From NCBI GenBank assembly GCA_032622095.1, contig CP136061.1, positions 22,570,991-22,634,990 on the forward strand: a stretch of 64,000 nucleotides of DNA, in the 5' to 3' direction. Origin of the DNA: Siphonodentalium dalli. Lineage: Eukaryota; Mollusca; Scaphopoda; Gadilida; Siphonodentaliidae. The notes beneath the pieces were generated by a model, which worked only from the letters and a program-made list of their open reading frames with translations, did no database searches and had not been told where the DNA came from. A program made the translations under genes and the position numbers. Shown one piece after another: positions 1-64,000 of the stretch (positions within the stretch are counted from its first letter, which is position 1; every line of letters begins with the position of its first letter).

Positions 1-628
1 TTGATTAAATAAACACAGTTCCAGTCCTCTCCATGTGGGAAATCACTGGTGAGCAATTAGGAGCTCCCCTTAAAATCATTCTAGGCGAGTGGCGAGTAGC
101 TCTCCTACAAAATGTCGAGGCGAGTAGTATCCCAGCAGGAGATGCCGAAGGCATCTCCCGATGGCCTGAGATTACGGGAGGGGGTCAGGGGGCATCGCCC
201 GGAAAATCAGATGCTCTGAGATTGAATCTGGAGCCTTTTAATTCTCCAATCAGTGAACAATACGTTATTATGTGCCTTAAGTCACTGTAGTCATGTATCG
301 ACATCGACCATGTACTTCGACCACGTGGTCACTGTATTTATCGTTTATTCAATATCTTGACTGATATCATTAATATAAACAAATGAGGCCAACGGTTTTT
401 CGGCTTTTTGACAGCTGGCCACATTGCTAATAGTACACACGCAAGTAAGTTCGTATATTTTGAAGCATGTGTATTCTGAGTTATCGACAGTATTTTATTG
501 AACCATGTGGTCTATCTGTTTGTTGTGCAGAAATTGTATTGCCTATGTGAATCGGAATCAGTTCGATTTTGAATTAATTCCTCAATCGATTTTAGTAAAT
601 AGCGCATATAATAAAAAGAAAACCTTCG
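1..628. other. Intergenic, no supported gene
   Basis: No RNA gene or convincing exon is visible. An 85-codon open frame (33-290, +) runs through a GC-richer block, but it has no recognisable motif, no splice context and an unremarkable length, so I do not call it. The rest is AT-rich unique-looking DNA. Confidence 0.5.
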
Positions 629-772
629 TGTTTTGGGTGAATACCGGAATTACCTCATTCGTGGTCATAGTGAGATACCGGAATCATCACTCATGGCCTA
701 AAGGCCACTCGTGATGATTCCAGTATCTCACTGTGACCACTCATGAGATACTTCCGGTATTCACTCAAAACA
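629..772. repeat. Long hairpin (inverted repeat), about 70-bp arms
   Basis: The left arm begins GTGTTTTGGGTGAATACCGG and the right arm ends with its near reverse complement (CCGGTATTCACTCAAAACA). The arms meet at GGCCTAAAGGCC near 695-706. A few mismatches separate them, which fits an ageing fold-back repeat. The arms hold no gene. Confidence 0.85.
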
Positions 773-1136
773 AGCAGGTATCCTCTATGTATAAAAGCCA
801 TGATTAACTATGAGAAAAGATGAGAATGGATTTAAAATTAAAATATAGAGCCCCCCTCACTTGTATAAGGCTATATCATGCCCTACTATATGAATCTGAT
901 TGTTTCAATTCATTTTGAAGCTGTAATTTGTCTTAGAAATGATTTTGGAAAAAAACTGCATGACATCAGAAAAAATCTGCATTCCGGGCTCGGGGACACC
1001 CACCCACCCGGTCCTTGTATCCTGTAATTTTGTTCCGACCCCTCCCCCCGGACTCATATGTATTATTTCATACCCAGGAAACTATCGAAAAATGTTACTT
1101 GAAGAGATAATCCATCTTTAATACCTGTAGTATATT
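773..1136. other. Intergenic, nothing recognised
   Basis: AT-rich DNA with a short C-rich patch near 1040. No exon, repeat or RNA gene was seen. Confidence 0.4.
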
Positions 1137-1594
1137 TGTGACCCGCTATATCAAATCCAGTCGTAAGTCGGGTTTGTTTTTACCCTGTGCCAATGCATTC
1201 TCTTATATATGCGAGTCGACCATAGGTCGCCTCGCATATATAAGAGAATGCATTGGCCTAACAATAGTTTATCATTTTTTTTAAATAAATGTTTCTTACA
1301 ATTTTTAGGACATAAAATAAAAAACATCCATTACCCTGCAGGGAGCCCCACACATATATAGAAGCATATAGAAGAGTGTCGTCTGCTCATGTTTGTCTGG
1401 GGCTCTGTATGGGTGAAATTATAAACTTGTTAAAGAATACAAGAAAAAATTATAAAATTGTAAAAAATTGTTAGGCCAATGCATTCTCTTATATATGCGA
1501 GGCGACCTATGGTCCACTCGCATATATAAGAGAATGCATTGGCACAGGGTAAAAAAATCCCGACTTACGACTGGATTTGATATGGCGGGTCACA
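1137..1594. mobile_element. MITE with double-hairpin core, GTGACCCGC-type ends
   Basis: The 458-bp unit has about 50-bp terminal inverted repeats. The left reads GTGACCCGCTATATCAAATC and the right end is its complement with one change. Inside sit two 69-bp near-perfect palindromes (1189-1257 and 1475-1543), each bounded by GCCAATGCATTC and its complement. The two palindromes are inverted relative to one another and are bracketed by CCCTGTGCC and GGCACAGGG. The flanks may carry an ATTT duplication, which is uncertain. The same double-hairpin core occurs at 12.3, 22.7 and 48.0 kb, there with entirely different outer ends. There is no transposase, so the element is non-autonomous. Confidence 0.8.
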
Positions 1595-2095
1595 TTTATG
1601 CACTCTCACATCGTTGGCGTATTCATACGCGACCGGAGGCGCCCCCATAAGCTTTGTGTTCGATGTCAGGTCACCTCCATACAGCTAATATACATTTTTC
1701 ATACATCATATTTTATATTGTACATATTAAATTATATCAGTGGAATAAATACTGTCTACATCAACGGGGGCTGGGAACGAAAAGCAACAGCGATTAGGCT
1801 GTCGGTTTCAGAGAACAACCGGATAGATCGGGGGGGGGGGGGGGGGTCTGCAGAAAATTTCCGCCACGTTATCTCGGAAGCTGGTTCTATTAGATGTTAA
1901 ATGATATGATTGAGCCTCTATATTATACTTTCAATAGTATTACACGTACTTCAGGCAGTGGCCATCAATGTTTTATTCTTTTTCATTTTTTCTGTTAGTC
2001 AATATGCAAGTCAATAAACATGTGCATGGAGTCCTATACATGGCTACATATATAAAACTTAACGCATTTTAATGCCAAAATGTAACATCCGCATG
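1595..2095. other. Intergenic with a 17-bp G run
   Basis: AT-rich spacer. A G homopolymer occupies 1830-1846. A 107-codon open frame across it (1577-1900) is not credible, because it is read through the homopolymer and the end of the neighbouring MITE. Confidence 0.4.
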
Positions 2096-2596
2096 TTAAA
2101 GGCACTTGAGGCCTTAATTGTCGAAAATATTCATATTTGTTCCAAACACCGTAAACAGAAAAACATTAAAACGCATACAGTTTCGTTCATATATACCATG
2201 ACCATCGCGTAAACAGCATGTTATCATAAATACCTACTATATTTTACCTAAGCAAGAGCCTGATTGTGTTACAGAGGACAGCACAATGCTACTGGCTAAT
2301 CACACACAAATGGCATAAACGCTCTTTATTAGTTCCATATCAGGAATTCACCAACAAAGGACGCTCTTTATGTTTACCATCATAATATAAACAAACACCA
2401 GAAAAGTAACTTTTTATGCTTTTGTTTACATAACAATGGTTAAACATATGAGAATAACATACTGTTTATGCGATATTTCTTATCTATATACGGACAAAGT
2501 CTGTCTACATTTTGATGTTCTTCTGTTTGTGGCGGTTTTTGACGGGTGGAAATATTTTCACAGGATACCAACCGCCAAGGCCAACCGTACCTTTAA
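2096..2596 (+). mobile_element. 501-bp TTAA-flanked MITE, copy 1
   Basis: The element is bounded by TTAA at 2096-2099 and 2593-2596. Imperfect terminal inverted repeats follow: AGGCACTTGAGGCC on the left, GGCCAACCGTACCT on the right. An almost identical element of the same 501-bp length lies in inverted orientation at 7107-7607. TTAA on both sides of both copies suggests a piggyBac- or Kolobok-type target preference. No transposase is encoded. A related fragment (CGCTCTTTATGTTTACC) recurs near 50.43 kb. Confidence 0.8.
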
Positions 2597-2914
2597 CAGT
2601 ATAATTTGCAAATATTATCTTGCCGGCTGAGCCTTTAGCAGCAGTCACTGGTTACCACAACCATTTTATTTTGAATATTATTGTTGACCAAACACTCACT
2701 GACATACTTCCCATTCCATTAGGATGAGACATGGAGTGCATCGGCCAACAAACTTCATGCACCATTAGAATTGTGATGTGAATGTTATATGATTTAGATG
2801 AAATCCCTATACACGTATACATAAATACATATCTTTATTTATTACATGATCCTACCCTTATTCCATTCAATAAACCCATTCTATACATTGTGATGTTAAA
2901 CGTTTACATTCCGT
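2597..2914. other. Intergenic, nothing recognised
   Basis: AT-rich unique-looking spacer. No gene or repeat structure was seen. Confidence 0.4.
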
Positions 2915-3265
2915 ACGCTCAAAATACTATGGCTTTCAATATTTTCCCAACAAACTATAATGAATGAAGAGTTTGAAAAGTTATGTCATTAAACATTCGC
3001 CATTAAATACACCAAAGAGTCTTTATTTGTCTGGGACTATTTCTTTACGCGGACAAACAACGCTTAGTTAAGTGAAACGTCATCGCATGCCTTAATATAC
3101 AAGCCGATGTTAGTTTTGTGTCCCACTTGTTGATTTAAGTTTGTTTTGTCGAGGTTTTGGATCAAGTAATAAATCGAATCCACAACTCATTCCCAGTTTA
3201 TAGCGGAATTTACAAAACTCGTCCAGTAAAATAGGTCTGGGGATGAGTTGTAGATCCTCTATATA
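2915..3265. repeat. Dispersed repeat, copy A (lacks hairpin arm)
   Basis: About 350 bp is repeated in direct orientation at 24128-24545 (shared phrases AAACTATAATGAATGAAGAG and GTGAAACGTCATCGCATGCC). At its right end the copies at 21.95 and 24.4 kb carry a long hairpin built from CCCAGTTTATAGCG and its complement. Here one arm is deleted and the copy ends at GTAGATCCTCTATATAT. It probably represents a non-autonomous transposable element of unknown class. Confidence 0.7.
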
Positions 3266-3266
3266 T

Positions 3267-3569
3267 TCACTCTCCCAGATGTATTTCAATGTTGGCAAAA
3301 CGACGGGAAGCAGGTACAAGGTACAACGTTTTGTATGCAGTAAGTATAATTGCAAGCAAAAGTACAAGTGTGGTTGGCAGAGTAATTATCGAAAACACTT
3401 TTTTTATGATGAAAGTTATTATCATAAACGCCATTGGCACGAACCACATGGGTTCGTAACTCCATTCTGTTTTTATCTGGTAAAGACTGTGAATATGCAG
3501 TATAGCGTATATGCCCAGGAACTGTGTTGTGGAAGGAATAATTTTAATGGCCTTGCACTGTGTTTCTCC
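3267..3569 (-). CDS. Unidentified hydrophobic reading frame, truncated
   Basis: About 100 codons are open on the minus strand. They hold two or three strongly hydrophobic stretches, including PMAFMIITFIIKKVFSIITL and LVLLLAIILTAYKTLYLVPA, typical of membrane helices, followed by basic residues (ASRR). There is no start codon at a sensible place. The frame stops exactly where the dispersed repeat at 2915-3265 begins, so it may be one exon, or a fragment cut by that insertion. I do not recognise the family. The opposite strand is also open for part of the stretch, which weakens the case. Confidence 0.25.
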   Translation of the reverse strand, partial: GETQCKAIKIIPSTTQFLGIYAILHIHSLYQIKTEWSYEPMWFVPMAFMIITFIIKKVFSIITLPTTLVLLLAIILTAYKTLYLVPASRRFANIEIHLGE

Positions 3570-4262
3570 TCAGATCTGAGGCAATTATATGGCAGTGTAC
3601 GTTAGACTGTATGACAATATTTTGCAACTTGACGCTAATGTTTTCTTATCTCGGTGTTCTACCGACATCAGAGCTACGCCAGCAGGCACCACCAAGTTCT
3701 CAGCATTACAGCTCAAACAAACAAGTGCACTCTCTCAGAGTATCTCCTGCAAAAGCTTGCATTCCGCTGAGGTTTATTCATTTTCTGATGTGGCTTAATT
3801 CGAAAGATGTCTTAATCTGGTGACTGACCAATACATGTGCATGCAGATACCCTTCGTCCTATTGTTAATATGCAAAACATCATTTGACACCCTAAGGGTA
3901 ATAAACTTGAAATGAAAGTATCAATGACAATGTAGCTCAACTTGAGGAGGTTCCGAACGATTTAGACATGTTGCCGTGCTTAAGGCCCGTCTAGATCAAA
4001 AGATTGTTTGAAAATTTCACGTTCAGATACCTAAATTTTCTCACACCGGGCCGACAATTTGGTCAGAGCCCAAATCGGGATGCAAATTTCAAATGGAGTT
4101 ATGCAAACGTGTGAGTTTGGTGTGGCTTAATGAGGGTGTGCAATTGGAAATATTAAGGTGACATCCCAAACGGAGAATCTCACGGGCCTCTATGCACGTC
4201 CATGGATGCTGGAGGGGGGGGGGGGCTTGACACAGGCCACACAATCTTCCGAGTTTTGTGAC
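3570..4262. other. Intergenic, possible exon-like stretch not resolved
   Basis: A good-looking splice acceptor (TTTCTCCTCAG at 3563-3573) precedes about 220 bp that are open in two plus frames, and an AATAAA lies near 3899. One frame has an immediate stop after the acceptor and the other has no recognisable features. No call is made. The stretch near 4030-4080 resembles the TCACACCGGGCCG repeat seen again around 51.1 kb. Confidence 0.3.
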
Positions 4263-5117
4263 GAAGTTATAACAAGTGTACTCACCCGCGGTCCTCTGCC
4301 TTGTAATGCTGATGAAGTGATATACTTCACCCATCTAAGTTATAACGACTGTACTCACCCGCAGTCCTCTGCCTTGTAATGCTGATGAAGTGATATACTT
4401 CACCCATCTAAGTTATAACGACTGTACTCACCCGCAGTCCTCTGCCTTGTAATGCTGATGAAGTGATATACTTCACCCATCTAAGTTATAACGACTGTAC
4501 TCACCCGCAGTCCTCTGCCTTGTAATGCTGATGAAGTGATATACTTCACCCATCTAAGTTATAACGACTGTACTCACCCGAAGTCCTCTGCCTTGTAATG
4601 TTGATGGAGTGATATACTTCACCCATCTAAGTTATAACGACTGTACTCACCCGCAGTCCTCTGCCTTGTAATGCTGATGAAGTGATATACTTCACCCATC
4701 TAAGTTATAACGACTGTACTCACCCGCAGTCCTCTGCCTTGTCATGCTGATGAAGTGATATACTTCACCCATCTAAGTTATAACGACTGTACTCACCCGC
4801 AGTCCTCTGCCTTGTAATGCTGATGAAGTGATATACTTCACCCATCTAAGTTATAACGACTGTACTCACCCGCAGTCCTCTGCCTTGTAATGCTGATGAA
4901 GTGATATACTTCACCCATCTAAGTTATAACGACTGTACTCACCCGCAGTCCTCTGCCTTGTAATGCTGATGAAGTGATATACTTCACCCATCTAAGTTAT
5001 AACGACTGTACTCACCCGCAGTCCTCTGCCTTGTAATGCTGATGAAGTGATATACTTCACCCATCTAAGTTATAACGACTGTACTCACCCGCAGTCCTCT
5101 GCCTTGTAATGCTGATG
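4263..5117. repeat. 73-bp tandem array, about 11.7 copies
   Basis: The period is exactly 73 bp (for example CTCACCCGCAG at 4281 and 4354). Units are nearly identical, with few substitutions (one unit has CCCGAAGTCC, one has TTGTCATGCTG). Such homogeneity implies recent expansion. The last unit breaks off 48 bp before the probable splice acceptor of the exon at 5165, so the array would lie in the preceding intron. Confidence 0.95.
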
Positions 5118-5164
5118 ACATGGGAGTGCTGCTTGCTTGTATTTCCTAATATCACACTCATCAG

Positions 5165-5345
5165 CACTGCTGGTGGTCCCTGTAACGCGAAGGAAGAGTT
5201 ACGCAAAAGTGTCCAGTTACGAACTCATTCGCATTGTATAGATGGTGTGAGACAGATGGTGGACTACATGAAGGGAGAGCTGTATGGCCCACTCAAAAAA
5301 GATCTCAGCCTCACTATATATGGTACATTTTTTCAAGAGGGCTGA
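5165..5345 (+). CDS. Probable terminal exon of an unidentified gene
   Basis: An acceptor ACTCATCAG ends at 5164. From there one frame (phase 2) stays open to TGA at 5343-5345 and gives about 60 residues, beginning TAGGPCNAKEELRKSVQLRT and ending LSLTIYGTFFQEG. It has two cysteines and a balanced composition. It is followed 88 bp later by AATAAA and then by an A-run, as expected for a last exon or the 3' end of a processed copy. No upstream exon could be identified because the 73-bp array occupies the preceding kilobase. The family is unknown. The exon-like composition and poly(A) signal are the only evidence. Confidence 0.4.
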
Positions 5346-5432
5346 TAATTGATAGTTAAATGTCAACAAATGTTTTACTAAAATGTTTTTTATTGCAAAG
5401 AATTCATTTGTAACAAATTGTAACAAAAATTT

Positions 5433-5438
5433 AATAAA
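5433..5438 (+). promoter_or_regulatory. Poly(A) signal AATAAA
   Basis: AATAAA lies 88 bp past the stop of the exon at 5165-5345, and an A-run follows within 10 bp. The genomic A-run may mark either a cleavage site or a reverse-transcribed tail. Confidence 0.45.
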
Positions 5439-5454
5439 TTATAAAAAAAAAAGT

Positions 5455-5845
5455 TATGAACCGGGCGGCTGGTTCAATTGGCGCATGTACCAATCGAATA
5501 CGCGAAATTATGCAAAAATCATCGAGGCGGGAAGATAGACCTCTTAATATGAACCGCATGGCCCCATATCTCCAGTCTAATCAAGTCTTAAGTCTGGGTT
5601 TGCAGCACTGCATCGTTATAAGAATATGAACAATCGTACATTTGATGTTCGTACCGCAAATGAGCTTTCCATATATCTGGAGAAGAAAAGCTGGTGCAAT
5701 AACGTTTGGTGCCAAACAGCTATTATAATGTAATGGCAATCAGAAAGCACAGACTGTAAGCTCCCGAATAGGATCAGTCAGTGAAATTTCCGATTAGCGT
5801 GTGTGAATGGTAACTAAAACCATGAAATAGTGTGCCTGTCAGTTG
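5455..5845. other. Intergenic, nothing recognised
   Basis: Unique-looking DNA. No gene or repeat was seen. Confidence 0.4.
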
Positions 5846-5936
5846 CAGAATGAGGTCCCCAGAGGGTGAATTTAGTGATGCTATTCTGCACGGCGGGATA
5901 GTATCACCGAATTCACCCTCTGTGAACCTAATTCTG
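5846..5936. repeat. 91-bp hairpin repeat (GAGGTCCCCAGAGGGTGAA family)
   Basis: The left half CAGAATGAGGTCCCCAGAGG is mirrored at the right end by TTCACCCTCTGTGAACCTAA. Together they form an imperfect palindrome with its centre near 5890. Relatives occur at 36205-36261 (half copy) and as a cluster at 54.97, 55.38, 55.62 and 55.91 kb. Confidence 0.75.
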
Positions 5937-6103
5937 ATGAGGCCTCAAATGCTATGGGAGACCAAGGATCAGGTTGAAGTTCCCAAGTTGAAGATGGTGA
6001 TGTTCACCCATTCGTCACCTCGATTATATGCATACACACGAGTACATGTAAATTTATAAGATCACCAGGGCGAAGTAATTCGACTACGATTCGTACCAGA
6101 CAT

Positions 6104-6490
6104 CGGCCTTAAATCCAAGCGGCGGTATATCACCGGCCTTTATTAGCGTCGAATCATGCAAGCGGCCGTATATAAACGGCCTTTATTAGCGTCGAATCCA
6201 AGCAACCGTATATAAACGGCCTTTACTAGCGTCGAATCCAAGCTGCCGTAAATCAACGGCCTTTATTGACGTCGAATCCAAGCGGCTGAGTATATAATCG
6301 GCCTTTATTAGACTCTAGTCCCAGCGGCGGTATATAAACGGCATTTATTAGCCTCAAATTCGAGCGACAGAAAAACAGCGGCCTTTACTAGCCTCAAACC
6401 CAAGCGGTGGTATACCAACGGCCGTTATTGGCCTCGAAACCAGGCGGCCATAAATCAACGGCCTGCATAAGCCTCGAATCCAAGCGGCCG
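6104..6490. repeat. 40-bp tandem array with palindromic core
   Basis: About 9.5 diverged copies of a 40-bp unit (AAGCGGCCGTATATAAACGG followed by CCTTTATTAGCGTCGAATCC). Each unit contains the near-palindrome GGCCGTATATAAACGGCC. Copies differ at many positions, so this array is older than the 73-bp array. Confidence 0.9.
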
Positions 6491-7106
6491 TTTTGGTTAA
6501 AGTTATAGAATATAAACTATACTAACATAAAATAATTCAAAGATAGGTGTCAAGATTGGAGCGGAAAGTATTTTACTGAAAGTAACTGTTATATTCCTTG
6601 ACGCTGGGAGAGTTATCCACTTGAGATACTAGATGGAGAAGCTTGTCCATTTCATCATGTATATTTCATCCATAAAATGTCATGTCGATTTCAACGAACA
6701 ACGTCGTGTAGCTCTCCCCAAAGATCAGAGTTATCAGATATCGATTTTTGAAATCTGTTATATTTCACCACCTGGAATATTTGGCGGCTAGGTAAGTAAT
6801 CGACGAATGCCGACCGACATACTCTCGATACCAAATTTCGTTGAACATAATGTTGATATATAACACGTTTTTGAAAATTGTATACTAGAGTTGACAGTGG
6901 TTAGCATTATGTCGATTCTGATAACTAAATCGTCTGTTGAACCATCGGATCGGATTGTGTACCTTTAATAATTATGTGTTCCTTTTCGATTCAATAACAT
7001 AGCAGGATATCTATGGATTACCACATGTATGTAAGCTTCTGATAGGTCCTAACCATTAATATTCCATATTTAAAATAGATTTTTTTTTCGCACGGTAGTC
7101 TCTACA
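6491..7106. other. Intergenic, nothing recognised
   Basis: AT-rich DNA with no supported gene or repeat. Confidence 0.4.
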
Positions 7107-7607
7107 TTAAAGGTACGGTTGGCCTTGGCGGTGGGTATCCTGTGAAAATATTTCCACCCGTCAAAAACCGCCACAAACAGAAGAACATCAAAATGTAGAC
7201 AGACTTTGTCCGTATATAAATAAAAAATATCGCATAAACAGTATGTTATTCTCATATGTTTCACCATTGTTATGTAAACAAAAGCATAAAAAGTTACTTT
7301 TCTGGTGTTTGTTTATATTATGATGGTAAACATAAAGAGCGTCCTTTGTTGGTGAATTCCTGATATGGAACTAATAAAGAGCGTTTATGCCATTTGTGTG
7401 TGATTAACCAGTAGCTTTGTGCTGTCCTCTGTAACCCAATCAGGCTCTTGCTTAGGTAAAATATAGTAGGTATTTATGATAACATGCTGTTTACGCGATG
7501 GTCATGGTATATATGAACGAAACTGTATGCGTTTTAATGTTTTTCTGTTTACGGTGTTTGGAACAAATATGAATATTTTCGACAATTAAGGCCTCAAGTG
7601 CCTTTAA
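7107..7607 (-). mobile_element. 501-bp TTAA-flanked MITE, copy 2 (inverted)
   Basis: Inverted partner of 2096-2596, with the same 501-bp length and TTAA at 7107-7110 and 7604-7607. The two copies differ at only a few bases (for example GGTGGGTATCC against GGTTGGTATCC). With 4.5 kb between them they could pair as a long inverted repeat. Confidence 0.8.
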
Positions 7608-7639
7608 CGAAGAACTGACATTTTGTTTTATCACAAGTG

Positions 7640-7915
7640 CAGTACATTAATTGAAAAATAAGGCTTTGTTGTACAAGTAGGTCGTGTTATGGCCGTGAGG
7701 CATCTCAATAAGGCTTTGTTGTACAAGTATGTCGTGTTATGGTGTTGTACAAGTAGGTCGTGTTATGGTGTTGTACAAGTAGGTCGTGTTCTGGTGTTGT
7801 ACAAGTAGGTCGTGTTATGGTGTTGTACAAGTAGGTTGTGTTATGGTGTTGTACAAGTAGGTCGTGTTATGGTGTTGTACAAGTAGGTCGTATTATGGCC
7901 GTGAGGCATCTCATG
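7640..7915. repeat. 26-bp tandem array
   Basis: About seven copies of GTGTTGTACAAGTAGGTCGT plus GTTATG. The phrase GGCCGTGAGGCATCTCA brackets the array on both sides, so the expansion happened inside a duplicated segment. Confidence 0.9.
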
Positions 7916-8426
7916 GCGATGATGGCTGTTGCTGGTGGTCATTGGAGGTTGCACGTCGACGATTTGGGTTGGCCTCTCTCGATTATGACAATTGTACCGG
8001 ATAGTATAGGATAGGATATTTTATTTAAATATACACATATTAATACATAGTACATTTGACAAATATTTTATTGTATATTCGAGGGGGTGGCATAGTCAGG
8101 CTACATATCTAAACCAATATAACCATTATCAAAATAGTCTACAATATGATTTGAATGTTTTATACACAAAATGACTTTTCCTCGCTATTTTCAGATTATC
8201 CAAACACCACAAAAAAGACAACTTTAAAGAAAATAACGGTACTTTTTCTTAACAACATCAGTTTTCGCCTGCCATGACCATAGCATTTTAGCAGGACGCA
8301 TGTAACTCAATTTGCGTATGCACAGTGGACATTTGTTGCGTGTTTATCACTACACTTATTGTTCGGCTTCCCGTAATCTAATTTACTAAATGTAAAAGGT
8401 AGCAATAACAACCGACGTAGACGTAG

Positions 8427-8430
<4 letters not shown>
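7916..8430. other. Intergenic with a retrotransposon-like tail
   Basis: GGATAGTATAGGATAGGATA at 8007 followed by TTTTATTTAAATATACAC looks like the antisense 3' tail of a non-LTR element. Similar tails occur at 17.55 (TTAGATTAGATTAGATTATT), 38.89 and 47.73 kb. No coding remnant is attached. Confidence 0.35.

Positions 8431-8469
<39 letters not shown>
8431..8469. repeat. (AG)n microsatellite
   Basis: Uninterrupted AG dinucleotides for 39 bp. Confidence 0.98.
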
Positions 8470-8473
<4 letters not shown>

Positions 8474-10160
8474 CATTCAGACTGGATAATTTCCTGGTAA
8501 TGCACGCTCAACCAGAGACATACACAGGAAAAACTGACAGCTTAAGAATTCAGACAAAAAAGGACACGGAAATAAACAAAATCAGAAAAGAAGCTATAAA
8601 ACATAAAATGAAATTGAAGAAAAAAACATCATTCAAGATTAAATGAAAACACAGTTAAATTCACGATAAATAAGCTATACATTTAAATATAAAGAGCGTT
8701 AAACTGATGTGAAACACTCCAGTAGGATGACCAAATAGAAATGGTGAATAATCTTCCTCAAAGTAGTTACATTTTACAAATATTATTTCCAAATTCACAA
8801 CACACACCGTCATTCTTATATATTATTGAAATGCATTGACTTTCGATGGCGGAATCATTTTCGTAAATTTATCGTCGATAGTTGCGTCCCGAATCTAGAC
8901 GTAAATATTTACATTTGAGCGTAGTTCTGACGGTGTTTTCTTTGGAGTGGTAAGATCGATTTGCTTCAGATTTTTGGCTCTGATAGTAGAATGCTACATT
9001 CTCCCAGTTGGCATGGTGCCTGAATACTATATTACCAGCTTCACGTACCAGAACAAGTCCATAATATGTCTTTAAGTTCTATTATATGCAAGTCCTGATA
9101 AAAAAAATTAGACAGCCCTAATATATGCGCTGTTCTGCGTCACACCCGCGTATAACATTATTTCCAATGTACATGTATTATCATAAGAATAACAATAAAT
9201 CTTCCTTCTTATTGAGTGCCGCGAAATCCTCGGAAACCGTATATTCTTTTTGAGGACACACTTGTATCTTTACGTTAAGCCTTTCCGAGGTATATAAGTA
9301 ATTCCGTATATGGATATATTATATATTCTCCGGCATATTTCGATCCGAAACAAGAGGCAAAAGATGCTTCGTGCGAATTTAAGATTGCAATGTGTTTCTC
9401 TCCTTGTCATGGAGCAACCTTATATACATGTACATGTACTCACATAATATCACACACGAAATAGCGAACAGAAAAAGTTTGGAATCCATTTCCAATACTG
9501 GAACGAAGTTCTCTCTAATGTACTAACTCAACACGGGAAAACAAAACCGCAGGCACAGGTAATTATTTTGGCATTCGTCCATTGCTTCCGGTAACCATAG
9601 AAACTGTGTTGGATAAACAACTATACTCGCAGTCACGAATGCGAAAACAATGCCACGATTAAATATATTGTGGGTGTATTCCCGTGGTCGCAAGCAAATT
9701 AGATCTTAAATGTCAGAACTGTGCATGAGACTTTTAACACGTGCCAAGAAACGAATAGCGCGCGAATTGTTGCCATCTGCGAAACATGTTACGTGTAGGT
9801 GTTGGTGATGAAACCGGCCGAGTACCTGAGCTCATTCTGTAAATTATACTGTTCTACTATGCCAATTAGTTTGGTACTAGATGGGGATACCAAAGTCTAT
9901 CTCCGGTGCGATATGGGCCGTGACTATGTACCATGTGCACTAGACAACATGCAGTAATGACAGAATGGAACTTATGATAGACATAGGGAGTACGGATTAC
10001 TAGTTGTTTTAAGAGACGCTCGTCGTGGCTTGTTACCAAACATAATTGGGTGTTTGTTATTATTTCCAGTGTAGGGAAGACTCATATTTGACCCAAGAAA
10101 CAAATAGGTGCAGATCAAGAAAGCTCAACACCTCTCTTCCAAAGAATTCCTTCAAGATAA
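8470..10160. other. Intergenic, nothing recognised
   Basis: 1.7 kb of AT-rich DNA without a supportable exon, array or inverted repeat. Open frames here are short and featureless. Confidence 0.4.
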
Positions 10161-10169
10161 ATGAAACTA

Positions 10170-11775
10170 TAAAAAAAACCCATGAACGTAACAACCAGGG
10201 CCAATACTATGAACACAATTCTTGTAATACGATTGTTCATAATAAGCTGTTTTGATGTCAATTTGTCGGGCAGAATCTGGGGAACACCATATCCAAAATC
10301 CGCTTTGGTAATAAAATTGTATAGCTCTTTGAAATAGGGTCCAATAATGGCTTTTTTGCCGTTTTTGCCGTTCCTTATTAGTCCAGTTAATCTGATGGAA
10401 AGAAAGACCCAACGTTGAACAAATTACTATATAATGTATTTTGTGGTGTTTTTGAATGTGGCTATACCCATATCATGACATATCCAAAATTCCCATGAAA
10501 CCCAGGATGGGAAAGTACGTAACCACCAGGGTCCTATACTATATGAACGTAACCACCAGGGTCCTATACTATATGAACACCAGGGTCCTATACTATATGA
10601 ACACCAGGCCCCTATACTATACGAACGTAACCACCAGGGTCCTATACTATATGAACACCAGGCCCCTATACTATATGAACGTAACCACCAGGGTCCTATA
10701 CTATATGAACACCAGGGTTCTATACTATATGAACACCAGACCCATATACTATATGAACGTAACCACCAGGCCCCTATACTATATGCACACCAGGGCCCTA
10801 TACTATATGAACACCAGGGCCCATACTATATGAACACCAGGGCCCCATACTATATGAACGTAACCACCAGGGTCCTATACTATATGAACGTGACTGCCAG
10901 GGTACTAAACTATATGAACGTAACCACCAGGGTCCTATACTATATGAACGTAACTACCAGGGCCCTATACTATATGAACGTAACTACCAGGGTCCTATAC
11001 TATATGAACGTAACCACCAGGACCCTATACTATATGAACGTAACCACCAGGTTAATCTGATGGAAAGAAAGACCCAACGTTGAACAAATTACTATATACT
11101 GTATTTTGTGGTGTTTTTGAATGTGGCTATACCCATATCATGACATATCCAAAATTCCCATGAAACCCAGGATGGGAAAGTACGTAACCACCAGGGTCCT
11201 ATACTATATGAACACCAGGGTCCTATACTATATGAACGTAACCACCAGGGTCCTATACTTTATGAACGTAACTACCAGGGCCCTATACTATATGAACGTA
11301 ACTACCAGGGTCCTATACTATATGAACGTAACCACCAGGACCCATTACTATATGAACACCAGGGCCCTATACTATATGAACGTAACTACCAGGGTCCTAT
11401 ACTATATGAACGTAACCACCAGGGTACTAAACTATATGAACGTAACCACCAGGGTCCTATACTATATGAACGTAACCACCAGGGTCCTATACTATATGAA
11501 CGTAACTACCAGGGCATTATACTATATGAACGTAACCACCAGGACCCATTACTATATGAACACCAGGGCCCTATACTATATGAACGTAACCACCAGGGCC
11601 CTATACTATATGAACACCAGGGTCCATTACCATATGAACTTAACCTCCAGGGTCCTATACTATATGAACACCAGGGGCCTATACTATATGAACGTAACCA
11701 CCAGGGTCCTATAATATATGCACACCAGGGCCCTATACTATATGAACACCAGGGTCCTATACTATATGAACACAA
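10170..11775. repeat. Two-length (30/24-bp) minisatellite in two blocks
   Basis: Units are CTATACTATATGAACGTAAC plus CACCAGGGTC (30 bp) and a shorter CTATACTATATGAACACCAG plus GGTC (24 bp). They are mixed irregularly in two blocks (about 10506-11055 and 11185-11770). A 135-bp spacer (GGAAAGAAAGACCCAACGTT and onward) precedes each block, so one block plus spacer was duplicated (about 666 bp). Both unit lengths are multiples of three, so long frames stay open: 10456-10833 and 11121-11714 (+), and 11506-11775 (-). The translation merely repeats NVTTRVLYYM or NTRVLYYM. A single ancestral unit remains at 10180-10235, and the sequence that follows it (GAACACAATTCTTGTAAT) also follows the last unit at 11768. 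I regard it as non-coding. Confidence 0.92.
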
Positions 11776-12146
11776 TTCTTGTAATATGATCGTTTCTATG
11801 TAATTTACTACTTCCTTAATGCAAATTTGTGTTTTATAGTATTCGACTGAATTTCATTCATTATTGATTGGGATTCAGCATATGTAGATAACTATTATTT
11901 ATATGATCTTCTCGGTGACCATCTATTGTTGGGACTCACTCGAATGTGAACATCGCTTTTTCTAACCGTCATATTTTAACAACTATAAGTTGTTTGATGA
12001 AAGTCTGATTATGACAGAAAGAAGGTATTAGCGTTTTGTGAAAACTAAACATACTTTTGACATATCACTGCTGAGTTCACTAAGTTGATAGATTTGTTGA
12101 TCTGGTTTGTTATCGTGGTGATTTTATGATAGTTCAGATCCCTTAA
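11776..12146. other. Intergenic, nothing recognised
   Basis: AT-rich spacer between the minisatellite and the TTAA element. No gene was seen. Confidence 0.4.
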
Positions 12147-12579
12147 TTAACCCTTTACCCAACAAACCGGCCAAAAACGCCCAAATAAAGCTTCAACAGT
12201 CTAAAATATCTTGGGTCTGTCTCAATAAAACCATATAAATATGGATATCATTGGAACCGGCTCATTGACCACATTGTGATGGTTACAGTTATGCCCTGTG
12301 CCAATGCATTCTCTTATATATGCGAGTCGACCATAGGTCGCCTCGCATATATAAGAGAATGCATTGGCCTAAAAAAAATCTTTTTTTAACACTTTTTACC
12401 ATTTTTCCTTACATTCTTTAACAATTTTATAATTTGTTTCTACATTCTTTGACAATTTTATTATTTTTAATATGTGTTAAGCCAATGCATTCTCTTATAT
12501 ATGCGAGGCGACCTATGGTCGACTCGCATACATAAGAGAATGCATTGGCACAGGGACGTTCTGTTGGGTAAAGGGTTAA
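12147..12579. mobile_element. Complete TTAA-flanked double-hairpin MITE (type copy)
   Basis: TTAA at 12147-12150 and 12576-12579 flank the ends CCCTTTACCCAACA and TGTTGGGTAAAGGG, which are perfect 14-bp inverted repeats. A 140-bp one-sided arm follows the left end. The core CCCTGTGCC...GGCACAGGG then holds two 69-bp near-perfect palindromes (12300-12368 and 12481-12549) separated by an A/T-rich spacer. The second palindrome is the reverse complement of the first, including its single arm mismatch. TTAA target sites and CCC-starting ends resemble piggyBac-group elements. No transposase is present. Sister copies lie at 22703-23078 (left end lost), 47978-48365 and, diverged, 16099-16346. Confidence 0.88.
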
Positions 12580-12645
12580 ATACTCATTTGCCATTTTTGG
12601 GGTCAAATTTAGCAAGCGGCACCGCGAACTCTGGATGTATAGTTA

Positions 12646-13018
12646 TATGGAAGTGGTAGCCCAGTGGTTAGAGTGTCGGATTCGTAATGGTGTTATCGCA
12701 CCGACATGAGTTCGCGTCCCGCCGGTGGACTATCGTCTCCATAATAGTGGCTTGGCCGGATTAAGCGGTGAGTGTGCTATATATAGCCACACGCTGTTTC
12801 AAATCTCGCCCCATGTTACTTGTACTGTGCTCGCTTCGTGGTACCTAGGCGAGAAATATGGACCTGGTTGTTGGGTATTTGTAAGCCGCTCTTGTGAAGC
12901 GCCCATAAAAATACATGGCTGCATGCAGAAGAATCGGCATTACTCAACAGCTGTGCAGCGCTTATATAATATATCGGGGATAGGCGCTATATAAGTACGA
13001 TTATTATAATTATTATAG
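12646..13018 (+). mobile_element. tRNA-derived SINE
   Basis: A tRNA-like head carries a good A box (TGGTAGCCCAGTGGTTAGAG, 12654-12673) and B box (GAGTTCGCGTCCC, 12708-12720) spaced as in tRNA promoters. It is followed by a body of about 270 bp. The element ends in GGCGCTATATAAGTACG and an ATT-rich tail (ATTATTATAATTATTATA), a tail style common in marine invertebrate SINEs. The head does not fold into a convincing functional tRNA, so it is not annotated as a tRNA gene. Possible short direct flanks (TATAGT) are weak. Confidence 0.7.
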
Positions 13019-13345
13019 TATTCGACACAGTGTGCACGGTTCAAATCACTCTAATTGCAATTTTAAACTATAGGGCCCAGGCCAATTTTGAGTAGTATGA
13101 AAATTATGGTTATTGGGTGTCTATAAATGATATTGTTCTAATGGGATCGACTGATCAAAAGTTTCAGGGCTGCGATAATCCGTAAATTTGGTTTAACTGA
13201 TTAAACATATGTTTGTTCCCTAGTTAGAATATAGGCGGACTTCTAGGGATGAGATGTATTATTTCTGACGATGCCAAAAGTTATTATGTACATTAATATG
13301 TAGCGTATTCATTTCTGTTTTAATGAGTGCGGGCGAATTTAAATT
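13019..13345. other. Intergenic, nothing recognised
   Basis: AT-rich spacer without supported features. Confidence 0.4.
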
Positions 13346-13349
13346 TAAA

Positions 13350-13738
13350 GTCGTGTTGAGCCAATGATTTTGAAGTCGTGTTGAACCAATCATTTTGAAG
13401 TCGTGTTGAGGCAAGCATTTTTAAGTAGAGCTAATCATTTTGAAATCTTGTTGAGCCAATCATTTTGATGTCGTGTTGAACCAACCATTTTTGAAGTATT
13501 ATTGAGCCAATTATTTTGAAGTAGTGCTGAGCCAATCAGTTTGAATTATTATTGAGCCAATTATTTTGAAGTAGTGCTGAGCCAATAAGTTTGAAGTACT
13601 AGTAGGGTTAAACCAATTATTTTGAAGTAGTGTTGCACCAATCATGTTGAAGTAGTGTTGAGTTTGAAGTAGTTTTGAGCCAATCGTGTTGAAGTTGTGT
13701 TGAGCCAATCATTTTGAAGTAGTGTGGATCCAATCATT
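13350..13738. repeat. Diverged tandem array of about 24-27 bp
   Basis: Roughly 15 copies of TTGAAGTCGTGTTGAGCCAA plus TCATTT, with substitutions and length changes between copies. It is an old minisatellite. Confidence 0.88.
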
Positions 13739-14268
13739 TTCTGGTATACTTAGATTTTACCATTATACTGATATGTTCTCCGCGATAAGAAGTGCATGTA
13801 GGTGTATTGGAAACAAACTTTAATCCCACGTGGAGGCAGGCCGCTTAAAATATTAAATATTCTTTAAATCAAAGTAAATAAAGTTATTGGTACCTAAAGG
13901 GACAAAACATTACTTATATTCGACATCTTAAATGTACTAAAATCCATTATTTTATTGGTATTCTCTAAATAAATGTTCAGATTTGACATACAATGAAGAC
14001 GATGATGATGGGGGGAATTTCCGATTTTCACCGGATAGATCCATAGAAATGCTTTGTTGAAAATATCTTGCAATTGTTGCCAGGTTGTATGGAAAACGGG
14101 CGTCTGAATCAAGGGGAATAATTGTGGCCGCCCTGCCACAAATGGACTATACCCAGCTTCCGTAGAGCGTGTTTCGAGTTTGATCGCGTTGGCTACCCGA
14201 GACACAAATTGGACACCACGTTACTTTAAACAGGAATTCGATCTTGTCAGAATGGTAGTCACACTGCG
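13739..14268. other. Intergenic, one featureless minus-strand open frame
   Basis: A 103-codon minus-strand frame (13894-14205) is relatively GC-rich and reads plausibly (for example SPFVAGRPQLFPLIQTPVFH). It has no recognisable motif, splice context or partner exon, so it is left as a possible exon only. Confidence 0.3.
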
Positions 14269-14490
14269 ACAGGGACCTGTCTAGAGGGCGACTTGTGAGA
14301 CAGGGACCAGCCTAGAGGGCGACTAGGAAGACATGTAGAGCCCAGATGGCGACTGGGGATACATGGACCAGTCTAGAGGGGGACTAGAGGGACAGGGACA
14401 GGCCTAGAAGGCGACTAGGGAGGCAGTGACCAGCCTAGAGAGCTACTAGGAAGACAGGGACCAGCGTAGAGGGCGACTTGGGACACGTCT
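14269..14490. repeat. 31-bp tandem array, about 7 copies
   Basis: Unit ACAGGGACCAGCCTAGAGGG plus CGACTAGGAAG, with an exact 31-bp spacing (14269, 14300, 14331) and moderate divergence. Confidence 0.9.
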
Positions 14491-14566
14491 GCCCCCTAAA
14501 ATGTGTCTTCTCCATATGTTTGTTCCTGGGAGAAGTGACTACATTCTCATTCTGTTTTCCCGAAAA

Positions 14567-14708
14567 CCGCACATTATCTGCTTATGATATAACTTATTTT
14601 AGGCAGAAAATCTGCTTAGAATAGCCTCATTTTGAGTCGACAATGAGCTGAAAATGAAACGTTCTGGTCACATTATCGACTGTGCGATTCTAAGCAGATA
14701 ATGTGCGG
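14567..14708. repeat. Inverted repeat with 18-bp perfect arms
   Basis: CCGCACATTATCTGCTTA at 14567-14584 is exactly complementary to 14691-14708, with a 106-bp loop. The following GTTTTCACTGTGGCCCGCGC (14764) is shared with 35047, inside the fold-back element at 34.8-35.6 kb. The two places therefore carry related repeat material. Confidence 0.6.
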
Positions 14709-15132
14709 ACAATGACACAAATAAGTTAACTCACGACTTTTTAGGTATGCGCTCTTTAATATGTGTTTTCACTGTGGCCCGCGCCATAAAACGAAATAAC
14801 GGATAAGACTCAAATAATCACATTATGTACCTATATCACAGTATATGCGAGGATATGTTGGTTCTCTCACATAACAGTATGCATATGTCCCAACATCATA
14901 TTTAAAGTATTTACTGATCATAATGGTGTTCTTACTCACTTTTTATAAAACGGCTCATGTGTTACATGATACTTTTTGGATCATAGAATGGTAGGTGGGC
15001 GTGAACATTGAACTTCAGACAGTCCATTTATGATTTATCCCCATTAACCAAACAATGCAAACTACTAATTCTCCCAATTTGAAACCACTGGGTTGGTCCC
15101 TGCACTGTGGTTTTGTCCTGGAGTCTATTGCA
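14709..15132. other. Intergenic, nothing recognised
   Basis: Apart from the shared CACTGTGGCCCGCGCCAT motif noted in the preceding entry, no gene or repeat was recognised. Confidence 0.35.
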
Positions 15133-15491
15133 TCAGACTGTAGTCAGGCCCTTCAATGCAGGGTAAATAATCCATACATTATTACTGGTTGAATAATATA
15201 ACCCGCGCTCGTCACCTAGAATGTGTATGGCGTGTTTCCAGACTTGCGCATCGGGCCAAACCCACTCTAGAAATTTATCAAGGCTATATCTATTTAGGCA
15301 TTGTTTTATCATGTGATGATACCTATACACTCGGCGATCTCCCTGCCATGTTCTTTTAAAAAGGTCAGGGTGTAAGTGAATGTGCTTCTATCACTATTCG
15401 CCCGTAACACGTACCAGATGACATACATATACATGGGTGTGTATGCGTCATGGTCGACATATGGTCGTTGAACCCCGTTCACATTTAACAT
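15133..15491 (-). pseudogene. Possible frameshifted coding remnant, unidentified
   Basis: Two overlapping minus-strand frames follow one another (15491-15309, then 15330-15133). They read as if one frameshift splits a single protein-like sequence: first MYVIWYVLRANSDRSTFTYT and LTFLKEHGREIAECIG, then NRYSLDKFLEWVWPDAQVW and KHAIHILGDERGLYY. The composition looks protein-like (Trp, balanced charges), but no family is recognised. It could equally be chance. The remnant lies just upstream of exon 1 of the secreted-protein gene, on the opposite strand. Confidence 0.25.
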
Positions 15492-15679
15492 CTAATGTAA
15501 GTTTGGCTGTCAGACAATTCCTATACTAACTCCCACATATTGTTCACGTTACCTCGTAGTTTTCATTGTTTGGATAACCGTTATTTCTTGTGTAACCATG
15601 ACTACATGAATAGGTCCGTTCCTTTGTCACGAGTTTGGTCCCATTCTCTTAGCCTTTGCTGTGTGGTTCGGTCGGCGTC

Positions 15680-15725
15680 ATGGATTCTAAGCTAACATTT
15701 TTGGCTATTTCCTGTCTGATGATAT
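15680..15725 (+). CDS. Exon 1 of the secreted-protein gene: signal peptide
   Basis: ATG at 15680 starts MDSKLTFLAISCLMI, and one extra base (T) remains before the donor GTAAGT at 15726-15731. The exon is 46 bp, identical in length and phase to the exon at 50009-50054, and shares its first five residues (MDSKL). This supports both as real exons. Confidence 0.75.
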
Positions 15726-18700
15726 GTAAGTACGATAATCTATCTACACACATTTCTTGGAACATTAAAAAATTCTTATATTATATTATAACATGGGTCA
15801 CACGAATAAATTTGGGCAAATCATAGCGCTTCTGAAAGTACTTAAAATATTTTTCTTTCAAACTACCATACGTAAAATCAGGCTGATATATGGATATTCA
15901 GTTAAAACAAATCGCATCGTTTTGTATTTTTTGTTTTCAAAGTGTCGGGATGTTATAATCAACCAGGTGTTTCACTGACTAGTCATGCAGCAATGTGTTA
16001 CTCTTACTTACCAATACATAGAGAAGGTAACAAAGATATGTTTGCGAGTACATTAAATCATCATCTCTCTAAAAATATCATTTCTAAAAACAATCTCATT
16101 AACCCTTCCATGACTGGATCTTCCAGAAATGTTTCGAAAACCCCGCGCCAATGTATTTTCTTACATATGCGGGTTTCCCCATACGGAGCCTCGCATTTTT
16201 AAGAGAATACATTGGCCGAGTTATATTTATATTGAGCTTGTTAGCCAGTGCATTCTATTATATATTATAAGCGAATGCACTGGCACATGATCGTCGCTAA
16301 TGCTGCACCAGCGCAGCTCCCGTCGTGAACCCCATTAAAGGGTTAAAGCAGCGCGTACTGTTCGTGCATTACATTGGACACGGTAACGAATTACTAATTT
16401 TGCCGCCTTCCTTCGATCACAATAATGATAAATAATAGTAATCCTCATTAAAGGGTTAAATAATAGTAAAGCCCCGAAATACGAATACATAGAGGATCTC
16501 ACATGAGTTTCTATTTTATACGTAATTTATCAACCGAGTTCACTAAATTCGATTTGAGCCGATGTTTACCTCGGCGCTCAAATAGAATTTAGTGGACGAG
16601 GTTGATAAATTACGTATAAAATAGAACGAGTTTGAGATATCTTTTATCACATGATCAAATAAACGCGAAGCAACACGAAGTATTCATCGAAAACAACAAT
16701 CATAAACTTCAGCGATCGCAAGTCATTTAAATAATGGCGTGACGTCATCGCACCCGCTAATATTACACCTGTGTCTTACCAATAATTATGAAGCTGGTTT
16801 TGTGGGTTAATTATGTGATAAAAGGACTTTCAACACCGAAACGACGTGCCGATTTCAATGTTCAACTTTCTGCACACAAAAATGATACAAACGCTCTGTA
16901 CTTTAAAGCCACAGGGCAGTTTGCACTCCAATAATAAACTTATAATGTTTACTTTTGAATTTGTCCTGGTATCGAAATAAGTCGATAAATACCCGAACTA
17001 TCTGTCTAGTATTGTATGTCCCAGAAAGACGCATGGATGATGGAAGTAATAAAAATGCAATTTATAATGTTCACTTGTGAATTTGTCCTGGTATGGAAAT
17101 AGGTCAATAAATACCTTAGTTACCTTTCTATCATTATATGTCACAGAAAGGAGCATGGACGTAATAAAACATACAACTTCAGACACACTATACGGGCCCC
17201 GTATACAAGGCATACAACTGTGCCATATGTGTAAATCAAATTTCTCGAATCGGTAACGGAATATCAGGAAAAGGTACATCAACATTATGTAGTACCATAA
17301 ACATTATGTAGTACCATCAACATTATGTAGTACCACAAACATTTCAGAGCGACGACAGCTCTAGATTTCTTCACACGGTCCACAGTTGCAAGTTTACGCG
17401 ATCGTTGACTAAAAGCATTGAACCGGCACAACAAAAAGATCTCAAATTTATCGAAAAAATAAGCAACAACATGTACAATTTTATGATATCACTGTTGAAA
17501 CTCCGTGAAGTGTACCCATATGCTTGCGACATGTAGCAGGGTTTTGTTGTGTCAATTAGATTAGATTAGATTATTTATTAGTAATGATACAAATATCTAT
17601 ACAATTTTATACTAAAGTTGTCACATGTATACAAATTGAATGAGCAATATTATATGATTATTGATCTTTCGAGTCAGAGTATGATTTTAATCAGACTGGT
17701 TATCACAGTGGAGCATATTTCAAAGTAATTTTATTATATCTTCTCGCTATCAAGCAGGCTAGATATTCTGTGTTACCAATAGACACATCGTGTATACAGA
17801 TGTCCTGAGAAAAGTGTCGCACAAAGTACATCTCTTCGTAATTTATATTCGAACACGTAAGAAATGTCATGTTCTGGTATCAGTGTCACAGCAATTTCGT
17901 CGACTTATTTCGATACCGGGAAAATTCAACGCTAATATCGACAAAATCGTCCACAAGTATGCATTTATAACACACATGCAACGCGATAATCGACAAAACC
18001 ATCCACAAAAGTAACCATTTATAACACAGGCAACGCGAAAATCGACAAAACTATTCACAAGTAACCATTTATATCACACAGGCAACGCGAAAATCGACAA
18101 AACCACCCCAAACTAAGCATTTATGTCACACAGGCAACGCGAAAATCGACAAAATCATACACGAGTAACCATTTATATCACACAGGCAACGCGAAAATCC
18201 ACAAAACCATACACGAGTAATCATTTATATCACACAGGCAATGCGAAAATCCACAAAACCATACACGAGTAACCATTTATATCACACAGGCAACGCGAAA
18301 ATCGACAAAACCATCCACAACTAAGCATTTATGTCACACAGGCAAAGCGAAAATCAATAAACCCATCTACAACTAAGCATGTATACCACACAGGCAACGC
18401 GAAAATCGACGAAACCATCCACAAGTTACCATTTATATCAAACATGCAAAGTGAAAATCGATAAAACCATCCACAAGTAACCATTCATATCACACAGGCA
18501 AAGCGAAAATCCACAAAACCATCCACGAGTAACTATTTATATCACACAGGCAACGCGAAAATCCACAAAATCGTCCACAAATATCCATTCATATCACACA
18601 GGCAAAGCGAAAATCCACAAAACCATCCACGAGTAACTATTTATGTCACACATGCAACGCGAAAATCGACAAAACAATCCACGAGTAACCATTTATAAAT

Positions 18701-21700
18701 ATCAAACATGCAACGCGAAAATCGACAAAACCATCCACAATTAACCATTCATATCACACAGGCAAAGCGAAAATCCACGAGTAACCATTTATATCACACA
18801 TGCAACGCGAAAATCCACAAAACCATCCACATGTTATTCGTTGAAAACCATCACAAAAGATCATATATGCCGCTTGTGGGCGACGGAAGCGAACTTGGAT
18901 GATCTTTATTAGAGGCGATCATATAGGTATTTCTGCTAGGTTGACACAAACTTCCACATATGAAAGTCGATATCTGGCCATCAAAACCACATATTAATGG
19001 GCTCGTGTCCATTCTGATTAAACCACATATTAATGGGCTCATGTGTCCATTCTGATTAAACCTCATATTAATGGGCTCATGTGTCCATTCTGATTAAACC
19101 TCATATTAATGGGCTCATGTGTCCATTCTGAGTAAACCTCCTATTAATGGGCTCATGTGTCCATTCTGATTAAACCTCCTATTAATCGGCTCATGTGTCC
19201 ATTCTGATTAAACCTCCTATTAATGGGCGCATGTGTCCATTCTGATTAAACCTGCTATTAATAGGCTCATGTGTCCATTCTGATTAAACCTGCTATTAAT
19301 GGGCTCATGTGTCCATTCTGATTATACCTCCTAGTAATGGGCTCACGTGTCCATTCTAATTAAACCTCCTATTAATGGGCTCATGTGTCCATTCTGATTA
19401 AACCTGCTATTAATAGGCTCATGTGTCCATTCTGATTAAACCTGCTATTAATGGGCTCATGTGTCCATTCTGATTATACCTCCTAGTAATGGGCTCACGT
19501 GTCCATTCTAATTAAACCTCCTATTAATGGGCTCATGTGTCCATTCTGATTAAACATCCTATTAATGGGCTCATGTGTCCAGTCTGATTAAACCTCATAT
19601 TAACGGGCTCATGTGTCCATTCTGATTAAACCTGCTATTAATGGGCTCATGTGTCGATTCTGATTAAACCTGCTATTAATAGGCTCATGTGTCCATTCTG
19701 ATTAAACCTGCTATTAATGGGCTCATGTGTCCATTCTGATTATACCTCCTAGTAATGGGCTCACGTGTCCATTCTAATTAAACCTCCTATTAATGGGCTC
19801 ATGTGTCCATTCTGATTAAACATCCTATTAATGGGCCCATGTGTCCAGTCTGATTAAACCTGCTATTAATAGGCTCATGTGTCCATTCTGATTAAACCTG
19901 CTATTAATGGGCTCATGTGTCCATTCTGATTATACCTCCTAGTAATGGGCTAACGTGTCCATTCTAATTAAACCTCATATTAACGGGCTCATGTGTCCAG
20001 TCTGATTAAACCTCATATTAACGGGCTCATGTGTCCATTCTGATTAAACCTGCTATTAATGGGCTCATGTGTCCATTCTGATTAAACCTGCTATTAATAG
20101 GCTCATGTGTCCATTCTGATTAAACCTGCTATTAATGGGCTCATGTGTCCATTCTGATTATACCTCCTAGTAATGGGCTAACGTGTCCATTCTAATTAAA
20201 CCTCATATTAACGGGCTCATGTGTCCAGTCTGATTAAACCTCATATTAACGGGCTCATGTGTCCAGTCTGATTAAACCTCATATTAACGGGCCCATGTGT
20301 CCATTCTGATTAAACCTCATATTAACGGGCTCATGTGTCCATTCTGATTAAACCTCATATTAACGGGCTCATGTGTCCAGTCTGATTAAACCTCGTATTA
20401 ATGGGCCCATGTGTCCAGTCTGATTAAACCTCCTATTAATGGGCCCATGTGTCCAGTCTGATTAAACCTCATATTAATGGGCTCATGTGTCCAGTCTGAT
20501 TAAACCTCATATTAACGGGCTCATGTGTCAATTCTGATTAAACATCCTATTAATGGGTTCATGTGTCCATTCTGATTAAACCTCATATTAACGGGCTCAT
20601 GTGTCAATTCTGATTAAACCTCATATTAACGGGCCCATGTGTCCATTCTGATTAAACCTCATATTAACGGGCTCATGTGTCCATTCTGATTAAACCTCAT
20701 ATTAACGGGCTCATGTGTCCATTCTGATTAAACCTCATATTAACGGGCTCATGTGTCCATTCTGATTAAACCTCATATTAATGGGCTCATGTGTCCATTC
20801 TGATTAAACATCATATTAATGGGCCCATGTGTCCATTCTGATTAAACCTCATATTAACGGGCTCATGTGTCCATTCTGATTAAACCTCATATTAACGGGC
20901 CCATGTGTCCAGTCTGATTAAACCTCCTATTAACGGGCCCATGTGTCCAGTCTGATTAAACCTCATATTAACGGGCCCATGTGTCCAGTCTGATTAAACC
21001 TCCTATTAACGGGCCCATGTGTCCATTCTGATTAAACCTCATATTAACGGGCTCATGTGTCCATTCTGATTAAACATCCTATTAATGGGCTCATGTGTCC
21101 ATTCTGATTAAACCTGCTATTAATAGGCTCATGTGTCCATTCTGATTATACCTCCTAGTAATGGGCTCACGTGTCCATTCTAATTAAACCTCCTATTAAT
21201 GGGCTCATGTGTCCATTCTGATTAAACCTCCTATTAATGGGCCCATGTGTCCAGTCTGATTAAGCCTCATATTAACGGGCTCATGTGTCCATTCTGAGTA
21301 AACCTCATATTAACGGGCCCATGTGTCCAGTCTGATTAAACCTCATATTAACGGGCCCATGTGTCCAGTCTGATTAAACCTCATATTATCGGGCCCATGT
21401 GTCCAGTCTGATTAAACCTCCTATTAATGGGCGCATGTGTCCAGTCTGATTAAACCTCATATTAGCGGGCTCATGTGTCCAGTCTGATTAAACCTCATAT
21501 TAACGGGCGCATGTGTCCATTCTGATTAAACCTCATATTAACGGGCTCATGTGTCCAGTCTGATTAAACATCCTATTAACGGTCTCATGTGTCAAATCTC
21601 ATTATGTTGTGAGATTAGAAAACGTACTGATTGTGGTTTTATTATTTCAAATCGGACGGCATCATTAAGCATAATAGGCGATAGTCAATCCGACCCTTAT

Positions 21701-24700
21701 TTCGTTATATAAACTCATTCCATACTACCGGTAATCAACGACCGTTGTTTAACAGAAATAACGCCAGGTCCACTGAAATGTATTGTTGTGCGGAAACGTG
21801 ACCTTCAGTTTGACATCTGGCTTGTCGTCTGTTTACATTCCGGAAAGCGATATTTGTGGATATTGTTGATTTAGTTTGAACACAAATTTCATTAAAATTA
21901 AGTCATCAAAGCGTGTTTGGAACAATAAATAAATCCCCAAATGAGTCCCCAGTTTATAGCGAGATTTACAAACTCGTCCAGTAAATTAGGTCTGGACCCA
22001 GCTGCTCGGCCCAGACCGAATTTACTGGACTCGTTTTGTGAATTTCGCTATAAACTGGGGACTCTTTGGAGAACCTCTATATATGTGTAATATTTTGACT
22101 TATTTATATTCAACAGGGGTAACCGTGAATGCAGAATGTGATATACAAAGATACGATCAGAATAGATTGCCATGCCACAACCTATACAAAGAAGAAGACT
22201 GCGAGTAAGTATAGATATGACAAACGTATATTACCATGCCACAACCTATACAAAGAAGAAGACTGCGAGTAAGTATATATAGATACGACAAACATATATT
22301 ACCATGTCACAACATATGCAAAGCAGAAACCTGTGAGTAAGTATATGTAAAACCAGCTTAGATTGCCAAGTCTAAACATCTACAAAGCAGACGACTGCGA
22401 GTAAGTATAGATACAACCAAAATATACTGTCATGTCACAACCTTTACAAATCAGAAGTGTAAGTTTTGCTATCCCCATAATAGATTGCCATGCCACAACC
22501 TAGCAGAAGACTGCGAGTAGACCAGAACACCGGAGTTATTCGCTAAATGGAGATTTTTGGTTATACGGACATGGCTCATTCAAGCTTCCAAATGTTGTCT
22601 CCATAATTTGGAATGAGGTATAAGATAGGTTGACAACTACACGAAATATTGATATACCGGCTTCATATGATATACCGGCTTCATATGCTCTGAAAAACAC
22701 TGCCCTGTGCCAATGCATTCTCTTATATATGCGAGTCGACCATAGGTCGCCTCGCATATATAAGAGAATGCATTGGCTTAACACATTAAAAATTATAAAA
22801 TTGTTAAAGAATGTAAGAAAAAATGGTAAAAAGTGTTAAAAAAAGAGTTTTTTTAGGCCAATGCATTCTCTTATATATGCGAGGCGACCTATGGTCGACT
22901 CGCATATATAAGAGAATGCACTGGCACAGGGCATAACTGTAACTATCACAATGTGGTCAAGGAGCCGGTTCCAATGATATCCATATTTGTATGGTTCTAT
23001 TGAGACAGACCGAAGATATTTTAGGCTGTTGAAGCTTTATTTGGCCGGTTTTGGCCGATTTGTTGGGTAAAGGGTTAACAGCCTGGCTGGCTGTTGTTTG
23101 TTTGTCTCCCAAATACAATGTTCAGAGTTGTAATTTTTTATTACCTCAATGCGTCTTTCTGCATGTGACATATAATCTCCGTCGAAAAGTAGTTCGAGAA
23201 TTTATCAACTTATATCGATACTGGGCAAATTCAAAAGCGAGTATTATTAGGTGTAGTTTGGCGCGCAAACCGCCAGATGGATTTGTTGATTAGTTTGGTC
23301 TATCTTCGTTTAGCTTCTATGATAATGAATGTATGCCCTCACTACAGTCTAAACGTACACACTGTCATGAACTCGAACTTGTATGATTTTCTGTGATTTG
23401 TGTGTGAGCCGATGTCGTAATAAACATTGAATTACTTCCCAGGAGATATTCCATATTGTAAGCGACGCAAAGCAAAGTCGCCCACAAAGTCACTCATATC
23501 GTGAAATTTCGAGTTGAGACATTCACCTACATTGAAGTACGTTATTAAGGAACATATAACAGCTATAATAAATATATTCCCAGCTTCATTTACAGGTTTT
23601 GTACTGGCGTTAGCCAGAGTAGAGATTCATGGCATGATCTAGTTCGTATACTGCCAGCAGCGATGCATATGAACGGTATAAGAATTCATTCGAAGATGCT
23701 CAGCTAATAAGATCAACACAAACTAATTTGTTGAAAAGTGTTGAACATCAATGAGAATGGGCAGGTCATGCGCACGGGTGGAGATATAAAACAATATGTG
23801 ATCCTCCGTAGGATATGGTATCATGTAATATGTGATCCTCGTCGCAGGAGTCACTCGTGGCTCAGTGAAGGTAGGATCATACATGTATATAAAAATGAGA
23901 GGATATGGTGATCCCATGAAAAGGGGATCACCATATCCTCTCATTTTGATATGTGATCCTAAAATAAGAAAATATTTTTATTAACTAAATAACGGAGATA
24001 TTTGAAGTGTTTTTGACGAAATAACGGAAATATTTGAAGAAGTGTTTTAAAGGTTCGTTTAATAACAGGAAATAGTACCAGGTGACCTTTGAGTTCCGGT
24101 TTGTCGTCTGTTTACATTTCGTGCGATACGTCTCAAAATACTATGGTCTCCAATATTTTTCCAACAAACTATAATGAATGAAGAGTTTGAAAAGTTGTGT
24201 CATTAAATATACGCCATTAAATACGCCAAAGAGTCTTTATTTATCTGGGGACTATGTCTTTACGCGGCCAATATAACGCATAGTTACGTGAAACGTCATC
24301 GCATGCCTTATAGAATCCGATGTTAGTTTCGCGTCCCATTTGTTTATTTAAGTAAGTCTTGTCGAGGTTTTCTATCATGTAATAAATGGAATCTACAACG
24401 ATTCCCCAGTTTATAGCGAAATTTACAAATATCGTCCAGTAAATTAAGTCTGGACATCGCCAAAGTCTCGGTCCAAACCTAATTTACCTGACTCGTTTCG
24501 TAAATTCCGCTATAAACTGGGGACTCGTTGTAGATCCTCAATATATAATCTTCAGTTTTCTCCATGTTTTATTTTCAAAAATTATCTTTAAGTTATCACA
24601 GGGTAAAGGAATAGCCGTCCATTAGACGAGGTGTCCACACACGTCAACACCAGTGAATAATCATTCACAATGGATTTTATTATAATTCGTTTCATATTAC

Positions 24701-27424
24701 ATACAGCACTGCAATTTTATATGAAATAACAGTTAACTGTCAGGCTAAATCTTTGCCCCTATCTACTCATGATAATATACGTCATTGTGTTTCGTTTCAA
24801 CGGATGATATATTGTATCGTGACGTGTGTTGAGGGGGGCGATATAACCATAGCACTGTATTGCCCATGCTGTATCCTTCACAATATTGTATGTGTTCAAT
24901 ATCAATTCGGTCAATGAAACGTATTTCCTTTGTAAATTTATTTCAGCGCACAGCGAGATTGGTATTACTGCATCAAAGAATCATTCAAGAACTGTGACAA
25001 AACGAGATACGTGAAAACAAGAGAATTCATCGAGCAGTCTCTTACGGCCGCACATCGGACATGTGATGGATGTGAGTTTCATTAACCCTAACCCTAATCT
25101 CTTACGGCCGCACACCGGACATGCGATGGATGTGAGTTTCATTAACCCTAACCCTAACCCTAATATCTTACAGCCGCACATCGTACATGCGATGGATGTG
25201 AGTTTCATTAACCCTAACCCTAATCTCTTACGGCCGCACACCGGACATGCGATGGATGTGAGTTTCATTAACCCTATGAGTACTGAAAGCATTCTATCAT
25301 GCAGTTATATAAATATACATTGAAATGATTGGAAGGTTATTTGATATTTCAAGTACACATGATTCGCTTGTAGCGTAATAACTCCAATACACGTACATGT
25401 GACCTGCGTTACTATGATATTGCTATTGAGCTGTACATGTGACCTGCGTTACTATGATATTGCTATTGAGCTGTACATGTGACCTGCATTACTATGCTAT
25501 TGCTATTGAGCTGTACATGGTGGGAACAGTTCGACGGTTTTACGGCGCCAGGCAAACATATACACGTTTATAGATATCGGCGAACGCCTGGGGAAACTTG
25601 TCGCTGTGTGGTAATTTTTGGACAGTTTTCAAGCAAATGTATCAAATAAATGTTATTTTATATGTATACTAGTCCCACATACTAATTTAAGTTATTGGAT
25701 AGTCAGTTGTCAGTGTGTGGCTTGAGTTTACGCCCCGTATCAACATAATTTTGACACGATCCTGTGTGCCACGCGTTGCCCCATCCAATTTGAATTTTAA
25801 ACCAGCCAGTACAGTTTGATAGTTTATAAACTATTAAACTGTACTAGCTGGTTTAAAATTTACTTACTTGCGATTCTGAAACATCTATTATCATAAAGAC
25901 ACTCAGACTCGATAGCAATTCCGAAGCGGTGTTCACAACCTTCCCCACCGAATTTGTGGTCTCCGATACTGAACTCAATAAACTGGGCATGTCATATACG
26001 TGGCGAAACCAAGCTGTTGGTAGCACAAAAACATTTGAAAATGCCATAAAATCAGAATTATGGACATCTATATATCAGACTGGCGTGCATCTATGGAACA
26101 ATCAAATAAATACGCATTGTATAGATGCATAAAACCAAACTTCGGCAGACCAGGATACATATCTCTCGATGATAACAATATCGTCCTGCCACTACTGAGA
26201 TTGAGAACCAGAAACAACCGTCTTCCGGTGGAAACTGGTTCTTGGACAAACACCCCATACTCAGCACGAAGATGCACTCTTTGTATGGAGGAACCCGGCG
26301 ATGAATACCACCTTGTTATGCACTTAATATGCACGGCCCTCTGCTAATTGGTCGGAACGAAGTATTGAAAGCCTACTATCACAACCGACCGAACACAATT
26401 AAATTTCATGACCTCTTCGATACAAATAACAGAAAGATCATAGTAAATCTATCAATATATCTAAAAAAAAAGGCCCAAACACTAATGATCCACTACTGAG
26501 GCTGAACGAAAAATGCCCACCCTCGTGCAACATATGTACAGTGATTCGTCCCACATACATCATATGCCACTAATAATTATACCATAGTATTATCATACAC
26601 ATATGAATATCCACGCATATGAACGTCTACATACAGATGTACAGGTACACCCCCTCGATTCATATCTATATTAATAAATACTTTCTTCTGTGTATTCCCC
26701 CATATTTGATATATATTTATATTATTCTTTCATTTGTAAATGAGGACAATACACATGTAGTACTCATGAATGTCAAATTAGACGATGAGTTTATAATAAT
26801 AAAATTGAATTGAAATTGATGACAAACTCGCCTCGTTATAATGGTTTACAGATTAACTCGCCTCGTTATAATGGTTTACAGATTAACTCGCCTCGTTATA
26901 ATGGTTTACAAACTCGCCTCGTTATAATGGTTTACAGATTAGAGCGACAAACTCGCCTCGTTATAATGGTTTACAGATTAGAGCGACAAACTCGCCTCGT
27001 TATAATGGTTTACAGATTAGAGCGAAAACACATTTCCTTTTCTGCCTTTTGTATCAATTACGGTGAATTGTCCCAAAATCACAATGACACCACATTTAGG
27101 CCGGTTGACGTTCCTATATTTACTTGCGAATTTGCACATATATATATATAACTACGTCATGGAAATAGTCCTACCTAATACAGCTACATTGACGTAATAA
27201 ACGCAGGCTTTATGTAGGCAATACAGGTAGTGAGCGGTGGATAAAACATATTATACTCACACGCATGCTTCATACCTTGTAACACTCACATTATGGACAA
27301 TGTTCTCGATCAATGCCTCATAATGACTTTACTCAATGTTGCTTATTAAATTTCAGGTTCCATCGTTCCGAAAATAGGACTGGTTGTGGCTTGCTTATTC
27401 GGATTCTTCGCTTTTAAGAAGTAA
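15680..27424 (+). CDS. Small secreted or surface-anchored Cys-rich protein, four exons
   Basis: I assembled this gene from splice signals. Exons: 15680-15725 (phase 1 end), 22117-22204, 24947-25071 and 27357-27424. All donors are GT (GTAAGT, GTAAGT, GTGAGT), all acceptors are AG, and the phases join. The product is 108 residues. A signal peptide (MDSKLTFLAISCLMIW then VTVNA) has a likely cut before ECD. The mature part has seven cysteines spaced C-x11-C-x8-C-x8-C-x7-C-x22-C-x2-C, with motifs LPCHNLYKEEDC and DWYYCIKESFKNC. The C-terminus is a hydrophobic tail (IGLVVACLFGFFAF) ending KK. The tail could be a membrane anchor or a GPI signal. The family is not recognised; the helix-friendly cysteine spacing recalls small extracellular helical proteins. 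A paralogous first exon lies at 50009. Splicing is inferred, not observed. Confidence 0.7.
15726..16098. other. Start of intron 1, nothing recognised
   Basis: AT-rich intronic DNA before the first repeat. No additional exon was seen. Confidence 0.4.
16099..16346. mobile_element. Diverged TTAA-flanked double-hairpin MITE
   Basis: TTAA at 16099-16102 and 16343-16346 flank CCCTTCC and AAAGGG ends. Inside are decayed versions of both palindromes: GCCAATGTATTTTCTTACAT to GAATACATTGGC, then GCCAGTGCATTCTATTATAT to GCACTGGC. It is an older relative of the element at 12.1 kb. A second AAAGGGTTAAA lies at 16449. Confidence 0.65.
16496..16640. repeat. Long hairpin, about 60-bp arms
   Basis: TCTATTTTATACGTAATTTA at 16510 is complementary to TAAATTACGTATAAAATAGA ending 16625. 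The arms continue inward through CAACC(G/T)..ACTAAATTC with small changes. The loop is near GCCGATGTTTACCTCGGC. Confidence 0.85.
16980..17290. repeat. Dispersed repeat, two partial direct copies
   Basis: GAATTTGTCCTGGTATCGAA (16959) and GAATTTGTCCTGGTATGGAA (17078) start two copies about 120 bp apart. Each continues through a CAGAAAG(A/G)xGCATGGA phrase. Relatives are at 38670-38860 and, inverted, near 23130-23260. The class is unknown. Confidence 0.55.
17291..17947. other. Intron 1 with retroelement-like tail
   Basis: Short ATTATGTAGTACCA(T/C)(A/C)AAC triplication near 17284-17340. A 90-bp stretch (TTTCAGAGCGACGAC, 17343) is shared with 39314. TTAGATTAGATTAGATTATT at 17559 resembles an antisense retroelement tail. 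No exon was seen. Confidence 0.4.
17948..18835. repeat. 52-bp tandem array, about 17 copies, in intron 1
   Basis: Unit CAGGCAACGCGAAAATCGAC, AAAACCATCCACAAGTAACC, ATTTATATCACA. Starts at 18027, 18079, 18131 and 18183 show the 52-bp step. Copies are moderately diverged. Confidence 0.92.
18985..21600. repeat. 38-bp satellite, about 68 copies, with higher-order blocks
   Basis: Unit CCTCATATTAATGGGCTCAT plus GTGTCCATTCTGATTAAA (38 bp, for example 19035 to 19073). Variant monomers (CCTGCTATTAATAGG; CCTCCTAGTAATGGGCTCAC followed by ATTCTAATTAAA) recur together in the same order near 19.25, 19.40, 19.67, 19.86, 20.08 and 21.11 kb. This is a higher-order pattern laid over the monomer. The array fills 2.6 kb of intron 1 of the secreted-protein gene. 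Confidence 0.95.
21760..22085. repeat. Dispersed repeat with 130-bp hairpin, copy B
   Basis: GGCTTGTCGTCTGTTTACAT (21821) is shared with 24101. The right part is a hairpin: CCCCAGTTTATAGCGA at 21950 is complementary to the end of the arm at 22063, and the inner arms (CCAGTAAATTxGGTCTGGxC) meet near 22005. It ends about 30 bp before the acceptor of exon 2. The sequence immediately upstream of that splice site therefore abuts this element. Confidence 0.7.
22117..22204 (+). CDS. Exon 2 of the secreted-protein gene
   Basis: Acceptor TTCAACAG ends at 22116 and donor GTAAGT is at 22205. With the T left from exon 1 it reads W, VTVNAECDIQRYDQNRL, PCHNLYKEEDC, and leaves GA for the next codon. It holds the signal-peptidase site (VNA|EC) and the first three mature cysteines. 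The 3' half of the exon with its donor is repeated downstream. Confidence 0.7.
22164..22525 (+). repeat. Minisatellite made from exon 2 end plus splice donor
   Basis: Six tandem, diverged copies (near 22164, 22235, 22308, 22355, 22428 and 22485) of the last 40 bp of exon 2, each with the first 25-30 bp of intron 2. Copies 2 to 4 keep an intact GAGTAAGT or GTGAGTAAGT donor, and copy 2 still encodes PCHNLYKEEDCE. None carries an acceptor, so each copy can only act as a 5' splice site decoy or an alternative donor. Confidence 0.85.
22703..23078. mobile_element. Double-hairpin MITE, left end lost
   Basis: The core CCCTGTGCC...GGCACAGGG has palindromes at 22709-22777 and 22857-22925. It is followed by the long arm and the right end TGTTGGGTAAAGGG with TTAA (23075-23078). 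The orientation is opposite to the copy at 12.1 kb. The expected short left arm and TTAA are absent; the sequence before it repeats GATATACCGGCTTCATATG twice. The element lies in intron 2. Confidence 0.82.
23079..23891. other. Intron 2, dispersed-repeat fragments
   Basis: The segment near 23130-23260 is an inverted relative of the repeat at 16980-17290. The 23760-23880 stretch has several GTGATCCTC phrases leading into the hairpin at 23892. No extra exon was seen. Confidence 0.4.
23892..23947. repeat. Perfect 24-bp-arm hairpin
   Basis: AAAATGAGAGGATATGGTGA plus TCCC at 23892-23915 is exactly complementary to 23924-23947. The loop is 8 bp. Confidence 0.95.
24050..24545. repeat. Dispersed repeat with hairpin, copy C (most complete)
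   Basis: Combines the left part shared with 21760-21850, the middle shared with 2915-3265, and a terminal hairpin (CCCCAGTTTATAGCGAAATT at 24404 with its complement ending at 24523). It ends GTAGATCCTCAATATATA. It probably represents the near-full element of this family (about 0.5 kb, no coding capacity). It lies 400 bp before exon 3. Confidence 0.72.
24546..24946. other. End of intron 2, nothing recognised
   Basis: AT-rich intronic DNA leading to a pyrimidine-rich acceptor at exon 3. No repeat was recognised. Confidence 0.4.
24947..25071 (+). CDS. Exon 3 of the secreted-protein gene
   Basis: Acceptor TTTATTTCAG ends at 24946 and donor GTGAGT is at 25072. It reads (D)AQRDWYYCIKESFKNC, DKTRYVKTREFIEQSL, TAAHRTCDG, leaving T for the next exon. 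It supplies three of the seven mature cysteines and most of the charged residues. Its 3' end with donor is tandemly repeated. Confidence 0.72.
25041..25277 (+). repeat. Minisatellite of exon 3 end, donor and TAACCC units
   Basis: Four copies of CTTACGGCCGCACATCGGAC, ATGTGATGGATGTGAGTTTC and ATT, followed by two or three AACCCT units. Each copy keeps the 3' end of exon 3 (LTAAHRTCDG), an intact GTGAGT donor and a short TTAGGG-type telomere-like block. The spacer block is 12-18 bp. The fourth copy ends with a single AACCCT. Confidence 0.9.
25375..25518. repeat. 40-bp tandem repeat, three copies
   Basis: CTGTACATGTGACCTGCGTT plus ACTATGATATTGCTATTGAG is repeated with few changes, in intron 3. 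Confidence 0.9.
25793..25860. repeat. 68-bp near-perfect palindrome
   Basis: AATTTTAAACCAGC..AGTTTA and its complement meet at TTTATAAA with two arm mismatches and essentially no loop. Confidence 0.92.
25863..26510 (+). pseudogene. 3' end of a non-LTR retrotransposon ORF2, frameshifted
   Basis: Frame 1 (about 25869-26047) reads LNKLGMSYTWRNQ. After a frameshift, the next frame gives LRLRTRNNRLPVETGSW and then the zinc-knuckle-like CTLCMEEPGDEYHLVMH, and after another break RNEVLKAYYHNRPNTIKFHD. The order RxRxxNxxLPxETGxW, CxLC, DExH is typical of the region after the reverse transcriptase domain in animal LINEs. No RT or endonuclease domain remains. This is a 5'-truncated, inactive copy inside intron 3. 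The tail up to about 26816 (AATTGAATTGAAATTGA) may be its 3' end. The clade is not assigned. Confidence 0.7.
26818..27025. repeat. Tandem array of about 30/38 bp
   Basis: Six copies of AACTCGCCTCGTTATAATGG plus TTTACAGATT. The last three add AGAGCGAC, so there are two unit lengths. The array lies in intron 3. Confidence 0.9.
27026..27356. other. End of intron 3, nothing recognised
   Basis: Intronic DNA ending in the acceptor ATTAAATTTCAG. No repeat was recognised. Confidence 0.4.
27357..27424 (+). CDS. Exon 4 of the secreted-protein gene: hydrophobic tail and stop
   Basis: Joined to the T of exon 3 it reads CSIVPKIGLVVACLFGFFAF, then KK and TAA (27422-27424). The uninterrupted hydrophobic stretch right at the C-terminus argues for membrane attachment of the product. 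Confidence 0.72.
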
Positions 27425-27912
27425 TCTAAAACGCTATACTACCTCCCATCATCCATGCAGTACAAGTCAGATGTCACGTGGTATACGACCTCCCATCCTC
27501 CAGGCAGTACAAGTCAGATGTCACGTATACCATATTTGGACTTCACTTTCGGCGAATTTATCACAGCCAATCAAGAAACCTATTCAAGTGAAATTGTTAA
27601 TGCCAACATAAATGTGGCACATGCTAATATCAGAACAACAGATGTCATATGATGATTCCATCTGAATACGGGAACTGTGACCAGCAATTTTTGACTTGCA
27701 GTATAATTTTTTGACTTGCAGTATACTTTTTTGACTTGCGGTATACGTTTGTGTAACTCGATCACATTTCTATCATATTATTTCAATAACACATTTAATT
27801 TCATTTACTGAGAAGTTCTCCTTCCTGGTGTGAAAACATGGGCGTCCATTGCAAAATTACTTGCCTATGGATATATCTACCTGGTTATAGAACAGGAGTT
27901 TGTCAAAATGAT
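27425..27912 (+). other. Probable 3' UTR with short tandem duplications
   Basis: GTACAAGTCAGATGTCACGT occurs twice (27460 and 27508) within a duplicated stretch of about 48 bp. TTTTTGACTTGC(A/G)GTATA occurs three times near 27686-27745. No further coding was seen. Confidence 0.45.
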
Positions 27913-27918
27913 AATAAA
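27913..27918 (+). promoter_or_regulatory. Candidate poly(A) signal for the secreted-protein gene
   Basis: First clear AATAAA after the stop codon, about 490 bp downstream, within an AATAAA-rich run (27911-27950). Confidence 0.4.
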
Positions 27919-27975
27919 TAATAAAATAATAATAAATATTTACAAATAGAAACATAATGAAAGACAAGGACTGTA

Positions 27976-28689
27976 ACTAGAGGATTAGTGATTTGACCTA
28001 TAGATTTTTATTTATAATTATTTGACTAGAAAATAGGAAACGGTAAACACGTTATCGATCGTTGCGATCTCCAGATACATTGTTATTAAGACTATTATAC
28101 ATCAATCTGACCGCCTGTGACTTACATTTAGCATCGCATTGAATATTTCACCCTATGTTCTCTTTATATCGCCGCGACGTCAGGTTAATTTGCGATGCGA
28201 TGTCTTCCGATTACGATCGCCCTGTACCAAAAAAAACGGCAGCAGGTGGGATACTGCCACATTATTGTGCCAACGACCTTGGCCTTGGTGGCATGTGATA
28301 AACATACACGATAGTGTTTCCCCCTTGCTATTATGGTCGAAATCTTGTCTGTAGAATAGAAGGTGGAGGTTAGCACCCTCTATCAAGGCCAAGGTCGTTG
28401 ACACAGTATCATGGCAGTATCCTATCTACTGTCATTTTTTTCACAGGGCGATCGTGATCGGAAGACACAATATCGCATCAAACCTGACGTCGCGGGTATA
28501 TAGAGAAAACATAAGGTGATATAGTCAATGCGATGCTAAATGTAAGTCACAATCGGTCAGATTGATGTATAAAAGTCATAATAGCAATGAATCTGGAGAT
28601 CGCAACGATCGATAACGTGTTAACCGTTTCTGATTTTCGTGTTACAAAAAATTAAAACAAATATGACGCAAATCGCTAATCCTCTAGTT
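27976..28689. mobile_element. 714-bp fold-back element
   Basis: Ends AACTAGAGGATTAG(T/C)GATTT are inverted. Inside, long arms (about 28047-28275 and 28388-28622) pair over more than 200 bp, with scattered mismatches and indels. They include ATCGATCGTTGCGATCTCCA and GGCCAAGGTCGTTG. The loop is about 110 bp. There is no coding capacity. A target duplication could not be recognised. Confidence 0.78.
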
Positions 28690-29084
28690 TCGACCCTATT
28701 CTTTATATTACATATATGTATTATCTATATTATATATTTACTATTATTTGTTATCATCTTGTCAAACCCCTGTCGTTGTAGTCAGGATTCTGAGCACAAT
28801 TTGATATTTGAACATGAACATTACAAAATCCTAGAATCTAGACTGGTATCAAGCTGCAATTGTTGATAATTTCGAACCTGAAACCTGAAACCCCATAAGA
28901 TTGTAAAATGTCCACATTTTCTTGCAACTTCATGTGAACATGCCATCAAGTGTTAGAATGGCTCCCATCGCTAATCATTTCAATGCTATTTCACTGTATA
29001 CCAGTGCTTATGATCACACAAATACAGTTGTCCTTTGCTGGATTGCTGAACCAGGATCCATTTTACCCGCAATTACATGGTCAG
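28690..29084. other. Intergenic, open frame cut by the next MITE
   Basis: Near 28830-28860 the phrase TCCTAGAATCTAGACTGGTA matches the repeat at 51.14 kb. A plus frame from about 28940 (RMAPIANHFNAISLYTSAYD and on) is protein-like but unrecognised, and it is interrupted by the TTAA element at 29085. It may be chance. Confidence 0.3.
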
Positions 29085-29500
29085 TTAAAGGGGTAATATA
29101 CACTAAATCTGGCCATTTATGGCACCATCTCCTTTTATACTCAACATAATAGATGCAACAAATGAATGATTTTGAGCCATGGATGAGTACAAAATACAAT
29201 TATGTGCTCTATGAACGATGCAAATAACATGGTAATTATAATGAAAATAAATTTATAACTGGAGTCATAAATTCATTTTCGTTATAATTACCATGTTGTT
29301 TACATCGTTCTAGAGCACATGAGTGTATTTTGCACTAATCCATGGCTTTACCATGGTTAACCAGTGATACACCCAGGTATGTCCTGGTAAACCCCTGGTA
29401 ACCCATGGCTCAAATTCATTCATTTGTTGCATATATTCTGTTGAGTATAAAAAGAGATGGTCCCATAAATGACCGGATTTAGTGTACAGTACCCCTTTAA
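29085..29500. mobile_element. 416-bp TTAA-flanked MITE with central hairpin
   Basis: TTAA at 29085-29088 and 29497-29500. Inverted ends AGGGGTAATATACACTAAAT and its imperfect complement follow. Sub-terminal arms also pair (GAGTATAAAA, CATGGCTCAAA). The middle (29200-29325) forms a strong hairpin around TATAATTACCATGTTxTTTxCATCGTTC. One arm carries extra repeats of ACCC(A/C)(G/T)GGT-type sequence. This is a third TTAA family, with ends unlike those at 2.1 and 12.1 kb. Confidence 0.8.
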
Positions 29501-30673
29501 TGTTAATTTATATATGTATACCCGATTAAGTTATTTACATGTGTTTCCATAACCAGAAATTCCATATATGGTCAAACTACCCGACTTAGAGATAACTTGT
29601 CTTGTCTTGAACATATTTGTTGTGACCCACATATATACGTAGAATATAACACATAATTGTATACACAATAGTGTGGGTACACATTGGATCGGAGCACAAT
29701 TTACCAAAGTTAGTGAGACTCCTCTCCCCTGGCATTCAGCTGCTGATGAGTAAAATCGATGATGTTAAGGATGGAATATGATGAGAGCATTTGTTTGTTA
29801 TTTGTATGGGGGTGACCGAGGGCGGCTACATGTAGGGGCACCGTCACCCAATCAAATCATGCAGATTGTTGTTGTTTTTCGTGGCTGTGACAGCGGGCGA
29901 TGTCTCACATCGATGGGAGTATATAGTGATTACTGTAATCGGATATGATATGATGAATGATTGTAGTTTCGAATAATCGCCTATTCGAGGTATCGCTGTT
30001 GTGCGGTATGCCAAAAAGGATATCTTTGATACCGGTGATGGTCACATTATGCTCGTCTTGTCGTGCCCACATACTGTTTATTGCGACACTATAATGACGA
30101 CACTATTTTAACGATTCGGCGATCGAGATATGTCGACCAACAAACTAAATACTAATATATAGACGTTATACACTCAGAACACACTTGATGGTGGCATAAG
30201 TGAGAACATATTGTTCTAAAAAGGAGTAAGACTAACGCTCTTTGTTATTCGACGCCGACGCCTCAGTTGTGCTTCTGATGCTATAAATAACCCAAGGACA
30301 GAACATACGAGCAACATTGGACATTGGACACTTCACCAGACTTAAGAATTGGCTGATTATTTTATTGTTCTGATGAAAACTCAAGTTATTATTATCCGAT
30401 AGCTTTGAAATTTAGTATATTAATTAATCCAACATACAGGTCGAGTTCGAATTTGGTTCTGACTGAGTTATGCTTTTTTTCGACTTAAAATGTGCCGATT
30501 ATTTTTTATGTCCGAATCATAAGTTAAGGGTCAGCAGCACGTTTTCCCAATTTGTTTTATTTCAAAATATATTTTCTCAAAACAAGCGATTATTGTGACG
30601 CAATATTATAAGAACTGTCGATTAGCTGAACATTATAACCACATTTACTATAATTGTATGCCACGATACACAG
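29501..30673. other. Intergenic, nothing recognised
   Basis: 1.2 kb without a supportable exon, array or inverted repeat. Confidence 0.4.
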
Positions 30674-32195
30674 GTGTGTGAAGTTGGTTTGACGTTGGAC
30701 GTTCGTGGACATTCGCGGTGTGAAGTTGGTTTGACGTTGGACATTCGACACTTACGGCGATCTTATTACGCTTATTTGCAGCTTACCCGACTCGCACATG
30801 GGCACAGGAAGAACCGCTTTGTTTTGATAGAAGATGTATTGCGTGGGAATAATCTATGCTCCATAGGATTTCCCTGCTGAAATTTCTAGGTTATTGGTCC
30901 ACTGGTTTTGCCTCTACCCTCTACATTGACGACGAACTTTAGCCAGAATTTTCTAAGTCGACGTCCATTTGTTTATCTTTCGAAAGACATTCAAACAGGC
31001 ATTCAAATATATGCTTTTGGGTGCCATGGGCGTAACGAATGAAAATCATCGGCATTTCATAATGCTTGCAGTTTGTGAGATAATGGGGGTGATAAAATAT
31101 TTGGGAATACTGCTGTGAAATTGGATGGACATTGGACGTTCGTGGACATTCGCGACACGGTCTGTTTTCAATAAAATACCATATACTCGCATTTGTTGAT
31201 ATGACTGACAGCTGCCTTGTGCCCATACAACTCTTATTTTAAAACATCGCCTTCCTGCCAAACATATTTCCATGTAAATAATCAAATTGTTTAATGTCCA
31301 CGAACGTCCAATGTCCGTCCAACTTCACAGCCATTTTCACAAAAATATCTTCGACTCGCACATGGGTCCAGGACAAACTGCTCTGTTTTGGGCGGATGGG
31401 TATTACGTGGGAAGAATCACTGATCCATGAGATTTCCCTGCTGAATTGTCAAGCATATTCGTCCGCTCGTTTGACCTCTGCCCTCTGCCCTCTACACTCG
31501 ATTTTTTTACAGAATTTTGTAAGTCCGAATGTTCCTTTCCCCTTTGAAAAACAGTCAAACAGAAATTAAAATATGTACTTCTAAGTGACTTTTAGGTTTC
31601 TTATTCGATACATTTGAATGCTCGAAGATACCAAATACAATTGTAATATATCTGTGGTAAAAGTATTGCCTCTAATTAGACATAGAAGGGGGCAAGTTTA
31701 TTTATCGCGCTGGACATGTTAATTTTCGCTAAAATTTACTCGACTCGCACATGGGCACAGGAAGAACTGCTTTGTTTTGATCGAAGCTGTATTGCGTGGG
31801 AATAAGCTATGCTCCATAGGATTTCCCTGCTGATATTTCAAGGTTATTGGTCCACTGGTTTTCTGCCTCTACCCTCTACACTCACGGCGAACTTTAGCCA
31901 GAATTCGAACGTCCATTTGTTTACCTTTCGAAAGACATTCAAACAGACATTCAAATATATGCTTCTGGCCTAATTATAGAGCCCGTTTCGGGTGCCATGG
32001 GCTTGCCTGGATGTATAACGAATGAAAATCATCGGCATTTCATAATGCTTGCAGTTTGTGAGATAATGGGGGTGATCAAATATTTGGGAATACTGCTGTG
32101 AAGTTGGATGGACATTGGACGTTCGTAGACATTTGCGACACGGTCTGTTTTCAATAAAATACCATAGACTCGCATTTGTTGATATGACTGACATT
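30674..32195. repeat. Segmental duplication, 430-450-bp units
   Basis: 30787-31209 and 31741-32192 are similar direct copies (shared: ACTCGCACATGGGCACAGGA; GATAATGGGGGTGAT; ACGGTCTGTTTTCAATAAAA). A shorter third copy lies at about 31350-31560. A 40-bp phrase TTGGACGTTCGTGGACATTC occurs at 30695, 31133 and 32118 (the last with one change), and in reverse at 31297. All long frames here overlap one another on both strands and are treated as non-coding. Confidence 0.75.
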
Positions 32196-33114
32196 GGCAT
32201 GCAATTTCCAGCTGTTGCACATTTTTACCAAAGTTGGAGGGTGAGAGTAAGACTCCCCTCAAAAACACCTGTCGTCACGTCCCTGTGTGTAATACACCCC
32301 TATGATAATATCACAGGCGCCACGTCCCTTCATATAAGCAAAACTAGCTTCATGGAAACCGCGAAGCATCTAAATCAACATGAAAGCACACAGAGGTGAC
32401 GATTTCGGACTGGTGCACTTTCTCCGAATGCACACCCGTCGTGTAGCTTGTTATCGCAAATGCAACGTATCATTTTGTGATATATTATAAACCTTGTTTT
32501 AACAAACTTACTTCCCCACATGACAATGATTTTGATCGGCAATATTAAAAATAATACCAGGATGACAATAAACTGATGATTGTAGTAAAATGGAGCACGT
32601 GCTCCACTCAGAATGCTTTCGGATTTGGCATAGTAAAAAGCACCGGAAATGATGAGGTTGGGAACAAAAAATTAATACAAAGAATTTCAGGTTTGTTGAC
32701 TCCTGTGGACCAAGAGCCGGTTTACATTTACACAATGGCCTTTTATTGAGGGAAACACATAATGTTCTTATATATTTCTCACAATAACGCCACCTGAGCT
32801 CAATTTCTGGGCATGGTAGACTTTCTTTCGCGGGAAACACACATGAGCCTCGCGATTACTCACTGGACGAGTATGCGATTTCGGACGGATTTAGCGGGAG
32901 CGGTGAGCCCCCAGTGATAGCAGCTTGTGAGATACATTCTTTGATGTCGGCGACATCAAACGACAGTGAACACCTACAGATACGGCGGTTAGCATACCTG
33001 CATGTCGGAAATGGATCAATCTATCTCGAATATGTCAGTTGGCAATGCTAAGAACAAAACGTATTGAGCGCTGACAGACTTGGAGCATTTGCACTCAACC
33101 CAACCATAGCATGT
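32196..33114. other. Intergenic, nothing recognised
   Basis: A Cys-rich 110-codon minus-strand frame (32508-32840) has no recognisable pattern or splice context. Otherwise featureless. Confidence 0.35.
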
Positions 33115-33418
33115 GGGGGTGGCGGAAATATGACTGTATACTGAATCACAAGTTTAAAACACATGTATTCGTTCTCTAATGTCTATACAATGATGGAGAT
33201 AAGAAAATACATTACATATTTCCACAATGTATTATATATACCAGAGTTTAATTAACGGGGTGGCAGAAATGTGAACTACAGACTCTAAACTGAGTTACGG
33301 TCACAATTTTAAAGCACTTTTATTCGTTCTCTAATGTCTATACAATGATGGAGATAAGAAAATACACTATATATTTACACAATATGCATACAATGTTTTA
33401 TATGGTCCAGAGTTTAAT
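33115..33418. repeat. About 150-bp tandem dimer
   Basis: GGGTGGC(G/A)GAAAT begins each copy. The shared middle is TTCGTTCTCTAATGTCTATA plus CAATGATGGAGATAAGAAAA. Copies start near 33116 and 33258. Confidence 0.85.
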
Positions 33419-34384
33419 ACAAGCTTGTCCGGCAATAACTTGACGCTTTCTGTAACTCAAACGCGTATACCAAAGTAAGACATAAGGAAATTCCCTCAAT
33501 TTAAGGTATTTTATAATGATGGTGCCGGTCCAGGCAAGAATACCGGACCACATAGAGCTGGACAGGACTACCGAGATCTGGACCGGACCACCACTGGCGG
33601 TCTGGTCAGGTCCGCATCCCTGATACTGATATTATGGTATAAACGGTTTGAAGCGATGGTTGATTTACTCTGTTTTTATTATAATACAAATGCCACCGTC
33701 CATAAACAAAAAGCCACATTATTCGGGGACGTATGCCCAACCGGATTGTTATGATAACGCTGGAAAGGGTTAGGGCGTATCTATTCAATCGCTGACTAAG
33801 TTTCTAGAACTCGTTTTCCCATCTCGATATTGTATTGTGTGCGAATGGCATTAAGAATATAAATGTGTGTACACCTGACATTTGCAGGGTTTGTTAGAGC
33901 ATATGATTGATACGGACAGTTGTAGGAATGATGCGAATCTACCGCGGCGAAAGTATACTCATTGTGGTGTATTTTTATGTGACCTATTACCACACCTGGC
34001 GATCAGTTCAAATGAGTATCATTCCATGCCACGCCAGGACCACTTCAAATGCGAGCGGGTTCTTGTATACTCCTTCAAATATCACATTCGTGAGAGCGCG
34101 GCTTACCAAACATCCGTAAAAATGTGGTTAGGTGACCAATTTTGAATGGGGATATCCATGCAAATCTACGGAGAAAAATTTATACATGAAGCAGTGCTCA
34201 AGAACTAATACAGGCATATCATAAAGAGCCATAACATTTAATTTGCGAGTGGGCTAGGTAAACTAAACATTTTCGCTATATATTTATATTTGAGATTTTT
34301 GTTCTGGAATTACAACACAATATAAAATAAATACAACACCATTCAAATAGAAAAGTTCCAAGCTGACCGCCAGATAAATATATA
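33419..34384. other. Intergenic, one possible exon-like frame
   Basis: After a possible acceptor GACATTTGCAG (33887), a plus frame (33907-34119) reads MMRIYRGESILIVVYFYVTY and so resembles a signal-anchor N-terminus. An overlapping frame is equally open, and no downstream exon was found. No call is made. Confidence 0.3.
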
Positions 34385-34617
34385 TTAATTCCCTTGTCGC
34401 ACAAAGTCACAGATGGACATTGTAACTCGGGAGCTTTTGCTCCGGAAATGTGTATGGACATCTTCATTCAAAATTGGCCATTTGACCTCATTCACAACGG
34501 TTAAGTTGTCACTCTCACACAGAAGTGTGGGAACGGGTACCCAATATGAAGAGTACATGGGACATGGGTATTCAGGGTTCCACAAGGCGTTTACACCATT
34601 AATCGGTGGAAGGATTT
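34385..34617 (-). CDS. Unidentified minus-strand frame, protein-like
   Basis: An open frame of 76 codons between stops contains INGVNALWNPEYPCPMYSSY, WVPVPTLLCESDNLTVVNEV and KWPILNEDVHTHF, and ends SICDFVRQGN and TAA. Trp, Pro, Tyr and Cys are abundant, as in real extracellular domains. There is no start codon at its head and no acceptor was recognised. It could be a terminal exon or a remnant. The opposite strand is open too. Confidence 0.22.
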
Positions 34618-34740
34618 AAAGACATTCTATTTGAGCACCCTACGGCAGTGTTTCATATCACTTTAAATCAGAGTGAAATTGTACACCACAAAGGAGTTTA
34701 GTAAATCCAACATATATTCACATTGAACCAAAATATTGAA

Positions 34741-34836
34741 ATATTCACATAGGTTGATATTCACATAGGTTGATATTCAAATAGGATAATATTCACATAG
34801 GTTGATGTTCACATAGGTTGATATTCACATAGGTTG
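34741..34836. repeat. 16-bp tandem array, six copies
   Basis: ATATTCACATAGGTTG six times, the third copy changed. It abuts the end of the fold-back element that starts at 34834. Confidence 0.95.
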
Positions 34837-35610
34837 ATTAAGACTCACGCCAGATTCGTCAGATATTATATCTCATGGATGTCAAATACGCCCTGCATAG
34901 GTATAAACGCCTGTTATTAAAACAACCATATATGGGACTATTTCAATATGGAATAAGCCCGTATTGTGCTTATTTTCACGAGAACAGACTGGACAATAAC
35001 TCGAAAAACCCAAACTCTCGACTTTCCAGATGTAACTCTTTATATTTTGTTTTCACTGTGGCCCGCGCCATCCAACGGAATAACGGGTATAAATCCAATA
35101 TGGGCTTATTTCATAATCAAATAAGTGGAATATGAACCTATTTGCCCGAGGATATCATTTGGAAGCTCGAATGAGCCATCTCCGTTTAATTATTTAGTTG
35201 TGAATAGGTATTGTTTGTTTGTTTAGTTCGGGTTTTACGTCGTTTTAATCGTTAGGTCACATCGCGATTGAGAAAAACTGAATCAAGATTATGTGAAGCA
35301 ACTGTGTAGAGACGTATCAGTGGATTAGACCAAAACGAAAAAAAATATATACAGATTAAAACACCCAAATCAGAGCGAGAGTGATCGATTGGGTTCAGAA
35401 CCATTAAGAAACTGACCAATGTGCAAACAAATAAAACATAATATCAAAACATAGAAATACTTTTTTGATAACAGCAAACATAGAAAACCTGTATGAAATG
35501 TAATCAGCAAATATAATTAATTTAATTTAAGAAGGCTCCGGCATATCGGAATATATGAAACGCGCCCATGAGATATAATATCTGATGAATCTGGCGTGAG
35601 TCTTAATCAA
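34834..35610. mobile_element. 777-bp element with about 43-bp inverted ends
   Basis: TTGATTAAGACTCACGCCAG and the following bases (to 34876) are nearly perfectly complementary to 35568-35610. The interior has no transposase. It contains GTTTTCACTGTGGCCCGCGC, also found at 14764, and internal inverted phrases (CATATATGGGACTATTTC / ATGGGCTTATTTCAT). No target duplication is certain, because the left end lies directly on the 16-bp array. Confidence 0.75.
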
Positions 35611-36297
35611 TTCAGCAAGTTAACAGTCGGGTGGTTGACTCAGTAGGTGACCTTCCTCCCAACGGCCAGCCTCATCACACAACATCATACATGGTTCCAA
35701 TTCCCCAACGACCAGCCTCATCACATAACATCAGAAGAGTGCCACTAGTCTTATTGGCCCAGTCCTGATCGGTTTGACAGATTTTAATTGTCCGTCTATG
35801 CTTTGTAGCGTTTTATCAATCACAAATACAGAAGGTCTCTTGCTATTCGGATCAAATCCAAGTATCAAGTACTGGGAATAGACCTCAGTATCAGTGGAAC
35901 TTAGCGAGTGGTCATTCTTACGTATTTTCTTTCTTTTGAGTTACCATATGAAAAGCAGATAATCGACAACTAGCCCAGTAGCCGCCTCGCCTTCGAATTA
36001 TGGTCTGGTCAAAGACTGGTACATAGCTGAAGTGGGGACCAGTTTAGACAATGCACATGGCAGCCTCCCGGTACATTCCCATAGTGAGGCAGGTGTGAAT
36101 ACTACAAGATTGACACATTTAACAGTCAAGAAGACGAAATGCAAAGAGACATGGCACTAAAGAAACAATATACACGAAAAACATAACATTTTGTGAAGCT
36201 AATCTAACAACGCTGTACGAGATAGCGGCAGTAAATTCACACTATGTGGACCTCATTCTGCTAATGTCAGACACTATTTCAAGGTTTGTCTCTATCC
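35611..36297. other. Intergenic downstream of the receptor gene
   Basis: A short duplicated phrase CCAACG(G/A)CCAGCCTCATCAC occurs at 35657 and 35706. A half copy of the 91-bp hairpin repeat lies at 36205-36261, only 37 bp from the receptor stop codon, so it probably lies in the 3' UTR. No poly(A) signal was recognised on the minus strand. Confidence 0.45.
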
Positions 36298-37542
36298 TCA
36301 TTCATCTTGCCAGAACTGAACATTACATTTGTTCAGAATAAGGCTTGCAATTTCAAATTTTTTCGCATCGATCTGGAAAAAAAATAAAATTCCAAACACA
36401 GAAGATGCCACTGTGAAACTGAGTAGCGTTAGGTTAAAGAAAATTGAATCGAGTCTGTTCCGTAGCAAACAATCCCAATCAGGTTTTGATGCTGATACTT
36501 CGTTCTCTCCAGTATCGTCTTGTGATTCGTCGGGATCTTGTTTCTTCACTTGTGCGATAAACACACAGAATCTCAAAAGAAACTTGTTTAGTCGGTCGAT
36601 ATTTGATATCATGATAGTTATAATAACCGACGCTCCACTCTGGCATAACATCATGGTGATAAAGACCTCAAGATAGCAAATGTTGTCTCCATTAGCTGGT
36701 AATACCGTCGATATCATATTGAGGAAGATGTCAAACGCCAGAAACACTGTTATAGCATAGGATATTCGTTCTCCAGATTCAAGAGGAATGTTGAAAGTGA
36801 AAATATTCAAAATGCTAAGAATGATTAACGGAACGATAGTGTTCAACATCATGAATAACGGTCTTCTTGTAAGTTTGACTTTAAACACATAGAACAGTCC
36901 TTCCAGAGCCGTTGAAGTGTATGCCTCTGATTGGACTTCCCAAACACTATTTTCCGATATCAGACAATTGAGATTACTCTTACTTTCATTTTTATTTATG
37001 AACCGTGTGTTGATTTGACTCCACCCGTTCGACCAATCCTCAAATAACAAATAGCATGTTTGAGTATCAAATGGAAAGTACGATATATCTACATTACAGT
37101 CGCTCTTGAATGTTGATCCCGGAATCCATTCGATTTCTCCAGTGTTCATGATTTTTACAGTGGGTGTGGAATCATGGAGGTTTATTTTAGATTCATGGAA
37201 ATTTGTTAATACTATGTCTGGTATCCACATGTCTTTGCTCGGTACTACCATCTGGCGAATACCACCGTAATCGCTGCTGTTCCACTGAAGAGAATTATCC
37301 CTCCATCCTACTCGAATGAATCCGGTCGTCCATAACACCTGGTTGATTTCGTCGATCTTGAATACTTTCATGAGATAGAAGTCAACATCAAGAAACAAAG
37401 TGTATTGTCCCTCTCCCACTGGGATAAATTTTGACGTATAGTTACGAAACACGTCGTTGTAAAGTGTCCTGATAGGATTTTCCCCTCGTACATTAATATG
37501 TGCGACTAATGTAAGAAATACGATGAACGAAAACATAGCCAT
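36298..37542 (-). CDS. Nicotinic acetylcholine receptor-like subunit, intronless
   Basis: One uninterrupted 414-codon frame encodes a full Cys-loop ligand-gated channel subunit. I start at ATG 37540-37542, because the frame extends 16 codons further only through a TTG. The signal peptide MAMFSFIVFLTLVAHINVRG (1-20) is followed by the ligand-binding domain with WIPDIVLTN (about 106-114). The Cys-loop CNVDISYFPFDTQTC spans 149-163 (13 residues between cysteines). M1 is about 228-252, M2 258-281 (GERISYAITVFLAFD...), M3 289-314, M4 366-390. The M3-M4 loop is short. Glu before M2 predicts cation selectivity. The 9' Leu is kept, but Asp replaces the usual residue at 12' and Thr the Glu at 20'. The vicinal Cys pair of alpha subunits is absent (NCLISENS instead), so it is a non-alpha type. 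Lack of introns suggests retroposition; intronless receptor genes are known from molluscan expansions. It would act at the plasma membrane; ligand and partners are unknown. Confidence 0.93.
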   Translation of the reverse strand: MAMFSFIVFLTLVAHINVRGENPIRTLYNDVFRNYTSKFIPVGEGQYTLFLDVDFYLMKVFKIDEINQVLWTTGFIRVGWRDNSLQWNSSDYGGIRQMVVPSKDMWIPDIVLTNFHESKINLHDSTPTVKIMNTGEIEWIPGSTFKSDCNVDISYFPFDTQTCYLLFEDWSNGWSQINTRFINKNESKSNLNCLISENSVWEVQSEAYTSTALEGLFYVFKVKLTRRPLFMMLNTIVPLIILSILNIFTFNIPLESGERISYAITVFLAFDIFLNMISTVLPANGDNICYLEVFITMMLCQSGASVIITIMISNIDRLNKFLLRFCVFIAQVKKQDPDESQDDTGENEVSASKPDWDCLLRNRLDSIFFNLTLLSFTVASSVFGILFFFQIDAKKFEIASLILNKCNVQFWQDE

Positions 37543-38300
37543 TACATCACAGAGAAAAAAATCCGCATCAGGTTTAAACAAAAATTCCAAATACAGTGTT
37601 TCCAGCAGCTGCGCTTAAAATTATGTGAATTTGAAAATTGGCTAAATGTCCTTCACTCCAATGATAGAATATTCCAGTGACAATGTTTTTTCGATGATTT
37701 TAATCTTGATTCACTGCCTTGCATTTATGTTATAGTTATTAATGTAATCAAAGCCATGAATGATAACACTTCCAATTAGTCTTCAAGTGACAATGACAGA
37801 AATTACTGCAACAGGTCACCGGTTTTCCAAATATAGAGTTTCCAGCAACTATCGGCTGAATGACCCTTCTTCCCAGCGGTGGAATATTCCCGTAATAGAG
37901 TTTTTCCACTGAGTTCAGTGATTTATAACTCTTGATTCCTTTCCTTATCTTTATGCTATAGTTGCAACTAATGTAAGCAAAACCACGAACAACAGCATAG
38001 CCATTAAACCTTCAAATCGCAATGATAGAAATTTCCACAGCAGAAATAGCAATCTAACCAAAATATTAATGACTCCTTGCCTTATCTTTATGCTATAGTT
38101 CTAACTGAAATAAGCATGCTGAGCACATTAAATAATTAAATTGCAATGACAGAATTTTCCACAGCAGGACTAACACTTTTTTCCAAATATAGTGTCTACA
38201 TTGGCTATCCTTGTTTTATTATGAGTGGAATCGGCTAAATGTCTCAGTGGTAGAATATTCCAGTGATAACGTTTTTCCAATGATTTTATTATCGAATCCT
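37493..38300 (-). repeat. Tandem copies of the receptor gene 5' end
   Basis: Four diverged units start near 37493 (the one within the gene), 37725, 37955 and 38085. They share, on the plus strand, TATAGTT...AACTAATGTAA, then (A)ATGA(C/T)AGAA(A)TT, then TTCCAAATA(C/T)AG(T/A)GTTTCCAGCA and GGCTAAATGTC...GGTAGAATATTCC. The unit is about 230 bp; one is shortened. The repeated block includes the coding sequence for the signal peptide and the region just upstream of the start. Confidence 0.75.
37951..38004 (-). pseudogene. Relic signal-peptide copy of the receptor gene
   Basis: Within the third unit the minus strand still reads MAMLLFVVLLTLVATIA followed by a stop. The receptor's own start, MAMFSFIVFLTLVAHI, is closely similar. 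No receptor body follows, so this is an orphan leader. It could still be translated as a 17-residue upstream peptide if the transcript starts beyond it. Confidence 0.6.
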
Positions 38301-38660
38301 TATCCTAAAATGGTCAGATTAGCATTGAGACTCATGAAGTTTGGCTTAATCTCAACTGATACAGTGTGACATGCAGACAGTTCCTGTTGTTGCAGAACTG
38401 ATACAGTGTGACATAGACAGTTCCTGTTGTGGCGGAACTGTTTGCTGACCTCCACCGGTTATTGCATTTTTGTATTGATTTTCCACATTTTAATATTGCT
38501 GGGGTATAATTCTCACTTTGGATTAACCACGCAAACATCACTTCCAGCGATTTTCCACTTATTGGGGTTTGATTGCCACTTAGGACTAACCATGCAACAA
38601 TCGCTTCTGGTGAATTACTGTGTGATGAGGCCATATGAAATTACCTGTTTGGTTCGTGTT
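38301..38660. other. Short local duplications
   Basis: ACTGATACAGTGTGACAT (38357 and 38398) with CAGACAGTTCCTGTTGT-type continuation, and a pair of GGGGT(A/T)T(A/G)ATT..CACTT..GACTAACCA(C/T)GCAA segments near 38503 and 38567. No gene. Confidence 0.5.
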
Positions 38661-39400
38661 ACCAGTGAGAGAAATTAGAGTTTGTAAATATCTGAACTAC
38701 CTTTCTACGAGCATTAAATGTCTCAGAAAGATGCACTGAAGTCATACAAAATACAACTTCCAACACAGTGTATGGGCTCCGTATAAAATAGGTGCCATAT
38801 GTATTTATCAAAAGTTTGGAACCGGTAAAATTACATTGCGTTATCTTAACATACAACTATTAAAAAACATCACAAACTGCTTTCTCTTCGTTAGATAGAT
38901 AGATAGATTTTATTACTCTTTTCATCGACAAGATATATGAGCATGAACAAAAGGAATTAAACATATAAAGTATGCACATACGCGAAGATAACAACATAAA
39001 TGTATGTGACATGTTCCGAGTATATATCTCTCATTATAATTGTCTTATTATGTTTTTTTTGTGGGTTATCGGGTATGATAGGGTTGGGACGGGGATGGGG
39101 CTTTGGATAATAATCATACACATTGTTAATCATATATAGTATAAATTAGGTCATTCTATTATGTATGGGTATTTCCTGCGTGGTCGATTTTTTTCGGTCG
39201 CTTTTATACAAGGTGTTGTGTCTATATGGGGTGGGGACTTCTAGTTTAATGCCTCAGGGGCTCCTATCTGAAAGAGGGATGAATATCGATAGGTTTATGT
39301 TGTACCATGAACGTTTCAGAGCGACGACGAGCCTAGATTTTCTACATGGTCTACAGTTGCTTGCAATTGTGCACAGCCGCTGACTAAAAAAATTGAATAA
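38661..39400. repeat. Dispersed-repeat fragments
   Basis: 38670-38860 resembles 17100-17270 (CAGAAAG, GGGCxCCGTATA, GTGCCATATGT). GATAGATAGATAGATTTTAT at 38895 looks like an antisense retroelement tail. 39310-39400 shares TTTCAGAGCGACGACGA(G)C with 17343. These pieces appear in the same order in both places, so they may belong to one larger decayed element. Confidence 0.5.
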
Positions 39401-41389
39401 CGAAGCGATTTCAAATTTATCGATTAATATTGGAAATAAAACACGTATTTTGAGCATTATATCGACGGAAATACTTAGATGTTTTGAGATACCTCTTACC
39501 AAATTATGTATAAGTTATATATATATTGGGGTTGGAACGAACAATGCATACCCTTGCCGTATAACTACTTGTTACATTTCTGGAATTTTCAACACTCTCT
39601 GTGATAATAACCCACAAACATATGTCGGAATGCGTATTATACTGTGAAATATTCATCTCCGCGGTTGATTAGCACCCTATCTCATCAGATCAAAGAGATG
39701 GTAAATCGTAGTTTATGTGAGACTAATTTTCATGCTGCTACAAAACCGGTTTCTTAGTGGTCAATTTTGTTAAAATTTATTCAGTCGCCACGTTACAACT
39801 GGAATATGCTACCGCGCAATGCCCAATATTAGTTTTCAGTATCTTTTTGCTTATCAATACCACACACGTATCAGGTGATCATCGTTTAAAGCTGTTATTT
39901 CGCTATTTGTGGTGTGTGTGTGTGTGCAACAGCTCTGTGTAACATTAGGGAGAAGGGACAAACGCGGTGATGCGGCTGCAGAAATTTTAGTACGTTTCGC
40001 ATATATGTGGTCTATATAAACAAATATAATTTCCAGGTATGAACACAGTGGGTGACCACTAGATGGGAGCCAGCAATTGTTTTCCCGAATTTCGTTAAGA
40101 AACATAGCAGCCATCTTGGATTTGACATATTAATTCAACGACATACCTTGAAGCCCACATTTATTGGTGAAATGTTTGAAATGAAAATAATTTCGTCTAC
40201 ACAATACAAGCCCTTTTCTTAAACTTTTTGACTTTCCAACTTTATCATATTCTATTGACAGCTCAGCATAAAATTAATGCCTTCCCAAGTTCAGCTACAG
40301 TGTTATGGACACTTTCATATATAGTATTTCGCATGAAAACACTGCAAAGGCATTTGAAATGTATTTCTCGTTTCTTACTAGTGTAAAAAAAATTCAGAAA
40401 CATTTCTTGAAAACCACGAAAAACACTTTTGGGTATGTGGTTTAAAATAGGGTAGGTGGGGAAACTCAAACAACAACAATTATTTATTCTGTGGCCTAAC
40501 GTTAGCCACAGTTAATTTCCCACACTATATCGCAATGATCTCACAGACACTGTATATCAATGATCTCCCATGCGTATATTGTAATATCTGCTGTATTGAA
40601 CTCTCTTGTTATTGCTTGGACTCTCTCTCTCATATTCAGTTCATTGCATTATTTGTAACATTTGAAAATGAGAAGCAACGAATTGACTCTTTGTGGCTTT
40701 ATCATACAGTTTATGTCCCCAGGGTGTTTTTACTGTTAACTGAATTGTATCATTATGCGGTCTGTTAATGACTCGGTTCCATTAGTGTGTGATTACTGGT
40801 TATGACCCATTAGTAGGATTCCAATTTCGAGCCATTAACAGCTATTGGCATCTGACATATGTCACGTAACACGGGTGGAAATATATAAAGTTCTCCATGA
40901 CCTCCATCAGTACCATTGTTACTTCTATGGTCCTGTATCAGTAACACTACAAGAAAAGAAGATGCATGCATCAGATCGCCCATGAATTATTTTACAAAAA
41001 AATAGTCACATACATTGGGGGAATGTTATAAAGTTAATATTAGAAATTCATATACATGTATACGCATCTATCAGAAAGAGATATCTTGTGTACTCACGAC
41101 CAAGCACACGATGCTTACATGGCCAAATTACCCCTACATATGACGCTTGATCGCGCATGTACAATTTGATAATTACATGCTCATAAACGTGGGCTATATG
41201 GTTTGCCGATAGATTCAAATCGTGACATCCAATATGCAGACGGACAGATGAGGGCTCTAATGTATTCCAAAGACTTTAATGATGCAAAGAGTAACATCCA
41301 AGACGGATGCTGAGGTACATGTTTCCGGAATTCGGAAAAGAAACGTTAGCTTATCGAGTTGTCACCACAAATATACATATGCAATTTGG
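39401..41389. other. Intergenic, nothing recognised
   Basis: 2 kb of AT-rich DNA. A GT-rich stretch (TGTGTGTGTGTG near 39912) and CAGCCATCTTGGATTT (40108, also at 52543 and similar at 45062) are the only repeat motifs. Frames are short and featureless. Confidence 0.4.
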
Positions 41390-42475
41390 GATATATCACA
41401 TAGAAGATGCTGCCTATATAATCAAATGCAATAACAGTATGTATACTCAACCCCTCGAGCCACGCCGCTGTGACCAACCATGAGAACATACACACGAAAT
41501 AATCAAATAGACCAGACAGTGTCCAATGCAATATAAGTACGCACACCCTAACCCCACGTTTCTACTTGGGACACATTGTGACATGTGAAAACATGCACAT
41601 GAAATGTTCAAGCAGACATGGTACCATGTACTATAAGTGCGTACACGCCAATCCCATGTCGCCGCGTCCATACATCTAACCAGTCGTGAGAACGTGCACA
41701 TGAAATTGTCAAACAGACCCAACAGGGTCACAATCAATATTAGAAAAAAAATACATACTGCACCCCAATCACCTGTCGCCGCGTCCCTACATGTGATGAC
41801 CTGACGTGAAAACACGAGCATGAAATAAAAGATATTGCCTATATAATCAAATGCAATAAAAGTATGTATACCCAAACCCTTGTACCACGCCGCTGTGACC
41901 AGCCATGAGGAAATAAACATGAAATGTTCACACCGACCAGACAGTGTTGCATGCAATATAAGTATACGTACACCCCAACCCCATGTGCCACCCCCTGTGA
42001 CGATGTGATCAGCACTGATGGCATACACATGAAATAATCAAATAGACCAGACAATGTCCCATGCAATATAAGTACGTACACCCTAACACCACGTCTCTAC
42101 ACGGGACATATTGTGACATGTGAAAACATGCACATGAAATGTTCAAACAGACATGGTCCCATGCAATATAAGTGCGTACACGTCAATGTCGCCGCGCCCT
42201 TACATCTAACCAGTCGTGAGAACATGCAAATGAAATTGTCAAAAAGACCCGACAGTGTCACAATCAATATTAGAAAAGCAGTAGATACGTGCACCCAATC
42301 GCTCGTCGCCACGTCCCTACATGTGATGACCAGACGTGAAAACGTGCACATGACATTTTCAATTAGACCCGATAGTGTCCCACACAATATAAGTACTTAC
42401 ACACCAACCCCTGTCACTGCGTCTCTGCTTGTGACCCACCGCGAACACACGCACATGGTATTGAGTTTGTTTTAA
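41390..42475. repeat. About 106-bp tandem array with higher-order order
   Basis: Ten diverged units, recognisable by GTGA(G/A)AAC(A/G)TGCACATGAAAT and CC(A/C)GACAGTGTC. Unit types A-B-C-D at 41472, 41576, 41677 and 41790 recur as A (41897), B (42110), C (42207) and D (42324), with one inserted unit. This shows a multi-unit duplication. Open frames of 193 (-) and 120 (+) codons run through it because of the repeat structure, and they translate into a repeating pattern. I treat them as non-coding. Confidence 0.85.
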
Positions 42476-43439
42476 TTCACATTTGTTAAAACCTATTTAC
42501 TTTACTAAAGGTCAGTAATAATATTAACTATTTTACTTTTAATTAACTATTTGCTTCTTCTCATCGTAAATACGCCACTACAAAGTTTCCGTCCATGTAC
42601 AAAATATCGTATCAATTTTTAACTAATTTCACGTAACAAACTTCATTTAAAATACTCATTACGTGGTTATCAAGAACAAGTATAAAACTGCACATTACCT
42701 CATTTAAAAGAGAGAGATGTATAACTAACATGTACAGTTTATACCGCATACTTTAGTTGAATACGTTATTTAATACATCAAACATTGTATCAGATTTAAA
42801 AAGTAATTCTTTGTAAAATAATTCATGGATTTCTTTTTGCTGATTGTTCTCGGTGTACAGTTGTACCATTGACACAGGCCAATATATATTGGGCTGGTTT
42901 GATCCGATTCGAAGCTGGTTTACTGCGATTTCATATGATAACAAAGAACAGCAATGGTAATTTCGGGCTAACATTTACTCATATTGGTATGTTTGACACA
43001 GTGAAATCCAAATTTCCCTAGTTATACTCTCCCTTCGGGCGAAATTATGCCCCCGGCCCTTCAAAGGAGAATTCTGAGGTATAGTGGAGACCTCATCCCG
43101 TCCTTCCGTCCGCCCGTCTTTCCGTAACAAACATTTCACAACACGGCTCAAGTATCGATCGATAGTCCAATTTGGATGTCCTGTGGTATGCCGGTGGACC
43201 ACCATTGTGGAAATTGTGGAAAGGATATCTAGATAGTGCAGATTTTGTCTGCACTTTTCCCCCAGTTATGGCCCTTTGCTGCACTTGGTGTAAAACGCGT
43301 CAACACATCTATAACAAACATTATGCTGGGGATGTCTTTATTGTTGGAGTTCGTTGTCCATTTAGCATGGTGATAGCACAGGTTGGGGAAAGGAGTTACG
43401 ACCCTTGCTTGACTTGCACATGTGTGAATTGAGGATTCG
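42476..43439. other. Intergenic, bivalve-type repeat flank
   Basis: AT-rich spacer. From about 43020 the sequence takes on the CCGTCCGTCC / ATGGCCCTTTGCTGCACTTG style of the dispersed repeats described at 43440. Frames on both strands overlap and are not called. Confidence 0.4.
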
Positions 43440-43775
43440 GGCTATACAATGGAGACTTTCGTCCGTCAGTCCGTCCGCCCTTCACTATAGAAACGGGCTC
43501 CGTCCGTCCGCACGTTCGTTCGGCAGCCCGTCCGTCACACTTTTGAGTACATTCATGGTGTAATCATCTCCTCCTACATATTTCATCCCAGAGATTTGAA
43601 ACTTCAGAATATTGTTGCCCATATATTGAAGATGTGCAACATGTATATATAGATGTCGGAAAATTATTTTTGACGGAGTTAATAACCCTTTTCAACATTT
43701 GTTTTCAATATCTTTAACAAAGCGGCATCGACTTGCCACGTTGTCGGGGGACACTGTGGTCGGCTGACCTTTTAT
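43440..43775. repeat. Molluscan dispersed repeat (GTCCGTCC...GCGGCATCGAC type)
   Basis: CGTCCGTCAGTCCGTCCGCC leads to TTCATGGTGTAATCATCTCC, GAAGATGTGCAACATGTATA and AAAGCGGCATCGACTTGCCA plus CGTTGTCGGGGGACACTGTG. The same ordered phrases occur at 52940-53190. This family is common in bivalve genomes; its class is not settled here. Confidence 0.7.
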
Positions 43776-44378
43776 TATTATATGACTATCGTTTCCCCCC
43801 CAATACCGCTATTGTATAGCGATCATTTCCTGACGACCGGATCAGGTGTAGTTTGATCCGATGGCATACACACTTCTCTATCTCACATACTGCGTATGTC
43901 CGTAAAAAAGCCGGACGATTTATTATACAAAATGTTCCTTCTTTATTCTTGATACTAGTGGCCTACATGTGGTTTCATTCCATAATTAATGGTGCTTTTT
44001 AAATACAAATAATGTCAAGCTCGTTTGATCCAGCGATCCGACCTCTTCAAATCGACGTGATACTTCGCCCAGATCAATTCAATGCAGCGATAACATGTAT
44101 GTATCATACACCCGTAACGAAGTTGTGGGGTGGTGTATATTGGTCTGAGCTTTCTGTCGTTGGATGCCATGTGTTCTAACTTGTATTCATACATTTTTAG
44201 TCATTTGTTTGGAGATATTTAGTACAATCAGAACCCGTTCATCTGCGATTATGAGGTCCGTCCGACTTGTTTAGTGGAGTTATCAATCCCCTTTTTTCGA
44301 CTTAGAACGATTTAGCAGAATGCAATGTGAATAGAAATATATTGAAATTTCGCAGATCAAACGACAAGTAACAACTTG
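43776..44378. other. Intergenic, nothing recognised
   Basis: GTTTGATCCG phrases hint at the same repeat family. No gene. Confidence 0.4.
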
Positions 44379-44496
44379 CACAAATGATACCGTACCAGCT
44401 TACATCACACAAATGATACCGTACCAGCTTACATCACACAAATGATACCGTACCAGCTTACATCACACAAATGATACCGTACCAGCTTACATCACA
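44379..44496. repeat. 29-bp tandem array, four copies
   Basis: ACAAATGATACCGTACCAGC plus TTACATCAC, spacing 29 bp (44382, 44411, 44440), essentially identical copies. Confidence 0.96.
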
Positions 44497-45262
44497 TACC
44501 TGCTTCACAACGAGTCCAAGCTTGACTAATTAGGCATATGCCAGGAAATTCACTGAGAGTGCTGCACGTAAGGTTTTATTTTGGTACCAATACAATCATA
44601 CCAAGGCGACATTAAGTGTCAAATAATTTAATGAGGAAATACGCCGCGCAACGCAACTGATCACGATCAACGTTATCTGTATTATAGTGGGGGGTAAATG
44701 TAGTCGTGTATACTTTTTTAGTAGAAGCTATAGCCACTATGGTTTTCAGAACCTATTCAATTTGGAGAGATTTTTAAGACTCTATTCCAATTTTTTATCC
44801 AGCCGGAAGTAAAAAAAATGAGAGGCTGTCGATATGGTGAAAAACGGCATTGAAATCAGCCCAAGCCTTCAAAACGAAAATTGCTAAACAACCCATAATG
44901 TTAACTCTGATCTTCCTGAGCACATCTGCTGTGTCACCTGAACCAGTAAACCATAAAGGTACGTAGATCGGATGATTTGGGGACATATCGCGGTTATTTC
45001 GGGTAGATTTGGTCAAAAATATGCAAAAGTCATCGAAAATATGCTGATTTTTGCTTATGCCAGCAGCCATTTTGGATTTGGAGGTCACGTGATATTAAAA
45101 AAACGGAATAGAGACCAATTATTTAGTACAATCCATCACGGTGTTGAAAATATACCTGTCTTGCCTCAACTAAAAAGTTTTCAATCAGTTTTTGAAAAGT
45201 TGCCCCCACACTATAATTCGTTACCGAAAACGTATATATTGGCGACTGTTACGATACATGTG
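44497..45262. other. Intergenic, repeat motif with open frames on both strands
   Basis: The stretch 44795-45265 is open on both strands (97 codons each) and contains GCCAGCAGCCATTTTGGATT, a motif shared with 40105 and 52540. It is treated as a dispersed repeat rather than a gene. Confidence 0.4.
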
Positions 45263-45263
45263 T

Positions 45264-45347
45264 AGCATGGTTTCGAGGTTGACATGAGGATTTATCAACC
45301 CTTGTAAGTTTCACCTCGGCCGCCCCATGTCAACCTCGAAACCATGC
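45264..45347. repeat. Hairpin with 22-bp perfect arms
   Basis: GCATGGTTTCGAGGTTGACA plus TG (45264-45285) is exactly complementary to 45326-45347. The loop is 40 bp. Confidence 0.95.
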
Positions 45348-47440
45348 AACAAGTGTTTTGGTATATGATCTAGTGGTATTCTTTGCCGCGTATCCCATTA
45401 GAGTAGTACTGTATGAGCTGAATAGACAACCATGTTCAACAAACAACACATTTAGTAAAACTCTCTACCGCAAATCGACGACAAATGAGTTATGTATACG
45501 CAATTTTGATTGGCTACGCGCAATGTAATTAAACAGCGGACTTTATATGGAACCGAAAAACTTATTCAAGGTCAAGTCATAGAATGTAGTAAAGTCGGGT
45601 CTCGATTATTCTCAAACATTGAACAATAATAAAGTGCGTTCATTGATAGTCTGTTCACCATTGATTCGATTCCAAAACATATATGCAGTATGTACTACCA
45701 GCTGCCGCATGCACATCAAGAGAGATAATCCAATTGAATAGTCCCTCGCATCAGCGATGTGTGGAGTTGGGCAAATTTGTAGGCTTCTTCAACTGAGCAT
45801 GTAATATAATTATAACAAGCTGAGATGTACCTTCCTAAGTTCCTCTGTGTATTTTATAACTTCTATTTCTATACCGTGTACGTCATATAACAAATGGTAT
45901 GTTCTGTGGTACATGTGTTATAGACGGCCAACCGTCTCAGATTGCTGCCCCTGCGGAGACGACTATACACTATTTACGTAATTGTGGTTACTTATGCTTG
46001 TAGTGGACGCTGGCTCCTATGTTGCCACTGTATCACCTCATTTATACACGATACGTCATCTAGAGTATCCTCTGATAGAGACTTGTTGCATATTTGAGAG
46101 ATTGTCATATATGTATGTGTTATGGCAAGTCACTTTAATTCCTCAATAAAGTTGAAAAATATCGGTCAATCAATACCATTCATTTTAGAAAAATATTACA
46201 ATATAACTATATTAGTGGTGTTTATATGGTTTGAATGGTTTCGGAAATATTATCACCTCCAGTAAGATGCAGTTAATCTGGTAATATTATGATCGATGGG
46301 TGGAGTGATTAACAATATTAAATGTGATGGTGGTGTTTACATAGCTAATCCTCTTATGATGTTCCCTTCTGGTGAAGCAACTCTTCTACCATGTTATTGT
46401 TCGGTGATTGGTTTATTGTTGTATGATAAACAACAACAGATATGCCAGTATAATGATTAACTAACTGCTTTTATATCGATATGAAACGTTGTTCAAACCG
46501 CGAGTGTCGAAACATAAAACTCAATCAAGGTTGCAGAAAATGATACTATCAGGGATAACATTTGGCAAATTCTAACAGAATTTGGCAAAAAATATTTTCA
46601 TTTGGCAAAAGTAAATTCGGTACGTTATTCTGCTGATCACGTCGACTAAATTGGGTGCCGTATATTTATGTGGTTTCAACCACTCTGTAACGACCTTCCA
46701 TTTCTGCAATCAAAGTTTGATAGTTAGTCCAACCCTTAGATTAAGTCTCCTACATGCCCTTTGAATTTGGGAAATACAGGATGAAGCATCTCTTTCTCAG
46801 TCCAGCCTCTGTCGTGCAATGGGTTCAAACCTATTGTAGTAAACTGTTCTTTGCTCTTCGCCTGTGAACGGTGGTAGTTTAACAAATAATTGAATGTTAT
46901 TCATTGGGGATGGCAGTGATTGAACACTGTTATGAGACGTTTCGTCTTCACTGACACGGTTATTTGGCTGGAGAAGTGTCAAGGCACCCTTTCCCTACTC
47001 AGATATTAGTTGAGGCACACCTCCCAAAATTTCATCATGTATGACATTTAGGAAGGTCCTTCAGTAAGTCAGCAGAGATGGAGGCATTTTTATTTAGGAT
47101 TTCTCCTTCCGTCAAACCTTCAGTAATCACCCATATGAACGTCAAATGTTCACGAGCTCCCACGTATGTATATTTCACACATTTCTGTAGGGACAATCAA
47201 GTTTTTACGAAGTTCATGACGGCGGTTCGTCACTGATGGTGCATAGTCATTCACTAGGATGGGTATGAATGGATCCGCTTGATTCAAACCAGTTGCCAAA
47301 GGAAAAAACTCAACACTTGATGGATCAATTGCAATTTTTGGCAACTGGTCCCTTTCAGATAATGAACGACGAGATAATTATTACGAATAGTTAGTTGTTT
47401 TCGCACGGTCCAAAAAACCTGTTCGCAGAATTGACGATTA
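45348..47440. other. Intergenic, possible decayed coding on minus strand
   Basis: Mostly AT-rich. TTTGGCAAA occurs three times near 46560-46610. A minus frame at 47150-47344 (KIAIDPSSVEFFPLATGLNQ, ADPFIPILVNDYAPSVTNRR) and another at 46797-46982 look protein-like but are separated by stops and unrecognised. They may be traces of one dead element. Confidence 0.3.
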
Positions 47441-47548
47441 CGAGTAAGTTTGTGAGACAATCATGCTTGCCACTCGAAGTAAGGGAGACAATCATGCTTG
47501 CCACTCGAAGTAAGGGAGATAATCGTGCTTGCCACTCGAAGTAAGGGG
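47441..47548. repeat. 31-bp tandem repeat, three copies
   Basis: GACAATCATGCTTGCCACTC plus GAAGTAAGGGA, repeated with one or two changes. Confidence 0.92.
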
Positions 47549-47977
47549 ATTATTTTGTACTTGATTATGATGTTATGTCATAGCTTAGCGCTTTTTGTTT
47601 CACAAGATTATCGTGTTTCACGACGACGAATTCTATGACTGCCACTAATACACAAGAAAACCATAATCAGAAATGGTAACGCCCTCAAGATCAAACACGA
47701 AACAAATTAGGCGTTCATGCTGGAAGATTAGATTAGATGTAATATTTATACAATAAATAATACAATATAATAATGCACTGGATACAAATGATTTCAAAAG
47801 GTCAGTCGTGCGGGAGTGGCTAAGCCATGTTAGGCTGTCTTCCTTTCGCCATAATGGTCCAACAGATAGAGAGATCTAGTATCAGTAAGCAGAAGAATGT
47901 TAGAGCACGATAGAGGAAAGAAAGGATGAAGCCCATTCAAATAAAACGTGCTTTTGAGCGATTCTGGAGAAATAAAC

Positions 47978-48365
47978 TTAACCCTTTACACAACAGAAGG
48001 GCCCTGTGCCAATGCATTCTCTTATATATGCGAGTCGACCATAGGTCGCCTCGCATATATAAGAGAATGCATTGGCTTAACACATTAAAAATTGTTAAAG
48101 AATGTGAGAAAAAATGGTAAAAAGTGTTAAAAAAAGATTTTTTTAGGCCAATGCATTCTCTTATATATGCGAGGCGACCTATGGTCGACTCGCATATATA
48201 AGAGAATGCATTGGCACAGGGCATAACTGTAACTATCACAATGTGGTCAAGGAGCCGGTTCCAATGATATCCATATTTGTATGGTTCTATTGAGACAGAC
48301 CGAAGATATTTTAGGCTGTTGAAGCTTTATTTGGCCGGTTTTGGTCGGTTTGTTGGGTAAAGGTT
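47978..48365. mobile_element. TTAA-type double-hairpin MITE, right end decayed
   Basis: Left TTAA (47978) with CCCTTTACACAACA. The core palindromes lie at 48008-48076 and 48147-48215. The long arm on the right ends TGTTGGGTAAAGG, where the final TTAA has mutated (TTCA). Its orientation matches the 22.7-kb copy, and the long arm is nearly identical to it over about 140 bp. Confidence 0.85.
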
Positions 48366-48534
48366 CATTCCCGCAAACACCAACACAGTTTTCAGCCAAT
48401 TTAGTATAACATTCTTATGTAAGGAAAGGGGATTCGTACGAGGAAAAGACAGCTAAATCGTTAAAATATTGTTACATAATGTCATACACATAATATATTG
48501 ACACAAAGAAAGAAGGGTGAGAAAATCAATCGCA

Positions 48535-49272
48535 TTTAAAGTCATTGAAAATCATCTTAAAACATGTGCTAGTCAGAGACTTATAGCCAGAGAGATGGGA
48601 TTCGATAGGACATTGTGGAAAACACAAGCAGGAGAGTTGACCAAAAGAAAGTGGCAGAATTCTACATTCGTGAGAATGTGTCAAAACTGATGCCAGCAAA
48701 ACGATTTGCAATCAAAGCTGAGGCCGGGATATCTGCTTCAAATCCCAGATATGTCAACATTCGAATTGTTCAGAGCAGAAAATCATTCCTTCAAGATAGG
48801 GTTTTTTCTCTCTGGTTGCAGCTATTCGTCCAAAGAATGTTAAATTACTGAATAGACGCCATAGAGAATATTGTGATGTGTATGGATCTCTGGTATTACA
48901 GTTAAATTATGGATAAATTGTTACAAAATAAAAGCAAGAAGATTGGTAACGAAATAAATATTTATAATGTTATAACGTGTGGGGAAATCTAACAAGCGCA
49001 TATTCAATAAAAGCAAATACATCGAAGGGAATGTGTGAATTGTGTAAGGATACCAAACAAAAGATACAAACATATTACAGTGATCTGAACAAAGATAAGG
49101 ACATTTTCTGGAATAGGTGGGAAAGAGAAGAAGTCAATGGAAGGCGTATCCTCGTTACAAAGAAGGGATCAGTTGCGAGTTTGCTAAATGAATTCGTAGC
49201 AGACTGCCCATCCTGTACTGTCGCCAAACATATATTGAACGCACGTTGGCAACATCACATGTTCGATGGTAA
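48535..49272 (+). pseudogene. Frameshifted transposase-like gene fragment
   Basis: Successive frames read SQRLIAREMGFDRTLWKTQA, then VAEFYIRENVSKLMPAKRFA, then after a shift GFFSLVAAIRPKNVKLLNRR and HREYC. A gap and stop follow, and then MCELCKDTKQKIQTYYSDLN, FWNRWEREEVNGRR and SCTVAKHILNARWQHHMFDG. Together they match, in order, a DNA-transposon-encoded protein family frequent in invertebrate genomes: FY..ENVS..MP.K, LRP..V, CxLC, a conserved Trp region, and a W/RQ-H stretch just before the catalytic DFAEN region. The catalytic part is missing; the copy is cut at about 49272 by the repeat that follows. At least two frameshifts make it inactive. Confidence 0.6.
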
Positions 49273-49745
49273 TATACTTATCGACTTGGGGATTGGAACT
49301 TTGATACATACAGGTGTATCATGCACGATAATGCATGCACATTCTCACTCGGACCCCTGGGGAGGTGCGGTCGGCTGTTATTTTCGGTGCTTTTGCGTAC
49401 ATTCATAGAAAATGCAACAGCAGGGTATCTGTTAATATATTCACACCCGCTATGTACAGCTAGCGACTAGCCCCATCGCCCATGGATGCAGAGGGGTATT
49501 CGCTGCATGACATGACGCCCCTTTCCGCGGTCAAGCAGCTATAGGGGAGGTGCGGTCTGTTCCTTTTCGGATTTTGCGTATACCCGACGGAACCGGCCGC
49601 AAATTAGGGGTTAGGGGCTCAGGCTATCGACTTGGGGATTGGAACTTTGGTACATATACACATGTAGGTATATTCTGCATGGAAGTTCATGCCCCATTAT
49701 CTCGCTCGGACAACTGGGGAAGAGCGCACGGTGCAGTCGGCTTTT
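49262..49745. repeat. Diverged direct duplication
   Basis: ATCGACTTGGGGATTGGAAC occurs at 49280 and 49626. After each come TACATxxAGGTxT, GCATG, CTCGGAC and GGTGC(G/A)GTCGGCT. Between them lies GC-rich DNA with a repeated GGGGAGGTGCGGTC. Class unknown. Confidence 0.6.
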
Positions 49746-50008
49746 AGTAGGACCCGTTACTGTTGCATATGACACACAATTATCTATATTTTTCGTGGGA
49801 TCTGGTGGGATTGTGTAAACAGTTCCGCATATAAACAGCAGAATTGTTCTAATTTGCCGGCCAAAATATTCTGCTGTTCTTGGTGTTAAAAATAGCACGA
49901 TATCTGGTTTATCCTAAACACCACCCACCGCCGATGGCACTGTGATTCCGTTGAAACCACACATCTGTGCATTTCTTATCTATAGGAGGATATTATTCAT
50001 TCGCAGCC

Positions 50009-50054
50009 ATGGATTCTAAGTTATTACTATTGGTGTTCTCGTGTGTGGTATTAT
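50009..50054 (+). CDS. Paralogous signal-peptide exon (second family member)
   Basis: ATG GAT TCT AAG starts MDSKLLLLVFSCVVL, one base (T) remains, and a perfect donor GTAAGT follows at 50055. Length (46 bp), phase and the MDSKL start are the same as in the exon at 15680-15725, while surrounding DNA is not alignable. This is the pattern expected of diverged tandem paralogues. Both genes are on the plus strand, 34 kb apart. Confidence 0.65.
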
Positions 50055-50379
50055 GTAAGTGTTCAAAACTTAAAAATTACTATAGTAAGCTGAATATATA
50101 CATGCTTCTCTTATATATGCATATCAGATACGTTTATTTTGGATTCTTCTATATAGGAAGTTAAACTTATTAGTCGAGTGAAGTCCATAGCTTGGTAGTA
50201 CCTTTATGTGCCTTCGGTGCAGTATCGTGTGTGACTAATTACTACCAACTTGTTAGCAATAACAGTTATTTTTTCTCTAATAATTATCAAAATCAAGCAG
50301 GTTATGAGTCAGAATCAGAAGCGACTAACGAAATCGGTTCTTTGTTAATATAAAGCTTTATGTTGTGTGCTGCTTTTAG

Positions 50380-50418
50380 CCTGTGCAAGACCCTCAGAAT
50401 GTGACTTGGTTCACAGCG
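50380..50418 (+). CDS. Candidate exon 2 of the paralogue
   Basis: Acceptor TGCTTTTAG ends at 50379. In the phase left by the exon at 50009 it reads SCARPSECDLVHSG. That supplies a plausible signal-peptidase site (SCA) and the ECD motif that also opens the mature first protein. A GTAATA follows directly, but the continuation falls into MITE-like sequence (CGCTCTTTATGTTTACC) shared with 2096-2596, so the exon may be truncated and the gene broken. Later exons were not found before the window end. Confidence 0.38.
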
Positions 50419-51059
50419 GTAATATTAATAACGCTCTTTATGTTTACCGTATTAGTAAACAAATATCATAATACGCTCTTTATTGTCCTATGATTTGAAA
50501 TAACCGGAACCGCTATATCGTTTTTCTGTTTCACAAGTATGCATTCGTGTGATTCGTGTATAAACTATTTTAAAATAGAAACGTAACAAAAGCAATCATT
50601 TAGTTTGATGTTAACCGTTTCTATTATAGATGGTTTTATCTCTTCACAGCAACATTTATGTATATTCCAGGGTGTAAAATATATATATCACATTTATGAA
50701 GGCACGGACTCAGTATGAGTGTTCATTGCTTCATATTTGTTTTACTGAGTGAGCGTGAATACATTCTCATTTCTTATCGGAATGGCACGTTGAGATGTCC
50801 CTCAAACCAGATATGTGAATCGAGGACAGGGACTTGGCTCGAGGGTCTCCGTTAAGAGGTGTCCACTTTGGGGAATTTCAACTGCACATAGTTCCATTTC
50901 CACCGCCACCTTGCACCTCAATCTGTCAATGCTCGGGCCTAATAGTCTATATATTCATAAATCATGGTTCTATACACCCGGTATGAGAACATTCAGATAT
51001 TTGAACCTGAAAATTGCATAAGTCCTAACATCTCGTGGTCCAACTCAGACAAATTCACA
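50419..51059. other. MITE fragment, then nothing recognised
   Basis: 50425-50495 carries two CGCTCTTTA phrases and TAAACAAATAT like the interior of the 501-bp MITE. The remainder is AT-rich without features. Confidence 0.4.
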
Positions 51060-51720
51060 CGGTTACGGTCAAGAGACCAGGTGGTTCGGCCCGGTGTGAG
51101 AAAAATTTGAAAAATAGACAAGAAAATCGCAAAATCCTAGCATCTAGACTGGCTTAAAGCTTTCCTAATGTTGGAAATTTCAAACCTCATACTCACCCTC
51201 AGGTTGGAAAATTCTCCAACTGATGACCATTTCAGTCCATAATTTTGACCAAATGTAGTAAAATATTATTTTCTTAAACTAATTAGATTTTTATTGGCCA
51301 CGACACTGACCATGGTTCGGCCCGGTGTGTGAAAATTTAGAAATCTGAACAAGAAAATCGCAAAATCCTAACATCTAAGACTAGCCTCAAGCCTTCCTAG
51401 AGTTGGAAAATTTCCAACTGATGAAATTCCAAGCTTTCCAAGTGTTGGAAATTTCCAATCTGACCCCCCCCCCCCCAGGTTGGAAAAGTTCCAACTGATG
51501 GCCAATTCAGTCCAAAATGTTGACCAAAAGTAGAAATATATGCAAATATTGGTCCAAAAACAACAAATCCCCCCCCCCCCCAATAAATTGTTTGAAGATC
51601 AAACTACAAGAACATTTTTAACCTACTGTTGGTGGGAAATTTCCAACTAATGTTGTGTCAGGTATGCAATTTCCAACTGTTGGAAATTTTGATCAAAGTT
51701 GGGGGGATGAGACACCCCCC
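51060..51720. repeat. Tandemly duplicated repeat rich in TTGGAAA motifs
   Basis: GTTCGGCCCGGTGTG(A/T)G occurs at 51084 and 51315. Each is followed by AAGAAAATCGCAAAATCCTA and, further on, by several copies of TTGGAAA(A/T)TTTCCAAC, itself palindromic. C runs interrupt at about 51465 and 51570. Fragments of the same family lie near 28.83 and 4.03 kb. Confidence 0.7.
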
Positions 51721-51820
51721 AAACCCCAACCTGTCGCTACGTCCCTGATCGAGGACACCTATCTGGAAAACTTCGATCTACAAATTAATTGTCCCCCGAA
51801 AAAATATGTTTGGGGGACTA

Positions 51821-53195
51821 TTGTAATCAGCCCCGTCCATCGACCGTCCGTGCTTCCGAGCGTCCGTAGTTATAACTCCAGTAATGATCATCCGATTTGA
51901 TTGAAACTTGGTATGTAGGTGTCTCAACCAAGAACACAGGTGCTCTGCAATTCTAGGTTTGATCCGATGTTCTTTTATGGAGTTATTTCCCTTTTTCAAC
52001 TTTTTTTTACTTAGAAAATTTCTCACTTTTTCGGTTTCCGGATGATATCTCAAGTTTGGATTCTTTAATTACAAATACAGTTTTTATGTGGACCAGTCAT
52101 ATCAAGATACAGGTTGAGTTCGAATTTGAGTTTGATCCGATGATTTTTCCTAGAGTTATGGACTTTTTTTTACTTAGAAAATTCAATTTTACTTCTTTTT
52201 TGTTTGGTTTCCGGATGATAACTCAAGTTTGGATCGTTTAATCAGGGGGAGGGGGGTCCGAAAACATTTGCAGGCCCGTATGCTGATTTTTGACTTTCGA
52301 CCCTTGTTGGGACCCACCCACCCCCGCGTCCAAATTTTTTTCCGTTTTCGGCAGTTTTTTCCGACCATTTTTTTACACCCATCCCCCTTTTAACACTAAA
52401 ACAGAGATTTGCGGGGGGAATTTCACTGTAAACAGTTGTATATGAATTTCTGTGCATAATATTAGTCATGGATGTGAACATTGACATGTAAATAGGAACA
52501 AGTCATTTTGGGGTTATTCGGTCAAAAAAAACTTGGCTGCCAGCAGCCATCTTGGATTTCAAAATTCAATCCATTAGCATGGGATACAGGCTATACTGTT
52601 TGTCTGATCATCATGAAATTTGTCATTTATGTTAATATTGACATATAGATGTGTTTTAAGCCAAACTCAGTGCAAAAACAGTCAAAAAGACTTGCAGGAA
52701 AAATATTTTTGAGTTGCGGAAAAAATTGTTTGTTGGTCCTATGGACCACCCACCCACCCCGGCATACGTGCCCGGAAAAAACTGTTCCCCCCCCCCTGGT
52801 TTAATTGGAAATTCTGTTTTTTTGTGGGTCTTTCATATCAAAATACAGGTCAAGTTCGAATTTGAGTTTGAACCAATGATTTTTCCCAGAGTTATGTGCC
52901 TTTCGACTTTGAAAAACATTTTTTATAATTTTCTGTATGAGGGTACCTTCATGGTGTAATCAACTCCTTCTGCAGTTTTGATCGTAGATATTTGAAATTT
53001 AAGAGTATTGTTACCCACATATTGGAGATGTGCAACATGTATATAGAATTATAGATGATGGAATATATTTTTTTTTACGGAATTATTAACCCTTTCGACT
53101 TGGAACATTTCAACATTGTTTTTAATTTCTTTAACAAAGCGGCATCGACTTGCTACGTTGTCGGGGGACACTGTGGTTGGCCGACCTTTTATATA
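51821..53195. repeat. Molluscan dispersed repeat block
   Basis: CCGTCCATCGACCGTCCGTG is followed by three parallel segments with GTT(C)GAATTTGAGTTTGA(T/A)CC and (A)GAGTTATG..CTTT, then by the ordered phrases described at 43440 up to GTCGGGGGACACTGTGG. CAGCAGCCATCTTGGATTTC lies at 52541. No coding. Confidence 0.65.
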
Positions 53196-53780
53196 AATTT
53201 AATTTCTAATTTGCTATGGCATTCATGGGACATGCAAATTTATTGGTTATTTTTAGAGCAGAAATCGGCGCGAAAGAGTTCGGAGAAGAAGGAGAACTCT
53301 ATTTTGTAAGAAATAACGGAAAAATTCAGCTAAGAGATTTGCCGTGAATTACGATCCAAATAAATCACTGTAATGTGCCTTTATAGAGAAATAATGTACA
53401 CATTTTCAGATTTATCCATATGTTATTCACAAAATAGCTATTTGTCATCTTGAAATCGGGATAATACAAATTATGTTTATTGTTATTGTTGTAACTGTGG
53501 CTATTTTGAGGCTCCAAATTTGGAAAGAGTAATACGATGGGTCGATAAATACATAAAATCCTCATGTACAGACTTTTTATATAGTCTAAGAAGTTGAAGT
53601 TATAGCAAATTTCCAAGTGTTTTAAATATTTCTTTCATAACTTAGACGGAAAATCATTTGAGATCTTGATCACACGCTGTATTTCGTTTACGTCCGGATA
53701 TTCGCATAGCGTGAACATGATTAAGTGTATTGATACGAGACGAAACGCATTAACGGTTTGTCTCAATCCTATTGTTTTTA
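53196..53780. other. Intergenic, nothing recognised
   Basis: AT-rich spacer between dispersed repeats. Confidence 0.4.
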
Positions 53781-54640
53781 GCTCACCTGAGACAAAGTCT
53801 CCGGTGGAGCTATAGTCATCACTCCTCGTCCGTCGTCCGTCCGTCCGTCCGTCTGTCCGTCTGTCCGTCAACTTTTTAAAAAACATCTTCTCCTCTTAAA
53901 CCATCATACCGAATTGTTTCATATTTGGTGTGTATGTTCCCTAGGTGACTCTCATTCAGATTTGTTCAAATGAGGTCACTGGGTCAAATAGTTGCGAAAC
54001 AAGGGCCATAACTCTATTCCTCCATAGTAATTCTTACAACAACTTCTTGTCCATAACCATTGGGCCAATTTAGCTAATATTTGGTATGGAGAGTCCTTGG
54101 GTGACTGGTGTTTAGATTTGTTCAAATGAGGTCACCCGGTCAATTAGTTGAGAAACCAGGGCCATAACTCATAGTGATTCTTACAATGACTTCTTCTAAA
54201 AAAATATTTGGCCGATTTAGCTTATATTTGGTACAGAGATACCTTGGGTGACTGGGGTTCAGATTTGTTCAAATGGGGTCACTGGGTCAAATAGGGCAGA
54301 GCCAGGGACATAACTTTAAAAACAAAAAATTAAATTTTTGCATTTTTACATTTAATTTTTGTTTAGGACACATCACAGCCTCAAATTTCTTACCTAGATT
54401 TTTCTTAGCATGTGCTTCATCTGTATGGATTTTGGTATTGTTTATTTAACCCCTTCCACTCTTGTTTTGATATAGAATTCATCCAAGACAGGATTACTCA
54501 AATATTTTTCATCTGATCAACACCAAATTTGTTATATGAATTTTTGACACTTATATACAGATCAAGTTAAAATATGGGTTTGATCCGATATATTTTAACA
54601 GAGTTATGGCCCTTTATAATTCACACCCCTTTGCTATGCA
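53781..54640. repeat. Molluscan dispersed repeat (AGCTCACCTGAG type)
   Basis: TAGCTCACCTGAGACAAAGT, then GGTGGAGCTATAGTCATCAC and a CCGTC run. It continues with three parallel segments containing CAGATTTGTTCAAATGxGGTC and AGGG(C/A)CATAACT. The same order recurs at 56595-57125. Highly typical of bivalve and other molluscan genomes; non-coding. Confidence 0.75.
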
Positions 54641-54959
54641 CTATTAATTTTTAAGAGGACACTCAAGCCTGTATTATTGAAAAAGCCAATTTATCATAGT
54701 GTGGTCACCCGATCCTCTTGCTGAATACTGCTTGCTTCAGACCAGTTTACCATCTGTCATTACAAGACATATATATCTGTAAAGGTACAGGTCATTAATT
54801 ATATAAACTGGCCAGATGACATGTATTATTCTAATCTAAACATATCTGTAGCAATTTAACAACAAACTGGTGCTTCCATTCAATGTTAGGTGATGACTGA
54901 CATTCAATGATACTGTGAATGGCTTTGATTTCTTCAAGTCTGGAAATAGTGTGTCTGAC

Positions 54960-56140
54960 ATTTACATAGTGAGGTCCCCAGATGGTGAATTTAGTGTTGC
55001 TAACCCATACAGCATGCTAGCATCACCAAATACACCCGCCAGGGACCTAATTCTGCTTAGTCCTCATCTTCTGGGAAGTATCCTAAGTATCAAATTGACA
55101 GTTTGATTTAGTCACTTTTTCCACCTGTTCAGTTTCAATGTCCCCCTAATTTGCAGAAGATAAAATGCATAATTGAGGTGCTCAATGGGTGTGTATCACC
55201 AACTTCAACTGTAGGACTTCATTGATTTAGTAACTTTTTTCCACCTGTTCAGTTTCAATGTCCCCCTAATTTGCAGAAGATAAAATGCATAATTGAGGTG
55301 CTCAATGGGTGTGTATCACCAACTTCAACTGTAGGACTTCAATCTGTTCCTTGGTTTTATTGGCCATTGAGGCCTAATCAGATTGAGGATGAATTTGGTG
55401 ATGCTAGCCTGCCTTACAGAATATTGTCATTAAATCCACATTTTTGGGACCTAATTCTGCAAATGTCAGACATACTAAATTCAGGTTTGGCCATTTCATA
55501 TTATTGTTTTAATCACCAATTATCCAGATGAAATCATACGACTAATATTCAAAGAAAAATGGGGGGGGGGGGGGGGGTATATATTGGATTAAATTTGTCT
55601 TCTATCTGGCATTTGCAGAATGAGTTCCCCAGAGGGTGAATTTAGTTATGCTACCCTGCACAGCAGTCTAGCATCACCAAATACACTAGCCAGGGTCCTC
55701 ATTCTGCTTAGGCCTCATCTTCTGGGAAGTATATAGGCACTTAAATTGACATTTTTACTTACTTTAGCCCTTCTGTTTAGTTTCTATATCCCCTAATTTG
55801 TGAATATAAAATGCATAATTGAGGTGCCCAATGGGTGCACATCACCAACTTTAACTGGAGAACTTCAATCTAATGCTATGTCTCCCATAGCAGTTGAGGC
55901 CTACACAGAATGAGGTCCCCAGAGGGTGAATTTGGTGATGCTAGCCCGCATTGCAGGATTGTGTCATTAAATTCACCCTTTGGGGACCTCATTCTGCAAA
56001 TGTCAGCCAATTTGTTCAGGCCTGTCTGTTCGAATATTATGTTCTTAACCACCAGTATCCAGTTGAACTCATTATACCCTGATTTTGCAAAGAAAACTTG
56101 GGGGGGGGGGGGGGTATATTGGATTGAATTTGTCAGTCTC
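54960..56140. repeat. Cluster of 91-bp hairpin repeats in tandem segments
   Basis: Hairpin units lie at about 54969-55056, 55380-55460, 55616-55707 and 55906-55997. A linking segment (CCACCTGTTCAGTTTCAATG...) is duplicated with an exact 120-bp step (55111 and 55231) and recurs at 55760. G runs at 55561-55577 and 56101-56114 occupy the same relative place in two larger (about 530-bp) copies, each followed by TATATTGGATT(A/G)AATTTGTC. Confidence 0.8.
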
Positions 56141-56159
56141 TATGTCAGACTGTTCTCCC

Positions 56160-57125
56160 ATCCATCCATCTGTCATTATGTCTCTATCCGTCCATCAATT
56201 GTTTTCTTCTCCAGATACATATTAAAGACCAAATGGGTTTATATATTTAGGTGTGGATGTCCCCCAGGTGACTCACATTCAGATTTGTTCAAATGAGTTC
56301 ATCAGGTCAAATAGGTGAGAAGTCAGGGCCATAACTCTTTCCTTCCATAGTAATTCTTAAAACAATTTCTTCTCCAGAACAATCTGGACTATTTAGATTA
56401 TGTTTGGTATGGATGGTCCTTCGGTGACTGGGGTTTAGATTTTTTCAGATTTGGGGTCATTTTAGGAAAATCAGTTCAGTTCAACTCTTAAAATCTAATG
56501 TCTGAAATTACCAAATGAATGGATCTCATGGATGGGGATTCACGTTTGTTCAAATAGGGGCGGAGATAAGAGATTGAATTACCAACCAGCCACCCTACAC
56601 GTGCTCCGGTGGAGCTATAGTCGTCACTCCTCGTCCATCCATCGTCTGTCCGTCCATCCGTCCGACAACAATTATTTGAACATCTTCTCCTCTGGAACCA
56701 TAAGACCAAATGGGTTCATATTTGGTGTGGATGTTCCTTAGGTGATTCTCATTCAGATTTGTTCAAATGCGGTCACTGGGTCAAATAGTTGCGAAGCCAG
56801 GGCCATAACTCTTTCCCACCATAGTAATTCTTTTAAACATCTTCAGAACAATAAGACCGAATGGTTTCATATTTGGTGTGGATGTTCCCTAGGTGACTCA
56901 CATTCAGATTTGTTCAAATGAGTTCACTTGAAATAGTTGCGAAGCCAGGGCCATAACTCTTTCCCTCCATAGTATTCTTAAAGTGACTTCTTCTCAAATA
57001 CCATCAGGCTATATGGGTTCATATTTGGTATGGAGGATCCTTGGGTGACTGGGGTTCAGATTTGTTCAAATCAGGTCACTGGGTCAAATGTGGGCGGGGC
57101 CAGGGACATAACTCCAAATGTTTTG
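56160..57125. repeat. Molluscan dispersed repeat, second and third blocks
   Basis: CATATTTGGTGTGGATGTTC, CAGATTTGTTCAAATG and GGGCCATAACTCTTTCC recur several times, and GGTGGAGCTATAGTCGTCAC lies at 56608. It matches the block at 53781-54640. Confidence 0.72.
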
Positions 57126-58230
57126 TTTTAGATTTAACTCTTTAGATATCTACTTCTTTTAAAGTGATTATGAAAAGTTCTGACTGTTGTGGTCTCCAGT
57201 GTCCCAGTCTTATCAGTCTTTGCAGTCTGGTGAGCGACCCCACAGTCATTGACTGTCTTGTTATTTACTTTATCGCTTGTTTTCACTTGACTTGACCTTT
57301 ACTCGATTAACAGTTGTAATATTAGCGACTTACATTGAATCATCATTGAAACCGAGTCATCTGATAAATGAATATGCTATTGTGAAACTCATATTTTTGG
57401 AATGCCAGGTAGTTTGAAGTGTTATCCGGGTACAGTGTGACACATCTTGTTGTCCCTACACGACCATGCGTATATGATCTTTTACCCGTGTTAAGTGTGT
57501 GGGTACCTGAGTCAGGCGGACTTTATACTACACATACATCATCATTACATTCAGATATTTGTTCTGTGTGCTTTTAATATGTAACGTAATTGACTGTGAG
57601 ATATCCGGGGTGAGGTGGTGATATTCACAATAGTGTCGGCAGTCCTATCAGCTATCTCCCCGGCGTTGCTACGTGCTAATCAATTGGAATCCAAATTAGC
57701 ACTGGTGTAGCTCAATTAGCTAAACTACGTAAACGTAATCCTGTAACTGAGTTATTGCAGATGGCATGTAACATTAGTTCTTTAAATTACAACGGACCTG
57801 AAATTCCATGGCTTCGACTAGATTAACCACGCAGCAATGAAAACATCGCCCCCATATATAGTTAACCATTTCTGTACTAAACAATAATTGTATTTGTCCC
57901 CACATCCGGTTGTAACTAGCAATCTGATTGGTTACAACGCCACGTTAAATCACCATGTCCCCCATCACCATTGTCAGTGGGGTATAAGAGAACGTGCGCA
58001 AAACATCGGGGGTATATGAGCACGTGAAACATCGGGGGTATATGAATGACCCTTGAACTGGCAGTTTCCTCCAATCGTGACGTTGCTGTCGCACGCCGAA
58101 TTTGACGTCACCTGACGCCGGATCCTTAGGTCAGCTACTGAATTATTCTTATTGGTGTGAATTAATCGGATAACCTATGAAAAACACACTTAAATTGAGG
58201 AGACATGGTTATTGTTGTGGGGACAAAATC
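57126..58230. other. Intergenic, nothing recognised
   Basis: Only a short direct repeat ACATCGGGGGTATATGA (58002 and 58028) was noticed. It resembles the arm of the hairpin that follows. Confidence 0.4.
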
Positions 58231-58371
58231 GTTATCTCCGGCAACATCGTGGGGTACATGGAGATTTAATACCTGGATGTCTCGTTTTGAACCCATCGGC
58301 TCCGCCTCGGGGTTCAAAATCGACATCCAGGTATTAAATCTCCATGTACCCCCGATGTTGCCGAAGATAAC
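58231..58371. repeat. Long hairpin, about 63-bp arms
   Basis: GTTATCTCCGGCAACATCGT and GGAGATTTAATACCTGGATG (left) are mirrored by the right arm ending at 58371. The loop CATCGGCTCCGCCTC is 14-15 bp. Only a few mismatches. Confidence 0.93.
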
Positions 58372-58888
58372 TAATATTATACCATGATTGCCTATTCTAT
58401 TATGGGTATAGCACCCATTTTGTAAACTTCATCATTACACCCTATACTGTGGGTATACAGCTTCCTACTGTGGGTATAAATTTCTGCTGTGGGTGTAAAT
58501 GTTCAAACGTAATTTCATGTATACCCATAGTAGAACTACATCGTAGTTAGCAAAATAGTTCCTATGTCACATTCATTTAAAATTGGAAGTTGTCATGATA
58601 TCAATTAGATATGAGGAAAATTGTCTGAATTTCAATCAAATGTAGCATTGTAGCTTGCTAGTGCTATATTAACTAGGAAACATATATGAATGATAATTCC
58701 AAGTGACTGATCGCTCAGAAACAGAATGACGTCATGACGTTAATGTAAGCATCACTACGCGTGATGCATATTCCTTATAGCGTCATGTTTGTGTCTCTCT
58801 GGTGAGGATACACATTCAAAGTAAACAGCGGGGTAGTTGAATTCGCGAACAAAATTACAAAAATAATAATTATGGCATAAATAAAATA
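58372..58888. other. Intergenic, nothing recognised
   Basis: CTGTGGGTATA phrases repeat three times near 58447-58495. Otherwise featureless. Confidence 0.4.
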
Positions 58889-59024
58889 CACGCATAGTAG
58901 CCGAGAGTACAACATTTTCACCACTCGTGGTATTGTGGTTTTAACCACTTGCCAAAAGGCTCGTGGTTAAAACCACAATTCCACTCGTGGTGAAAATTTG
59001 GTATTCTCGGCTACTATGGGTGTA
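58889..59024. repeat. Long hairpin with nested palindromes
   Basis: ATAGTAGCCGAGAGTAC to GTATTCTCGGCTACTAT frame the hairpin. Each arm also contains CCACTCGTGG and GTGGTTTTAACCAC, which are themselves palindromic. The loop is TTGCCAAAAGGCTC. Confidence 0.92.
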
Positions 59025-59034
59025 TTCTATATTT

Positions 59035-62000
59035 ACCCCATAGGATATGTTCAGATAATAAGTTTAACCCTTTCTTTACTAAATAATAGTTGATGGGTAT
59101 TTATCCCATAGGATATGTTCAGATAATAGAGGGCCCCTCCCCCCCCCTTTTCGTACGCCGGATTCGACCCATTTTGGACCCGTACGACGGATTAAAGTAA
59201 CAAATTATAAGCTGGATTCCGGATTCATGTATTTATATAAACGGATTCCATTTCGGGTGAAATATTGCGATTTGGTTCCTCATTTGGTCATAATAGATCA
59301 TAATATCATGAATTTTATATGGGATCCAATCTGATGCACACTCTTATAGGACTTAGTCCGTATATATTCGTTTGTATACGGTGCTCTTTATCTTTCCGGT
59401 CATTATTTGCGGCAACATATCTCAAAAATTGCCCCAAAGACATAGCAAAACAATTTGGATGATGGACTGCCAATTATATTTCCGTGAAAATGCGCTGTGG
59501 GCATAAACTTAACCCACAATTCAAAAATATGTATGTTATATTGGGCTACCATCAACATACAAACAACGGTACCTCCGATGGCTAGTTAAAACAATATAAC
59601 CTTGGCAGGATGGTGTGTGGGTTTCAACCATGCTATATGTAAAACTGTTTACTCTCCGACACTTAGCTATATCATCAAACACATTAATTCAAATGGCGTT
59701 TGTTTGGCGGTTTACATGCGATATGTTAAGCATGATTGTTAATATTATTATCTGGGACCCAAGCGGCCATATACACGCATGCAAATACATGGATGTGTAT
59801 TGTTTGACTACCAGTGGATATATACATATTATCGGGAGCTCCAACTCCCGTGCTACATGCATATATTTATATATCAAAATCAATATGTAATCATCGATTA
59901 ATCCCCAATTTTCTAGTGGAGCGTGCTCATTATGTTATTGATCTGTCCGACCGTCTGTCCATCCATCATTCGGTATTGGTTTATGTGTGGTGGCTTAAGA
60001 TACGTATCAACTTTCTAAACTTAATTTAGTATTTGGGTTTTCTAACACAGAGTGCAGGCCGAGACCACGTGTTCGGTGATCGCCGGCCAATTTCCGCTAT
60101 AGAATAGGGTCCCCCTTTTTTGTTGGGATTTCCTTCCATGTGCGTCCGCATGTGAGGGCATTGGTAAGTCCAAACTGGTTTTACTGGGATTACTGATCCG
60201 GTGCAGGTTGGGTTCAAGTTTGGAGTCCACCCGAGGGTTTTACATGTGTTATCACATCGGGGTATTAATTCTGGGTCAATATATCACGCCCATATAAAGA
60301 GCGTTTAATTTATTAGTTTTTACACGGGAATGTGATAAAGATCGGTTAATCAAAGGAAGTCTAGACGCATATTCTATACCTTTGTTACTCATTTTGTAAA
60401 CTGTCGCAAGGTAGACTGCTCTGGACCTCATTGGTGAAGTTTCCACTACCGAGGTTCAAGACGGGGTGCCTTTATATGTGGGACCTGCTCATATATTATG
60501 GGTATAACAAAAACTAATCTATAATATCATGTAAACTGGACGTGAAATCGGTATTTGTTTCTTAAACTGGATTCCGGATTCCAGGGTCAATTTGAAGCTG
60601 GATTCCGGATTCCATCGTCATTTTAAAACTGGATTCCGGACTCAAGGGGGGAGGGGGAAGGGGCCCTCATAATAAGTTTAACCCTTTATATTCTAAAGTA
60701 TCATTGATGAGTAGTTATCCCATAGGAAATGTTCAGATAATAAGTTTAACCCTTTCTATTCTAAAGTATCATTGGTGAGTAGTTATCCCATAGGAAATGT
60801 TCAGATAATAAGTTTAACCCTTTCTATTCTAAAGTATCATTGATGAGTAGTTATCCCATAAGAAATGTTCAGATAATAAGTTTAACCCTTTCTATTGAAT
60901 CTATTCTAAAGCATCATTGATGAGTGGTTATCCCATAGGAAATGTTCAGATAATAAGTTTTACCCTTTCTATACTAAAGCATCATTGACGAGTAGTCACC
61001 ACATAGGAAATGTTCAAATAATAAGTTTGACACTTTCTACATTAAATCTTCATTGATGAGTAGTTATCCCATAGGAAATGTTCAGATAATAAGTTTGACA
61101 CTTTCTACATTAAATCTTCATTGATGAGTAGTTATCCCGTAGGAAATGTTCAGATAATAAGTTTAACACTTTCTACATTAAATCTTCATTGATGAGTAGT
61201 TATCCCATAGGAAATGTTCAGATAATAAGTTTAACACTTTCTACATTAAATCTTCATTGATGAGTAGTTATCCCATAGGAAATGTTCAGATAATAAGTTT
61301 GACACTTTCTACATTAAATCTTCATTGATGAGTAGTTATCCCGTAGGAAATGTTCAGATAATAAGTTTAACACTTTCTACATTAAATCATCATTGATCAG
61401 TAGTTATCCCGTAGGAAATGTTCAGATAATAAGTTTGACACTTTCTACATTAAATCTTCACTGATGAGTAGTTATCCCATAGGAAATGTTCAGATAGTAA
61501 GTTTAACACTTTCTACATTAAATCTTCATTGATGAGTAGTTATCCCATAGGAAATGTTCAGATAATAAGTTTAACCCTTTCTTCATTAAATCTTCATTGA
61601 TGAGTAGTTATCCCGTAGGAAATGTTCAGATAATAAGTTTAACCCTTTCTACATTAAATCTTCATTGATGAGTAGTTATCCCGTAGGAAATGTTCAGATA
61701 ATAAGTTTAACACTTTCTACATTAAATCTTCATTGATGAGTAGTTATCCCATAGGAAATCTTCAGATAATTAGTTTAACACTTTCTACATTAAATCTTCA
61801 TTGATGAGTAGTTATCCCATAGGAAATGTTCAGATAATAAGTTTAACCCTTTCTTCATTAAATCTTCATTGATGAGTAGTTATCCCGTAGGAAATGTTCA
61901 GATAATAAGTTTAACACTTTCTACATTAAATCTTCATTGATGAGTAGTTATCCCGAAGGAAATGTTCAGATAATAAGTTTAACACTTTCTACATTAAATC

Positions 62001-62043
62001 TTCATTGATGAGTAGTTATCCCATAGGAAATGTTCAGATAATA
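59035..62043. repeat. 68-bp satellite array, interrupted by a mobile element
   Basis: Unit TAAGTTTAACACTTTCTACA, TTAAATCTTCATTGATGAGT, AGTTATCCCATAGGAAATGT, TCAGATAA. About 1.4 diverged copies lie at 59035-59128 and about 20 more at 60669-62043. The two blocks are separated by an inserted element. Left-most units (CTATTCTAAAGTATCATTG) differ from the right-hand majority (CTACATTAAATCTTCATTG), so the array is younger and more uniform toward the right. Confidence 0.95.
59129..60668. mobile_element. 1,540-bp element inserted in the satellite, 6-bp target duplication
   Basis: The left end GAGGGCCCCTCCCCCCCCC and the right end GGGGGGAGGGGGAAGGGGCC plus CTC are inverted repeats. The satellite motif ATAATA is present on both sides (59123-59128 and 60669-60674), although an uninterrupted unit has it once. 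Sub-terminal GGATTCCGGATTC repeats lie near both ends: three on the right (about 60566-60645), one or two on the left (about 59213). The interior shows no transposase; frames are at most about 90 codons. It is therefore a non-autonomous DNA element of unknown superfamily. Confidence 0.85.
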
Positions 62044-62284
62044 AAAAATATGAATCCTACACTTTCTATTGTCTGTCGTCTTCTCCTGTATCCCACATGA
62101 ACATCCCGCGATCAGATATGAATAATAGACCGTTCCAATGTATAATATTGTGACTATAAGTGGGATAATCCATTTAGAATAGAAGGGGATAATCAGTTTG
62201 TTTCCAAGAAATTTGTCTTTATCCCCCGCATTCGAAGTTTGGCCTGGGGGGGAGGGGGGGGGGGTAGAAATGGGTTTCGTCCGT
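62044..62284. other. Satellite edge, nothing else recognised
   Basis: A G-rich run (GGGGGGGAGGGGGGGGGGGT) lies near 62246. No gene. Confidence 0.4.
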
Positions 62285-62299
62285 ATATAGTAAAAAAAT

Positions 62300-62408
62300 T
62301 GCTGAAGGGTACACATGGTTTGAAAATGTGCTGAAGGGTACACATGGTTTGAAAATGTGCTGAAGGGTACACATGGTTTGAAAATGTGCTGAAGGGTACA
62401 CAGGGTTT
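62300..62408. repeat. 29-bp tandem repeat, about four copies
   Basis: GCTGAAGGGTACACATGGTT plus TGAAAATGT, nearly identical copies. Confidence 0.95.
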
Positions 62409-62867
62409 GTGATCGCCACTAATGCAGTTACTTTAACAGTGTTCCTGAAAGTCTGGCACCCATCAGCAGTTTTTTATTTATCAGTTGATGTTAATTTTCC
62501 TTGGAATATATACAATCTTTCTCTTATATAAATAATGGAAGGCATGGAAATTTAAAGTAATTTAGTACGAGATTTCAAAACATGTGAACCATTCAACACA
62601 TTTTTAAAACCTGCAGTGTGTCCGTCAGCATTTTTTGTTTTGGTGAAAATAACTCTGTACGTCCACCCGAAAAAAAATTAGAGCTCTTTATCTCAGGCAT
62701 CAGTCGGATTTGAATGATCTTTGATGCGCTCACGAACCAACGTGTGGGAGGGATATCCACATGGAACGGGTTTCCTCCATTCATTTTTGCAAGGTTTATG
62801 GCACGTTTATTGTCCACCGACTCATATTAAGATGAGACGATATCTATTATATATTTTGGAAAATCTG
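62409..62867. other. Intergenic, nothing recognised
   Basis: AT-rich spacer before the 627-bp repeat. Confidence 0.4.
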
Positions 62868-64000
62868 TCTGTGTGTCTGTCTGTCTGTTCGCGATGGACT
62901 CGAAAACGGCCGATCCGATTTCGATGAAACTTGGTATGTGGGGGGCACTTTCGGCCGGGGACTGGCATGAGCCTATTAATTGTCCCGTGCGACGTGACCT
63001 TGACCTTGAAATCGAGTCATTTCAAGGTCAAACGCCCGAGTATCACGGGATTTCGATGACAATTAGTGTCTGGAGATACTTTCGTATGGGGAGTGTCCTA
63101 AGACGTGACCTTGACTTTGAAATCGGGTCAATTCAAGGTCAAATCGCGAATATTTATGGGATTTCGACGATATTTGATACGTATGGTTACTTTTGTCCAC
63201 TTGGTGTTTTGGACGGGTCGAGTCGTGACCCCGACCTGACCTTGACCTTCAAAATGATCAATTCCAGGACAAATCGGGTAAAACCGGATGGATTTCGACG
63301 GGTACTTTTGTCGGGTACTTTTGTCCGGGCAGTGTTTTGGACGGGTCAAATCGTGACCCCACCTGACCTTGACCTTCAAAATGGACAATTCAAGGTCAAA
63401 TCGCGCAATTCGCCGAAAAGCAGAGAGGAAACAGCCCGGACGAAGTCGGGTCCACCTGCTAGTCTATTATATTTTTGGGAAATCTGTCTGTCTGTGTGTC
63501 TGTCTGTCTGTGTGTTCGCGATAGACTCGAAAACGGCCGAGCCGATTTCGATGAAACTTGGTATCCGGGGTACTTTCGGCAGGGGAGTGGCATGGGCCTG
63601 TTAACTGGCCCGTGCGACGTGACCTTGACCTTGAAATCGGGTCATTTAAAGGTCGAACGCCCGAGTATCACGGGATTTCGATGAAAATTAGTGTCTGGTG
63701 ATACTTTCGTATGGGGAGTGTCGTAAGCATATTCGTTTGCCCGTGCGACGTGACATTGACCTTGAAAATCGAGTCAATTCAAGGTCAAATCACGAATTTT
63801 GATGGGATTTCGACGAAATTTGATACGTGGGGTTACTTTTGTCCACTGAGTGTTTTGGACGGGTCGAGTCGTGACCCCGACCTGACCTTGACCTTCAAAA
63901 TGATCAATTCGAGGTCAAATCTGGTAAAACCGGATGGAAGTCGACGGGTACTTTTGTCCGGGCAGTGTTTTGGACGGGTAAAATCGTGACCCCCACCTGA
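62868..64000. repeat. 627-bp direct repeat, 1.8 copies, truncated by window edge
   Basis: TCTGTCTGTCTGTTCGCGAT followed by GACTCGAAAACGGCC (62897 and 63524) sets the 627-bp step. Both copies continue GATTTCGATGAAACTTGGTA, then alternating blocks of (C)GTGACCTTGACCTT and TCAAGGTCAAAT. A 243-codon plus frame (62873-63604) runs through it, but it is explained by the low stop content of this GC-richer repeat, not by a protein family I recognise. The second copy continues beyond 64,000. Confidence 0.85.

Follow-up and report, generated by a model that had tools for sequence, protein, structure and literature searches.

Tandem arrays carrying candidate splice donors at exon ends of two paralogous genes in the scaphopod Siphonodentalium dalli

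How the spliceosome selects one of several identical donors lying side by side has been studied mostly in artificially duplicated constructs. A natural repeat is present in the human gene IFI6 (6-16); its unit is reportedly short (12 bp) and in frame, and the use of later donors is said to lengthen the protein. The excerpts of two reports describe this repeat as a minisatellite that supplies several splice donors to the transcript (PMC2572611, PMC3618361). In the polyubiquitin gene UBC, an array of dual-specific splice sites undergoes a stochastic choice that changes the product; according to the excerpted text, each site can work in both roles, donor and acceptor, and splicing removes entire coding monomers (PMC10809524). 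Among the matches listed from the open-licence literature, no splice-site array other than those of IFI6 and UBC was found. Introns can also be gained by the tandem genomic duplication of an AGGT segment, as outlined in the excerpt of a review (PMC3443670), and for intron 11 of PAH the excerpted report describes the binding of U1 downstream of the natural donor, at a single non-canonical site that has an enhancing effect (PMC5933811).

The window studied here is a stretch of 64,000 nucleotides from the scaphopod mollusc Siphonodentalium dalli (assembly GCA_032622095.1, contig CP136061.1, positions 22,570,991 to 22,634,990 of the forward strand). It carries members of a small gene family, designated A, B and C. 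The nearest precedent of the arrays found in genes A and B would be, by analogy, IFI6: as in that gene, tandem arrays lie over exon-intron junctions (22142-22457, 25038-25276 and 4264-5118) and several units have an intact donor. In contrast with the features ascribed to IFI6, the donors are 58-73 bp apart, the later ones run into a stop codon, and three exon ends of two paralogues are affected. Neither this recurrence at three exon ends of two paralogues nor the automatic stop was found among the matches listed from the open-licence literature. As in the excerpt on UBC, tandem repeats each hold a splice site, but the units of genes A and B carry a donor and few crude acceptor candidates, and the later copies lie in the modelled intron. 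The intron gain outlined in the review excerpt also involves a tandemly duplicated segment bearing a splice signal; here, however, an intron in the same phase is present in both paralogues, and its donor was multiplied with no new intron. With PAH, as far as its excerpt goes, the locus shares a U1-binding site shortly inside the intron (putative in our case), although there are up to eleven further consensus donors as against one non-canonical site. Two related genes at this locus present natural rows of 4, 5 and 12 intact donors, and the use of any donor but the first would both lengthen the transcript and introduce an early stop. Should the first donor always be used, position alone would decide; otherwise the number of repeat copies could directly adjust the output of the gene. 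We consider it rather probable (about 0.6) that the arrays are minisatellites seeded at exon ends and tolerated since splicing takes the first, exon-proximal donor with sufficient frequency, the later copies being largely passive.

Gene A was modelled from the following exons:

15680..15725, plus strand: gene A exon 1 (coding part), with the start codon and a signal-peptide-like stretch; donor GTAAGT at 15726
22117..22204, plus strand: gene A exon 2, 88 nt, phase 1 in and phase 2 out; AG/GT borders, four-exon open frame, homologous exon in gene B
24947..25071, plus strand: gene A exon 3, 125 nt, phase 2 in and phase 1 out; open frame, AG/GT borders
27357..27424, plus strand: gene A exon 4 (coding part), with a hydrophobic C-terminal tail and the stop; open frame, AG border

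These four exons span 15680-27424 and give 108 codons, with introns of 2.3-6.4 kb, all three of which follow the GT-AG rule. Exon 1 is the sole ATG-to-GTRAG candidate (12-40 codons, phase 1) on the plus strand of 8000-22116, and exon 1 of genes B and C is similar to it; exon 4 is the top-scoring tail-exon candidate within 25100-30000. Frame, start, stop and 6/6 splice dinucleotides have been kept although the copies of the array at the end of exon 2 differ by 13-34%. When unconstrained drift of 5, 8, 10 and 13% per lineage was simulated, with indels left out of the count, the integrity of gene A survived in 17.7, 5.1, 3.1 and 0.9% of cases, respectively. Judged by its sequence, gene A is a real gene. 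The encoded protein is hydrophobic at its start and in its tail and rich in cysteine in between, and on our own reading, made without a prediction tool, the two ends would be a signal peptide and a membrane or GPI anchor. No match above threshold was obtained for it in Pfam (best E 0.045, 14 bits against a cut-off of 27) or among the PDB sequences (best E 0.48).

Several further repeats lie in the introns of gene A and elsewhere in the window. A 69-copy minisatellite with a 38-bp unit (18984-21604) occupies much of intron 1, ahead of exon 2. By eye, inverted repeats with the arm CCAATGCATTCTCTTATATATGCGAG are seen at 1190-1550, 12300-12555 and 22716-22934, intron 2 of gene A included, and resemble non-autonomous DNA transposons; a related inverted repeat (CAGTTTATAGCGA...) is located at 21936-22075, just upstream of exon 2, and recurs at 24395-24530, upstream of exon 3.

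The other members of the family are represented by:

9444..9489, minus strand: gene B exon 1, MDSKLFLFAISCVIL; donor GTGAGT at 9443; the better of two candidates in the scanned stretch
5089..5179, minus strand: gene B exon 2, 91 nt, intron phases as in gene A exon 2; tblastn E 5e-8
50009 onwards, within 50009-50421, plus strand: gene C exon 1, MDSKLLLLVFSCVVL; donor GTAAGT at 50055

Genes A and B are placed head to head, with their start codons ~6.2 kb apart. In exon 1 they share 33/46 nucleotides and the same phase, and the encoded peptides are 60% identical (MDSKLFLFAISCVIL versus MDSKLTFLAISCLMI); the BLOSUM62 score of this pair is 47, while 300 shuffled peptides reached at most 38 over the whole minus strand. 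In exon 2, the two genes differ at ~13 of 15 synonymous sites but only at 20 of ~69 nonsynonymous ones (pS 0.86 versus pN 0.29; Fisher p 5e-5), which indicates that this exon is under purifying selection in both genes. The exon 2 proposed by the initial annotation was therefore placed correctly, given that it belongs to an intact four-exon frame and has a paralogous exon with the same intron phases and this excess of synonymous change. A possible short exon 2 remnant of gene C starts, by eye, at 50380 and runs into a dispersed repeat that was also matched at 2361-2403 and 7300-7342. A search for relatives in viral and prokaryote contigs found none, as expected for a spliced gene.

These data bear on the idea that one or both copies are pseudogenes and that the arrays mark the relaxed selection of dying genes, which we regard as improbable. 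Gene C, the third member of the family, does look broken, being reduced to exon 1 and the exon-2-like remnant (by eye) beside the dispersed repeat, and the window yielded neither exon 3 nor exon 4 of gene B: exon 3, sought in bases 1-4263, gave a best score of 28 against a shuffle mean of 30, and there is no clear exon 4. However, gene B may simply run past the window edge at base 1, and the intact frame, start, stop and splice dinucleotides of gene A, as well as the purifying selection on exon 2 of both genes, argue against decay, which may fit gene C but not gene A.

Three arrays cover the exon ends of genes A and B:

22142..22525, plus strand: gene A exon 2 donor array, in which the exon 2 end and its donor occur as six diverged copies (TRF, copy alignment, donor list)
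25038..25276, plus strand: gene A exon 3 donor array, in which the final ~34 bp of exon 3 and GTGAGT occur four times (TRF, donor list)
4264..5118, minus strand: gene B exon 2 donor array, in which a 73-bp unit (30 bp of exon end, 43 bp of intron) occurs twelve times (TRF, 98% matches)

At exon 2 of gene A, TRF reported the stretch 22162-22457 (period 64, 4.6 copies, score 311) and also 22142-22456 (period 132, score 346), whereas the highest score over 30 dinucleotide shuffles of the window was 67. Aligned on the donor, with the omission of four bases between copies 2 and 3 (22278-22281), the six copies show a pairwise identity of 0.66-0.87, so that the six tandem copies of exon end and donor proposed earlier are borne out by both approaches. 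The unit had been described as ~40 bp of exon end, GTAAGT and a little intron; the repetition holds, but the unit appears to be larger, the alignment suggesting ~55 bp of exon plus ~9 bp of intron. The most diverged and weakest-aligned part is formed by the first ~20 exon bases. In agreement with the claim that several copies keep an intact donor and form a row of 5' splice sites, GTAAGT is intact in five of six copies (22205, 22269, 22337, 22401 and 22459), which places these potential 5' splice sites one after another at the end of a coding exon; a GTGAGT at 22333 overlaps the donor at 22337, and the sixth copy has lost its donor (GTAGAC at 22517). Between donors 1 and 2 there is no difference over the 35 nt that precede the cut and the first 9 nt of intron. 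An exact stretch of 24 nt is common to copies 1 and 6, so sequence exchange among copies is possible, which makes it difficult to date the array. The donors read GA/GTAAGT (the slash marks the cut) and not AGGT. By a crude filter, three other AGs of the array (22369, 22482 and 22502) pass as acceptors, with 9-10 pyrimidines in the preceding 15 bases compared with 10 in each of the three true acceptors. The initial annotation had stated that no copy has an acceptor, which, given these candidates, may or may not hold.

The array at exon 3 lies in the same gene, outside the region to which the initial annotation had drawn attention. Its donors (25072, 25132, 25198 and 25258) are 4/4 intact with a spacing of 60, 66 and 60 bp, and each of the first three copies is followed by a telomere-like AACCCTAACCCTAA stretch. 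In gene B the donors are 12/12 intact, all reading CGG/GTGAGT, from 5088 (first) to 4285 (last). Both arrays had been missed in the earlier interpretation, which thus was only partly right: the row of donors and the exon call stand, and the proposed variation in protein length, considered below, does not.

An ancestral array common to genes A and B was considered and judged the less likely origin. The alignment of the inter-donor parts is weak, with p values of 0.148, 0.026, 0.121 and 0.076 in four segments and of 0.33 when a hand-typed consensus was used. Since this weak alignment is accompanied by differing unit lengths (64 versus 73 bp) and differing exon breakpoints, separate origins of the two arrays are likelier, though not proven.

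The telomere-like stretches of the exon 3 array consist of two or three CCCTAA repeats after each of the first three copies (25072-25276) and might record the repair of a break at the donor.

Exon 2 leaves in phase 2, so GA/GTAAGT is read as GAG TAA; any GTAAGT or GTGAGT in phase 2 gives a stop in this way, and the same would be true of gene B. The initial annotation had stated that several copies keep the reading frame, and had proposed that later donors either alter protein length through the repeat copies or lead into intronic stops. The kept frame and the altered length are contradicted by the sequence: none of the five later donor choices at exon 2 keeps the frame, and 5/5 give the same truncation at 45 residues, with TAA right after the first exon copy. 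Likewise, 0/3 later donors of exon 3 keep the frame and with 3/3 the protein stops at 90 residues, short of the hydrophobic tail. The stop is 46 nt before the last junction when donor 2 of exon 3 is used, and 112 and 172 nt before it for the other later donors. Because later donors meet a stop, extra repeat copies cannot enter the protein, and only the share of truncated products can change. Later donors as protein-length variants of gene A are thus ruled out by a stop at 8/8 later donors of exons 2 and 3. The later copies of exon 2 were also considered as selected coding repeats: the pS/pN values against copy 1 are 0.14/0.09 (copy 2), 0.41/0.20 (copy 3) and 0.32/0.22 (copy 4), figures that rest on 4 to 10 changes each, too few for a decision, with copy 1 itself constrained.

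The truncations could be taken as a switch based on unproductive splicing and tuned by copy number, in which some transcripts take later donors and yield truncated or degraded products, so that array length sets expression. The uniformity of the truncations at both exons fits this proposal, as do the distances from the stops of exon 3 to the last junction; donor 2 of exon 3 would yield the 90-residue form devoid of the hydrophobic tail, a possible soluble form. Work in vitro with duplicated donors often found the intron-proximal copy to be used, which also counts in its favour. A stop after a GTRAGT donor in phase 2 is nevertheless automatic and needs no selection, and we consider such a switch quite unlikely.

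Another function of the arrays would be to aid splicing, if the extra U1 snRNP sites downstream of the true donor define a short exon or block premature 3' end processing. The exons are in fact short (88 and 125 nt) amid long introns, three arrays are present in two genes, and PAH exon 11 is better defined owing to a U1 site a short way beyond its true donor, according to the excerpted report (PMC5933811). Moreover, across copies c1-c5 of the gene A exon 2 array the donor hexamer is the best conserved of 59 six-column windows (permutation p 0.013), and c5 has kept GTAAGT with no exon end just upstream. When the sixth copy is included, however, the hexamer ranks 9/59 (p 0.11); this conservation test was run on the exon 2 array of gene A, not on the two more uniform arrays. 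The extra sites also resemble competent donors and not mere U1 sites; the U1 pairing energies of the donors, computed with a nine-base U1 end, are a rough guide only. On balance, a splicing aid of this kind is unlikely.

For the preferred reading, passive minisatellites, we propose that tandem duplication over exon-intron junctions of this small gene family would have seeded the arrays. As each duplicated unit happens to hold an exon end and a 5' splice site, amplification gives a row of complete donors that extends into the intron. The remaining donors would sit within the intron and leave with it, and the choice of a later one would produce a transcript with an early stop. The integrity of gene A in spite of the 13-34% divergence among copies means that donor 1 is probably, but not certainly, used enough to make protein. 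Given that donors 1 and 2 of exon 2 are locally identical, local sequence cannot explain a choice of donor 1, and position or more distant sequence would have to decide. In favour of the passive reading, the donors are intact in 5/6 (gene A exon 2), 4/4 (gene A exon 3) and 12/12 (gene B exon 2) copies, exon 2 of genes A and B shows purifying selection, and array units in general are not enriched in GTRAGT. The local identity of donors 1 and 2 and the possible exchange between copies weigh against it, as does the finding that 3/6 of the placed family donors fall in the first unit of an array, more than random placement would give, which a purely passive origin does not predict.

This last point was evaluated over the whole window, which contains 37 arrays (period 12 or more, merged) that cover 17.8% of it. 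GTRAGT is present in the unit consensus of 3/37 merged arrays, all on exon ends of this gene family, while 1.8 are expected from shuffled units (P 0.27), so that a general attraction of arrays to donors is unsupported. In a fourth array (60669-62044), GTRAGT occurs twice in about 20 copies and is absent from the consensus. Within the family, the arrays hold 3/6 placed donors (gene A exons 2 and 3 and gene B exon 2, but not exon 1 of genes A, B and C) and 0/5 acceptors, one of which, in gene C, is doubtful. The probability of a donor lying in the first unit of an array in 3/6 cases is 5e-4, and 0.008 for 2/5 when the donor already given by the initial annotation is left out; with plain array coverage as the measure, little excess is left (P 0.07 and 0.22, respectively). 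As the measure of the excess was picked afterwards, the over-representation of family donors in arrays is taken as suggestive. A broader proposal built on this recurrence is that donor-anchored minisatellites are kept in the family since the repeated donors recruit extra U1 or set the unproductive or tail-less share, with an array length that tunes output and varies between individuals; we hold this to be doubtful.

Elsewhere in the window, the minus strand of 36301-37614 contains a long open frame of 438 codons. It matches the ligand-binding domain of neurotransmitter-gated ion channels (E 8.5e-41) and, of the membrane region, the first third (E 5e-7).
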